DNA from: Zygnema cylindricum
Lineage: Eukaryota; Streptophyta; Zygnematophyceae; Zygnematales; Zygnemataceae
Reading direction: 5' to 3'
Length of the DNA stretch: 64,000 nucleotides
Assembly (NCBI GenBank): GCA_037447655.1
Contig: JBBHKE010001155.1
Coordinates: 232,909 to 296,908, forward strand
Below the pieces are notes generated by a model, which worked only from the letters and a program-made list of their open reading frames with translations, did no database searches and was not told where the DNA came from. Made by a program: the position numbers and the translations under genes. Shown here one piece after another: positions 1-64,000 of this stretch (its first letter is position 1; each line of letters starts with the position of its first letter).

Positions 1-51
1 AAACCATATAAATTGTGAACAATACATGCAGCATAAATTTGTGTTTATTAC

Positions 52-352
52 ATGCAATGGAAACTTGTGAATATTCAAACATCACTCTCCTTGTTCTCGA
101 AAGATCGAAAAGGAAAAACGATCATTTAAATATATAAAGTTGTGAACACATCATGCGGTACAAATGTTATGATGTTTAGATGCTATACAACTAATGAACA
201 TAAAACAATAAACATGAGTATACTGTTTATACTACAATATAATCTCGTGAACCTTGTGAATATTGCATACAATAGAAAATTGTGAATATTCGAGCATCAC
301 TATTGTTTGGTCAAAAGATGGAAATCAAAAGGAAAAACAACCTTTTAACATA
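52..352. repeat. Diverged direct repeat, two copies
   Basis: A block of about 80 bp at 52-135 recurs at about 268-352. Both copies contain a short 'acttgtgaatattc'-like core, then a 'catcact' stretch, then an AAAGGAAAAAC-like purine block ending in TTTAA. Similarity is clear by eye but with many substitutions and small indels, so the duplication is old. Further 'gaacttgtg' words recur to about 570, suggesting a decayed array. No function inferred. Confidence 0.5.
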
Positions 353-650
353 TCAAATTTCAAATTTAACATATTTGTCTGTGTATCAAGGGGCGTATAA
401 TTTGATTATACATATATTATGAACCAGTGAACACTACTGCGATAAAAAACTTGTAAGCAAGAGATACATTACAACTTGCAAACACGAAATAAATACTTGT
501 GTACGTTGTTTATACATCCATTGTAAACTTGTAAACCCTATATGCAATATGAACTTGTGCACGTTGAATACAACACAGTAATGCAAACAACCTCTCATGG
601 CCATAAAAATAATCCAGTAAAACTCATCCAAGAATGGAATGAACTATAAC

Positions 651-696
651 ATGAATCTCACTATTCACGAGCAATGAATCTCACTATTCACGAGCA
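651..696. repeat. Perfect 23-bp tandem duplication
   Basis: A 23-bp unit at 651-673 is repeated exactly at 674-696 with no spacer. Perfect identity in otherwise unstructured AT-rich DNA points to recent slippage. Confidence 0.9.
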
Positions 697-1218
697 TAAC
701 CGGAATTCACACAGTAACTCAGCTTTTGAAGATGATTTTAGTAATTTTGTTTGATATAACTTTATGTGTTATTCACATTATTTGCGCATTGTACCCAATT
801 TTTGAGTGAATTGTAGTTGATAACACAAATATAAAATTTTGAACAAAAGCTTTAAGTTGGTTAATCTAAGAAAAGGGAAGCTCGATATAAAACTACTTCG
901 CTAGTAGAGCCATAAAAGCACTGAAATGATCCAAATTTTACACTTGGTCAAAAATCCGAATATTTGATCCACCAACCCTTATAATCCACATCCTTGACTC
1001 ATGAACATATTTATTTGCATCCTTAAATTCAAAATAAATGTTATAAGTTGAACTAAAGAATAACCAACCAAAAAGAAAACATAAAATAAAACAATATAGT
1101 ACATGTAAAAAAACAGAGGAAAAAAAAGACAACATTAGCAACAGTCTGTTGGGTACTTGTGAGGCCGGCCAAGGCACCAACTATCACGGCTTACCTGGCA
1201 ATAATAAACATCTACCCT

Positions 1219-1262
1219 TCTCCCCTCCCTCTCCCTCTCCCTCTCCCTCCCCCTCTTCTCCA
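1219..1262. repeat. CTCTCC-type microsatellite
   Basis: Pyrimidine tract of CTCCCT/CTCTCC units on the + strand. It is a short relative of the long GGGAGA tracts seen at 39.2, 46.8 and 61.9 kb. Confidence 0.85.
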
Positions 1263-1269
1263 TTGAATA

Positions 1270-1990
1270 TTCAAAATATATAATGTAATAGTTAGTTCTC
1301 ACATTAAAAATCAACACATTATAATAGTTAGACTATAAATAATATATAACTAGTTATAACTCTAATAATGTAACAGTTAGATTAAACCTGCTATAATATG
1401 TATAGTATAGCAGTTAGATGTAACTATTTATATATAAATGCTACAATGTATACAATGTCACAGTTAGTTAACATTGTAATAATTAACACATTATCACAGT
1501 TAGATATTAAAGTTGTAATATATACAAAATAACAATTAGATATAACAGTTAACTAAGTAATAGTTTATTATAGTGTAATAATTAACATAGTATAGCAGTT
1601 AGATATAATTGTTATACTTAATAAAATATAACAACTAGATACAGTTGTTATGCTTAGTATAATACAACAGTTACATATAACAACTGTGATAATAAATAAA
1701 ATATTATAGTTACAACTAGCTGTCATATTTAGTATAATATAACAGTTAGATATAGCTGTTATAATTAACAAAATATACCACCTACATACAGATGTTATAA
1801 TTATCATAATATAACAGATAAATTTAAATGTTTAGTCAACAAAATATAACAGTTAGTTATAACTTTTATGATAAAGATAACATAAAAGCTATAACTAGCT
1901 TTTATATTTAGCACATTATAACAGCCAGATATAGTTGTTATGCTTAGTATAATGCAACAACTACATATAACAACTGTCATGTTTTTGGTT
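1270..1990. repeat. Degenerate array of small palindromes (TAACAG...CTGTTA)
   Basis: The motif TAACAGTTAGATATAA and its complement recur some twenty times over about 700 bp, spaced roughly 30-60 bp. Many units are imperfect palindromes with TAACAG and CTGTTA arms around an AT core. Units vary by substitutions and small indels, and open frames across the array are low-complexity artefacts. TAACAG fits the general core of plant MYB sites (YAACNG), which gives a possible but untested regulatory reading; cruciform or satellite-like decay is equally possible. Confidence 0.7.
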
Positions 1991-2861
1991 AAAGTAGCCT
2001 ATACTCGGCCACATGGCAAAACAAGATTTAGTGTAGTTAATTTCAGAATTTAAAAGTCACAAACATTTGGATATCTTTAATGAAAGACGTGGAGTTGAAA
2101 ACACTTCCATTTACACACAACAGAGAGATAAAAGTCCCATTACCACAAATTAGTGTTAGTAGCACTCTTTAGTCAATCTCCCACAATGAACCGCGTCGCG
2201 ATAAATAAAAAATAAAGTATAGATGATTATGATTGAGTGTTAACACCGATAACTCACTAATTCTAAAAGCAACAAGCACGGTACTAAAACAAGAAACTGG
2301 CCTCGATGAGAAAGTGTCACCGATAAATCCAGGCATTCATTGCAAGTCAAGGTGCTACATTCCAAAATAGCTTGTGGGAAAAAAAACACAAATTCGATGA
2401 GATTTCTTGCTGCAACTGTCAACAATTTGTCAAACAAAGACATGGCCCTCTATGACAATTCTTTGCAGTTTTACAAAAAACAAAATGATTCGATCGAGAA
2501 TGTTTTTGTTACTACAGACTAATAAACAATGATCCTTCGTGATAAACTTCACCGTTTCACATAAATATATGCAATACCTTGTGAATAAGAAAAGTACAAC
2601 ATATGCATCGCATCATAAGACATCACTACATGGCCTTCTCAAAATCTTCTGTTAGTTTTCATTATGGAACAAAAAATATAAAAAAAAAAATAAAAACATG
2701 GAAAAAGACATTATGAGCTCAAAATGGCAATATAAACATTTCCTGGAGAGGTTACAAGGAGCATATACCTTGACCTCGATTGAAGAAAGTCCTCTAAATT
2801 TTCTGGTACAAGCTCCTTACATTGTACGATGACAATACACCCAAATGGACATCGTTAAATT
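1991..2861. other. Intergenic DNA, nothing recognised
   Basis: AT-rich, with only short open frames on both strands (the longest about 65 codons) and no recognisable motif, RNA gene or element end. Confidence 0.45.
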
Positions 2862-2943
2862 GGAAGAGAGGGAGAGGGAGAGGGAAATTTGAACGAGATG
2901 TTGGAGAGGGAAAAGGGGGAAGAGAGAGAGGAGGGAGTGAGGG
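2862..2943. repeat. Purine-rich (GA) tract
   Basis: GAGAGGGAGAGGG-type low-complexity sequence directly abutting the solo LTR that starts at 2944. The A' LTR at 46005-46765 also abuts a purine tract. Confidence 0.75.
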
Positions 2944-4105
2944 ATGAAACTCTATGTGCTCCATTGCCCACGGAAATCGCAGATCCAAAAGAAGCTAATC
3001 TAGATAGTGCCGAAATCAAGTTGATATAAACCCAAATGACTGACCCTTTGACAATCAGAAACCCATTATAGCTTCACCCTTGTGAAATAAGACTTTGTGT
3101 GTGCTTAGTTCCACCACAGAATGCCAAGTTAGAATATGAGTTTTGGACACATTCACCCACTTTGACTTTCCCTTAGAAATGCAGCCACCCTGGAAGGCAA
3201 AAACTCCGACCGACTACACCCCTGTGTAGCTTGGACAAGAAAGAATCACTGAAAATGGTCAAGTAAATTGATTGATATTAAATGAAAAAAATTGCCGATT
3301 TACACAAATGCTCTCTGGGAGAGAGGTGGCTACCTACTAAAATTATTCTAAGTCCTAAATCCCTCTCTAAACCCCCTAGTACTGAGGTACGGACCAATCA
3401 CAGGACTGTACCGTACAAAAAGTACAAGTACCAGAACACTTTATGTACGGTATTTCTACTATATGGCCAAAAAAGTTACATTTGTCACATTTGAATTTGT
3501 TATCGTGCGATCCGGAGATTCTGTGAACAAGTAAGATGTTGCCATGTGTCATCCGACTTGCCGGCGTCCAAAAACCGCCAAAATTGCCAATCCATACAAC
3601 CGGCTGTCTGGTGAACCGTTGGATCATATTTCACACTTTTAATTTCGTCCGTTGAAACAAATGTCTTCGACATTTGTTTCGTGCGCCCCGTATTAATTTA
3701 GTGCGGTACCATTCAATGTAAGTTTCGTTTGGTTTCGCTGTTAAATGGATGTCCCGGCACATAAACACTTCATGTATTAATCAAACAATATGGATGTATC
3801 GATCACCTTTACTTTTCATGGTTAATGTTGGGGGCCATAATTATACGGTCTTCGGCTGGGGGTACCACGATCGATTCCTATGCCTTCCGGCCACCTTTTA
3901 TTAACGCCTAAATAAACTTCCCCTCATCCAGTCTCCTTGGCTATTTAGGCAGCTCCCCTTCTACCTGTCTCCTTTGCAATTTAGCCACCCATGGCTATCT
4001 TTGTCTTCCAGTGACTACGACAAGTATGGATGACTTAGACAGACCATCTAACAAAACAATGAAATAAATCTAGACCTAGAAAATACCCAAATTTTAATAA
4101 GGGAG
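2944..4105 (-). mobile_element. Solo LTR, Copia-A' family
   Basis: Matches by eye the A' LTRs at 49738-50826 and 46005-46765, and in overall plan the LTRs of Copia-A. Shared landmarks in the same order are: the segment around 'ctagatagtgccga'; the CCACCCTGG and CCTGTGTAGCTTGGA blocks; a 'gtaccgtacaaaaagtac' block; a 'gccatgtgtcatccg' degenerate G-box; AACCGCCAAAA; the 'ggtaccacgatcgattcc' tRNA-like T-arm; and a terminal 'cctagaaaatac' block. No internal coding region is attached, so it is a solo or truncated LTR. Outer ends are ragged and no target duplication was found. Confidence 0.65.
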
Positions 4106-4810
4106 GGAGAGGGAAAGGCTTTTAAAAACGAGATAAGTTTGATTGAGATGAATATGGGGAAAGAGAAAATAACGTTGCTGACGACAAAAATGGTGAAGAA
4201 ATTTACCGAAAAAATGGAGGGGAAATTAGCAACAGTGAAAAAACGAGTCTATGTCGTCTAATAAGAATACTTTTAACAGGACAGCAGGAGAAAGACAGGA
4301 CCAAAAGACAATCTACTAACCGACAATTGTAGACGTCAAACTTCCAAAGTATGACGTTAATAAAATATTTCCGTGCCGCCAGCACAATGTAACGTTTCGA
4401 AACCGGTCGTGTAACTTCCACACTACACCCTTAACGATACATTTGGCCGTACCACCAACAAAATGTTCCGTTTGTAAACCGCAAAAATTGCCATCGATGT
4501 TAGATCACGTCACGCCAAACTGTCAAGATACAAATGTTGGACCTATAACATACAGTATTGTACTTTTCATTTTGGCTTGAAGTTTGGATTCCCAAACGCA
4601 ACTGTCGGAGCCGCTTGTGCTATCGCGGCACACCATGCCAAGTTGTCGTGTTCTCAAAAGCCATACAGTACTATACCGTGCAAAGCCATAATTCCAGTGA
4701 TAGCATCACTTAAAATATTCGTACATAATAGGTGCAGTACTATCAAATTACACATGGTACTATACAAAAACGAAAAGCCTTTGGCAACCAAAGGGCAAAG
4801 CACCTGGTGG
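4106..4810. other. Intergenic DNA between two LTRs
   Basis: Starts with a short GGGAGGGAGAGGG tract and then holds unremarkable sequence. An open frame of 108 codons on the + strand (4577-4903) runs into the neighbouring LTR and has no recognisable domain, so I do not call it a gene. Confidence 0.4.
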
Positions 4811-6604
4811 TGTAACTCTGAGACCTCCATAGGTCCTCAGAAAGGACAACTTCCAAGAAACCTTCAGGATAACCCTAACCCCTTAGTGTTTCAGGAAGGT
4901 TAACTACCACCCTAGCGGACAAAAACTCTGACCACTTAGGTTCTTGTGAAGGGAAGACTTCCGTGAGTCGATAGCAAAAAGAATCTCTGAATTTGCTCCC
5001 TTGAGCAGTGAGTTATGGAGGGTCAAAGTTGACCTTTTGTATTGAAGCTCTCTGGGAGAGAAGGTCCTATCTATCAAATTTTTCTAAGTCGTGTCTCTCT
5101 TTAAAACTTTATTTACTGACAAACGGCACGAATTATATTATATACCGTATTGAAAGGTATAGCTGCCGGTGTACGTTATGTACGAACTTTGTACGACATG
5201 ACCAAAATGTCGACACGTGTTTTATCTGGAATTGTTTCTATAATCCTTGGAGATGTCGAAATCCAAAGTCGTGGTGCCACGTGTCATGCGATATGGCGGC
5301 GACTATAAACCGCCAAAATCTTCTTCCGCGATCCCGGCATTCTTTCCGGCCGTGCGATTAAATGTCGATTTCAATCATAGCCGTCATAAATATTTGCAAT
5401 ATATTTGTTTCGTTATCGAAACAAATGAGTGGAACTTATTGTTGTTCTGAGACAAGTGTTGGTACTGAAGATGAAGAAGATGCAGCAGTAGTCATCGCAG
5501 AACAAATCAAGAGAGGAAGCTTCCACAAATACCGATGGCTGAACAGCAACTTTGACAGACTATAACTTTCAAATAAACGCTCCAAACGTCCTGAATATTT
5601 GCCACAATGTAGATAACATTCAAAGAAACACACACACAAAATTTCAATCAATTCCGCTAACAAATATGTGAGATATAAAGAAATGAAATTACATAAAACT
5701 GAGTGTACAGTTTTCATATCATTTGTTCCTAAAAATCAAATTCACTAAGTCCTACTTTTATACACCGAAACTGCACTAAGCTGTACGGAGGCATTCCAGC
5801 CGTACATCTAACATTCTATCACACATATTTACACCGAAGTTCAGACAACGTAAAGTGATAATGATCTAGTCACGCCTCGTCACTATTTGTTGGCGGCGGC
5901 TGTCAGCGGTCTGATTAGAGGATTTGGCACCGTAGAATTGACTTCACGAAGTCCAGTGGTCCTGCCGAATTTCCGTACGTCCACGGAGGACATACTCACG
6001 CATTCTCCCAAGTGACGACACGTGTCCCAAGTGTGAATGAACCGTGAACTCCCAACTTCACTGTCACACTAATTTCGGTAAGTACTGAACCGAACTCAAC
6101 CAAAAATAGCTTAAGTCCTGAACAGCTCTCTCTCTCACAGCTGAGGCATAAAGAGGACTAAAGCTTTCTAAAAACAACACTTATTTCTTTTCCGTACTCG
6201 TAATCCGTTCTTTTCATAACTAACTGTATACATCCCGTATATAGTTGTCGTTAAATGAATTAGCCTATATATTAACGTTTATATATTTGTTAAACCCTAT
6301 ATCGTATACCACTGATCCTATACTAAATGGATGAGGCTACGGGCTACCGGCGGCATTACCTATCCGTAGGTACCACGATCAATCGTGTAACCAAGAACTC
6401 TCCTTTTAGTAAATCAACTACTTTACTACCCCGTAAATCTCTGGATAGCATAAGCAGCCATGGCACTAGATTCCTCTCCAACTTCTCAGTGACTTCAACA
6501 AGTGTGAAAGTAGGAGAGAGAAGTTATAAAAACATTCCCTCGACTTCTTTTTCAACACTTTATTTTACACATAGAAAATACTAAAAGAACCATCAATTTT
6601 TACA
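4811..6604 (-). repeat. 3' LTR of Copia-A1, with nested solo LTR
   Basis: Ends with TGTAAC on the left and TTTTTACA on the right, i.e. TG...CA on the element strand. It aligns by eye with the 5' LTR at 10951-12031 along its whole length, apart from a 740-bp insertion at 5440-6179. It contains two ACGT boxes (around 5213 and 5277), the antisense tRNA-like stretch near 6310-6400, and a terminal inverted stretch of CTCTCCAACTT type. Confidence 0.9.
5440..6179. mobile_element. Solo LTR 'H' nested in the Copia-A1 3' LTR
   Basis: Sequence absent from the 5' LTR of the same element. It begins TGTTGTTCTG, ends AAACAACA, and is flanked by the perfect 5-bp duplication CTTAT (5435-5439 and 6180-6184). 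Ends, target duplication and 740-bp size are those of a solo LTR. No other copy is in the window, so orientation and superfamily are unknown. It postdates Copia-A1. Confidence 0.85.
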
Positions 6605-6616
6605 CTCCCTTTATTT
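6605..6616 (-). other. Polypurine tract of Copia-A1
   Basis: On the element strand this reads AAATAAAGGGAG immediately before the 3' LTR. It is identical to the tract before the 3' LTR of Copia-A2 (26181-26192), as expected for the plus-strand primer. Confidence 0.85.
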
Positions 6617-9440
6617 TCTAGTCACTCTTTGGTTTCAAACTGCACTTCTCCCTGTAGAAAATTAGTTTCGGGGAAGGCACATGTTTGGTCATCATATCTA
6701 CTACCATCTCGCTATCTGGTCGGTATTCAAAACTGATTATTTTGTTTTCTACTTTCTCTCTAACAAAGCTGAGAGTAATGTCTATGTGTTTGGCGTTAAA
6801 ATAATGTTTAAGATTGGCAGAAATAGCGATCGCTGCCTAATTATCACAAAAAAAAAATTGCACACCACTCTTAAGGTGACTAAGCTCACCAAGCAAAGAC
6901 AAGACCAACATCAATTCTTTTACAGTAGAGCAAGTTGCCATATACTCAGCTCTTTGGTGGACTGAGCAATAATCTTTTGCTGTTTGTTTCTCCAACAGCA
7001 AGCCCCATCACCCACATATAATACATATCCAGAAGTACATCTCCTCATCAAAGCATCACCATAACTGGCATCACTCGAAGTAGTGATGTCAATATTCTCC
7101 CCACCCAAATGCAACCATAAATCCCTAGTTCTTATCAAATATCTAAGGACTCTCTTAGTTGCCTCCAAATCCCTCTTAGTGGGAGCATTTAGACTTCTAC
7201 TCAGCACTCCTACAACTGCATCTAAATCCGGCTGTGTACAATTCATAAAATAGATTAGGCTTCCCACTACTTGCTTGTAGGAATAGTCTGCATGAACTTC
7301 TGCTCTTCAGGACTTAATACCTCATCTTAGACTATGAATCCTTTTTCCTCAATCCCCTCACTTCCATTCTTTAAGTCAATTGGAGTTGTACAACTATTAG
7401 CTTTATCCATCTGAAATTTTTCAAGCATGTTCCCTATTGCTTCCTTTTGAGTCAATTTTATAATCTTTCTTTCTCGGTCTCTTTCTACTTGAATTCCCAA
7501 AATATATTTTGCTTCCCCCATATCCTTCATTTCAAATCTCCCCTTAAGATCGGTTTTCAGTTTATTAATTTTTTCCATTGATTTACTTAAAACAAGCAAA
7601 TCAACAACATAAATTGCAATAAATATAACACCTTCCCCATCTTCAAAAACATAGATTGAGTGATCTGAGCTGATCTCAATATATCCTAGACCGTTAAGAA
7701 ACTCATCAAGCTTCTTATTCCATTGTCGAGGCGTGTGTTTCAAACCATAAAGGGATTTGATCAGCCGGCATACCTTACTCTCCTCTCCTTCCTCTTAAAA
7801 TCTTTCGGGTTGTCTCATGAAGATCCCCTCTTCCAATTCTCCGTGCAAAAAGGCTGTCTTGATATCCATCTGGTGCACCTTTTTGTCTTCTGGTGTTGTC
7901 AGACTGAGAAGTATGCGGACAGAGGGAAATCTGACGACTGTGGCAAAGGTTTCCTCGTAGTCAATTCCTTCATTCTGTTTAATTCCTTTTGCAACTAATC
8001 GAGCTTTGTAACGCTCAATGGTGTTATCCGGGTTCACTTTTAATTTGAAAACCCACTTATAACCGATTGGTTTTCGGTTAGGTGGACAGTCTACCAGCTC
8101 CCAAGTATCGGCTGCCATAATTGAGGCCATCTCCTCATTGATGGCTGTCTTCCACCGGTTCCTTTGTGGACAAGTCATCGCCTCTCTATAAGTTTGAGGT
8201 TTATCTTGATGAGATAGTTTTTTACCTTGTTATTAACCTGTTTTTCTTGCAATCTTTTGCAACTTCTCATTCCCCCCTCAAAATCTATGGCCATAATAGA
8301 TGGTTCTCGTGGGTTCTTTAGAACAATCTCGGCTTCTCCCCTATCCCTTGATTCCAAATCAATTTCCAACACGTCTTTTGCTTTGGGTAGAGTTGTCACT
8401 GGAGTTTCCACAGCCGAGTCCTTTTCGGTCTGATTTGTACCTACAAGAATGTCATCTTCTCTAAAACCTGGATAGTTGGGAAGCTCAAAGTCATCCGAGT
8501 TTTCTGACTCAAATCTGATATTACTGACTTTGTATACTTGAAGGGATCCATAGACTTTCCTTCATCCATAACTACTAGATGCTTTACTAAGATTATATCT
8601 TCCCATTTTAGATCATAAACTGTAGAACCATTTACATCCTTATCATATCCTAATAAGTATCCCGGTTTTCCTTTAGGATCTAGCTTCCAATTAGACTGAT
8701 CTGTATCTAAACATAATACTTGACTGCCGAAAACCTTTAAGTGAGATATGTATGGTTTCCGGGTGGTCCATCTCTCATAAGGCGTTTGATCATTTATAGC
8801 TAAAGTAAGAAATCAATTTTTGAGGTAATTATTATTGTTCATTCTTTTTCCCCAAAACCTTTTTCCCGTCTTCTTATCCAACAATATACTTCTACCACTA
8901 TCACTTAGTGTCCTATTTAATCTTTCAGCTACCCTATTTTGTTTTGGGTTTTTTGGAACTATCTTTTGGTGTTAGACTCCATCTTCCCTCAAAAAATCCT
9001 CAAACTAGTTAGAAGTATACTCTCCAACATTGTCACTCCTTACTCTCTTGATTGGAGTTTCATGGAGTTTTTCGCTCCATGATTTATATCTCTAAAACAA
9101 TCCTAAGCTTCTGACTTGTTTTTCAAAAAAATACACCCTGGAATACCGAGACCAATCATCAGTGATAGTCATCATAAATCTCTTCCCCCCGGGTGAGGGC
9201 ACTTTGGTTCGTCCCCAAATATCATTGTGTACTAAATCTATAATTTTTTCTCCCTTATAGGTGGCTTTTTGGGAAAGGATAATATGTGTACTTTACCTTG
9301 AGCACATCAACTACAATCATTTAGATTCTCACTCTCACCGAACTTAATCCTTTCCACCACTCCCATCTTTTTCATCTATCTTAACTTATCTAGATTCACA
9401 TGCCCAAGCCTTTTATACCACATCATTATATCATGAACAC
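6617..9440 (-). pseudogene. Copia-A1 pol remnant: integrase, reverse transcriptase, RNase H
   Basis: Element order runs from high to low coordinates. Integrase remnants (zinc-finger tail CAQGK-like, and a degenerate LNRTLSDS-like helix near 8930) lie at about 9440-8900. Reverse transcriptase at about 8178-7327 has the copia signatures WELVDCPP, GYKWVFKLK, YKARLVAKG, QMDIKTAFLHG and a degenerate YGLK.APRQW block. RNase H is at about 7267-6640, with SDASYGDA, RRCTSGY and, degenerate, STKELS. The catalytic YVDD box reads YVVD (near 7598), a loss of one essential aspartate. Several stops and frameshifts split the frame. Copia-A2 (24358-26160) is the closest copy. Confidence 0.88.
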
Positions 9441-10935
9441 CATCATAATAAAGTTTCTCCTTTCTCATTGCTTAAAATCAGCCTAAACATCCCTTTGCTA
9501 CATTTTTCAATAGTGAAATAGACTTCCTCCTCAAAACTAGCAGTAAAGACTCCTTTCCTAGTGCTAGTATATAAACCCTTATCATCTAATACAGACGTAG
9601 AGATGAGGTTATTGTTCAGCTCCGCAATAAACAATACATCGGAAAATGTAACTATGGATGTCTTTCCTTCTACTAACACTTTCAGATCTACCGATCCTAC
9701 AACAATAGTAGTGACTATCCTCCCATCCCCGTACTCTATCTCTACGGTGGGAATCTTTCTTATCTTATTGAACAGGTGCCTATCCTTGGACATGTGCATA
9801 GAGGCACTTGAATCTATAATCTAACCTGCTTCACCTTTAAATCCACGGAAAGCACATTTCTGCTTTTGTGGTATTTTGCCCTCGTTTGTCGCTTCGAACT
9901 CCTCATCCAATAGGAGCTCATAATCCTCGTCTTTCGATTCCACCTTATATACCTGTGTGACAAGGGCCTTTTTCTTTCCTCTGTGGTTCCACCAGTCTCC
10001 CTCTCCTTTAACCGAAGCTTGGTTAGCTTAGTGCACTCCGCCATATAGTGCCTTGGTTTCTTACAGAAATGACATAAACCCTTGGGAGCTCTTGGTCTGA
10101 ACTCGTCGGTCTAATTTTTCTGCTCCTCCCCTCCATACTTTCTGACCGGTCTCTATGAATCCTTGTTCCTCCAATCGGTCCCTGCTGCCAAGGCTTGCCC
10201 ACTCTTTCCTCCCTTTCGGATCTCAATTGTATTCCCCAAAACGAGAATCATTCCTACCACTAAGTTCCATATCCACCTTGAGTCCGGCAAGTCCTACACA
10301 CGGTTGACTATATTCCCTAACTCATTGGGTAACTTCATCAGTAAACAGTTAACCTTTTCTTTTTCACTAAAGTCTTTTCCAACACTCTCTAGCTCCATGA
10401 AAAGTGTAGAAATCTCATTGCCAAAACCAACATCTTTCCCCCTTTGTATACATACACCTTAACTTTCTGATCAGCCAACGGTTGTTGCTGAATCCTACCA
10501 CTTCGATACATCTATATGAGAGCCATCCAAAGATCGGATGCCCTTTCTACCTGCAAATGAGGATATGCAAGTCCTTGAGTAAGATGGCGGAGGATGAAGT
10601 GCTTTGCCGCCATATTGTTGAAGTCCCACGTATCAGTATCATTCTCCTCGTTCCTCGGAATAGGTGACATGAATGCCAAACCAGTTTCTATTGGTGTGGT
10701 CTTCTCCTTCTCCGTTCCTTTGTCCACCACCTCTCCTTCCTTTGTCTCCTCCGTTGAAAATGGATTTGCTTTCCTTGTGAATCTGCTTCCTCCAAACCCT
10801 GGAGGGATTCAAAGACTTGGTGGACGTCCCACTCGTCCAGTCAATATCCCCCAAAACCTTTTCTCGCATAGAGTTCCTCTCATCATTCTTTCCCAATATA
10901 TGAAGCCAGTTCCATTAAAGATGGGTACCCTAGAG
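9441..10935 (-). pseudogene. Copia-A1 gag and protease remnant
   Basis: Reading leftwards from the primer-binding site: Gag N-terminus (YWE and FWG..SG-like, homologous to A2 and A3), Gag body with MAAKHFILRHLTQGL, WMALIEMY and FMELE-like blocks (10730-10300), a CCHC zinc-knuckle region near 10030-10090, then the protease and post-protease region at 9799-9443 (MHMSKDRHLF, VEIEYGDGRIVTT, FSDVLFI, LISTSVLDDKG). The protease catalytic DSGA is broken at the stop near 9823. Frame changes between 10900 and 9800 make it non-coding. Gag would coat the RNA in virus-like particles. Confidence 0.8.
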
Positions 10936-10950
10936 GGTGGGTCTATAACT
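10936..10950 (-). other. Primer-binding site of Copia-A1 (half tRNAi-Met type, decayed)
   Basis: Directly next to the 5' LTR. On the + strand it reads GGTGGGTCTATAACT, against GGTGGGCCCATAACC in the anticodon arm of plant initiator tRNA-Met. The three mismatches are all C to T on this strand, as expected from deamination after insertion. No match to the tRNA 3' end (TGGTATCAGAGC) follows this LTR. Confidence 0.75.
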
Positions 10951-12031
10951 TGCAACTTTGAGACCTCCATAGGTCGTTAGAATGGACAGCTTGCAAGACA
11001 TAGGTCCTCAGAATGGACAGCTTGCAAGAAGCCTCTAGGATAACCTTGACCCCTTCGTGTTTCAGGAACAATACTACCACCCTAGCAAACAAATACTCTG
11101 ACCACCTGCACCCTTGTGAAGGGAAGACTCCCTTGAGTCGATAGCAAAAAGAATCTCTGAATTTGCTCCTCTGAGCAATGAGTTATGGAGGGTCAAAGTT
11201 GACCTTTTGTACACAAGCTCTCTAGGAGAGAAGGTCCTATCTACCAAATTTTTCTAAGTTCTATCTCTCTCTAAAAGGCTATCTACTGACGTACGGCACC
11301 GATCATATTCGTGTACCATACAGAAAGGTATAGCTGTCGGTGTACATTATGTTTGAACTTTGTACGACATGACCAAAATGTCGACACATGTTTTATCTGG
11401 ATTCGTTTCCATAATCCTTAGAGATGGTGAAATCCAATGTCGTGGTGCCACGTGTCATCCGATGTGGCAGCGACTATAAACTGCCGAAATCTTCTTCCGC
11501 GATCTCGGCATTCTTTTCGGCCGTTCGATTGAATGCCGATTTCAATCATAGCCGTCATAAATATTTGCGATGTATTTGTTTCTCTATCGAAACAAATGAG
11601 CGGTACTTATTTTTTCTCCGTACTCGTAATCCGTACTTTTCATAACTAACTCTATATATCCCGTATGTAGTTGTCGTTAAATGAATTAGCCTATATGTTA
11701 ACGTTTATATATTTGTAAAACCTTATATCGTATACCACTGTTCCTATACTAAATAGATGTGGCTACCGCCTACCGGCGGCAATACCTATCCGTAGGTACC
11801 AGGATCAAATCCTGTAACCAACAACTCTCCTTTTAGTAAATCAACTACTTTACTACCCCGTAAATCTCTGGATAGCATAGGCAGCCATGGCACTAGATTC
11901 CTCTCCAACTTCTCAGTGACTTCAACAAGTGTGAAAGTTGGAGAGAGAAGTTAGAGACAGACTGCCTCGGCTTCTTTTTCTGCACTTTATTTAAGACCTA
12001 AAAAATACTAAAAGAACCATCAATTTCTACA
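10951..12031 (-). repeat. 5' LTR of Copia-A1
   Basis: TG...CA on the element strand (TGTAGAAATT at 12031, ...GTTGCA at 10951). It aligns with the 3' LTR after removing solo LTR H, and shows a small tandem repeat of about 30 bp near its inner end (10966-11030, 'cctccataggtc...ggacagcttgcaag'). It contains G-box CCACGTGTC near 11449 and, on the + strand, a T-arm-like palindrome CAGGATCAAATCCTG near 11800. Confidence 0.9.
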
Positions 12032-12066
12032 GCACGTCCGCGACTATTATTCCTTTTTGTCCCATT

Positions 12067-12530
12067 TGTTAAGTTATTGTCGTTTCGCGGTATTTTCGCG
12101 AAGCGACATTGTTACATTTATTTGTTTGACGTGAACTGTCACGTCATCATACAAACTCTACGACGTCGTTTTGCTGTGCACAGTCAGCTAGGGAGAGACT
12201 TCGTCGCTATGCTAAGTTCCGCTTGTCTTACCTTGTTGTCTCTTAGTGTAGAGTATTGAGTATATAGGCAGCAGTGTACATGTGCAGAGCATTATATTCT
12301 ATCATATTGAATCTCATTAATAAATCCATCTTAGATGATTAATCTTGGAGTTGAGATTACTTAAGAAGAGAGATAAGAGTGAAGAGAGATGATGTAAATA
12401 GGCTTTGGCCAAGAACACTTACAAATCTTTTTGGCTGAATATTCCTCTTGTCTTTTATGAGCTTCTAATATGCAATGATTTATGATTTGTGAATTTATAT
12501 GAGTGAATGTCTTTTGCTTAAGATCCTACA
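12067..12530 (+). repeat. 5' LTR of Copia-B1 (internally deleted)
   Basis: Begins TGTTAAGTTATTG and ends GATCCTACA. It aligns with the 3' LTR at 27312-27972 but lacks the CpG-rich middle (equivalent of about 27400-27595), with the junction in 'ctacgacgtcgttttg'. The shared distal part ('gtctcttagtg', 'tatataggcagcagtgtacatgtg', 'agatgattaatcttggag') also occurs in Copia-B2. Confidence 0.9.
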
Positions 12531-12532
12531 AT

Positions 12533-12544
12533 TGTTATCAGAGC
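12533..12544 (+). other. Primer-binding site of Copia-B1 (tRNAi-Met 3' end)
   Basis: TGTTATCAGAGC, two bases after the LTR, is one mismatch from TGGTATCAGAGC, the complement of the 3' end of plant initiator tRNA-Met. Copia-B2 has TGGTATCGAAGC at the same place. This is the usual plant copia primer and contrasts with the half-tRNA site of families A and E. Confidence 0.85.
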
Positions 12545-12608
12545 TAGTGCTTCAGAGATAGAGAGGGAGTGCATGAGGAGGTAAAAGAAAAGAAATACTC
12601 CTTCCCCT

Positions 12609-14157
12609 ATGTCGACTTCGGAGAGAGCAAGAGAGTTCAGTTTTTCGGGTTCTCAATTTGAGGAGACCCGGAATACAAAGAGAAAATTCGAGGAAATGTT
12701 TGACACACTTATGAGACATGTAGATTCCCGTTTTCAAACTCAAACGAGTGAGAGCAAAGAAAACACTTCCTTTCGGGCTACCGATCCATTCATTGGAGGA
12801 GCTAATGAGAGCGAGAGAAAAGAGAGGATTAGGAAGGGAAAGTTGAAGGTAGAAGAAGAAGAGTTCGAGTTTGACGAAGGATTGGAAAACGAAGAAAATT
12901 ATATTATATCAGGGAAATCCGTGGCCTTTAATGGCTCCAATTATGCCGTTTGGAAGAAATTTATTTCAGGCCAACTTATTCTCAAGAAGCTTTGGAGGAT
13001 TTTCAATGGAGAAGAAAAAATGCCACTTGAGAGTAAGGCAGGTGCTCAATGGAGGTTGAAAGATATTGCGGCAACGACCGGTTTGATGAAGAATTGCACT
13101 TCTTCCATGCTTGATCATTTTCTCGCTCACGGCACGGCCCATGAGTGTTGGCAAGCACTTGAGGAGCAATATGAGAAAGGCGCTGAGAACAAGGGTCAAT
13201 ATGTTTATACGGACTTTATGAATTTTAAAATCAAAGTCAAATGAAGTGATGGATGATGCCGTGGAGCGCTTCAATATAATACTCGAGCAATTACTCAACA
13301 ATGGTCGAGTTATCTTGGATGCGGATAAGTTGAGCGTTTTTCTCAACACTTTACCGGACAAGCTTTCGCATCTTAAAGCTATTTTACGAGCGAAGGCGGA
13401 TAACACCTTTGGATTTACCGTCAATTTTATGAAAATGTCGGAGGGAACTCCATCGACTTCTTCAAGTGGAGGAGTTCTTAGCTCTACTACTCTCGTAACC
13501 CCGGATCTTAACTATGCCAGTGGTAGAGGAGGTGGTAGAGGAGGCGGCCCTAGAGGTGGTGGTGGCAGCCAAGGCAACAAGAGGGAGCAAGGTCGTCCAT
13601 CGAAGGTCCCTTCGGATCTTTCCAATGTGACATGCTACCGGTGTAACCGGCTTGGACATTTGTCTTCCTCTTGTCTAGATAAAGAAAAGCAATGTCATTT
13701 TTGCGGTAAGTGGGGGGATACGAGTTCTCAATGTTATGTGAAGAGCGAAGATTCCGGAGGTGGAAGAGGAGGTAGAGGAGGTGATAGAGGCGGCCTAGGT
13801 GGCGGCGGTGGTGGTCGTGGTTATGGTAATGCAAATTACTTTGACTATGGTAATGAAAACGGTGATCTTTTTCCGGTTCTTAACCTTACCCTTGATTCAG
13901 TGAAAAGTGAAGGAAATTTGGAGAAAGAGCGGATCAGTGATACGGGGGCATCCCACCATGTTTGCACGAATGCTACCTTGTTTGATGACATGAGGGAACT
14001 TACGGTTCCAAAGTTTGTTACGGTTGCAAGCGGCCATGTCACTTCGGTTGGAACAATTGGCAAAGTTCGGCTTGATCTCCTTTCATGGGATAATGATGGG
14101 AAAGAGAAATCGACGGAGTATCGTCTTCAAAATAATCTTTACATTTCGGAAGGTTAG
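12609..14157 (+). pseudogene. Copia-B1 gag and protease (frameshifted)
   Basis: Gag begins at the ATG at 12609 (MSTSERAREF). A DUF4219/UBN2-type Gag body follows (FNGSNYAVWKKF, then WQALEEQYE). A one-base insertion near 13228 (AAAGTCAAATG against AAGTCAAATG in B2) shifts the frame, which resumes at 13246. Next come two zinc knuckles: CYRCNRLGHLSSSC (13633-13674) and CHFCGKWGDTSSQC (13693-13734), the second lacking its histidine. Glycine/arginine-rich RGG stretches lie on both sides (about 13507-13575 and 13753-13835). The retropepsin motif DTGASHHVC is near 13940. The frame stops at 14155. Expected role: RNA packaging and polyprotein cleavage. Confidence 0.85.
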
Positions 14158-15436
14158 GTTAATTTATTAAGCGTTCCACAAATCCAAAAGAGTGGTGGAA
14201 GCTTACTTGCGAGAGGTGATCAATCTATTGAGATTTGGAATGAGAATGGAAATATAATTGAAGAAGGATTTGTGACGGATGGGAATCATAGTCGGCTCTT
14301 ATGGAGGAGGCCGAAATCTAAAGTTCCTACGCAGGGAATTTCATTTCAAATTTCGGAGTTGAAAGGTGATTTTTACCTAGCATCATCGGATGTGTCACAC
14401 ATCCAAGGTAAGTTTGAAGAAGATGATTCGTCATTCTTCAGTGAGGGGTTTGGACCTCGCATTTTGTGAGAAGGTGAACAGATGCGGAGGATGTAGCAAA
14501 GGACGTCAAACTCGGAAATCCCATCCGAATAAAGACATCAAGCATCGAGCTCAAAGTCCTTTGGAGGTTTTTCACATCGATCTTTGTGGACATATTAAAC
14601 CCAAAACAATTAGAGGTAATAAGTATACTTTGGTGATTGTTGATGAATTTTCCCGGAATTCATGGGTGTATTTATTGAAAAAGAAATTGGATGCATTTGA
14701 AAAATTTAAAGAATGGCATGTAATGGCCGAAAGGCAAATTGATAAGAAGCTTAACTCTATTCGATCAGACAATGGAGAGGAGTTTGTTGCTTTTGAGGGG
14801 TATTGTAAGGAGTAGGGGATAAGGCAACAAATCACGGCGCCTTATTATCCGGAGTCAAATGGAGTGGCCGAGAGGAAGACTCGTACCTTAGAAGAAATGG
14901 TCCGTGCGATGGTTCATAGCTCTTGACGAGCAATATTTTTGTGGGGAGATGCGATTCTTACGGCGAATTATATTTGAAACCGAAAACTCACTTCGGTTTT
15001 CGGAAATAAAACACCAGAGGAGTTATGGAGTGGGAGAAAGCCCACGGTTCATCATTTGAGAATTTGGGGATGTCATGCTACGGTTTATGTGGAATCAATT
15101 AAGAGGAAGGGGAAATTTGCACTTAGGTGTTGGCCGGGAATTTTTATTGGATATAGTTCGAAGGGGAGTTTATACCGAGTATATGATCCGGCTCGTCACA
15201 CCGTGGAGGAATCTCGGAATGTGGATTTTCATGAGGATCTCAAATCCGCCATGAGTTCCGTAAAGAAATTTAAAGAAAATTTGGATTTTTATGAGGAGAG
15301 TGAAATTGAGAGTTTTCCGTTCATTGGGGATTCCAAATCCGATGTGGAACCGAATGAGAAAACTAAGAAAAAGAATTTGAAGAAATCGGTTGAAACTGAA
15401 TTTGAAAGTAAGAGTCATGGATCTTTGGATTCCTGA
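14158..15436 (+). pseudogene. Copia-B1 integrase remnant
   Basis: Continues the B1 polyprotein. CGGCSKGRQTR near 14485 is the end of the HHCC zinc finger. The catalytic core has FHIDLCG (first Asp), IRSDNGEEF (second Asp) and SNGVAERKTRTLEEM (Glu), so the DDE triad is still readable. A stop at 14813 and further stops near 14925 and 14977 interrupt it. The C-terminal part (LRIWGCHATVY, PGIFIGYSSKGSLYRVYD, VEESRNVDFHED) is open to 15436. The segment from about 15140 onward is duplicated at 16414. Confidence 0.82.
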
Positions 15437-17687
15437 GTGCCTTCAAACATTCGGAAATCTCAAAGTTCTAAATTGAGTTCTAAATCGAGTGAGAAGGAAA
15501 TTGAATTGAATCCGAGGAAGAGAAAGAGGAAAAAGAGGAGGAGCTAGTTATTAGGAGGAGCTCTCGGATTACAAAGGGGAAGAAACCGGAGAAACTCACT
15601 TACGATAGAAAAGGGGAAAATGCATCAAATTCGCATTATTTTCTTTCCGATGCTAAGGAGACGGAGTTTCTTTTGTAGCAATCACTTACGGAAAATATGA
15701 CCGGCGACCCTCAATCTTATGTCGACGCTAGAAGGTCGGTTGATTGGGAGAGTAAGTGGAAACCGGCGTGGGAGAAAGAATTTAAGTCGGTAGTTGATAA
15801 TCGAACTTTTGAGGAAGTGAAATTACCGGAGGGGAAAAAGGCGATTGATGCAAAGTGGGTGTTTAAAACCAAATCTGGAGCATCGGGTGAAATAATTAAG
15901 TACAAGGCGAGGCTTGTTTGTAAGGGGTTCCAACAACGTGAGGGAATCGATTTCAAGGAGACTTATGCTCCCGTGGTGAAGTTCGATTCACTACGGATTA
16001 TTATCGCACTAGCAGCGATAGGGAAAAAGCACTTCCATCAAATGGATGTTGAAACCGCGTTTTTAAATGGTGAGTTGGAGGAAGAGGTATACATGAAGGT
16101 ACCGGAAGGTGTCTCTCCTTTGAAGGAAGGAAATGTATGGCGTTTGAGAAAGTCATTATATCAATTGAAACAAGCACCACGCACTTGGTATTTGAGACTT
16201 CATCAAGTGCTATTGAAGTTTGGATTTGTACGGACTACGTCCGATTGTGGAGTTTACGTGAAAGGTGAAGGTGTTGATCAAATCATCTTTTCCGTTTATG
16301 TGGATGATTTCTTGATGGCATGCGACAAGTTGGAGCGCATTGATGAGTTGAAACGTTACCTTGGTTTACATTTCAAAGTAACAGATCTTGGAGAGGTACG
16401 ATATATTTTGGGGATTTTTATTGGATATTGTGCGAAGGGGGATTTATACCGAGTATATGATCCAGCTCGTCACATCATGGAGGAATCTCGGAATGTGGAT
16501 TTTCATGAGGTTCTCAAATCCGCCAGGAATTCCGTTGGGAAATTTAAAGAAAATTTGGAACTTTGTAAGGAGAGTGAAATTGAGAATTTTCTGTACATTG
16601 GGGATTTGGAATCCGATGAAGAACCGAATGTAAAACTAAAAAAAAAAAATTGGGGAAATTGGTTGAAATTGAATTTGAAAGAAAAAGTAACGGATCTTTG
16701 GATTTCCGAGTGCGTCCAAACACACAAAAATCTCAAAGCTCTAAATCGAGTTCTAAATCGAGTGAGAAGGAAATTGAAATTGAATCCGAGGAAGAGAAAG
16801 AAGAAAATGAGGAGGAGCAAGTTATTAGGAGGAGCTCTCGGAGTACAAAGGGGAAGAAACTGGAGAAACTTACTTACGATCGAAAAGGGGAAAATGCATC
16901 AAATTCACATAATTATCTTTCCGATGCTAAGGAGACGGAGTTTCTCTTATAGCAATCACTTACGGAAAATATGACTTGCGACCCTCAATCTTATGTCAAG
17001 GCTAGGAGGACGGTTGATTGGGAGAGTAAGTGGAAACCGGCGTGGGAGAAAGAATTTAAATCGGTAGTTGATAATCGAACGTTTGAGGAGGTGAAATTAC
17101 CGGAGGGGAAAAAGGCGATTCATGCAAAGTGGGTCTTCAAGACACAAGAGCTTTGGGTGAAATTATTAAGTACAAGGCGAGGCTTGATTGTATGGGATTC
17201 CAACAACGTGAGGGAATCGATTTTAAGGAGACTTATGCTCCCGTGGTGAAGTTCGACTCCCTACCGATTTTTATTGCACTTGCAGCAATGGGGAAGAAGC
17301 ATGTCCATCAAATGGACATGGAAACAACGTTTTTAAATGGTGAGTTGGAGGAAGAGGTATACATGAAGGTACCGGAAGGCCTGTCTCCTTTAAAGGAAGA
17401 AAATGTATGACATTTGCGAAAGTCCTTATATGGTTTGAAATAGGCGCCACGCACGTAGTATTTGAGACTGCATCAAGTACTATTGAAATTCGGATTTGTA
17501 CGGACTATGTCCGATTCTGGAGTTAACGTGAAACGTGAAGGAGTTGACCAAATCATCTTTTCTATTAATGTGGATAATTTCTTGATGGCATGCGACAAGA
17601 TGGAGCACATCAATGAGTTCAAATGTTATTTTGGATTACATTTCAAAGTAACAGATCTTGGAGAGGTACGCTATATTTTGGGAATTA
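15140..17687 (+). repeat. 1.27-kb tandem duplication inside Copia-B1 pol
   Basis: Unit 1 (about 15140-16413) covers the integrase C-terminus, the charged linker and reverse transcriptase up to VRYILGI. Unit 2 (about 16414-17687) repeats the same order. The junction fuses reverse transcriptase ...VRYILGI directly to FIGY...LYRVYDPARH of the integrase C-terminus, at a GGGATTTTTATTGG-like microhomology shared with 15136-15150. The units differ by many substitutions, and unit 2 has a frameshift near 17140 and several stops, so the duplication or recombination between sibling elements is not recent. Confidence 0.85.
15697..16974 (+). pseudogene. Copia-B1 reverse transcriptase copy 1 fused to a second integrase C-terminus
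   Basis: One open frame of 425 codons. Residues 1-240 are copia reverse transcriptase: AIDAKWVFKTK, YKARLVCKGFQQREG, HQMDVETAFLNGELEEEVYM, SLYQLKQAPRTW and the intact catalytic VYVDDFLMA. At about residue 241 the frame passes through the duplication junction into a second copy of the integrase C-terminus and a lysine-rich linker read partly out of the original frame. The catalytic box is intact, but RNase H is missing from this reading frame, so it would not be a working polymerase unit. Confidence 0.85.
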
Positions 17688-18092
17688 AAGTGATACGCGA
17701 CATGGAGGGGAACATTAAATTGAGTCAAGCTCAATATTGTAAGGAGGTTTTAGAGAGATTTGGTATCACTGGCGCTAAACCGCTTTCTACTCCGTTGGAT
17801 GCAAATTTACACATTCGCAAGTTTGAGGAAGAAGATTCTGTCAACGTACCATATCGAGAGGCGGTTGGTTCACTTATGTACCTTAGCGTTGTTACACGTC
17901 CAAATATTTCGGCCGCGGTTTTTATCGTCAGCCTTTATTGTCACGAGCCAAAGAAGGCGCATTAGGAGGCCGTACAACGTATCTTTCGATATTTAGTTGG
18001 TACGATTGATCTTCAACTTATGTTTTATTTTGACAAAGATTCTTTGGAGTGTGTTTGGTATTGTGACAAGGATTGGGGCGGCGGCTTTGATT
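16971..18092 (+). pseudogene. Copia-B1 reverse transcriptase copy 2 and truncated RNase H
   Basis: Second copy of the same reverse transcriptase. A frameshift lies near 17140, and stops near 17407, 17440 and 17458 break it. The catalytic YVDD is NVDN (near 17570), so activity is lost. Past the duplicated unit it continues into the connection domain (KLSQAQYCKEVLERFG, PYREAVGSLMYL, TRPNISAAV) and the start of RNase H, and ends abruptly near 18092 where foreign sequence begins. Without the final RNase H residues and 3' leader the element cannot be complete. Confidence 0.82.
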
Positions 18093-19298
18093 GAAGTAAG
18101 TCCACGTCAGGGTACGCATTTTTTTTTGGAGGAGCCACGATCTCGTGGAGTTCTAGGCTACATGTCATGCCGTGAGACGTCACCAGGTATTATTACCTAA
18201 CTGTAGGCCAATGGAAGTACAGGTGACGTGATAGGTGCATAATCGAGAGTACAACTCGAAGTACAAACGTGACCAAGACCGAATTATACTCCTGTAAGGT
18301 GCAGTGGGAACATGATATGGAGTCAGCGTGGAACTAGACCGCGGTACGGCATCAAATGTCAAAGACTCAAACGGCTCCAAACTTGACAGATGTCTGAAGT
18401 CATGAACTCTCAGAGGTTCATGCATTATTTTTTCTTAGCGTAGGGAGGGTTTTTATTCTCGAGGTGTAGATGTAAGGCATTACGAGGCGGCCACGCAGCA
18501 TTCGTCTCTAGAAACTAGCAGCGATTAACATACAAACCTGCACGCTCAAAGACATATAGGAATTAGTGTAGCTGTACAGTAAGTGAAAGTATAGGATAAA
18601 TGCCATTTGGCAAGATATGAACTTTGCAAATTAAGTACGGGAATCCAACATTGGAAGGTTGTTGTTTGCTGGCAGGCTTTTTCTCGAGATTTGTCGAATA
18701 TTGTGATTTTAGGGTTTCCACCTAAATATTTAGTGACAGGCTAGTTTTGAGTTAGGGTTTTGCTTTTCAGACCCATAGTCTATCCCAGTAATTATCTCAC
18801 AACCTTACCTTCCCTTTGTACTAAGACCTTACCTAATCTACTGTGCAAGCCAGCCTACAAGGTTTCCCTTTAGACTGTCTTCTACTTGTTGTGATTTGTG
18901 AATTGTGTCTGTGGACTTGGGGTTTTCTTCCTGTCTAGACGCTACCGTTTGGGCTGTTACTCACCTTGTCTGGCTTTGGAAGAATACTAATTATCTCGGC
19001 TCTTTCATCCGGGTAAGGCAGGGTTCTTACTTTATTATTCGATCCTATAAGAATATTGATGACTGGGGACTACAGTGGCTACCGTCGCAAATATTCCCAT
19101 TATGAATTTGTTTCATTTCCAATTTTCTTTATTCTTTGTGTCTCCTGTCTAGTCTGTTTTTTTTATTTGTTGGTAATTAAAAAAAAAAAAATTGTTATGT
19201 TTTGTCTAATTTGTTTTTGAGTTGTTGAATCTGAGATTGTTGAACGGTCTGGTATCGTTTTCTCTCTTTCTTCCTACAAGATTAACCCACTCGGATGT

Positions 19299-19790
19299 CA
19301 TGGCGCATGGTATTGGTAGCACGCGTGCACGATATTTCGCACGCATGGACGATATCATGCACACACGGGAGTTATCCGACGTGCTCGTACGATATTATGC
19401 ATGCACGCGCGATATTTTGGCACGCATATATAAGTTTCGTTCGCACGTGCGATTTGACGCCGATTCATTTATTTATGACGTGTACGCGATTCGCGTGCAC
19501 ATTTCATTGAATAGTACTAATTCCGTGCGATATCTTTCATTTCGTGCGCAGGTATGCGATTGTCGAAGTATGGACGCGAAGTATCGTTTTGGCGACGCAT
19601 CGCGATTTCCAGAAATATTTCGTGCGATAAGTTCCGTTTGGTGCGATATGTTTCGTTTCATGCGTATGCACGCAATTTTGGGAGTATCAACGCGGAGTAT
19701 CGTTTGGCGCCGAATCGCGATTTCCGGTAGTATCAGCGACGCTTTGATACCTTGTATTTATTTCAGTCGCGAACCCATGTAGGTTCGTGC
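19299..19790. repeat. CpG-rich degenerate array (TTCGTGCGATAT-like)
   Basis: Words such as GCACGATAT, TTTCGTGCGATA, CGCGATTT and GTATCGTTTGGCGCC recur about a dozen times in near 500 bp, on both strands, in an AT-rich neighbourhood. An open frame of 186 codons crosses it, but its residues simply mirror the repeat. Similar words occur in the LTRs of families B, C and F. Confidence 0.65.
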
Positions 19791-20369
19791 ACATGTAGTT
19801 AGGGAGGGTTTTTACCCTCGGACGGTGGATTTTGTTAGGCGTACGGCAGGCGATGTTGGCCCCCTATTGGCCAACATCTTAAGTTGTTCCATTCATGTAA
19901 AGTAGGCTACACTTAGGCTAGCTTAGGCATTCTCAGACTTAGAGAATTTAGCTTTTGGACAAGAATTTTCTCTTGGCGGCGGAGCTTTTCTCTTGCTCTC
20001 TCTCTCAGAGATTGCTCAAGTTTCTTTTTTTCTTTTGCTAGCTAGCTGTAAAGGCTACGCACCTCAAAGCCAAGTCCGGAAGGTTTCCCTCCAACTTGTG
20101 TCGTTTTTGGGAAGTGGTGGATTGGAGTTCGTGTGGAGAAGCATCCGCATCCGGCTGCCCTTCCCACGGACAGTTGAACGGTTTGGGTGTTTGTATTTGT
20201 GTTGTTTGTATTTTCGGTTGGGAATAAAAGGGTGATTGTTGGCCGAATTTGGAGTTTTCCTTGTTTTTGGTTGGAATTATTTATTTTGCTTCGTTGCTTT
20301 CCTATGAGATAACTATTGTAAAGAAAACGGTGAAGACCCAAGAGCCTAGTGGCTACCTTGCAGAATTAT

Positions 20370-20515
20370 AGGATTCACTTCATGCTAGGGGAGTATTCTT
20401 CCCTTTTATTCATTTGGTCATCTTCACCTTCATTCTTTTGCATAGGATTCACTTCATGCTAGGAGTATTCTTCCCTTTTATTCATTTGGTCATCTTCACC
20501 TTCATTCTTTTGCAT
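20370..20515. repeat. Tandem duplication, units 74 and 72 bp
   Basis: The unit AGGATTCACTTCATGCTAGG... at 20370-20443 is repeated at 20444-20515, differing only by two extra G in the first copy. Near-identity implies a recent event. Confidence 0.9.
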
Positions 20516-21020
20516 GTTGTATATATATATTTTCCCTTCTCATTCATTTTCGTTTGTATATATATCTGGAGCATGACTTTGCTGGTTATGATGCATGATT
20601 TCCTTGCTTCTCTCTCATGCACGACACACCACCTAGAAAACTTAAAAACTTTAAACTTAAAAAAAAAACCCTCAATTATTTATTAATATATACAGTAGGT
20701 TGCACGAATTATAACATCGAATTATCGTTGCTTTATTGGCCAATTGAAGCGTGGCATAAGCGTTGATACCGTACCTAATAGGCTACTAACTCACGTTGGT
20801 ATTTTGAGATGTGATCTCTTCTCGACAATTCAAAATTGGAAGGAGGTTGGAGCATCGTGTAGTAGACCTTCTGGATCGCTCCGGTGAGTAGTGGTCCTTG
20901 TGATTTATCAGTGATAGGTTATTAAGCGGTAATAAATAGGGTTAAGATTCGATCGAAGGTTGTGCCTTCCTTTGCGCATAGGCATTATGGTTGCAATTTC
21001 TTTAGATCTGACAGTGATTG

Positions 21021-22055
21021 TGTAGAAATTAAAGGCTATTTTAGTATTTTCTAAGTTTTGTTAAATGTAGAAAAGAAGCAGAGGCAGTCTACCTCTAACT
21101 CCTCTCTCCAACTACCACGTTGGTCGCAGTCAGTGAAAGTTGGAGAGGGAGATAGAGCCATGGCCGCCTATGCTATCCAGACGGGGACATACATTAGATT
21201 GGTAAATTTACCAAAATATTTATTGACGAACCCGGGATTAGAACCCGGTACCAACCGTCCGGCAGAACTACATTTAGCCGGTAACATTAGCGAATTAGAC
21301 TAATATCAAGGTTATACGATATAGGGTTTGATAATTACATAAATTTGTACACGTAGGCTATTTCATTTAACAGTATATTTGAACATAGAAACAGTTTGTA
21401 ATGTACAGCGTACGGAATATTAAAAACGGATACCGCGCAATTTGTTTCAAAGGCGAAACAAATATTGCTCACGTATATATGACGGCTTCGATTGAAATCC
21501 GGTTTAATCGGATTGTCGCGAAGCATGCCGAGATCGTGGAATAGTTTTTCGGCGGTTTGCGGTCAGCGTCACATCGAATGACACGTGGCACAACCATATT
21601 GGATTACGGCATCTCCGGGGATTACAAGAATGAATCCAAAAATGACATGTGTCGACTTGTTGGCCATGTTGTACAATGGTCGTACAGAAAGTACACCGCC
21701 ACCTGTCCTATTCTTTACGATACAGTATTATGATTGGTGCCGTACATCAGTAGATAGAGTTTTAGAGAGAGATATGACTTATAAAAATTTCATAGATTGG
21801 ACCCTCTCTCCCAGAGAGCATATGTACAAAAGGTCAACTTTGACCCTTCATAACTTACTGCTCAGGGGAGCAAATACAGAGATTTTTTTAATTATCAACT
21901 CAAGGGATTCTTCCCTTCATAGGGGTCAAGGTGGTCAGATTTTTTGTCTGCCAGGGTGGCAGTTATTCTTGTTGAAACACAAAGGGGTCAGGTTTATCCT
22001 AGAGGCTTTGTGTGAGCTGCCTACTCTGAGGTCCTATGGAGGTCTCAGAGTTGCA
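21021..22055 (+). repeat. 5' LTR of Copia-A2
   Basis: TGTAGAAATT...GAGTTGCA. Landmarks: an inverted pair CTCTCTCCAACT / AGTTGGAGAGGG (21102-21150) near the start; a T-arm-like CCGGGATTAGAACCCGG (21236-21252) on what reads as an antisense tRNA-like stretch (about 21222-21303); and G-box ACACGTGGC near 21582. The ATG that opens Gag lies at 22036, inside the LTR, 20 bases before its end. Confidence 0.92.
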
Positions 22056-23555
22056 GGTTATAGGCCCACCATCTAGGTTGCCCATATTCAATGAAGTTGG
22101 CTTTATATACTGGGAAAGTATGATGACAAGATCTCTATGTGAGAAACAGTTTTGGGGAATAGTGAGTGGACGAGTGGGGCGTCCATCAAGTCTTGGAATC
22201 CCTCCAGGGTTTGGAGGAAGCAGATTCAGAAGGAAAGCAGATCAATCTTCAACGAAGGAGACAAAGCAAGGGGAGGTGGTGGACAAAGGAAAGGAGAAGG
22301 AGACGATCACACCAATAGCAACCGGTTCTGCATTCATGTCACCTATTCCGAAGAACGAGGAGAATGATATCGATACCTGGGACTACAACAATATGGCGGC
22401 TAAGCACTTCATCCTCCGCCATCTTACTCAAGGGCTTGCATCTCCCTATTTGCAGGGAGAGAGGGCATCCGATCTTTGGGTGGCTCTCTTAGAGATGTAA
22501 CGAAGTTGTACGATTCATCAACAACAGTTGGCTGATCAGAAAGTTAAGAAGTATGTATACAAAAAAGGGAAGATGTTGGATTTTTGCAATGAGCTTGCTA
22601 CACTTTTCATGGAACTACAGAGTGCTTGAAAAGTATTTAGTGAAAAGGAAAAGGTTAACTGTTTACTGATGAATTTGCCCTATGAGTTCTAGAACATAGT
22701 CAACCGTGTGCAAGACTTTGCGGACTCAAGGTGGATTTGGAATTCAGTGGTAGGGATGATTCTCGTTCGGGAGAATACGATTGAGATCCGAAGGGGAGGA
22801 AATAGTGGGGAAGCTTTGGCAGATGGGACCAATTGGAGGAACAATGATGCCAGGAAACAGGCTGGAAAATATCGAGGGGAGGGGAACGAGGTCAAAATTC
22901 CACGAAAGCAGAAATGTGCTTTCCGTGGATTGAAAGGTGAAGCAGGCTGGGTTGTAGACTCAAGTGCATTCATGCACATGTGTAAAGATAAACACATGTT
23001 CACTAAGATAAGAAAGATTCCCACCGTAGTGATAGAGTACGGGGATGGGAGGATAGTCACTAATACTCTTGTAGGATCGTTATATCTAAAAGTGTTAGTA
23101 GAAGGAAAGACATCCATAGTTGCATTCTCCGATGTATTGTTTATTCCGGAGCTGAACAAAAACCTCATCTCTACGTCTGTATTAGATGATAAGGTTTTTG
23201 ATATTGCACTAGGAAAGGAGTCTTTACTGCTAGTTTTGGGGAGGAAGTTTATTTTACTGCTGAAAAACGTAGCCAATGGATGTTTAGGCTGATTTTAAGC
23301 AATGTAAAGAAGAAACTTTATTCTGCTGTTCTTCATGATATAATGTTGTGGCATAAGAGGCTTAGGCATATGAATCTAGATAAGTTAAGTGAGATGAAAA
23401 AGATGGGAGTTGTAGAAGGAATTCAGTTCGGTGAGGGTGAGAATCTAAGTGATTGTAGTGGATGTGCTCAAGGTAAAGCACACAGGTTACCCTTCCCCAA
23501 AACTGCCACCTATAAGGGAGAAAGGATTCAGTATTTAGTACACACATATATTTGA
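22036..23555 (+). pseudogene. Copia-A2 gag and protease (interrupted)
   Basis: The first frame runs from the LTR-internal ATG at 22036 to 22500: MEVSELQVIGPPSR, then the DUF4219-like PIFN...YWE block, FWGIVSG, MAAKHFILRHLTQGL. A stop near 22498 and frame changes follow. The next frame (22708-23292) holds WNSVVGMILVRENTIEIRRGG, then VVDSSAFMHMC in place of the retropepsin DSGASMHMC of A3, so the protease active site is altered. The zinc-knuckle segment present in A3 is missing, deleted between about 22860 and 22890. The third frame (23280-23555) has the WHKRLRHMNLDKLSEM and CAQGKAHRLPFP pre-integrase zinc finger. Confidence 0.85.
22056..22070 (+). other. Primer-binding site of Copia-A2 (half tRNAi-Met type)
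   Basis: GGTTATAGGCCCACC directly follows the LTR. It differs by one base from GGTTATGGGCCCACC, the complement of the plant tRNAi-Met anticodon arm (GGTGGGCCCATAACC). The same bases are codons for Gag residues V-I-G-P-P. Confidence 0.85.
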
Positions 23556-24345
23556 GGGCCAGCCAGAGTGCCATCACCCGTGGGAAGAGATTTATGATGA
23601 CTATCACCGATGATTGGTCTCGGTATTCTAGGGTCTATCTTTTGAAAAATAAGTCAGAGGCTCAGTAATGTTCTAAACAATATAAAGCATGGAGTGAAAA
23701 ACTCCATAAAACCTCAATCAAGGGAGTAAGGAGTGACAATGGTGGAGAGTATACCTCTAACCAGTTTGAGGATTTTTTTAGAGAAGATGGAGTGCAACAC
23801 CAAAAGACAATTCCTGAAAATTGTGAGCAAAATGGTGTAGCTGGAAGATTAAATAAGACACTGAGTGATAGTGCTAGGAGTATGCTGTCAGATAAAAAGA
23901 TATGAAAGAAGTTTTGGGCCGAAGCAATGAATTGTCCAAGTTATCTCAAGAATAAAGTTCTTACTTCAGCAGTAAAAGGCCAAACACCCTATGAGAGATG
24001 GACAGGTAGAAAACCAGATATTTCATACCTAAAGGTTTTCGGTAGTCAAGTGTTCAGTTTACACACAGATCGGTCAAATTGGAACTTAGACCCAAAAGGA
24101 AAACCATGATATCTACTAGGATATGATGAAGATGTAAAATGATATAGAGTCTATGATCTCAAAAGAGATGATATTATCCTATTGAGCATCTAGTGGTTAT
24201 AGATGAAGGAAAATCTATAGATCCTTTTAAGCATACAAAGATAGTCAGCATCAGATTTGAGTAAGAAAATTCTGATGACTTTGAGCTTCCTAACTATCCA
24301 AGATTTCAAGAAGATGATGATCTTGTAGGTACAGATCAGATCGAA
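23556..24345 (+). pseudogene. Copia-A2 integrase remnant
   Basis: The catalytic core is readable across stops: an ITDDWSRYSRVYLLKNKSEAQ-like block near 23605-23665, GVRSDNGGEYTS (second Asp, near 23725) and ENGVAGRLNKTLSDSARS (near 23825; the catalytic Glu position reads Gly, GAA to GGA). Then MNCPSYLKNK and a TPYERWTGRKPDISYLKVFG block (23927-24109), typical of the copia integrase C-terminus. Stops occur near 23553, 23667, 23904 and 24107. Confidence 0.75.
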
Positions 24346-26160
24346 AAGGACCCAAATGTGAAACCCTTAGTATTATCTCCAACCGAGGCGGAAGACGTGG
24401 TGGAAATCGACCCGGAATCAATGGATAGGGGAGAAGTAGAAATTGTTCGAAAGAATTCAAGAGAGCCATATATTCCGGAAACCGAGTTAGAGAGAGGAAG
24501 AAGAAGCAGCAAAAGACTGCAAGAGAGGCAAGTTAACAATAAGGTAACCAAACTGTCTCACCCCGATGAACCTCAAACTTATAATGAGGCAATGACTTGT
24601 CGTGAGAGAAACTGGTGGAAGACAACCATTAATGAGGAGATGGCCTCAATTATGGCGACCGATATATGGGAATTGATGGATTGTCCTCTTGACAGGAAGC
24701 CAATTGGGTGTAAGTGGGTATTTAAGCTGAAACTCAACCCGGATAAAACCATTGTGCGCTACAAGGATCAGTTTGTGGCGAAGGGATTTACCCAGAAAGA
24801 GGGAATTGACTACGAGGAGACTTTTGCTCTAGCCGTCACGTTTCCTTCTGTTCAGATACTTCTCAATATGGCGGCAGCAGAAGACATGGAAGTGCATTAG
24901 ATGGACATCAAGACGCCCTTTCTACATGGAGAGTTGGAAAAGGAAATTTTTATGCGACAGCCCGAAAAATTTGTGGAGCAAGGGGAGGAAAGCAAGGTAT
25001 GCCGATTGATCAAAACTTTTTATGGGCTAAAACAAGCGCCCCGTCAATGGAGCAAGAAGCTCGATGAGTTTCTAAAAAGTTTGGGATATATTTGGATCAG
25101 CTCAGATCACTCAATTTATTTGTTTGAGTATGAGGAAGGAATATTTGTTTGAGGATGAGGAAGGAATTATTTTTATTGCAATTTATGTTGATGATTTGCT
25201 TTTTTTTAGTAAATCTATGGATAATATAAACAAGTTGAAAAATGAACTAAAAAGAAGATTTGAGATGAAGGATATGGGAGAAGCAAGGTATATTTTGGGA
25301 ATTCATGTAGAGAGAGACAAAGATAGAAAAACAATAAGATTAACTGAAAAGGAGGCCATTGGAAATATGTTAGAAAAATTCTAAATGGACAAGGCTAATA
25401 GTTGTACCACTCCTATGGAATTAAAGAAGGGAAGTGAGGGGAGTGTGGAAGATTGAGTTATAATCTTAGATGATGAGGTAGGCCCGAAAGAGAATAGATT
25501 TATTCAGACCATCCCTTATAGACAAGTAGTGGGCAGCCTAATATATTTCATGAATTGTACACTTCCGGACATATCCACAGCTGTAGGAGTACTAAGTAGG
25601 AGTCTTAACGCTCCCATTAAGAAATATTGGGAGGCAACTAAGAGAGTCCTTAGATATCTCATAAGGACTAGGGATCTATGGTTGCATTTGGGTGGGAGCA
25701 ATACTTACATCACCACTTGGAGTGATGCCAGCTATGGGGATGCTCTTATGAGGAGATGCACATCTGGATATGTATTGTATGTGGGTGATGGAGCTTGCTG
25801 CTGGAGCAGCAAGCAGCAAAAGGTCATTGCTCAGTCCACCATGGAGGCTGAGTACATGGCTTCTTGCTCTGCTGTAAAAGAACTATTTTGGGTCAAGTCT
25901 TTGCTTGGTGAGCTTGATCATCTTAAGAGTGGTGTCCAAAAAAGGTTTTGTGATAATCAGGCTGCCATTGCCATTCCTGCAAATCCTAAATAACACTTTC
26001 AAGCCAAACACATGGACATTATACTTAGCTTTGTTAGAGAGAAAGCAAAAAACAATATAATCAGTTTGGAGTATAAACTGGATAGTGAAATGGTAGCAGA
26101 TATGATGACCAAACCTGTGCCTTCTCCTAAACTATTTTTTTGTCGCGAGAAGTGTGGTCT
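24346..26160 (+). pseudogene. Copia-A2 reverse transcriptase and RNase H (interrupted)
   Basis: A charged linker leads into reverse transcriptase: WWKTTINEEMASI, GCKWVFKLKLN, MDIKTPFLHGELE, FYGLKQAPRQW and intact IYVDDLLFFSKS. RNase H follows with WSDASYGDALMRRCTSGY, QSTMEAEYMASCSAVKE and CDNQAAIAI, a full set of typical motifs. Breaks: a CAG to TAG stop before MDIK (24898), a 26-bp tandem duplication around 25125-25160 that repeats the FE.EEG block and shifts frame, and stops near 25382, 25456 and 25991. Best preserved reverse transcriptase of family A in the window. Confidence 0.9.
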
Positions 26161-26180
26161 TAAAATAAAGAGTGACTAGA

Positions 26181-26192
26181 AAATAAAGGGAG
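26181..26192 (+). other. Polypurine tract of Copia-A2
   Basis: AAATAAAGGGAG immediately upstream of the 3' LTR; same sequence and position as in Copia-A1. Confidence 0.88.
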
Positions 26193-27240
26193 TGTAGAAA
26201 TTAAAAGCTATTTTAGTGTTTTCTAGGTTTTGTAAAATGCAGAAAAGAAGCAGAGGCAGTCTGCCTCTAACTCCTCTCTCCAGCTCCCACACTTGTCGCA
26301 GTCACTGAAAGTTGGAGAAGGAGATAGAGCCATGGATGCCTATGCTATCTAGACAGGGACAGACATTAGATTGGTAAATTTAATAAAATAGTTATTGACG
26401 GACTCGGGATTTGAACATGGTACTTGCCGTTCGTCAGAGCCGCTCGTAACTGGTAGCCATAGCCATTTAGACTAGAATCAAGATTATACGATATAGGGTT
26501 TGATAATTAGATAAATATGTACACGTAGGCTATTTCATTTAACGAGATATTTGGACATAGAAATAGTTTGTAATATACGGTATACGGCATATCCGAAACG
26601 GATGGCGTGCAATTTGTTTTCGAAGGCGAAACAAATATTGCGCAAGTTTTTATGACGGCTACGATTGAAATCCGTTTTAATCGGACGGCCGCGAAGCATG
26701 TCGAGATCGTGGAATAGTTTTTCGGCGGTTTGCGGTCAACGTCACATCGAATGACACGTGGCACAACCATATTGGAATACAGCATCTCCGGGGATTACAA
26801 GAACGAATCCAAAAATGACATGTTTGGACTTGTTGGCCATGTCGTACAATGGTCGTACAGAAAGTAAACCGGCACCTGTACTTCTCTGTACGATTTTTTG
26901 TTCGATACACTATTAAGATTAGTGCCGTACTTTAATAGATAGAGTTTTAGAGAGAGATAGGACTTAGAAAAATTTGATAGATTGGACCCTCTCTCCTAGA
27001 GAGCTAAAGTACAAAAGGTCAACTTTGACCCTTCATAACTTATTGCTCAGGGGAGCAAATTCAGAGATTCTTTTTGCTATCGACTTAGGGGAGTCTTGCC
27101 TTCACAGGGGTGAAGGGGGTCAGAGTTTTTGTCTACCAGGGTGGCAGTTATTCTTGCCAAAACACAAAGGGGCAAGGGTTATCCTAGAGGCTTCGTGTTA
27201 GCTGCCTACTCTGAGAACCTATGGAGGTCTCAGAGTTGCA
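26193..27240 (+). repeat. 3' LTR of Copia-A2
   Basis: TGTAGAAATT...GAGTTGCA, 1048 bp, collinear with the 5' LTR but with numerous substitutions, so the insertion is not recent. It carries the antisense tRNA-like stretch at about 26394-26476: read on the minus strand, a B-box-like GTTCAAATCCC follows a degenerate A-box-like TGGCTATGGC. G-box ACACGTGGC lies near 26754. Confidence 0.92.
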
Positions 27241-27300
27241 TTTTTGAGAGGGGTAGACCAAAACTTGGATTATTTTGAAGAGTTTGGCGATTTTGACAAT

Positions 27301-27311
27301 AAGAGGGGGAT
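27301..27311 (+). other. Polypurine tract of Copia-B1
   Basis: AAGAGGGGGAT just before the 3' LTR that begins at 27312. Confidence 0.8.
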
Positions 27312-27972
27312 TGTTAGGTTATTGTTGTTTCACGGTATTTTCACGAAGCGACATTGTTACATTTATTTGTTTGACTTGAAGTTTCACATCATTTTACAAA
27401 ATGTACTACGTCGTTTCGCGGCGGTACTTTTGTTATCCGCGGACGAAAACATACTATTTCGTTTCCCGTCACTTTTTGTTTTCGTGCGCAGGCTGCAAGT
27501 GTTTCGCGTGACGACACGTGTTAAGTCAACGTTTGGAGTTAGTCGTTTCGAAGGAAGAAAGTGCGTGCTACTTTCTTCGTGGAAACATCCTTGCAATGTG
27601 CACAGTCAGCTAGGGACAGACTTCAACGCTACGCTAAGTTCTACGCTAAGTTCTGCTTGTCTTACTTTGTTGTCTCTTAGTGGAGAGTAGCGAGTATATA
27701 GGCAGCAGTGTACATGTGCAGAGCATTATATTCTATCATATTGAATCTCATTAATCAATCTATCTTAGATGATTAATCTTGGAGTAGATATTACTTTAAA
27801 AGAGAGAGATTGAGAGAAAAGTGAAGAGAGATGATGTAAAGAGGCTTCGTCAAAGAACACTTATAAATCTTTTTGGTTGAATATTCCTCTTGTCTTTTAT
27901 GAGTTTCCGCTGTGTAATGATTTATGATTTGTGAATTTATTTGAGTGAATGTCTTTTGCTTAAGATTCTACA
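27312..27972 (+). repeat. 3' LTR of Copia-B1
   Basis: TGTTAGGTTATTG...GATTCTACA, followed by target duplication CCATT. It is 661 bp and retains the CpG-rich middle lost from the 5' LTR: TTTCACGAAGCGACA, TTTCGCGGCGG, TTTTCGTGCGCAGG, and GACACGTGTTAAG with a G-box core. The distal half is shared with Copia-B2. Confidence 0.92.
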
Positions 27973-28990
27973 CCATTTATGTACTTAGTACTTTTTCTTG
28001 TTCCTTTGCTTTAAATCGTTATGTTTGTTATGGCCGCTAACTTATTACTAATAGTTTTGCAGGTCATATAAGCCAGTGCGCACCCAACTTATAAACACAT
28101 GAAATCTATGCACAACGAAACTTAGCCTGTAGGAACCACTAAGTAGATAGCAATGGGAGAGGCATAGAGACAAATCAATAGATTAGACAGGTTTAGGCAG
28201 CTTGAGAAATGTAGTTATAGTCAAGGGGCCACAAGGCGTAAGCCGAAGTGAGCCCCGATTGGAATACAAATTGTTCCTACGGACTATCTTTTAATAAAAC
28301 TGCATTCTCCTTCTATTGTCTATGATATGAATCCTAATAAGAATGTACAAAGAGTTCTTATCTAATAAAGTAAATGCTTCTTCTATGAATCTTGAGAGTA
28401 TTCTGAGTCTGAGAGTGATCTGCATGCCATTTCCATGAGATAGTTATTTCAAATGCCTTGCTGCACTATATATCAATATTGTGTGTCATCTTGTGATGAA
28501 ATGCCTAAATAAGTGGTGCAATGAGATGCTGCCGTTTTGTCGTTTTCCACCACAATGTGCCGCTCTTTAATTCTGACACAATCTGTACTCGATATAGAGG
28601 TTGGCGGAATCGTCATCAGATTCCGTACAGTTCGATTCGTCGCGTCACGTCACGTCACGAAATGTGAATCGGTAAAAGTCTGCTGGTACAAATATATGCC
28701 GGTACAAATATATCCTGGCAAGTACAAATATATCGCCAAAGATCGCACAAAACCAACAAAACGCAGGTCTCAAAGTTCGTGCCGGGTTCATCGATACCCC
28801 GGAAATCGGTCTGCATCCAAAAGACAGCTGTAGAATAAAATCAAAAAACTCTTCTTATGTTCATGATTTGATACACTTCCCATGTGAATGTGATTGTTAG
28901 GAAGGAGTAAGTGAAATGGGGAGAGGGAGAGGATATCACCTCAAATTACGTCATTAGGAGGAAGCGGGTAGGTGAAACAGAGAGTTGGAG
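27973..28990. other. Intergenic DNA with small repeats, ends at a gap
   Basis: No gene recognised. Small structures: three CGTCA/GTCAC units at 28638-28658, and three GTACAAATATAT units at 28685-28735 with irregular spacing. The GTACAAATAT word resembles the 21-bp units at 54146-54208. A 98-codon frame crosses these repeats but has no domain. Confidence 0.5.
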
Positions 28991-29000
28991 NNNNNNNNNN
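28991..29000. other. Assembly gap (10 N)
   Basis: Ten undetermined bases. The true distance may differ, because the LTR-F copy to the right is cut at this point. Confidence 0.99.
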
Positions 29001-29629
29001 TAGTTTCATATTAGTTTATTAGTAATATAGTAAGTTTCACGTACTGGATTAGCTGTTGGGATTTTATGATGTAGAAAGTTACGTAATTTCCAGTTAGGAT
29101 TTTGTCGTAATAGGATATTATGTTTTAGTGGAAGTTATGTTGGATATTTTGACAGTTAGTGATTTGTTGACAGCTCACAAGTGTATATATAGCTATGAGC
29201 TTTGTTAGCGAAATCATCAATGCTTGTTAGAAAAGTAGGGACCAAAGATGTAGTATTTTAGGGTTGTCGATTAGGTCATGCACTTTGAATGATATAATGA
29301 TTATTTGATTATACTTTGATTATACTTTTGTTTATGTGTGATGCATTTGTCTGTTATTATTTATTTATGTTATTTTATATATGTTTGATATGCATTTTTA
29401 TGCGTTTGTCCTAGGGTTTGTTTATGTCGATTATTCTATCAAACCTTAGATGTTGTCATAGGGTTTATTTATGTTGATTATTCCATGAAACCCTAAATGT
29501 TGTTTGTTGCGTCTGTGTACGCATATGGAGGATGCATTTCAAATGATTGTTCATTGACCTAGCTTTGCTTAGCTTCTTGCATGTTAGTTTGGGTTGCTTC
29601 TGCGGTCTATTTTAGACCAAAGAACAACA
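29001..29629 (+). mobile_element. LTR-F fragment (3' part)
   Basis: Closely matches the right half of the solo LTR-F at 56589-57854 (shared 'ggaccaaagatgtagtatttta', 'gattatactttgattatac' and 'ggatgcatttcaaatgattg' landmarks) and ends at the same CCAAAGAACAACA. Its 5' half is missing because of the gap. To the right the sequence passes straight into the middle of a Copia-B LTR, so F had probably inserted into the Copia-B2 5' LTR. Confidence 0.8.
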
Positions 29630-30016
29630 CTTCCTTCGTGGAACTTTCACTTGCAGTGTGCACAGTCAGTTAGGGACAGACTTCGTTGCTACGCTACGTC
29701 TTGCTTGTCTTACCTTGTTGTCTCTTAGTGCAGAGTAGCGAGTATATCGGCAGCAGTGTACATGTGCATATGTGCAGAGTATTGGATGTATTAATCAATC
29801 TATCTTAGATGATTAATCTTGGAGTAAGAGATTATTTAAAGAAGAGAGAGAAGAGAGAGAAGAGAGAAGAGAGATGATGTAAAGAGGCTTCGGCCAAGAA
29901 CACTTATAAATCTTTTTTGGCTGAATATTCATCTTGTCTATTATGAGCTTCCGCAGTGTAATGTTTTATGTTTTATGAATTATTAAGAGTGAATGTCTTT
30001 TGCTTAAGATCCTACA
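29630..30016 (+). repeat. 5' LTR of Copia-B2 (distal part)
   Basis: Matches the Copia-B1 LTRs from the CTTCGTGGAA block to the terminal GATCCTACA. The proximal half is replaced by LTR-F. Confidence 0.85.
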
Positions 30017-30018
30017 AT

Positions 30019-30030
30019 TGGTATCGAAGC
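30019..30030 (+). other. Primer-binding site of Copia-B2
   Basis: TGGTATCGAAGC, close to TGGTATCAGAGC, complementary to the 3' end of tRNAi-Met; two bases after the LTR end. Confidence 0.8.
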
Positions 30031-30058
30031 TAGTGCTTCGGAGTTAGAGAGGGAGCGC

Positions 30059-31273
30059 ATGGGGAGGAAGAAGAATAGAAATACTCCTTCCCCCATGTCA
30101 ACTTCGGAGAGAGCAAGAGAGTTCAAGTTTTCGGGATCTCAATTTGAGGAGATCCGAAATACGGAGAGAAAATTTGAGAAAATGTTTGACACACTTATGA
30201 GATATGTAGATTCCCGTTTTCAAACTCAACCGAGTGAGAGCAAAGAAAACACTTCCTTTCCGGCTACCGATCCATTTATTGGAGGAGCTAATGAGAGTGA
30301 GAGAAAAGAGAGGATTAGGAAGGGAAAGTCAAAGATAGAAGAAGAAGAGTCCGAGTTTGACGAAGGATTGGAAAACGAAGAAAATTATAATATGTCGGGG
30401 AAATCCGTGGCCTTTAATGGTTCCAATTATGTCGTTTGGAAGAAGTTTCTTTCAGGCCAACTTATTCTCAAGAAGCTTTTGAGGATTGTCAATGGAGAAG
30501 AGAAAATGACACTCGAAAGTAAAGCACGTGCTCAATGGAGGTTGAAGGATATTGCGGCAACGACCAGTTTGATGAAGAATTGCACTTCTTCCGTACTTGA
30601 TCATTTTCTTGCTCACGGCACGGCCCATGAGTGTTGGCAAGCACTTGAGGAGAAATTTGAGAAAGGCGTTGAGAACAAGGGCCAATATGTTTATACGGAC
30701 TTTATGAATTTTAAAATCAAGTCAAATGAATTGATGGATGATGCCGTGAAGCCCTTCAATATTATACTCGAGCAATTAGACAACAATGGCCGAGTTATCT
30801 TGGATGCGGATAAGTTAAGCGTTTTTCGTAATGCTTTACCGGAGAGACTTTCGCATCTTAAAGCTATTTTACGAGCGAAGGCGGATAACACCTTCCGATT
30901 CACCGTCAATTTTATCAAAATGTCGGAGGGAACTCCATCGGCTTCTTCAAGTGGAGGAGGAGAAGTTTTGAACTCTACTACTCCCGAAACCCCGGATCTT
31001 AACTATGCCGGTGGAAGAGGAGGTGGCCCGAGAGGTTGTGGCGGCCGAGGCAACAAGAAGGAGCAAGGTCGTCCACCAAAGGTCCCTTCGGAACGAAATG
31101 TTCTATTTCGTTTCTCGTCACTTTATGTTTTCGTGCGCAGGTGTTTCAATTTGCGTGTAGGTGTGTTCGTGAAGCGACACGTGTTTAAGTCAACGTTTGG
31201 AGTTAGTCGTTCGAAAGAAGAAAGCGTGTGCTACTTTTTTCGTGGAACTTTCACTCGCAGTGTGCACAGTTAG
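30059..31273 (+). pseudogene. Copia-B2 gag fused to 3' LTR sequence
   Basis: An open frame of 404 codons from ATG 30059. Residues 1-345 are Gag, collinear with Copia-B1 and without its frameshift: FKFSGSQFEE near the start, the FNGSNYVVWKKF block, WQALEEKFEKG, and a glycine-rich stretch GGRGGGPRGCGGRGN. After the glycine-rich stretch the frame enters LTR sequence (equivalent to about 27441 of the 3' LTR) and ends in it, so zinc knuckles and protease are absent. It is open but truncated; whether it is translated is unknown. Confidence 0.85.
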
Positions 31274-31366
31274 CTAGGGACAGACTTCGTCGCTACGCTA
31301 AGTCTTGCTTGTCTTACCTTGTTGTCTCTTAGTGCAGAGTAACGAGTATATAGGCAGCAGTGTACA
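31093..31366 (+). repeat. 3' LTR of Copia-B2 (middle part)
   Basis: Begins in the CGAAATGTTCTATTTCG block, inside the LTR, and runs to TGTACA where Gypsy-C inserted. It contains GACACGTGTTTAAG with a G-box core and the CpG-rich TTTTCGTGCGCAGG. It continues at 39159. Confidence 0.85.
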
Positions 31367-32332
31367 TGTAACAGTAATAGCGGATCGAACTTGTTTATAA
31401 AGGGGTATTTAGGTGTTATGATTATAGAAACTAAATCTGGTAGACGTCCGCGAAAGAATCACGCTATTTGGAGTTATATTATAAAAAGTTATAGCGATGG
31501 GTGTATTTAGGTGGCAGCGTGGGGTCTAAATAACAACTGGGTATCATTGAAACGGGTTAAGGGTCAAATTAGTACCGAAATTACGTGTGTACGTTTGATA
31601 AAGTTCTAATGAAACGTTTAGTATGCACGGTGGTTTGTTTCGTACAAATTTTAGTACGAAACGTCACTTTCACTTAAAGGAATTTCGTGGGAAGTTTCGC
31701 GTGCGAAATTTGTTACGCACGATCGTGCGAAGTCGCGTTTCGTTTGGCGCGCACTTTTGCACGTGAATGTTATTTAGTAAAACGTAACGTTTGATTGGTT
31801 AGTAAAGTTCTAAGTAGTTAGTAAGAGATTTCGCACGTTTTTGCATTGGTCAGTCTGAGTCCTTGCTGATCAATGATTGGCCCAGGTAAAAGCCTGTTAA
31901 AACGGAGCGTTAACTCTGGCCTGGCTAGTCCAGAGCGATGATGGATAAATAGTGAAATGTAAGAGGAGAGTAGACATCTTTTCATTTGGAAAATTTTAGG
32001 GAAATTCCAACTGATCTTGGTCTGAGCGATTAATACCAAATTGGAGAAAAGGCATTTATGCATTGAAATCTCTTACTAACTAAATAGTGTTTTAGTAGTT
32101 AAGAGATAGAATTATTAAGAGTGGAGAGGTGGAAAACACTTTAATAAGAAGGGTTGAGCCACGAGGGCAAAAGACCAAGCTAATGTTATGTGGAAAGAAG
32201 CTTCTTCTAATTTAAAGTTTTTCCTTATGTGAGTGTGGTCCAATGTGGATGTGTATTTTCCAATGTGTGGAATGTGTGGTTGGGATTGTTTGTAGTAATG
32301 GGATTTTTTGAGAGGTAGGAGATCCTATTACA
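31367..32332 (+). repeat. 5' LTR of Gypsy-C
   Basis: TGTAACAGTAATAGCGG...GATCCTATTACA, 966 bp. It aligns with the 3' LTR with scattered differences. U3 contains a CpG-rich block (TTTCGCGTGCGAAATTTG, ACGATCGTGCGAAGTCGCG) followed by TTTGGCGCGC, which matches the E2F consensus TTTSGCGC. Confidence 0.95.
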
Positions 32333-32334
32333 TA

Positions 32335-32346
32335 TGGTATCAAAGC
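32335..32346 (+). other. Primer-binding site of Gypsy-C
   Basis: TGGTATCAAAGC, two bases after the LTR, one mismatch from the tRNAi-Met 3'-end complement TGGTATCAGAGC. An untranslated leader of about 760 bases follows before gag. Confidence 0.85.
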
Positions 32347-33112
32347 TTTGGTTAGAAACCAATGAGAAGTTTGCTCACTCGAATATCGACTGCCGTGATC
32401 GGTGAGGGTGCTCTAACCAGTGTCGGTAGAACCACAATATAAAGTGGTAGGGGATTGGAGGGAAACCGAGTGATCACATTGCCAGCGACCGCTGGTTAGA
32501 TGTGGGGCGTGCTCAGGTCCTAAGGACTAAGGCGGGGTGGGCAGTGTAGCCACCGCTGAAGCTCACTCCAATAACCTAGAGGCCAAACAAACTTGCCTTC
32601 TCCTAGCAATGATTCATGTGTAGAGGGAGGGCTTGAAGCCATGAAGGGTGAGGATGTGAGGATTAGAGAGTAAAAGATCCTGATGTACTGGGAAGTGGGA
32701 AATTTGCTAATGGAGGAGGAGGAAAGTGGAGTACTTTACTTCTTCAAGAGCAAAAGAGTCCATAAATGACTCAAAACTTTTCAAACCCTAAATTGTTACT
32801 TTTTATTGCTTTCAATTTTGCTGTTGCAAATTTTTTGGTTAAATCATACCTTTCGGAGCTTTCAATTTTGTTGTTGCAAAATTTGTGGGGAAATTCTTAC
32901 CTTTTGTTTCAATGTTGGGAAATTGAAATTTGAATTTGCACTAACTTACTGTCAATTTTTTTATTTTTTTTTTATTTCTCAGATTTTGACATTTTCAAAG
33001 GATTCGTTAAGTAGAATAAGTCTTGGATTCGAACAATCTTAGGACTTCAAATCTGCAGCAAATTTCTTTAGGAAATTATATTATTTCTTTCCTTATTACT
33101 TGATTTCATTGT

Positions 33113-34440
33113 GTGATAATGACAAATTCTGCATGGAAACGTGAAATGGAGAATGCTTTGAATGTGTTGAAGAAGCGTACTGTGAAATTGGTCAAAAGAT
33201 TTAATAATCATGTTGCCGCTGTGGATGAAACCATTTCCGAATTGAAAAGTGAATTGAAAGTTGTTAAAAAAATGGAAATGTTTCAAATGAGAAATTAGAT
33301 GAACTTATTAACTTTATTCAGACCAAGAATGCTATTAATGACCAAAAGAGTGAAAGTAGTAAAAAGAATGCCAGTTTTAGGGAGGATGATCATGATAGAC
33401 CTAAGAAGATAAAAGATATGAAATTGTGTATTAGTGAGGCACCATCGTTTGATGGTAAGAAGATTGATGAGTTGGATGCTTGGATTTTTCATATGGAGTA
33501 TTATTTGGAATCTAGAAATTGTGATTGTGATGATTACACTTCTTTTGTTGTTAGCTATTTCAAAGGCGATGCTCAGATTTGGTATTACACCCAGAGAAAG
33601 TCTAAATTGATTCCCGATAATGCTAATTGGGAAACTTTTAAAACCGCGATCAAATCGCGATTCTTGTCTGTCACTTTTAAATATTGAATGGAAAAAAAGT
33701 GGCTGAACTTTAAGCAGACTGGATCTGTGAAGGATTATATTGTGGAATTTGACTCATCTAGCATTCACGTCATAAGTTTAACTGATGAAATAGCTAAGTT
33801 GCATTTTTTAAATTATCTAAACCCTATACTGAAATCAGAATTTAAACATCAAAAATTTAATAATTTGAAAGAATTACAAGACAAGGCATTGGAATTAGAG
33901 GATCAGTTGGGGTATAATCCGGAAACTAGATCACTTAGGGGTAATTTGAATGAAGTATCAGAGTGGGATGAGGGGGAATTTGTGGATGAGGGTCTGAATG
34001 CTGGTCTGGTGAATACGCAAAAAAATTTCAGTGGAAATCAGAAGGGTGGACAGAGTGTTAATGCAGGAAACAAATTTAACAATAGAGAGGGATACATTAA
34101 GAGTCCTAAACCAAGCATTACTGCTCAGAAGCCTAACCATACTATCCCCACATGCACTATTTGTCAGAAAAAGGGTCATTAAGCATTTGAGTGTGCACAA
34201 CTGAAAAAGATTAACTGTTATAACTGTGGAGAGGAGGGACATTTTTGTAAAGAGTGCACAAAACCCAAAAATGAAGTCACTTGTTTCAAATGCGGAGGTC
34301 CAGATCATTACGCTAAAGACTGTACAGATAAAGGTTCTCTCAAAACAGTCGATGTAAATGAATGTCTCCAAAAGGATATTGTATTATATGTAGCTGAGCA
34401 CGAAACCTAGGAGGTAGGAAACAGAAAAGACTAACTGAAA
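33113..34440 (+). pseudogene. Gypsy-C gag with three zinc knuckles (interrupted)
   Basis: Frames: 33113-33298 (basic N-terminus with a predicted helical KSELKVVKKMEMF-like stretch), then 33418-34182 across a stop near 33685. The central part is retrotransposon gag (APSFDGKKIDELDAWIFHMEYYL, WETFKTAIKSRF, LNFKQTGSVKDYIVEFD). Near the end are three CCHC knuckles in a row: CTICQKKGH-AFEC (34153-34194, broken by a TAA), CYNCGEEGHFCKEC (34216-34257) and CFKCGGPDHYAKDC (34282-34323). Three knuckles is more than the usual one in plant Ty3/gypsy Gag. It would bind genomic RNA. Confidence 0.88.
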
Positions 34441-37400
34441 GTCCTCAGTTGAGTCAACCGGATCTAGAAGTTAAAAAGTTAACTCTGGAGGGCAAATTAA
34501 TGAATGGAAAAGTTAGGATAGCTGAATTTATTATGATTCTCACTACACTGCATAGTTTAAATAATCCTTCTGATGAAATTCTCAACAACTGACCTATGTT
34601 AGGACAGTTAAGTAATGATGACACCAGACACAGTTTGATTAGATTCGAGTCATTAGTGGAAAGAAAACCGTTGAGAGTAATGGTTTATTCAGGTGCCACA
34701 CATAATTTTATTTCACATAGATTTGTAGAGGAAAATAAAATTCCTACTGTCATAAGGGAAAAGCCTTTACATGTTCAAGTGGCAAATGGTAATAAGTCCA
34801 CATTAGATTAGAAACTGACACGATAGAAGTTGATATCCAAGGTCATAAAATGAAAGTTGTGTGTGAAATAATAAATTTGGGAAGTGAAGAACAAATTATG
34901 GGAAAGCCTTGAATAACTGAACAGAATCCTCAAATTAATTGGGAAATCAACATCTTGAAAGTGAAGTCTGAAGACGATTGGAAGGTTTTGCAAGCATTAT
35001 CTCCTAAGAAATTGCATAGGAATCATATAAATAACATAATCAGATTGGGAGTGGGAGGTTTGATATCTGCTAAACAATTTAAAAATCACTTAAAAGATAA
35101 AACAAATCATGTTTTCTTGTTATTGGTAACTGAGGAAGTTACTGATGAAAGGGGGGGAGAAAACACTAACATTGATGTCATCCCTAAATCAGACACCACT
35201 AAAACTTTCGAAAAACAAAAATCTGATTTTGTAATTGGCATTAATACATCTGATGTTGCTGTTAAAGATTTGATTTTTGAATTTCAAGATGTTTTTCCAA
35301 GTGATTCACCCTCAAGAAGGCCACCTTCCGGAGATGTGGAACATGTTATTAACCTTGAACCTGGATGCAACCCTCATGTCACAAGTATTTATAAACACAG
35401 TTTTTTTAAGCAGGAGGAATTAAAGAAACACATCAAGGAACTCTTAGAGAAAAGACATATTCAGCCCAGCAAATTAGCGTACAGAGCACCAGTTCTCTTC
35501 GTCAAAAAGAAGGACGGAACGTAGAGAATGTGTGTCGATTATCGTAGTCTGAACAAGATTACGGTGAAGGATAAGTATCCGTTACCTTTAATTTCTGAAT
35601 TGATAGATCATTTAAAAGGTGCCAAAGTATTTTCGTTGATTGATGTGCGTAGTGGCTTTAATCAGGTGCCAATTAGAATTAAAGATGTTGATAAAACTGA
35701 TTTTAGGACTAGGGTGGGTCATTTCGAATGGATAGTGATGTTATTCGGCTTAACAAATGCATTGCCTACTTACCAAAGATTAATGAAAAAAACCTTTTCA
35801 GATTACATAAATGAGTTTGTCCAAGTGTTTATAGATGATATTTTAGTTTACAGTGAATCTAAAGAAAAACATTTAATTCATTTAATAAGAATGTTGGAAA
35901 GGTTAAGAGAAAGAAAATTATATGGAAAATTGTCAAAATCCAGCTTTCTTAAAAATGGACAATTATTTTTGGGACACATAGTTAATGGGGAAGGTGTTAA
36001 AACACATCTATCCAAAATTTTAGCAATCCAAAATTGGAAACAACCTACTAATGTCACAGAAGTTAGATCGTTTCTGGAATTGGCCACTTATTACAGGAAA
36101 TTTATTAGGAACTTCAGTATGATCGCCGCACCTTTGACGGATTTACTTCGGGAGAAACATACGTTTGTGTGGGGAGGTGATCAGAAGGGAGCATTCGAGG
36201 AACTAAAAGGGAAGTTGACCTTTGCCCCTACACTGGTGTATCCTGACCTTGCTGGGGAATTTGAAGTTCTGATCACTATAGATGCATCTAATAAAGGTCT
36301 AGGTGCAGTCATAAATCAAAAAGTCGGCAAACACTTTTATCCTATTGCTTTTGAGTCCAAAAAATTCAATGATGTTGAAAAGAACTATACAGCACAAGAA
36401 AAGGAATTACTTGCAATTGTACATGCATTGGTGAAATAGCGTTGTTATTTGCATAATAAACAATTTACAGTTCACTGTGATAATAAAGCACTCTTATTTA
36501 CAGAGATTAAGTGATGCACAGATTATGACTGACAGACAGGTTAGGTGGATGGAGAAATTAGCATATTTCAAATTTAATATCAAACATATTCCTGGGAAGA
36601 CAAATGTATTCGCAGATCCTTTAAGTAGATGTTTTGAAATAAGTGTTATGGTTCAAGATGAATTGTTTTTAGATACTGTTAGAAATGGTTATGATAAAAA
36701 TCTTTAATTTGTTGTGATTTGCAAGAATATTCCAGGAGGGAATTCTGACCCATTGAATGAAAGGCATGTCAAAAAATTTAGACTAGAGGATGGTTTACTG
36801 TATTTGCAAATTGGGGGTAGATTATGCATTCCTGAAGTGGGAGACCTTAGAAAACAAATTTTATGGGAAGCTCATGAGCATTTAGGACATCTAAGTCGAG
36901 ATACAACTCTTAGTCGATTGCAAAGTAGATTGTTTTAGCCTGGGATGGCAAAGGAGGTGTCAAAACACGTGGAAAGTTGTGTCCCTTGCCAACAGAGTAA
37001 ACTTAGTACCCAAAAACCTAAAGGTCTCTTAAAACCTTTCGATATCCCCGAAAGACCGTGGGAATCTGTCAGTATGGATTTTATAGTCAAGTTGCCTGCA
37101 ACATCTAAAAAAAATGACAGTATCATGGTCGTAGTCGATAGGTTCTCTAAAATGGCAATCTTCATCCCTTGCAAAACCACTCATTCAGTTGTAGATTTAG
37201 CAAAGTTATATTTTGACAATGTGGTTAGACATCATGGAGTCCCTCTATCTATAGTCAGTGATAGAGATTCTAAATTTACGTCTGCTTTTTGGAAAGAATT
37301 AAACAAAATTTAGGCTCTGAATTGAAAATGAGTACCGCTTATCATCTTCACACAGATGGACAGACAGAAAGGATGAACCGTACACTAGAGGAAATGCTTA

Positions 37401-38132
37401 GGACTGTTTGCTAGTGGAATTCAGAACACATGCGAATCTAAACTGCAATTAATGGAATTTGCATACAATTCATGTAAACATGCTAGTACAGGATTCTCAC
37501 CATTTAAAGTTGCATACGAATACCAACCTAGAGAAGCATTAGACTTAATAACAGGGGTCACTCAAGAGAATAGAGTCTCTAGAACAGAGTTTTGGGAATA
37601 CGTTCAAACAGTTTGGAAAACTGTCGATGATGCATTAGTGGAGGCACAAAGGAGGCAAGAATTGAATGCTAACCGCAAACAGAGTGATTGTGTGTTACGC
37701 ACAGGTGACAAGGTTTGGCTTTCTACAACTCATTACACGTGCAAGATCGAGGGACAATCGGATCCTACGGGGAAATTTGCTCCTAAGTACATTGGACCAT
37801 TTACTATAATCGAGATGATATCCTCAGTTGCTGCCAAATTGGACTTTCCGCCTTCAACAAAAATTCATCTAGTGATACACATCAGCTAATTGAAACGAGG
37901 GAATCTTCGACCAACTGAAGGAGAATTGGAATTGGATCCCTCAATAATTATAGAACCTGAAGTCCACAGATGGGTAATAGTTTGGGTTGGTCAACGGTTC
38001 ATGGTCGGCGATACTATATTCTGGCAACTGCACTTTCTTGGAAGTCCTAAGGATGAGTTGACTTTAGAAGATAAAAATTCTGAGTTTTCAACAATGTATT
38101 GGAGGGATAATAATATAGAAGTCCTGTCTTGA
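34441..38132 (+). pseudogene. Gypsy-C pol: protease, reverse transcriptase, RNase H, integrase, chromodomain-like tail
   Basis: Protease block at 34596-34811 reads VMVYSGATHNFIS: the catalytic Asp of DSGA is Tyr, while Gypsy-D keeps Asp. Reverse transcriptase (about 35400-36130): [26 protein letters not shown] and catalytic FIDDILVYS intact. RNase H (about 36220-36600): TIDASNKGLGAV, EKELLAIVHAL, TVHCDNKALL. Integrase (about 36830-37600): HHCC finger ending CVPCQQSK, SMDFIVKLP, IVSDRDSKFTS and DGQTERMNRTLEEM, so the DDE triad is present. The C-terminus (37890-38132) ends in a WVGQRFMVGD...FLGSP.DELTLED segment resembling a degenerate chromodomain. Stops near 34809, 35523, 36437, 36705, 36936, 37311 and others. 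Confidence 0.9.
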
Positions 38133-38163
38133 GAATTAAAGGTGTTTTAACTAAAGTTAATTA

Positions 38164-38180
38164 AAAATAAGGAGGGGATG
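38164..38180 (+). other. Polypurine tract of Gypsy-C
   Basis: AAATAAGGAGGGGATGA directly upstream of the 3' LTR; Gypsy-D has a similar AAAGAGGGGATGG. Confidence 0.85.
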
Positions 38181-38181
38181 A

Positions 38182-39153
38182 TGTAACAGTAATTGCGGAT
38201 CGAACTTGTTTATAAAAGGGTATTTAGGTGTTATGATTATAGAGTATTAAATTTGGTAGACGTCCGCGAAAGAATCACGCTATTTGGAGTTATATTAAAA
38301 AAAGTTATAGCGATGGGTGTATTTAGGTGACAGCGTGGGGTCTACATAACAAGTGGGTATCATTGAAACGGGTTAAGGGTCAAATTAGTACCGAAATTAC
38401 GCGTGTACGTTTCATAAAGTTCTAATGAAACGTTTAGTATGCACAGTGGTTCGTTTCGTACAAATTTTAGTACAAAAGGTCACTTTCACTTAAGGGAATT
38501 TCGTAAGAAGTTTCGCGTGCGAAATTTGTTACGCACGATTGTGCGAAGTCGCGTTTCGTTTGGCGCGCACTTTTGCACGTAAATGTTACGTAGTGAAACG
38601 TAATGTTTGATTGGTTAGTAAATTGCTAAGTATTTAGTAAGAGATTTCGCACGTTTTTGCATTGTGGTCAGTCTGAGTCTTTGCTGATCAATGATTGGCC
38701 TAGGTAAAATCCTGTTAAAACGGAGCGTTGACTCTGGCCAGGCTAGTCGAAAGCGATGATGGATAAATGTTGAAGTGTAAGAGGAGAGTAGACATATTTT
38801 CCTTTGGAAAAGTTTGGGGAATTTTCGGCTGATCTTGGTCCTGAGCGTTTAATACCAAATTGGAGAAAAGGCATTTTTGCATTGAAATCTCTTACTAACT
38901 AAATAGTGTTTTAGTAGTTAAGAGATAGAATTATTAAGAGTGGAGAGTAGTGGAAAACACTTTAACAAGAAGGGTTGAGCCACGAGGGCAAGAGACCAAG
39001 CTAATGTTATGTGGACAGAAGCTTCTTCTAATTTAAAGTTTATCCTTATGTGAGTGTGGTCCAATGTGGATGTGTATTTTCCAATGTGTGGAATGTGTGG
39101 TTGGGATTGTTTATAGTAATGGGATTTTTTGAGAGGTAGGAGATCCTAATACA
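38182..39153 (+). repeat. 3' LTR of Gypsy-C
   Basis: TGTAACAG...CCTAATACA, followed by GTACA. It keeps the same CpG-rich and TTTGGCGCGC blocks as the 5' copy (near 38500-38575). Differences from the 5' LTR are single substitutions and short indels. Confidence 0.95.
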
Positions 39154-39229
39154 GTACATGTGTAGAGTATTGAATGTATTAATCAATCTATCTTAGATGA
39201 TTAATCTTGGAGTAAGAGATTGTTTAAAG

Positions 39230-39590
39230 AAGAGAGAGAAGAGAGAGAAGAGAGAGAAGAGTGGGAAAGTACAGAAAGACGAAAATAAAATCAAGAAAAA
39301 GGAAAACCATATCAAAAAATCCGTAAAATAGGGAGGGAGGGAGGGAGGGAGGGAGTGAGGGAGGGAGGGAGGGAGGGGAGGGGAGGGGAGGGAGAGAGGG
39401 AGGAAGGGAGGAAGGGAGAGAGGGGATGGGAGGGGAGGGGAGGGGAGGGGAGTGGAGGGGAGGGGAGGGAGGGAGGGGAGGGAGGGAGGGGAGAGAAGGG
39501 AGGAAGGGAGGGAGGAGAGGGAAGGGAAAGGAGGGAAGAAGGGGAGGGAAAGGAAAGGAGGGAGGGTGGGGAAGGCGGAGGTACGCGTCG
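39230..39590. repeat. Purine-rich GGGAGG tract with G-quadruplex potential
   Basis: Begins as GAGAGAAGAGAGA inside the Copia-B2 LTR end. From about 39331 it becomes GGGAGGGAGGGAGGG and GGGGAGGGG runs, satisfying a simple four-G-run quadruplex pattern many times. Apparent long frames here are artefacts. Confidence 0.85.
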
Positions 39591-39957
39591 TGCATGTAAC
39601 TACTAGATTCTGACTAATTGTGACTAACCAATGTATGTATTTGCGCGTTTCGATCCTGGCAAATAGCGGTCAAAGAATCTACAGTTCATTGAATAAAAAC
39701 CCTTCCTATCTACGTTTGAATCCGTGAACCTCTTAAGGGTTTACGAGTCGCCGCCGACAATCATTGTACCTAAAATTTCGTGATAATCCGCGAACGTCGC
39801 GTGAGGCTAAACGTGCGACGAATATTTATGCACGCGAACGTCGGACGCGCAAATGTTGACTTTCTCAACCAAACGCGGGATTTCCAGCAGCTATTCCATT
39901 ATTGATTTATTTCATTCACTTATATGGAGTGAATATAGTATGAATAGAAAGTAGGTC
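39591..39957. other. Intergenic DNA with a CpG-rich patch
   Basis: No gene seen. A CpG-rich stretch (about 39770-39855: AATTTCGTGATAATCCGCGA, CGTGCGACGAATAT, CACGCGAACGTCGG) resembles the CpG words of the LTRs, suggesting an LTR relic. Confidence 0.5.
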
Positions 39958-39965
39958 CTTTCTAG

Positions 39966-40389
39966 TAGTGTTGGGTATCGGGTAAATTCATATAGCGATA
40001 ATTTTGATATTCGATATATCGAATATCGATCGAGCAGATTCCTCGATATATCGTATCGGGACCAACATAAATTATCACGATATATATCGCAAAAAATGGG
40101 TGTCCGTATAGTCCTAGTACGGAAAATCGTACGGATACCCCCCCCCCCCCCCCCCCCCCCCCACCGAGCGCGTGCCGGAGGTGGGGGGGGGGGGGGGGAT
40201 GTTTGAAAAAAAAAATTGAAAATAAAAATCATTTTTTTTTTATTGCCTCGATATATCGGCGATACGATATATCGGCGATATATCGCGATGATTTGGTTTT
40301 CGATATATCAAAGCGATATATCGATTATCGGGTACCTGAAATTCGATATATATCGAATATCGGCAAAAGGTCCTCGATACCCAACACTA
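39966..40389. mobile_element. hAT-type MITE (non-autonomous DNA transposon)
   Basis: 424 bp with perfect 15-bp terminal inverted repeats TAGTGTTGGGTATCG / CGATACCCAACACTA, flanked by the perfect 8-bp duplication CTTTCTAG (39958-39965 and 40390-40397). An 8-bp duplication and TAGTG termini fit the hAT superfamily. The interior is full of ATATCGATAT-like palindromic words that can fold back on each other, and has a poly-C run (about 40140-40162) and a poly-G run (about 40183-40198) facing each other around a 20-base spacer. There is no transposase, so it depends on an element elsewhere. Confidence 0.92.
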
Positions 40390-40545
40390 CTTTCTAGGAT
40401 AATTTTGGCACTTATTGTACAAATCAAGGTCTGTATTTTAACATAAAGTTTTTTGATTTTTAACTCTTTCTTTTAACTATTTTTTTTTTTTAGACTTTGA
40501 CAAATGCTTCCAGAATAGTTATTTCCTTCGATTGCATCTCCACTT

Positions 40546-41593
40546 TGTAGAAATTAATGGTTTTTAAGTATTTTCTAGGTCTGAATAGAAATAAAGAAGC
40601 CGAGGCAGTCTACCTCTAACTTCTCTCTCCATCTCTCAAACTTGTCGCAGTCACTGAGAAATTGGAGAGGAAGCTAGAGCCATGGCTACCTAGGCTATCC
40701 TCAGGTTTACGGGAAATTTATATTAAACTAGGAATTAATTACTAAAAGATATGTGCCGGCGACAGGATTTGATCCTGGTACCTGCCGGCCGTCACAGGGT
40801 AGATAGCCGGTAGCCTTAGCCGTTAAGTCTAGAAGTAGTCTTACATAGTATATAGTACGATAATGATTTAAATATGTACACGTAGGATAAATCATTTAAC
40901 TATAACTGTTAACGGGATACATAGATATGGTAGTGTAAAAGTACGAATTGCGGTACGGATAAGAAATCAATACCGCGCATTGATTTCGTAAGCGAAACAA
41001 ATACCGCGCATGTATTTATTACGGCTACGATCAAATGCGAGTTTAATCGGACGGCCGGAATTAGCGCCGAGATCGCGGAAGGAGAATTCGGCGGTTTGTG
41101 GGCATCGCCACATCGGATGACACGTGGCGATGAAACATTGGAGCGCGGCATCTCCGAGGATTAAAAGAGCAAATTCGGATATTCCACGTGTGGACATTTA
41201 GGCCATGTCGTACAATGTCGGTACATAAAGTACATCGGCACCTGTACTTTTGCGTACGGGACTGTAATCTGATTGGTTCCGTACATCAGTAGATAGAGTC
41301 TGTGAGAGAGATAGGACTTAGAAAAATTAGAAGATAAGACCCTCTCTCCCAGAGAGCTTATGTACAAAAGGTCAACTTTGACCCTCTATAACTTACTGCT
41401 CAGGGGAGCAAATTCAGAGATTCTTTTTGCTATCGAATCAGGGGAGTCTTGCCTTCACAGGGGTGAAGGTGGTCTGAGTTTTTGTCTGCCAGGGTGGCAG
41501 TTATTTTTGCTTAAACACAAAGGGGTCAGGATTATCCTAGAGGCTTCTTGGAAGCTGTCCACTCTGAGGACTTATGGAGGTCTCAGAGTTTCA
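40546..41593 (+). repeat. 5' LTR of Copia-A3
   Basis: TGTAGAAATT...GAGTTTCA, 1048 bp. It contains the antisense tRNA-like module (40754-40832), G-boxes ACACGTGGC near 41120 and CCACGTGTGG near 41182, and a frame (41360-41614) that overlaps the Gag start out of phase. Confidence 0.93.
40754..40832 (-). other. tRNA-like module in the Copia-A LTR (antisense)
   Basis: On the minus strand the order is: an A-box/D-arm-like segment (CTTAACGGCTAAGGCTACC), a spacer, then GGTACCAGGATCAAATCCTG, in which CAGGATCAAATCCTG (40763-40777) is two changes from the tRNA T-arm CAGGTTCGAATCCTG. The same order recurs in the A1, A2 and A' LTRs with different mutations. I do not call it a tRNA gene: no acceptor stem or clear anticodon arm was established. 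Confidence 0.45.
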
Positions 41594-41608
41594 GGTTATG
41601 GGCCCACC
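41594..41608 (+). other. Primer-binding site of Copia-A3 (perfect half tRNAi-Met match)
   Basis: GGTTATGGGCCCACC begins at the first base after the LTR and is a perfect 15-nt complement of GGTGGGCCCATAACC, the anticodon arm of plant initiator tRNA-Met as I know that sequence. Its ATG, the complement of the CAU anticodon, is in frame with Gag. Confidence 0.88.
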
Positions 41609-43453
41609 CTCTAGGGTACCAATCTTTAATGGAACTGGCTTCATATACTGGGAAAGTATGATGATAGGAGCTCTATGCGAAAAAAGGTTTTGGGGGATAG
41701 TGAGTGGACGATTGGGGCGTCCATCAAGTCTTGGAATTCCTCCAAGGTTTAAAGGAAGCTGATTCACCAGGAAAGAGGATTCACCTTCAACAGAGGAAAC
41801 AAAGAAAAGAGAGGTGGTGGACAAAGGAAAGGAGAACGAGGCGACCACACCAATAGCAACTGGTTTAGCATTCATGTCACCTATTCCGAGGAACGAGGAG
41901 AATGATACTGAAACCTAGGACTTCAACAATATGGCGGCAAAGCACTTCATTCTACGCCATCTCACTCAAGGACTTGCATGTCTTCATTTGCAAGTAGAAA
42001 GGGCATCCGATCTTTGGATGGCTCTCATAGAGATGTACCGAAGTGGTACGATTGAGCAACAACAGTTGGCTGATCACAAAGTTAAGGAGTATGTATACAA
42101 AGGGGGAAATATGTTGGATTTTTGCAATGAGCTTGCTACACTCTTCATGGAGCTAGACAGTGCGGGAAAAGTTTTTAGTGAAAAAGAAAAGGTTAACTGT
42201 TTACTGATGAAGTTACCTGATGAGTTCGAGAACATAGTCAACCGTGTGCAGGACTTGCTGGACTCAAGGTGGATATGGAACTCAGTGGTAGGGATGATTC
42301 TCGTTCGAGAGAATACGATTGAGATCCGAAGGGGAGGAAAGAGTGGCCAAGCCTTGGCAACAGCGACCGATTCGAGGAACAAGGATTCCCGGAAACAAGT
42401 CAGAAACTATAGGGGTAGGGAGCAGAAAAAACAGGCTGACGTGTTCGAACCAAGGGCTCCCAAAGGTTTATGTCATTTTTGTAAGAAACCGGGGCACTAT
42501 ATGGCAGAGTGCACTAAGCTAACCGAGCTTCGGTTAAAGGAGGGACAGACCGGTGGTACCCCGAGAGGAAAGAAAAAGGCCCTTGTCACACAGGTACTTG
42601 AGGCGGAATCCGAGGATGAGGACGATGAGCTTCTTTTGGATGAGGAGTTGGAGGCGAAAACTGAGGTTGAAATTCCACGAAGGCAGAAATGTGCTTACGG
42701 TGGATTGAAAGGTGAAGCAGGCTGGATTATAGATTCAGGTGCCTCAATGCACATGTGTAAGGATAGGCACCTGTTCACTAAGATAAGAAAGATTCCCACC
42801 GTAGAGATAGAGTACGGGGATGGGAGGATAGTCACCACTACTCTTGTAGGATCGGTAGATCTGAAAGTGTTAGTAGAAGGAAAAACATGTATATTAACAT
42901 TCTCCGATGTATTGTTTATTCCGGAGTTAAACAAAAACCTTATCTCTACATCTGTATTAGATGATAAGGGTTTTTTCACTAGCACTAGGGAAGGAGTCTT
43001 TACTGCTAGTTTTGAGGAGGATGTCTATTTCATTGCTGAGAAAGGTAGCCATGGGATGTGTAGGCTGATCTTAAGTAATGAAACGAAGAAACTTTATTAT
43101 GTTGGTGTTCATGATATTATGATGTGGCATAAGAGGCTTGGGCATGTGAATCTAGATAAGTTAAGAGAGATGAAAAAGATGGGAGTGGTGGAAGGGATTC
43201 AGTTCAGTGAGAGTGATGATATAAGTGATTGTAGTGGGTGTGCTCAAGGTAAAGCACACAGATTACCCTTTCCTAAAACAGCCACCTATAAGGGAGAAAA
43301 ACTTCTAGATCTAGTACACACAGATATTTGGGGACTGGCTAGAGTGCCCTCACCGGGGGGGAAGATATTTATGATGACTATAACTGATGATTGGTCTCGG
43401 TATTCCCGGGTGTATTTTTTGAAAAACAAGTCAGAAGCTGAGGATTGTTTTAG

Positions 43454-43532
43454 ACACAAAGGGGTCAGGATTATCCTAGAGGCTTTTTGGAAGCTGTCCA
43501 CTCTGAGGACTTATGGAGGTCTCAGAGTTTCA
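43454..43532 (+). repeat. 3' LTR tail of Copia-A3
   Basis: 79 bp matching 41515-41593 with one mismatch. The junction to integrase is at a short ACACAAAGG-type overlap. Confidence 0.92.
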
Positions 43533-44526
43533 CACTTTACTGTTACGATTGAAACTTGTGCTTTATACCACGACACACACAAGATTTAGAATTAGAAGCT
43601 TCGAATTCCACTTGTCCATCTTTAACTTTGTTTGCTTTAATGAATGCTTCTAGCACATCTATTTACACACTAATGCTGTTTCTGTTTGTCAATATTGATT
43701 GAAACTTGTGAATGTTAACATGACATACACAAGATTTAGAATTGGAAGCTTAGTATTCCTCATGTCAATTTTATTTTTATTACAATTTGAAAGTAAAAGA
43801 TGAGAAAAAATTGCTCCACCAACAATTATCCATTCGATAGTCCTAAAAAGAAACCCAAAACTATCGGAACAACTTTTGTCTCAATGCACTACTTTTTGTA
43901 ACAAATCAATCCACAAAATTTGAAAGAAAGAACGAAAAAGAAAACAAACTTTCGAGCATTTTTTTTGGTGTATGCTTAAACACCTATTTTTTTTTAAGAG
44001 ATATAAAAAGGTCTGAAGAGAGTTAAAACATAAGACTTTGTAACTTCCGTTAGGTAAATTCCAAAAAAAAATTATAATTTTTTTTTCCCCTCACATAAAA
44101 CTGTATGAAAATTCTTGTTAAAGAAATAATTGATGACCCATAAAACCCGTTACCCGTAAAGAATCCCCTCCACCCAAAAAATAAATGAGGTTTATAGAAA
44201 GTTCCGATCAAAAAAGCCATAGGAGGGGCTTCTTCAAACCCTCCAATCCACACTAAACCCGATATCAGAATTGAGGTACAACTACTACTCTCAATATCAG
44301 TTAAAATGTCTTCTCGACAAGTTGATTCGACGAAAATCTAAGATTTTCCAAATGCGGTATTAAAGAGGGCATTGAAAAGTTATTTAAACTTACAAAATAT
44401 TTTTTAACTAAGTTTGTAGGCATGGGTTGCGATTTTTTTATTCAACATTTTAAATTTACATCTATCGTTTTGATAAACCCACTTCCTATTGCGAATTCAA
44501 AAATCGTATTTTCTTGCAAACTCTTC
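43533..44526. other. AT-rich intergenic DNA with a local duplication
   Basis: A block of about 65 bp containing GATTGAAACTTGTG...ACACAAGATTTAGAATT at 43548-43613 recurs in diverged form at about 43697-43763. No gene is recognised; the longest frame (67 codons, minus strand) has no domain. Confidence 0.5.
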
Positions 44527-46004
44527 GTTATGCTATTTATATGATTGCTATGCAATTTTTTTTGAAGGTAATGCTTGCAAAACCTTCCAACCGTTTTTAG
44601 ACTTCACTCTCAAGGTGTTAGTTTCCCAATTAATTTGAGGGTTATGTTCAGTTAACCAAGGCTTTCCCAGTATTAGCTCCTCACTACCGAAGTTCATTAT
44701 TTCACACATAACTTTCATTTTATGACCTTGGAAATAAACTTCTATTGTGTAAGTTTGTAAATCTAATGTAGACTTATTCTTATTTGCCTCCTAAACATGC
44801 AAAGGTTTTTCCCTTATGATTGTAGGATTTTTTTTTTCCTTTACAAATTTATGTGAAATAAAATTATATGTAGCACCTGAATCTACCATAACTCTAAATG
44901 GTTTCCCTTCCACTAACGACTTGAATTTGATCAAACTGTGTCTAGTGTCGTCGTGACTTAATTGTCCTAACATAGGTATGTTGTGTCATCGTGACTTAAC
45001 TGTCCTAGCATAGGTATGTTGTTAAGAGTTCATCAGAAGGATTGTTCAAACTATGGAGTGTAGTTAGCATCATAATAAATTCAGCTATCCTAGCCTTTCT
45101 ATTCATTAGCTTGCCCTTTAGAGTTAACTCCTTAACCTCTAGATCTGGTTGCCTCAACTCAGGCTTTTCAACTAGTCCTTTCCATTTCCCACCTCTTCGG
45201 CTCCCTGCTCAGCTAGGTATAATGCAATATCTTCATGAAGACCTTCATTAACATCAACTGTTTTAAGAGATCGCTTATCTGTACAGTCATTAGCGTAATG
45301 ATCTGGACCTTCGGATTTAAAACAAGTGACTTTATTTTTCGGTTTTGTGCACTCTCTAGTAAAATGTCCCTCCTCTCCACAGTTATAACAGTTATTTTTT
45401 TCAGTTGTGCACACTCAAATGCCCTATGACTTTTTTTTGACAGATAGTGCATGTGGGAATGCTAAGATTGGGTTTTTGAGCATTAATACTTGGTTTATGA
45501 CTCTTAATGTATCCCTCTCTATTGTGAAATTTATTTCGTACATTAACACTTTGTCCACCCGTTTGATTTATGTGAAGATATTCCGCCTATTCAGAAGACC
45601 AGCATTTAGACCCTTTTCCACAAATTACTCCTCACCCCACTCTAATACTTCATTCAAATTACCCTTGAGTGATGGAGTATCCCGATTATACCCTAACTCA
45701 TCCTCTAATTCCAATGGTTTATCTTGTAATTCTTTCAAACTATTAAATTTTTGATGTTTCAGTTTAGATTTCAGTATAGGATTCAAATAATTTAAGAAAT
45801 GCAGCTTAGCCATTTCATTAGTCAAACCTATAACATGAATGCTAGATGAGTCAAATTCCATGATATAATCATTCACAGATCCAGTCAGCTTACAATTAAG
45901 CCACTTTTTTTCCATTCTAGATTTATAAGCGACTGACAAAAAACGCGATTTTATTGCAGTTTTAAAAGCTTCCTAATCAGCACTATCAAAAATTGAATTA
46001 GACC
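44527..46004 (-). pseudogene. Gypsy-D gag and protease remnant (inverted half)
   Basis: Reading leftwards: Gag (EAFKTAIKSRF near 45960; MEKKWLNCKLTGSVNDYIMEFD; LKHQKFNSLKELQDK), zinc knuckles (a first one with SKKSHRAFEC, then CYNCGEEGHFTREC, and CFKSEGPDHYANDC with a lost Cys) at about 45450-45260, then protease VMVDSGATYNFISHKFV near 44880 with the catalytic Asp kept. It ends near 44527 in the block homologous to Gypsy-C 35030. The matching pol half lies on the opposite strand from 48655, so one half was inverted. The Gag start is lost at the junction with an A' LTR. Confidence 0.85.
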
Positions 46005-46765
46005 TGAAAAAGGACGACAACCTTAGAAATTCAACAGTCGGAAAAAGATTTGGCGCGTCGTCAAGATCCAACGGCTAACGTTGATCGTCGTATTTCAAAC
46101 AGACGGCACGCAAGAGTGCTGGCCTGCCCAAATGGCTATTTTGGCGACGCTTCGCGAAAATGGAGGAAAATGACATGTGGCACCATCCTATAGGATGTCG
46201 GAGAAGAAAAGGACAGAATGGCGACGACTTATTTGCCACGTGGCAGACCAAAAGCGGTGCCCCATAATTCCGTACATAAAGTACAGCGGTTATCGTACTT
46301 TGTATATATATTATATAATGTATGATATTTTGAGTAAGTTCTTAGTACTTAGACTTTTTTGGAAGCCCTCTCTCCCAAAGGCATTATGTATAAATTCAAT
46401 GTCTTTGAACAGCCATAACTTAATGCTCATAGGAGCAAATTCAGTGAATCTTTTTGCTACGGACTCAAGGGAGTCAAGCTAGACACGGGTATAATCGGTC
46501 AAAGTTTTGCCTATCAATGTGGCTGCATTTCTAAAGGAAAGTCAAAGTGGGGAATGTTATCCAAAACTCATATTCTAATTTTGCATTTTGTGGTGGAACT
46601 AAGCTCACATAAAGTCTTATTTCACAAGGGTGAGAATGTAATGAGGTTCTGATTCTAAAGGGGTCAATCATTTGGGTTTATATAACCTTAGAGTCGGCAC
46701 TATCTAGATTAGCTTCTTTGGATATGCGAACTCTGTGTTGGAGCCTCTATAGAACTTTTAGATGG
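46005..46765 (+). mobile_element. Truncated LTR, Copia-A' family
   Basis: Shares with 2944-4105 and 49738-50826 the segment from the ACGTGGC box (near 46239) through 'cgtacataaagtac', 'ggagcaaattcagtgaatc', 'ggaaagtcaaagtgggg', 'gtggtggaac' and 'agtcggcactatctaga'. The 5' part is missing. It abuts Gypsy-D gag on the left and a purine tract on the right. No target duplication is evident. Confidence 0.7.
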
Positions 46766-47830
46766 GGAGAGGAAACGAGAGAGGGAGGCCTGAAGGAAGG
46801 GGAAGGAGAAAGAGGTGGGGGGGAGGGAGGGGGGCTTTGAAGGAGGAGGGAGGGGAGGAGAGAGGAGGAGAGAATGTCGAGAGAGGAGGTGAGAGAGAAG
46901 AGAAAAAAAAGGAGGGAAGAGGGAGGAGGGGAAATGAGGAGAGAGGGGTGAGAGGGAAAAACAACAAGAGAAAAAAATGAATGGTGAGAGAGGAAAAGGG
47001 GGCGTGAGAGAGGGATGGAGTTAGGGAGGAAGACTCGGAATAAAGAGAAATGGGAGAGAACGAGAGGGGGGTAAAGACTTAGGGACCGAGGGAGAGAACA
47101 AGTGAGAGTGGGGGTTTTGGGCAAAAGGCCAAAGTGAATGAAATGGGAGAGAGAGGAAGAGGTGAGATAGGGAGAGGGATGAGGGGAGAGGAGAGTGCAA
47201 GTGACAGAAGGAAAAAAGGAAAGACGGCAAGAGGGAGAGAGATCGAGGTGAGGGAGAAAGAACAAAAGAGAATAGAGATATAGTGGGTATAGGGGAAAGG
47301 AGAGGGAGAGAGGAAAGGCAGCGAGAAAGAGGGAGGGAGATGAGGAAGGTGTGAGTTGAAAACAGGTCTAAAAGAGTGGGATGCAGCGCCTGCAGGAGAG
47401 TGAGAGAGGGAGACAAATAGATCGATCAAGAAAAAGGTAGTAATTAACGGAGAGCGGGAAAGAGGGAGATGAAAAGATGGTAGTAGAAAAAGTGGAGGAA
47501 AGTGGTAGAAGAGGAGGGGGGGTTGGGGAAAGGTAGGTCATGAGGGAGAGGATTTAAGAAGGGAAAAGAAGGAAAGAGGGAGAGATGGAGGGAAAGAGGG
47601 GGAGTGCAAAGAGAGACAAGGGGACAAAGAGGTGGAGAGGGAAGAGAAGGTTGTGGGGTTTGGGGAGGGGTGAAAGGAGGTACTTAGATTATTTTGAGGG
47701 AGAGGTAAAGGGGAAAAATGTGAGTGGTGAAGGGAAGAGGAGCGATGAGAGAGGGAAAGTGGGAGAAAGGAGTGGAAGACGGTGAGAGGGAGAGAGAAAA
47801 ATAGGCGGCTAGAGGGAGGAAGACTGATAT
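46757..47830. repeat. 1.07-kb purine-rich (GA) tract
   Basis: Almost entirely G and A on the + strand, irregular GAGAGGGAG words with islands of ordinary sequence. Long Ser/Pro/Leu-rich frames on the other strand are compositional artefacts. Confidence 0.85.
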
Positions 47831-48654
47831 GGAGCCATAATATGACTGATATATGCTATTTATTTACTATATTTTACTTTTTGTCTTTCTATTTTCTATT
47901 TTTCAAAAATTATAACTGTTGTTCTATTTTTAAAGATCTCAAATGTTTGTGCAAAATGACGAAAAATTTTGATCCGCAAAATCCAAAAAACATGAGTATA
48001 CATTATTTTGGAGAGCATATTCACAATTATATTATTGTTTGGGATACAGTCGAAGATGTTTCTAACTACATAGAAATAGAACACGATTCAAAAAATCCCT
48101 CACACAAGAAAATTGAATACGAGAAATTCGAAAATTATTGTGATTTTGTTTTCGAAGTCGAGAACGGTTCGAGTGTAGTCGAGACCGGTTCGAGTGTTGT
48201 CGAGGAAAGTACTTCAAAGATGGAAATTAGGGAGTTTCAAAATGTGGGTGAAAAGTAAATGAATTTATCGATTCGAATAAAGAGGTTTTGAATTTTTGAA
48301 GGTTTTGGAGGATTTGGAGGATTTAGTTTTGGAATTACCCAAACTAGGGAATAAGAGAGAAGGATAACCTTTTTGAAGTATAGAAGAAAATAAGGTTTTC
48401 TTCGACCTCGGTTTTGGGGACTTTAGAAAATGTTTTTTTTTACGCATTCAACTTTATACCCCCGATTCGGACCGAATGGGGAGAGGTAGGAGAGATAAGT
48501 TCCTAAAATGAAAAAACTCCGGTTGTTTTAAAAAAAATCGAGATTTTGAAGAAAGAGAGGAACTCGAAAAAAATGAAAAATTGTTACGTCGAACGTGAAA
48601 AAGATTTATTTTTAGATGTCGTCTCGAATTTGAATGAGATGATAAGCCTCATAA
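47831..48654 (+). other. Unrecognised segment with a short open frame (47956-48258)
   Basis: A frame of about 100 codons from ATG 47956 encodes an acidic, hydrophilic protein (MTKNFDPQNPKN start; GSSVVETGSSVVEES repeat near the end). I recognise no domain. The short repeat of GSSVVE, the AT-rich codon use and the position between a GA tract and Gypsy-D pol suggest transposon-derived or non-coding sequence rather than a host gene. The remainder (48259-48654) is AT-rich with no feature seen. Confidence 0.3.
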
Positions 48655-49737
48655 AATCAACATAACGAAATTGGGAGTGGAAGGTTTGATTTTTGTTAAA
48701 CAATTTAAAAAGCATTTAAAGGATAAAACAAATCATGCTTTCTTGTTATTAGTAACTGAGGCATAACTGATGAAGGGGGGGGAGAAAACACTAACATTGA
48801 CGTTATCCCTAAACTAGACACGACAAAAAATGTTGAAAAAAAAATTGATTTTCTAATTGCCATTAATACATCTGATGTTGCTATTAAAGATTTGATATTT
48901 GAATTTCGAGATGTTTTCTCAACTGACTTAGCCTCATGGAGGCCAGCTTCTCGAGATGTGGAACATGTTAGTAACCTTGAACCTGGATGTTAGCCTCTTG
49001 TCACAAGAATTTATAATCACAGTTTCTTTGAGTAAGAAGAGTTAAAGAAGCAAACTAAAGAGCTTGTGGAGAAAAGACATATTCAGCCCACCAAATCACC
49101 GTACGGAGCACTAGTTCTCTTAGTCAAACAAAAGGACAAAACGTTCAGAATGTGTGTCGACTATCGTAGTCTAAACAATATTACGGTGAACAATAAGTAT
49201 CCGTTACCTTTAATTTATAATTTGATACATCGCTTAAAAGGTGCTAAAGTATTTTCGTTGATTGATGTGCGTAGTGGCTTTAATCAGGTGCCAATTAGAA
49301 CTGAAGATGTTGATCAAACTCCTTTTAGAACTAGAGGCGGTCATTTTGAATGGACACTGATGCCATTTAGTTTGACGAATGCACCGCCCACTTATCAAAG
49401 ATTAATGAACGAAACATTTTTGGATTATATTGATAGGTTTGTTCAAGTGTTTATAGATGACATCCTAATATATAGTGAATATAAATAACAACATGTAATT
49501 CATTTAAGGAAAGTATTGAAAAGGTTACGAGAAAGAAAATTGTATGGAAAATTGTCAAAATCCAGTTTTCTTAAAAATGAACAATCATTTTTGGGACATA
49601 TAGTTAGTGGGGAAGGTGTTAAAAGTGATCCATCAAAAATCACTACAATTCAAGATTGGAGGCAACCTACTAATATCACAGAAGTTAGATAATTTTTGGG
49701 GTTGGCCATTTATTACAGGAAATTTATCATAAACTTA

Positions 49738-50826
49738 TGTATTGAAATTCTATGGGTTCCATTTCCCCACAAAAATCCCAAACCTAAATAAACTTATCTA
49801 GATAGTGCCGACTCCAAGTTGATACAAAGCCAAATGACTGACACCTTGACAGTTAGAACTCGTATACAGCTTCACCCCTGTGAAATAAGACTTTTTGTGT
49901 GCTCGGTTTCACCACAGAATGCAAAGCTTGAACATGTGTTTTGGATAGTATTCCCTGCTTTGACTTTCCCTTAGAAATGTCGCCACCCTGGCAAGCAAAA
50001 ACTCTAACCGACTACACCCCTGTGTAGCTTGGACTCCCCTGAGTTTGCAGCAAAAAGAATCACTGAATTTCTCCCCTTTGAGTGCGCAGCAAAAAGAATC
50101 ACTGAATTTTCTCCAGTGAACAGTTAGTTATGGCTAGCCAAAGAAGGCCTATAAATACAAAAGGTCACTTGGAGAGAGGCGCCTCAAACACGCTAAGTCC
50201 ATTATTTCCTACTCACACCTACCTACTACTGTACCCTAGACCAATCAAAAGAGTGTATAGTACAAGCAGGTAAAGTGGCCGATTGTACTTCTTGAACGAC
50301 CATTGTACAACATGGCCTTCTGGTTGACACTTGTCAGCTTGGGAAGCATCGTTCCTCCTCCAATCTTTTCTAGCGTTCAATGAAGTGGCGCCACGTGGCA
50401 CAGCGCGCCGCTATGTTCGAAAGCCGCCAAAGATTCGTTCACGTTTGGCGGGGCCGTTGTTGTCCGTCCGATAATGTATTTTACACGTTTAGATTCGCGT
50501 CCGCGAGCACCGTTTGACTATAGATGCCGTTCCGTCAATTTTGGTATGTTTAAGTGAAAGTGATGTTTTTGTAACACTTTATATAATTACCAAACCACGA
50601 ACATGTTTGTTATGTTAATGCCTTAATGGTTAAAGCGTATGTCTATAAAGTAATTCGTAGATCTAGGTTTAAATCTTGTTTAGGGTAACATTTTGGTAAT
50701 CTATCAATCTGTTTGCATGTCTGTCTGTTTTTTTTTTACTATGGCGGCAACCATGGTGACTCTCTCTCTCTCTCTTCACTCTAGATTGTAAATTAAGAAA
50801 TGAATATTAATTACTTATTTTTAACA
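49738..50826 (-). mobile_element. Solo LTR, Copia-A' family, inside Gypsy-D reverse transcriptase
   Basis: Interrupts the codons of YYRKFI.N...MIATPLTDLL, which are contiguous in Gypsy-C. Ends are TGTATTG (left) and TTAACA (right), i.e. TG...CA, 1089 bp, close to the 1048 bp of Copia-A LTRs. It carries the CCACGTGGC G-box near 50390 and, on the + strand, a tRNA-like stretch at 50612-50690. A perfect target duplication is not seen (ACTTA left, AGTAT right). It is the most complete A' LTR here. Confidence 0.85.
50612..50690 (+). other. tRNA-like module in the Copia-A' LTR (antisense to the LTR)
   Basis: Order of parts is as in a tRNA: D-arm/A-box-like TTAATGGTTAAAGCG, an anticodon-arm-length stretch, then AGGTTTAAATCTTG, close to the T-arm/B-box GGTTCGAATCC with C to T-type changes. 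It is the clearest example of the module seen in A LTRs. No CCA-proximal stem was confirmed, so it is probably a decayed tRNA or tRNA-derived SINE captured by the LTR. Confidence 0.5.
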
Positions 50827-52893
50827 AGTATGATTGCCACACCTTTGACGGATTTACTACGGGAGAAAGAGACGTTTGTGTGGGGAGCTGATCAAGAGAG
50901 GGCTTTCGAGGAACTAAAAGGGAAGTTGACCTCTGCCCCTACATTTGTGTATCCTGATCCTGCTGGGGAGTTTGAAGTCTTAATCACCATAGATGCATCT
51001 GATAAAGGTTAAGGTGCAGTCATAAGTCAAAAAGTTGGTAAACATTTTCATCCTATTGCTTTTGAGTCCAGGAAATTCAATGATGCTGAAAAGAATTATC
51101 CAGCACAAGAAAAGGAATTGCTTGCAATTGTTCATGCATTGGGGAAATGGCGTTGTTATTTGCATAATAAAGAATTCACAATACATTGTGATAATAAAGC
51201 ACTTTCTTATCAACAAAGATTAAGTGATACACAAATTATGACGGTTAGACAAGTTAGGTGGATGCAAAAATTGGCATATTTCAAATTTAACGTCAAACTT
51301 ATTCGAAAAACAAAGGTGGTGGCACAACCTTTAAGTAGATGTTTTGAAATAAGTGTGATGGTTCAAGATGAATTAGTTTTAGATGCTGTTAGTAATGGTT
51401 ATAATAAAGATCCTTATTTTGCTTTGATTTGCAATAATCTTTCAGGGGAGAATTCAGACCCATTGAATGAGAGGCTTGTCAAAAACTTTAAATTGGGGAT
51501 GTTTTAGTGTATTTGCGAACAGGAGATAGGCTATGCATTCCTGAGGTGGGAGACTTAAGAAAAACAGCTTTTACAGGAAGCCCATGAGCATTTAGGACAT
51601 CTAGGTCGAGATAAAACTCTTAGTCGGTTGCAGAGTAGATTCTTTTGACTAGGGATGGCAAACGAGGTGTCAATACACATGGAAAGTTGTGTCCCTTGCA
51701 AACAGAGTAAACCTAGTAACCAAAAACCTAGGGGTCTCTTAAAACCTTTGGATATCCTCGAAAGACCATGGGAGTGTATCAGTATGGATTTTATTGTCAA
51801 ATTGTCGGCTACATCTAGAACAAATAACAGTATCATGTTCGTAGTAAATAAGTTCAGTAAAATGGCAATATTTATCCCCTACAAAACTACTCATTCAGTT
51901 GTAGATATCACCAAGTTATATTTTGACAACGTGGTTAGACATCAAAGAGTTTTTTTTTTCTATAGTCAATGATAGAGATTCAAAATTTACGTCTGCATTT
52001 TGGAAATAATTGCTGCATATTTTAGGCACTGAATTAAAAATGAGTACCTCTTATCATCCTCTGACAGATGGACAGACAAAAAGGATGAACTGTACACTGG
52101 AGGAAATGCTTAACTCTGTTTGTAGTGGAATCCATAACAGATGGAAATCTAAACTGCCATTAATGGAATTTGCATACAATTCATGTAAACATGTCAGTAA
52201 ATGATTATCACCGTTTGAAGTTGCATACGGATACCAACCAAGAGAAGCATTAGACTTAATAACAAGGGGTCACTCAAAAGAATAGGGGTTCTGGGACGGA
52301 GTTTTGGGAATACATTCAAACAGTTTGGAAAACAGTCAAAGATGCATTAGTGGAGGCACAAAGAAGGCAAGAATTAAATGCTTATCGCAAACCGGGTGAT
52401 TGGGTGGTAACCACAGGTGAGAAGGTTTGGCTTTCAACAACACATTACAGGTGCAAGATCGAGGGATAATCGGATCCTAAGGGGAAATTTGCTCCTAAGT
52501 ACACCGGACAATTTAATGTAATCGAGATGATATCATCAGTTGCTACCAAAAAAAAAAATTTTGCCTTCAACAAAATTCATCCAATGATACACATCGGTCC
52601 CTTGAAACCAACAAATCTTCAACCAACTGCAAGAGAATTTAAATTGGATCCCTCAATAATTATAGAACTTGAGGTCCACAGATAGGTAATAGATTAAGTT
52701 GGTCAACTGTTTAAGGTCGGCAATACTTTATTTTGGCAAGTGTATTATCTAGGAACATTAAAAGATGAGTTGACTTTAGAAGATACAAATTCTGAGTTTT
52801 TACAAAGGTATTAGAGGGATAATAATATAGAAGTCATGTCTTGAGAATAAAATGTGTTTTAACTGAGGACAATTAAATATAAAGAGGGGATGG

Positions 52894-53866
52894 TGTAACA
52901 GTAATAGTGGATTGAACTTGTTCGTAAACGAGTATTTAAGTGTTACAAATATAAAGTTATGAATTTGGTAGACATCCGCGAAAGAATCGCACGATTTAGA
53001 GTTGTATTTTAAAGATATAGTGATTGGAGTATTTAGGCGACAGCGCGAGGTCAAAATAACGAGAGGGTGTTCATCGTAACAAGTTAAGGGTCAAACTAGC
53101 CATGGAATTTAAGGCGCACGTTGAAAAAGTACTAAATGAAACAATATTTCGTTTGGTACGCACGATGGTTCGTTTCGTACATTTTTTTGTACGAAACGAC
53201 ATTTTCACTTTATGGAATTTCGTAGGTAGTTTCGCGTGTGAAATTTGCGACAGACATTCGTGAGAAGTCGCGTTTCAATTGGCGCGCACTTTTGCACGTA
53301 AATGTTACGTAGTGAAATGTAGTGTTTGATTAGTTAGTGAATCCTACGTAGTTAGTAAGAGATTTCACACGTTTTTGCATTGGTGAGTTTGAGTCCTAGC
53401 TGATCAATGATTGGCCCAGGTAAAACCTATTCAATGGAGCGTTGACTCTGGCCTAGCTAGTTAAGGGCGATGATTGGATAAATAGTGAAGTCAAAGAGAA
53501 GAGTAGGCATCTTTTCCTTTGGGGAAAAGTTTGTGGAAATTCTGACTGATCTTCGTCTTGAGCGAATAATACCAAATTGGAGCAATGGCATTTTTGCACT
53601 GAAATCTCTTACAAACTAAGTAGTGTTTTAATAGTTAAGAGATAGAATATCTAAGAGTGAAGAGTAGTGGAAAATTCTTTAATAAGAAGGGTTGAGCCAC
53701 GAGGGCAAGAGACCAAGCTAATGTTATGTGGACAGAAGCTTCTTCTAATTTAAAGTTTATCCTTATGTGAGTGTTTTTCAAAGTGGATGTGTATTTTCAA
53801 ATGTGTGGAATGTGTGGTGGAAATTGGTTGTAGTAATGGGTTTTCTGAGAGGTAGGAAATCCTACA
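52894..53866 (+). repeat. 3' LTR of Gypsy-D
   Basis: TGTAACAGTAATAGTGG...GAAATCCTACA, collinear with the Gypsy-C LTRs including the CpG-rich block (TTTCGCGTGTGAAATTTGCG, TTGGCGCGC near 53280). No 5' LTR partner was found in the window, in line with the rearranged left half. Confidence 0.9.
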
Positions 53867-55242
53867 CGACCGTGCACAGTCTGTGACCACCGTGCACAAG
53901 GAGGAGACTTTTTAGAGACTGAACGTGTAAAAATAGGCCGCGTGGAAAAGGAAATAAAAATCAACGATGAGTGCTCGCGCATGTGCGTACACGTGGCAGG
54001 GGCCATGTGCCTTTCGCTAGGGTTGTTGCGAATCCGCCGAAATTATCCGGTCACGCTCCCACCATCAAAGTTTGCCATCGCCTTTTTATTGTTGCGTTTT
54101 GAAATTTTGGGTAGTACATTATAATACCCTATGTACAAGTCATTAATTACCTCCGCTGGTACCAATATTACCTTCGCTTGTACAAATATTACCTCTGTTT
54201 GTACAAATATTGCGTTCAAACTTTGCATTCTAAGATTCTTTGAAGATTTTAAGCATTTTAAATTTACTTACATGTTACCTACCAGAATGAGCCATGCAAA
54301 TAAAAAGTGGTTAACTGACGCGATCTAATGGAAGTCACGCTTACATAACAAGTTTATCGAGTTCTTGAACCGTTTCAATCATTTCAAAAGCTCCTTGCCC
54401 TAGGGCTAGAGAATTCCTCCAAAATATTGGAGGGGCGACAGTCACCTAAACACCATTTTAGGCGAGGGAGGCATTAGTGGTAGCGAGATACGCCCAAATG
54501 GAAGGCACCCCTTCAGTAAACTTTTCTGTACAGTTATCGAACCGCCTAATGGAAGGCCACCCTTATAAAAACTCACGAAAAAATAGTACGTTATTGTACG
54601 GTCAAGTACATATTACTCACTTTTTGTATGATGTAATTGCACCTTTATTTCCTAGGCCCTATCTGGCCGCTAAACATTTGCATCCATTGAGGGCAAACGT
54701 CATATGATGTGTATTGCCAGGTATCTGTTTTCGCCGTACATTGCACGCGGAAAAAAATGAAAAAAAGGCGGGGGCTCAATTCTTTGCGGCTATCTCACTA
54801 AGGGGAACCTTCCATCAGGCAAAAAGTGGGGTTGTTTACTAGAAAAAGTAACTTTTCGTACTAAGCCGTACTGTTTTTTTTTTTTTTTACAAAAAATGTT
54901 GATTAGAAATTCGTTAAGATTCTCCAAAAATTTTAGCAAAAACTTCCACTGTCTGATTTTTAATTTTCTCACGCAAACGCCATTTTTATCTAGTGTCTAG
55001 CTAGTCTCCTCCGACTGTCCTCAGGAGGACACTTTACGCTTACTTGACACGAGTATTGGTCCACTTGTAAATGTCAGAGTCGATCCACGACGGACTTGAT
55101 ATTATAAACCTACATGTGGCAAATGGCGTGTACCTTGTGACATTAAAGCCACTCTGTTCGATGACAAAATCTTGGTTGTATGACATCCTATCACGTCTCC
55201 GCTGGTACAGCGGTAATACATGAACGTACAAATGGTACATTC
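53867..55242. other. Intergenic DNA, distant repeat of 59352-60600
   Basis: No gene recognised. Some words recur in diverged form beyond Copia-E (for example 'cgcctaatggaaggccaccctta' near 54540 against 'cgcctgatggaaggttacccta' near 59668, and 'gagggcaaacgtca' near 54686 against 'gagggcatcttgacgtca' near 59773), so both regions may be copies of one unidentified repeat. It holds a 21-bp triple repeat (54146-54208) and an oligo-T run near 54875. Confidence 0.45.
54146..54208. repeat. Three tandem 21-bp units
   Basis: ATTACCTCCGCTGGTACCAAT, then two variants ending TTGTACAAAT, at 54146, 54167 and 54188. The 21-bp phase is exact. Confidence 0.9.
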
Positions 55243-56055
55243 TGTTGGTTTTGGAAACCTTTAGTCCTCTCTATATCTCGTGTGTGAGAAAGAGAGTCTA
55301 GACTTAGCCGCTTTTTGTGTACAGATTGAGTTGACGTAGACAAGATGTGGTGTGGTATGTAACTCCAAAAGGGAGTTCACAGATTTGGTACACTCTATGT
55401 ACACGTGTCGGTCCGTGGGGAAGTCAAGCTTGGTTGAGTTGGTTGACAAAGTACATATTTACTTGAGGGGCCAGATTTACACGTGGAGGTTCATCTTCGG
55501 TGATGAATGAATACGCGGACGGCGGACGGAGTTGGCCGTCATTTTTGGAATAGAAATATTGATCGTCATTTCAGCGGATTAACTTTCACTGCGTACTTTA
55601 GAAGCGGCTAGGGTTAAGGATTGATGTAAAAACTTGTACGGTAGATGGCGAGGTTTAGTTTGATTAATGTTTAGTGTACCGACACACCACGGTAAATGTG
55701 GTACGGTGTAGATCAGCTGTAGGTTCACTTTGTATATGTAGGACTTAGAATATTTTGGAGTTAGGAATTAAATGAATGGAAAATTGCGAAGCAGTTTTTG
55801 TGTCTTTTTGAATTGCAAGATCATTGTGATATTTTAGCAGAACCCTTAGAAATTCTGCATGTGGTTTCTTTGTTATACTGTTTATTTTGTGGCAAATTTA
55901 CAGATCTAGTGTGTGACTGGTTTGCTTGGGGATTCATTGTGAAGTCGGTCTTTTTGTGGTTTCCGTGAGAGTTTCATCTTTTGTAATATGAATATTATGG
56001 CAACTGCTGGTGCTTCTTCTTCCTCCTCTGGGTCACCGGTTGCCTCAAATCAACA
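55243..56055 (+). repeat. 5' LTR of Copia-E
   Basis: TGTTGGTTTTGG...CAAATCAACA, 813 bp, defined by the target duplication and by the matching tail at 59306. It has G-box-like ACACGTG near 55400 and 55474. The Gag ATG at 55988 lies 68 bases before the LTR end, so about 22 Gag residues are LTR-encoded. Confidence 0.88.
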
Positions 56056-56070
56056 GGTCACGGGCCCACC
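56056..56070 (+). other. Primer-binding site of Copia-E (half tRNAi-Met type)
   Basis: GGTCACGGGCCCACC directly after the LTR, two changes from GGTTATGGGCCCACC. It is read in frame as Gag V-T-G-P-P. Confidence 0.78.
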
Positions 56071-56588
56071 CTCACGGATCCCGGTGTTTAATGGCCAAAA
56101 ATATTTATATTGGGCGGATTTGACTAAGTCTTACCTTAAGCAAGTGAGATTGTATGATGTGATTTCCGGTGTTCTTCCGGATACGGATTCTGATTTTGAA
56201 AAGAAAAATGAGGATGCATTGCATGTTCTCAAACTACTCTTGTCCGAAGATCTGAACATGACATATATCAATATCTCTAAAGCATCTGACATATGGAAGC
56301 CTTTGCGTATATCAATATCTCTAAAGCATCTGACATATGGAAGCCTTTGCGGGAGTCATATGTCCTAGCTAGTGAGCAGAATGAGGTTATAACTACAGGG
56401 AAAATTTGGGATTATAAGTATACCAAGGGTGATATCAACTCCTATTGTAATGGCTTGAAGCTTTTGTCGTTGGAAAATGCATGTTCCGGGGGGAATTTTC
56501 CTCCCTATCATCAAGCTATGATTTTAATGAGAGGGCTTCCTGCTGAATATAAAGGAGCCGCAGAACAATTGAAAAGGTTGGAGAAGGC

Positions 56589-57854
56589 TGTTATTTTTGA
56601 AAAGTTAGTTTCGTGCGAACGCGACGTTTCGTGCGTACGCGATGTTTCGTGCGTGCGCGTGTTCGCGTGCGTACGCATTTACGCGATGTAGTGTGGAGGT
56701 TCGAATAGATTTGGTGATTGGGGGAGTTAGTGTACGAATGAAATTAATGTGACGTAAGGAACAAGTTGAGTGGTGCGGAATGAGTTGGGAAATGGACGGC
56801 GGATCGAGAAGTGATCCGATGTTAAATGTACGAAATGTTTAAAATGTACGCCGACCGTACATAACATAATGCGACATGCGGCATTTATTAAAAAGGACGC
56901 CGACAGTACGGAGCGTCTTATTTGACAGGTGTACTTTATTTGCGACAGCCGCATTTATTGCAATGGACGTGATTTTGGTACAAATAAGATTTTGAAGGTA
57001 CAACATCATTTCGGCAGGTGGTTCGAACTACACGTGGAGGGCGGACAGCGTCCGCCGATATTTTCAAGGGATCGCATTGTTTGATGACGTGTTATCAAGT
57101 GGACCGTACTTTTGTGATGTCGGTTCACTGCGTGGTTTCGTCTACAAGTGACTAAGCAAGTTGTCACTTAGCGGCCGAATTTTGCGGACCCGTCGCTGTA
57201 CATATTTGAAGAAACATTTTCTTGTCGTATGTGTATTAATAAATTAGAGTTGATTATGATGTTTATATTTATGTGGTCAATTAGGGTTTCGACAGTTTAA
57301 TTTGTGTGTCGTATTTGCAGACAAGTGTACGCTTACGATTGCTTGACTTTCAGGTGTACGCTTACGATTAGTTTATTCTTAATAATAGGTTATCATGATT
57401 TAATACGACTTAGTGGAAGCTACGCTGGATACTTTGACAGTTAGAGATTTGTTGACAGTTCACAAGTGTATATATAGCAATGAGCTTTGTTAGGAATAAT
57501 ATCAATGCTGGTTAGTAAAGTGGGGACCAAAGATGTAGTATTTTAGGGATGTCGATTAGGTCATGCACTTTGAATGATATAATGATTATTTGATTATACT
57601 TTGATTATACTTTTGTTTATGTGTGATGCATTCGTTTGTTATTATTTATTTATGTTATTTTATATATGTTTGATATGCATTGTTTATGCATTTGTCCCAG
57701 GGTTTGTTTATGTTGATGATTCCATCAAACCTTAGTTGATGTATGTTAAATGGAGGATGCATTTCAAATGATTGTTCATTGGCCTAGCTTCGCTTAGCTT
57801 TTTGCATGATAGTTTGGGTGGCTTCTGCGATCTATTTTAGACCAAAGAACAACA
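56589..57854 (+). mobile_element. Solo LTR-F inside Copia-E gag
   Basis: 1266 bp, TGTTATTTTTG...AGAACAACA, with target duplication AAGGC (56584-56588 and 57855-57859). Removing it together with one duplication copy restores the Gag reading frame across the site. The first 100 bp carry a CpG-rich tandem of TTTCGTGCG(T/A)ACGCGA words. A G-box-like ACACGTGG lies near 57029. A partial second copy is at 29001-29629, which supports the orientation shown only relative to that copy. Confidence 0.9.
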
Positions 57855-58117
57855 AAGGCTAGATGGAATATAACTGTAGTTGAAGCTTACATTCTAGAGA
57901 AAGAGGCAACTCATGTAGCATTGAATGGTGGAAAATCAGCGGTAGCGTACAATGCTCAGACATATAGGCCGGCTGGATTTTCCGAAAATATGAACTTCAC
58001 CCCTAATCCTAATTATAGGCAATATGATAGGTGTGTCTATTGCTTCGGTCAAGGTCATGTTTTCCGGCTGTGCCCAGCATTTATAAAAGCGTGTGAAATA
58101 GGAATTTACCGTGCGGG

Positions 58118-59305
58118 ATGAAAGGTGTGATCGGAGGAACCACCTTCAAATGGGTCAACACCAAACTGCCGGTGAAAAATTCGACGTTCCTTGCATTTGA
58201 TGAGACGCCACAAGACGAATCGATGGGGGGAAAAGATGATGTGGTAAGATTTTCGCAATCGGAAGATGATGAGTTCTTTGCCCTTGCAAAAGATCTTATG
58301 GAGGGGCCTCAAGAGAATGGATGGATTATGGACTCCGCGTGCTCTTCCCACATGTGGGGCAACCGGGCTTACTTCCAAACCCTTACTCTGATTCCGACTC
58401 GTCGAATCTACTACGCGGATGATAGCGTTGTGGAGGCTACGGCAAAAGGAAGCGTGGAGTTAGCATGTGACATCAATGGTCAGATTGTAAAGAGAACCTT
58501 ACATGATGTTCTCTACATTCCAAAGTTTAAGAAAAATTTGTTTTCCACTTCTGTGGCTGAAATGAAAGGATTTGAAACTTTGCAAAAGAATGGGAAGAAG
58601 GTAGTAAGCAAAGATAGGAGAGTAGCCTTGGTAGGAACTAGAGGCCCAAAATTGTTGTACCGGATGGACTTGGCTAATGAAATTGACTTTGCATACTCAA
58701 GTGTCCTTCCGTAAAATGTTTTGTGGCATAAGAGGCTCGATCATGTTCATCACGAAAAACTTGATAAAATGGTGAAACACAAAATGATAGATGGGGTCAT
58801 ATTAGGACAAAAAGATTCTCATGTATGTGATGGTTGTGCTTTAGGAAGCTTTACAAGCTGCCCCTACCTCAAACCGCGGATAACCGGGCTATAGATTTGC
58901 TGCAAATTATTCATTCGGACGTGTGGGGACCGTCTAAAGTCCCTTCCCTTAGTGGCAACCGGTTTCTAGTTACATTTACGGATGACTTCTCGCGGTACAA
59001 CCGAGTTTACTTCATGAAGGAGAAGAGTGAAGTGTTCACTCACTTCAAGCATTTCCGGACGTGGGCGGAAAAGCTTCACGGGAAGCCGATTCTCTCTCTT
59101 CGGTCCGACAACGGGGGAGAATATATTTCGAATGCATTCTCGGATTATTTAAGGGAACACGGCATATCTCGTCAGTTTACAGTTCCCTATACTCTGGAGC
59201 AAAACGGAGTATCCGAAAGACTTAACCGGACTTTAACGGAGAGTGCAAAATCTATGATGTTGGATAAAGGGATAGATTTCAAGTTTTGGGGTGAGGCTTT
59301 CTTTT
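58118..59305 (+). pseudogene. Copia-E protease and integrase (truncated)
   Basis: Protease in frame 58118-58714: GWIMDSACSSHMWG, with the expected DSGA read as DSAC, so activity is doubtful; LHDVLYIPKFKKNLFSTS follows. The pre-integrase finger LWHKRLDHVHHEKL...CDGCALG spans a stop near 58712 and a frameshift near 58850. Integrase frame 58834-59305: IIHSDVWGPS, FTDDFSRYNRVYFM, LRSDNGGEYIS and EQNGVSERLNRTLTESAKSMM, so the DDE triad is complete. At 59306 the frame runs into the 3' LTR tail. Confidence 0.87.
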
Positions 59306-59351
59306 GTGCTTCTTCTTCCTCCTCTGGGTCATCGGTTGCCTCAAATCAACA
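59306..59351 (+). repeat. 3' LTR tail of Copia-E
   Basis: 46 bp matching 56010-56055 with one C/T difference, ending AATCAACA next to CATTC. Confidence 0.9.
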
Positions 59352-61913
59352 CATTCATGGACATTTGTACAAATTTTTATTTTCCAACGGTTTTCGTAAC
59401 CGTTGGTACAATGACAAATACAAGGACGTACAGATTGTACATTAGCGTGACGTTATTAGATATTTTAATCTGCGTCCGCCCGTACAGATACGCAGTTGCG
59501 ATTTTGTCCTTTTCAAAACTTTCATTATTCCCGGGCGGCTCAAGAGGATCCTACGTGGTACCAGTTGCAATCTAACACGTAAACAGTGTTTTCTTCGCTT
59601 GCATGACCTGCTGGAAAGGTGTTACAAATATTACTGCCAGTAAACGTGACCGTACGATTACTGGGAACGCCTGATGGAAGGTTACCCTAATTGAGCATTT
59701 GAGCTCGTGCATATTTGTTTTTTGCGGGTCATACCTTCTTCAAAAACAACTGTGTTGTACGCTATGCTGTTTAGAGGGCATCTTGACGTCAAATGACATC
59801 ATCAAAAGCATCCGTACCTAATCCAAAAATCTTGAAACGTTCTTAAATATTTCGTACGACCGTTCCACACCTCAGTGACACGTGTACTTTCAAGGTGTAA
59901 TTTTTTTCCCAATTCGGTCAAAAAAACTGCATGACGAAGACGACTTCCGATGGTGAACTACAGTACACCGCGAATCTTAAAATTAGAGTTAATAGCACTA
60001 ATTATTTTTTGTCATTTTTTACACTAATTATTTCTCTACTCTAATTACGTAACACAGTGGACAGTAAACTGTCTTGTTTTAACGCATGTAACCGTAGAAA
60101 TGGTCGGCCGCCAGCTCCACACGGGATTGTTGTTTTTTATCGATCTCAATGGTACGGAAGACAGGATTTTATCATATTGTTCATCATAGAAGTTTCGTGT
60201 GAATGTCGGTAATAAGATTGGAGGTTACTTGACACTTGCCCACTTGCGTCCGATTGCGCCTCGATTTTGTAAGAAGAGGATTTTCATCTTTGTCGCATTT
60301 ACCTAAAAATTAGAAACACATTTGGTTTTTTCTTAAACATTTTTTGTCCTCAGCGTCCGCGGCCAATCTCTCGTTTGAGTCGTTTCACTTATTTTTGTCT
60401 CGTCCCAAAACAAGAGAGCTCACACCAGCTGTTGATCATTGTTGTGAACTCCAAAACGAAATCTAAGCTGCTCGGGTGTTGACTCTCAGGTGTCAAATCC
60501 GTAAGGGCATATTACCATGTAACCGAAACTTAGTCTTGCTTCTTTGTTTTTTAGCTAAGATTTTCCGAAGTACTTTTCAGGGCGTTCCTATGTAACGCAA
60601 TGAAATCCTCACTTTAAATTGTGACGGATGTAGACGAGAGTGTAATTTGTGACGGTTGTAGACGACGACAAAATTGGCGGCAATTGATGACGTTTACAAA
60701 ATACCGATGGTTGTAGACTTCTAGTTTCTTGTGACATTATACATGTCAGGGTTTGTGACATTTTGACGCCATGCTCACTTGTGATAGCGTAAATGTCACT
60801 AACTACGCAACTTTCCGCCATGGTTTCCCGATTTTGTTTTTTTTGTCTTTTCTCACTCTACCTGCCATCAAACTACTCCCAAAGATAGCCAAAAGTAGTC
60901 TTTTTTAGAGATCTTTCACTTGATACCATTATTGTCGTTATTCATTCCAAAAATTGTGAGGTAAATGGGGTAGTGGGAGAGGGAGAGAGAGAGACGCGCC
61001 TTCACGGGCTTCGCTTTTGCAAAATGGCATCCGTTGCTCAAAAACTCCTCCACGGCTCTTGCACATGACAAAGTCCGCACAAGCTGTAAACAAACGCTGG
61101 TTTTTTTCCTTGCCACCCCGCATTCGGCAAAAAAAAATTCAAAAGAGTGTGACGCGTGCCACACTGTCTTCCTATTCGCTCATAACTTGTTACTTTACCT
61201 AAGATCAGCGCGCGAAGTGACTTTAGAAAAGTTTGAAGATGAACTGAAGTGACGCGAAGTGGGTTGATAGCAAGACGGCAAACTGTAGTACATTCAAAGC
61301 TGAAAGATGGTGCACATTGTACTGTCGTGTTTTCATTTTTTGGGTACGGCTGAAGAAGTTCTCACTGCAAACTAAATTTTGGACGAAAACTACTGAAAAT
61401 AACCAGTACTTTATCACATGGGAACATGCCCTAAGTCTCTTTAAGACTATTGGCAGACGCATCCACATTCCAGTCAAGGTGGTAAACTCCACATTCATGA
61501 TGTTGTGTACACTGTGGAACTGGGTATCGTGAGATGTAATGCTTTACTGAATCATCAATTTTCTAATCACTTTACTTCTTAACATATGTTCCCATGTGTT
61601 AAACTACGTGTTTTCCCTTGTCTTTGAGTCCAAACCAGAGCTTGCAACAGCAAAATCTCATGACATACAAATAAAATGTCAAAACTATAGTACAATTTGG
61701 GTAATATTGAAACTTAAAATGTAGTACAACTTGTCGCCTTACTCTTCTCGACCCAATGCGACGTATTTCCAGCACATTTAAAAACTTCACCTAAAGACAA
61801 CTTGCGAATTGATTAGTTTAAAGTAACGGTCGAACAACGAGTAAGATTATGTTTTTGCAAGTGTTATAGAATTTTAAAACAGATTTGCAAAGCGCAGGGA
61901 ACACAAGAAAAAA
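59352..61913. other. Intergenic DNA, no gene recognised
   Basis: Open frames are all under 100 codons and lack recognisable domains. 59352-60000 has diverged matches to 53867-55242. Near 60622-60665 a GTGACGG(A/T)TGTAGACGA unit occurs twice. It may include unrecognised exons or regulatory DNA of the SRPK neighbourhood, but nothing in the sequence shows this. Confidence 0.45.
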
Positions 61914-62912
61914 CGAGGAGAGGAGAGGAGAGGGCAAGGAGGGGAGGAGAGGGGAGGAAAGAAGAGCAAAGGAGAGAAGAGGAGAGGAGAGGAGATAAGG
62001 GGAGTCGAAGAGAGGAGAGGAGAGGAGAGGGCACAGAAGGGAGGGGAGGGGAGGGGAGGGGAGGGGAGGGGAGGGGGAGGGGGAGAGGGAGGGGGAGGGG
62101 GGGCGAGGGGGAGGGGGGGGGGAGGGGGAGGGGGAGGGGGAGGGGGAGGGGGAGGGAGAGGGAGAGGGAGAGGGAGAGGGAGAGGGAGAGGGAGAGGGAG
62201 AGGGAGAGGGAGAGGGAGAGGGAGAGGGAGAGGGAGAGGGAGAGGGAGAGGGAGAGGGAGAGGGAGAGGGAGAGGGAGAGGGAGAGGGAGAGGGAGAGGG
62301 AGAGGGGAGGGAGAGGGAGAGGGAGAGGGAGAGGGAGAGGGAGAGGGAGAGGGAGAGGGAGAGGGAGAGGGAGAGGGAGAGGGAGAGGGAGAGGGAGAGG
62401 GGGAGGGAGAGGGAGAGGGAGAGGGAGAGGGAGAGGGAGAGGGAGAGGGAGAGGGAGAGGGGGAGGGAGAGGGAGAGGGAGAGGGAGAGGGAGAGGGAGA
62501 GGGGGAGGGAGAGGGAGAGGGGGGAGGGGGAGGGGGAGGGGGAGGGGGAGGGGGAGGGGGAGAGGGAGGGGAGAGGGGGAGGGGGAGGGGGAGGGGGAGG
62601 GGGAGGGGGAGGGGGAGGGGGAGGGGGAGGGGGAGGGGGAGGGGGAGGGGGAGGGGGAGGGGGAGGGGGAGGGGGAGGGGGAGGGGGAGGTGGAGGGAGA
62701 GGGGGAGGGAGAGGGGGAGGGAGAGGGAGAGGGAGAGGGAGAGGGAGAGGGAGAGGGAGAGGGAGAGGGAGGGAGAGGGAGAGGGAGAGGGAGAGGGAGA
62801 GGGAGAGGGAGAGGGAGAGGGAGAGGGAGAGGGAGAGGGAGAGGGAGAGGGAGAGGGGGAGGGGGAGGTGGAGGGAGAGGGAGAGGGAGAGGGAGAGGAG
62901 AGGGAGAGAGAG
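61914..62912. repeat. 1-kb GGGAGA / GGGGGA microsatellite tract
   Basis: Hexanucleotide GGGAGA repeats (about 62155-62520 and 62695-62900) and GGGGGA repeats (about 62065-62155 and 62520-62690), led in by GAGGAGAGG. Nearly pure purine on the + strand. Every frame is long and open only because of composition. It has strong triplex and G-quadruplex potential and lies about 0.5 kb past the stop codon of SRPK. Confidence 0.95.
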
Positions 62913-63193
62913 TGTCATTTACAGGTATACCAATATCCTCCCCAACACTTATCATTATACCTAGGAATTCATTCCTTTTAAGTGCCCATTGTGTTCCTCT
63001 ATTTTTTCCTCAGGGGTTTTCTAACAAATCACTATTGTTCATTAAACCTAGACATTTACTGCAAGTGTCCTTTTTTTTGATGTTTTTCATAGAAGGTTTG
63101 CTAACAACATTACATGGAACAGCTATTTTTCCGTTCCAGTTCAGAGCCTCTTAAACGCAGTACGTATCTCATTATGATTATCACCTCCGCTCA

Positions 63194-63231
63194 CACTCTC
63201 TCTCTTTCTCTTTCTCTCTTTCTCTCTCTCT
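63194..63231. repeat. CT microsatellite
   Basis: CTCTCTCTTTCTCTTTCTC-type tract on the + strand, downstream of the SRPK stop codon. Confidence 0.85.
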
Positions 63232-63400
63232 ACCCCTCACAAACAACAAATAAAGTGGGCCAAAAAATCTAACACCTACAAAGAACATTTACCTGACCGA
63301 TTCGATGTCTTAAAACAGAATCAATAGTTTTGAGAAAGTTTATGTTTCAACATAAGCAACACACTACAACTTACGTTAACGAATTTGTCCTATGTACCGC

Positions 63401-64000
63401 TTAGCCTCCTAAGATTGCCCCCGTCCCGGAACTTTGTCCTTTTCCTCGATTAGTCGATTCTCTACTTGGACCCCCATCAACATCCTCGGAGTTTCCTGGT
63501 TGGGTGCCTACAATGGCTACATGTTCCATGGCGGCCTCAGCCTGAGCCAATAAGGCTTCTCCATTTCCACCCATACCACCTCTCTTTCTCCCGGCTCCTC
63601 TGTCTCTCTCCTTCTCTGCCTCTGTTCGACGACCCGCGTCCCATATTTTACTTCCCTCCGATGGTTGTACCCCTCTGAAATTTCCCACTCCTCCGATTCC
63701 CTGTCTCCTCTCCTCTTTCTTCATGGTATCGTCGCCCATGTCCTCCACTCTTAACATATCCCTCTCATCTCTCTCTCGCTCTTGGTCCTGAAGGGAAATT
63801 GGTAAAGCTACTCCATCTGGATTGAGCCATGGATGAGCCAGAGCTTGACGAGCCGTGGCACGTCTTTCTGGTACATAGTCTAAAAGAGGAGTTAGAAAGG
63901 CTGTCATTTCAAGAGACTCCTTCTCCGAAAAGTTGTATTTTTCAACAAAAACACGGTCGAGTGGCCAATATCGCAATCGTCGAATGTGGCGAAGCTCTCC
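63401..64000 (-). CDS. SR-protein kinase (SRPK), C-terminal part of last exon, runs off the window
   Basis: Serine/arginine-protein kinase of the CMGC group. SRPKs phosphorylate SR splicing factors and so control their nuclear entry and pre-mRNA splicing. Reading leftwards from the window edge, the frame opens in GELRHIRRLRYWPLDRV, a stretch typical of SRPKs after the split kinase insert. Then come VEKYNFSEKESLEMTAFL, LDYVPERRATARQALAHPWLN (kinase subdomain XI with its conserved Arg and HPWL) and a C-terminal tail of about 135 residues, rich in Glu/Arg then Gly/Ser, ending ...GTGAILGG with TAA at 63401-63403. The ATP site, the catalytic Asp and any spacer exons lie outside the window. It is the only convincing host gene here. 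It is open and unbroken, with less AT-rich codon use than the transposon remnants. Confidence 0.9.
   Translation of the reverse strand, partial: GELRHIRRLRYWPLDRVFVEKYNFSEKESLEMTAFLTPLLDYVPERRATARQALAHPWLNPDGVALPISLQDQERERDERDMLRVEDMGDDTMKKEERRQGIGGVGNFRGVQPSEGSKIWDAGRRTEAEKERDRGAGRKRGGMGGNGEALLAQAEAAMEHVAIVGTQPGNSEDVDGGPSRESTNRGKGQSSGTGAILGG

Follow-up and report, generated by a model that had tools for sequence, protein, structure and literature searches.

Thousands of junction sites complementary to the 5′ half of initiator tRNA-Met, lying inside the gag frame of Ty1/copia elements

Elements of the window and their boundaries

The window, by which we mean the whole stretch of 64,000 nucleotides that was analyzed, carries the LTR retrotransposons Copia-A1, A2, A3 and E together with Copia-B and a gypsy element. 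Boundaries were fixed by self-comparison, target-site duplications, Pfam and translation, and the features of the A and E elements are given below with position, strand and basis.

7330..7794, minus strand: A1 reverse transcriptase piece (RVT_2; Pfam, E 1.3e-35)
10936..10950, minus strand: A1 putative primer-binding site (3 mismatches, all transitions; gag ATG at 10970-10968)
10951..12031, minus strand: Copia-A1 5′ LTR (self-comparison)
21021..22055, plus strand: Copia-A2 5′ LTR (pairs with the 3′ LTR)
22056..22070, plus strand: A2 putative primer-binding site (1 mismatch; gag ATG at 22036)
26179..26192, plus strand: A2 polypurine tract GAAAATAAAGGGAG (direct reading ahead of the 3′ LTR)
26193..27240, plus strand: Copia-A2 3′ LTR (self-comparison with the 5′ LTR)
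40541..40545, no strand: A3 target-site duplication, left copy CACTT (identical 5-mer at 43533-43537)
40546..41593, plus strand: Copia-A3 5′ LTR, TGTAGA...TTTCA (self-comparison and target duplication)
41574..41593, plus strand: gag start ATG and first codons (MEVSEF and the first two bases of Q), in U5 of the A3 5′ LTR (translation)
41594..41608, plus strand: A3 putative primer-binding site GGTTATGGGCCCACC (pairs at every base with initiator tRNA nt 25-39; encodes (Q)VMGPP of gag as well)
41919..43586, plus strand: A3 gag-protease-integrase frame in copia order (Pfam)
43450..43532, plus strand: terminal 83 bases of the A3 3′ LTR, fused directly to integrase sequence by an internal deletion (81/83 identical)
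43533..43537, no strand: A3 target-site duplication, right copy CACTT (matches the left copy)
55238-55242 and 59352-59356, no strand: E target duplication CATTC (identical on both sides)
55243..56055, plus strand: Copia-E 5′ LTR, TGTTGG...AACA (target duplication; in-frame ATGs at 55988 and 55997)
56056..56070, plus strand: E putative primer-binding site GGTCACGGGCCCACC (2 mismatches; codes (Q)VTGPP)
59306..59351, plus strand: terminal 46 bases of the E 3′ LTR, fused to integrase sequence (45/46 identical)

The A and E elements are Ty1/copia LTR retrotransposons. Gag, protease and integrase stand before the reverse transcriptase, with RVT_2 found further downstream in A1 and A2, and the 5-bp duplication and TG...CA ends of this group were found in A3 (CACTT) and in E (CATTC), where the duplication also served to locate the start of the 5′ LTR. 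In the A3 frame Retrotran_gag_2, Pol_BBD and gag_pre-integrs scored above the Pfam cut-offs, and zf-CCHC and rve below theirs. The outer ends of A3 and E are complete with perfect target duplications, and the part from integrase to near the end of the 3′ LTR has been lost in both. The 5-mers flanking A1 (CGTGC/CCACC) and A2 (GATTG/TTTTT) do not match, so that neither shows a target duplication. The LTR pair of A2 is 86.6% identical and that of A1 87.0 and 91.8% in two stretches, and by this divergence both elements are old.

Degenerate LTRs or fragments akin to the A LTR, lacking a match to the site, are located at 2900-3700, 46300-46850 and 49680-50450. Copia-B holds a tandem duplication of about 1.28 kb in its pol region (15136-17686) with copies 88.6% identical, and a long purine-rich GAGAGG tract at 61818-63154 generates long low-complexity open frames on both strands. 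The Rfam search of the window gave 0 matches above gathering score.

The junction site, the host initiator tRNA and the copies in the assembly

The 15-mer GGTTATGGGCCCACC begins at the very first base after the A3 5′ LTR, whose end is fixed by the perfect target duplication. This was the starting claim of the preliminary description and it was borne out, as was its statement that A2, A1 and E hold the same site at the same place with 1, 3 and 2 mismatches. All four sites directly adjoin the 5′ LTR end of their own element and are the four best 15-mers of the window; when all 15-mers on both strands were compared with the complement of tRNA nt 25-39, only these reached at least 12 matches. Four matches at up to 3 mismatches were reached in 0 of 100 dinucleotide shuffles (mean 0.73, largest 3).

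The usual site for the 3′ end of the tRNA had been described as absent from the A and E elements and present in Copia-B and the gypsy element, and only the former part stands as it was worded. No TGGTATCAGAGC-like site with up to 2 mismatches occurs at the four junctions of A1, A2, A3 and E, and a canonical 3′-end primer site was rejected for these elements. The sites of the other families are only near-canonical: Copia-B has TGTTATCAGAGC at 12533 (1 mismatch) and TGGTATCGAAGC at 30019 (2 mismatches), and the gypsy element has TGGTATCAAAGC at 32335 (1 mismatch), each of them starting two bases past a CA.

The junction site is complementary to linear nt 25-39 of an initiator-type tRNA-Met. The first comparison was done with a plant initiator tRNA sequence, which was then checked against the genes of the host. 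An 18-base anticodon-arm pattern was found at 9 places of the assembly, where ARAGORN recognized 6 different tRNA-Met genes, and the site of A3 is an exact complement of them; since the search demanded an unchanged anticodon arm, constancy of the arm cannot be read from this result and acceptor-stem variants can. Two genes are identical to the plant initiator tRNA at 72/72 positions. Two others (L032, L034; such numbers are our locus labels) differ from it in one acceptor-stem pair only, L029 in that pair and one further base, and L037 in four bases; L033 is a degenerate place, and L035 and L036 are not tRNA genes.

Paired acceptor-stem changes are thus seen in some of the initiator-type genes of the host (L029-L037), and the gypsy site TGGTATCAAAGC (32335-32346) is the complement of the 3′ end of the L034 variant (..GCTTTGATA plus CCA). 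One idea is that priming by a half tRNA may be a way round such acceptor-stem variation. We take linear nt 39 to be standard position 40, and the register nt 25-39 is presumably the same as that of Drosophila copia. Hemivirus cDNA starts at the 3′-OH of nt 40, in the anticodon stem-loop, according to PMC1181622, and the register of the site agrees with this nt 40 if standard numbering is used there.

The assembly comprises 352,776,454 bases in 2,689 contigs (353 Mb). Over its whole length the exact 15-mer occurs 3,019 + 2,955 = 5,974 times on the two strands and the reversed control 3 + 3 = 6 times. The exact 13-mer TGGTATCAGAGCT, a common form of the 3′-end site, has 89 + 76 copies (control 2), a count that covers the exact form only and makes the ratio to the 15-mer merely indicative. 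Inspection was done of 68 of the 100 places listed, which are the first in contig order and not a random sample. The bases preceding the site are CA at 64/68, TA at 2/68 and CT at 2/68; a gag-like pattern follows at 66/68, an ATG stands 20 bases ahead of the LTR end at 61/68, and a stop lies in the leader or at the junction codon at 8/68.

Twenty loci of ten kb hold 30 sites with up to 2 mismatches, 25 of them preceded by CA. A similar copy of the LTR end was found downstream for 14 of these 30, some of the copies being short or doubtful. Five target duplications were scored in these loci, and as one of the insertions (L028) is without a TG start it was not counted; the four young insertions having target duplications at TG...CA ends show LTR identities of 96.9, 98.2, 99.4 and 99.7%.

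A sample blind to the site was drawn with 138 residues of the A2 gag, starting past the site, as query; 150 of 14,400 candidates were scored and junctions were cut for 20 of the 150. The site was exact in 11/20 and had one mismatch in 9/20, none having more, although one of the 11 exact copies (L056) is shifted by a one-base indel. Copies picked by gag are close kin, so the constancy of the site partly reflects their young age. At position 1 the G of the site is replaced by C in 4/20 of the gag-picked copies (L060, L067, L068, L069) and by A in one (L063); the copies with C belong to both subgroups seen, and their primers may end one base earlier. Among the 150 frames listed, 32 are 1,454 codons long, which is a sign of recent activity.

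Marker genes of the host were searched in the same assembly. Chlorophyll a/b-binding matches number 88 with exons counted apart. The highest total score of one Lhcb exon was with 9vfj_2, where the match covers two stretches of a long chain, and its best single-stretch matches are 7xqp_a and 8htu_U, which we take to be moss entries, with other plant chains close behind. These matches suggest that the host is likely a green plant or related alga. The search for the radial-spoke family, aimed at separating flagellate from non-flagellate hosts, gave no match, and as its controls were equally silent it is uninformative.

Overlap with gag and the reading of the site

The site lies inside a coding frame, a point which the preliminary description had overlooked. 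In A3 the frame reads MEVSEF-Q-VMGPPSRVPIFNG, with gag running from U5 through the site. The gag start of the A elements is located 20 nt ahead of the LTR end and the frame continues through the site as Q-VMGPP, the 15 bases of the A3 site starting with the third base of the Q codon and stopping at position two of the second P codon, and the in-frame AUG of the A3 site stands opposite the CAU anticodon of the primer. By the start-codon context rule the base at -3 matters; on direct reading it is G before the site AUG and C before the leader AUG of A3. The codon in place of the site AUG is ATA in A1 and A2, TTG in L055 and ACG in E.

The leader encoded by the Copia-E LTR is longer, has its ATGs at 55988 and 55997 and leads into Q-VTGPP. 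Both of the E mismatches recur in a further copy whose gag begins in an E-like manner (L024, 3 mismatches), and they therefore look like a family feature rather than decay; two copies judged E-like by eye (L011 and L018) have the site with 0 and 1 mismatch. Several subfamilies carry an in-frame TAA in the LTR-encoded gag leader (MEDT*LQ, METT*FQ, MKDT*FQ), and such leaders were seen in L001, L002, L004, L016, L023 and L082. In L001 (MEDT*LQ-VMGPP) no stop interrupts the frame over at least 505 codons beginning at the site, up to the end of the fetched stretch. In a survey of the open PMC literature, little of which was aimed at this question, no report of a half-tRNA site inside a gag frame was recognized, which is weak ground for a negative.

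Very probably, the primer of minus-strand synthesis in the A and E elements is a 5′ half of initiator tRNA-Met whose last base is linear nt 39. The half-tRNA priming proposed in the preliminary description is well supported at the level of sequence by the position of the site, its complementarity to the tRNA genes of the host, the thousands of copies and the young insertions. The 5′ half of the tRNA, ending in the anticodon stem, would anneal to the 15 bases after the 5′ LTR; the 3′ end of the fragment would pair there, so that the first base copied would be the last base of U5. The reverse transcriptase would then copy U5 from the last base of the LTR, and synthesis would proceed as in other copia elements. 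We infer both the existence of the tRNA fragment and its extension. Pairing of the fragment would have to include the anticodon loop with its modified bases. The variants at position 1 (C in 4/20, A in 1/20) would not be favoured by a primer ending exactly there.

That the 15-mer is no more than conserved gag sequence (Q-V-M-G-P-P-S-R) placed after the LTR by chance, with priming done by something else, is very unlikely. In 5 of the 20 ten-kb loci the site is crossed by a frame that starts ahead of it and has at least 250 codons (274, 601, 676, 393 and 1,057), which is not so in the other 15, and VMGPP with the following P-x-F is common to most sampled copies. Synonymous bases inside the site fit the tRNA (GTT 19/19, GGC 18/19, CCA 19/19), which is weak in 19 closely related rows, and fourfold bases just outside it, at positions 16, 25 and 28, are split 9/7/1, 10/8 and 9/9 in the same rows, from which L056 was left out; yet other fourfold sites outside the 15 bases of the gag-picked sample are equally constant (GTC 19/19, TCT 19/19, GGA 17/17, GGC 19/19). 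This sample thus separates coding from priming constraint only weakly, and as the site is also coding, part of the constancy may come from gag. What speaks against a purely coding site is that the junction has no other primer site and that the fit to tRNA nt 25-39 precisely where the LTR ends would then have arisen by chance.

Next to no probability is given to self-priming of the Tf1 kind or of the kind predicted for TAR elements, even though Neumann 2019 (PMC6317226) predicts it for 12% of its surveyed plant elements, TAR included. The junction should then be complementary to the 5′ LTR, and the longest complementary stretch that the LTR offers has 5-6 bases, a length equalled or exceeded in 166 to 490 of 500 shuffled LTRs for the four elements; TAR-type self-priming was not supported on this count. 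The site also contains an 8-base palindrome, TGGGCCCA, which could serve dimer or hairpin formation close to the actual start, along the lines suggested for the conserved hairpin of fungal GalEa elements; PMC5445492 describes a palindrome that takes the place of a primer site. Such a role is extremely improbable as the explanation, since the palindrome sits in the tRNA anticodon arm itself and the match reaches beyond it on both sides, and since E retains only the core GGGCCC and the 8-base form is broken in A1 and A2. The palindrome may act in addition to priming by the tRNA half.

The overlap of site and gag also invites a conjecture on regulation, which we consider unlikely on present evidence. 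In the lineages with a stop in the leader (e.g. L001) the site AUG would be the start of gag, and one codon would be read both by the priming half and by the intact initiator tRNA on the ribosome; the RNA would then be either translated or reverse transcribed, never both at once, giving a built-in switch between messenger and genome. A1, A2, L055 and E lack ATG there, which runs counter to a required site AUG. With primer site, gag frame and initiator anticodon overlapping in this way, a direct competition of translation with reverse transcription can be put to the test.

Relatives and significance

In yeast Ty1, a Pseudovirus, the gag frame likewise opens within the LTR and extends across the primer site, as in the A and E elements; unlike theirs, the Ty1 primer site pairs with the 3′ end of the tRNA. 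Priming by half molecules is itself an already known mechanism. Neumann et al. (2019, PMC6317226) give half-molecule sites for about 2% of plant elements: the half is from tRNA-Met in Osser, in the moss lineage Bryco and in part of the gymnosperm lineage Gymco-II, and from tRNA-Ile in Bianca. The claimed novelty for land plants, namely that no well-described example was known, is not supported in view of Bryco and part of Gymco-II.

Bryco and part of Gymco-II, both REXdb lineages, are green-plant Ty1/copia elements with a half tRNA-Met site, like A and E, and Osser of the green alga Volvox, listed in REXdb and as an ICTV Hemivirus, has half tRNA-Met priming; the half tRNA-Met site that marks these elements was found in A and E, the likeness being one of the site (PMC6317226; PMC1181622). 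Bianca too has a half-tRNA site adjoining the LTR and differs in using tRNA-Ile (PMC6317226); the A/E site is exact to initiator tRNA-Met, in a comparison which covered tRNA-Met only. The Hemivirus members Drosophila copia and yeast Ty5 are primed by a half tRNA within the anticodon stem-loop and differ in host (PMC1181622). The ICTV separates Hemivirus (copia, 1731, Ty5, Osser) by its short tRNA segment (PMC8515867), and in sequence the site fits this primer definition. Phylogeny does not resolve Hemivirus from Pseudovirus, and a short segment, of 9 bp, is used by Sireviruses as well (PMC3599292); fungal elements with anticodon-loop sites are reported in PMC10886601.

In a reverse transcriptase tree of 48 pieces, the A1 piece groups with 15 from the ten-kb loci in a single clade (100/99), which sits on a long branch and excludes Copia-B of the window and the database hits used; the pieces were picked by likeness to the A1 reverse transcriptase and the tree contains no hemivirus reference, hence it is no test of membership. 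Seven of the 15 (L009, L014, L015, L020, L021, L023, L028) share the orientation of the site and are found, like the A1 piece, some 3.1-3.2 kb downstream of it, and the other 8 may belong to neighbouring copies. Homologues of the A3 frame are 30 proteins of 23-33% identity, all distant, and VMGPP was found near the start in none of the 10 homologue sequences examined, several of them fragments. The A1 reverse transcriptase piece has 7 homologues and that of Copia-B 4,619 among the candidates scored. Relatives in viral contigs were found neither by DNA pattern nor by reverse transcriptase.

The contribution of this genome is one of scale, with thousands of exact half-tRNA junctions, some of them on young copies, in one green-lineage genome. 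Families using the 3′ end of the same tRNA are present alongside, so that the choice of primer, its change over time and the cost of the coding constraint become comparable within one host.
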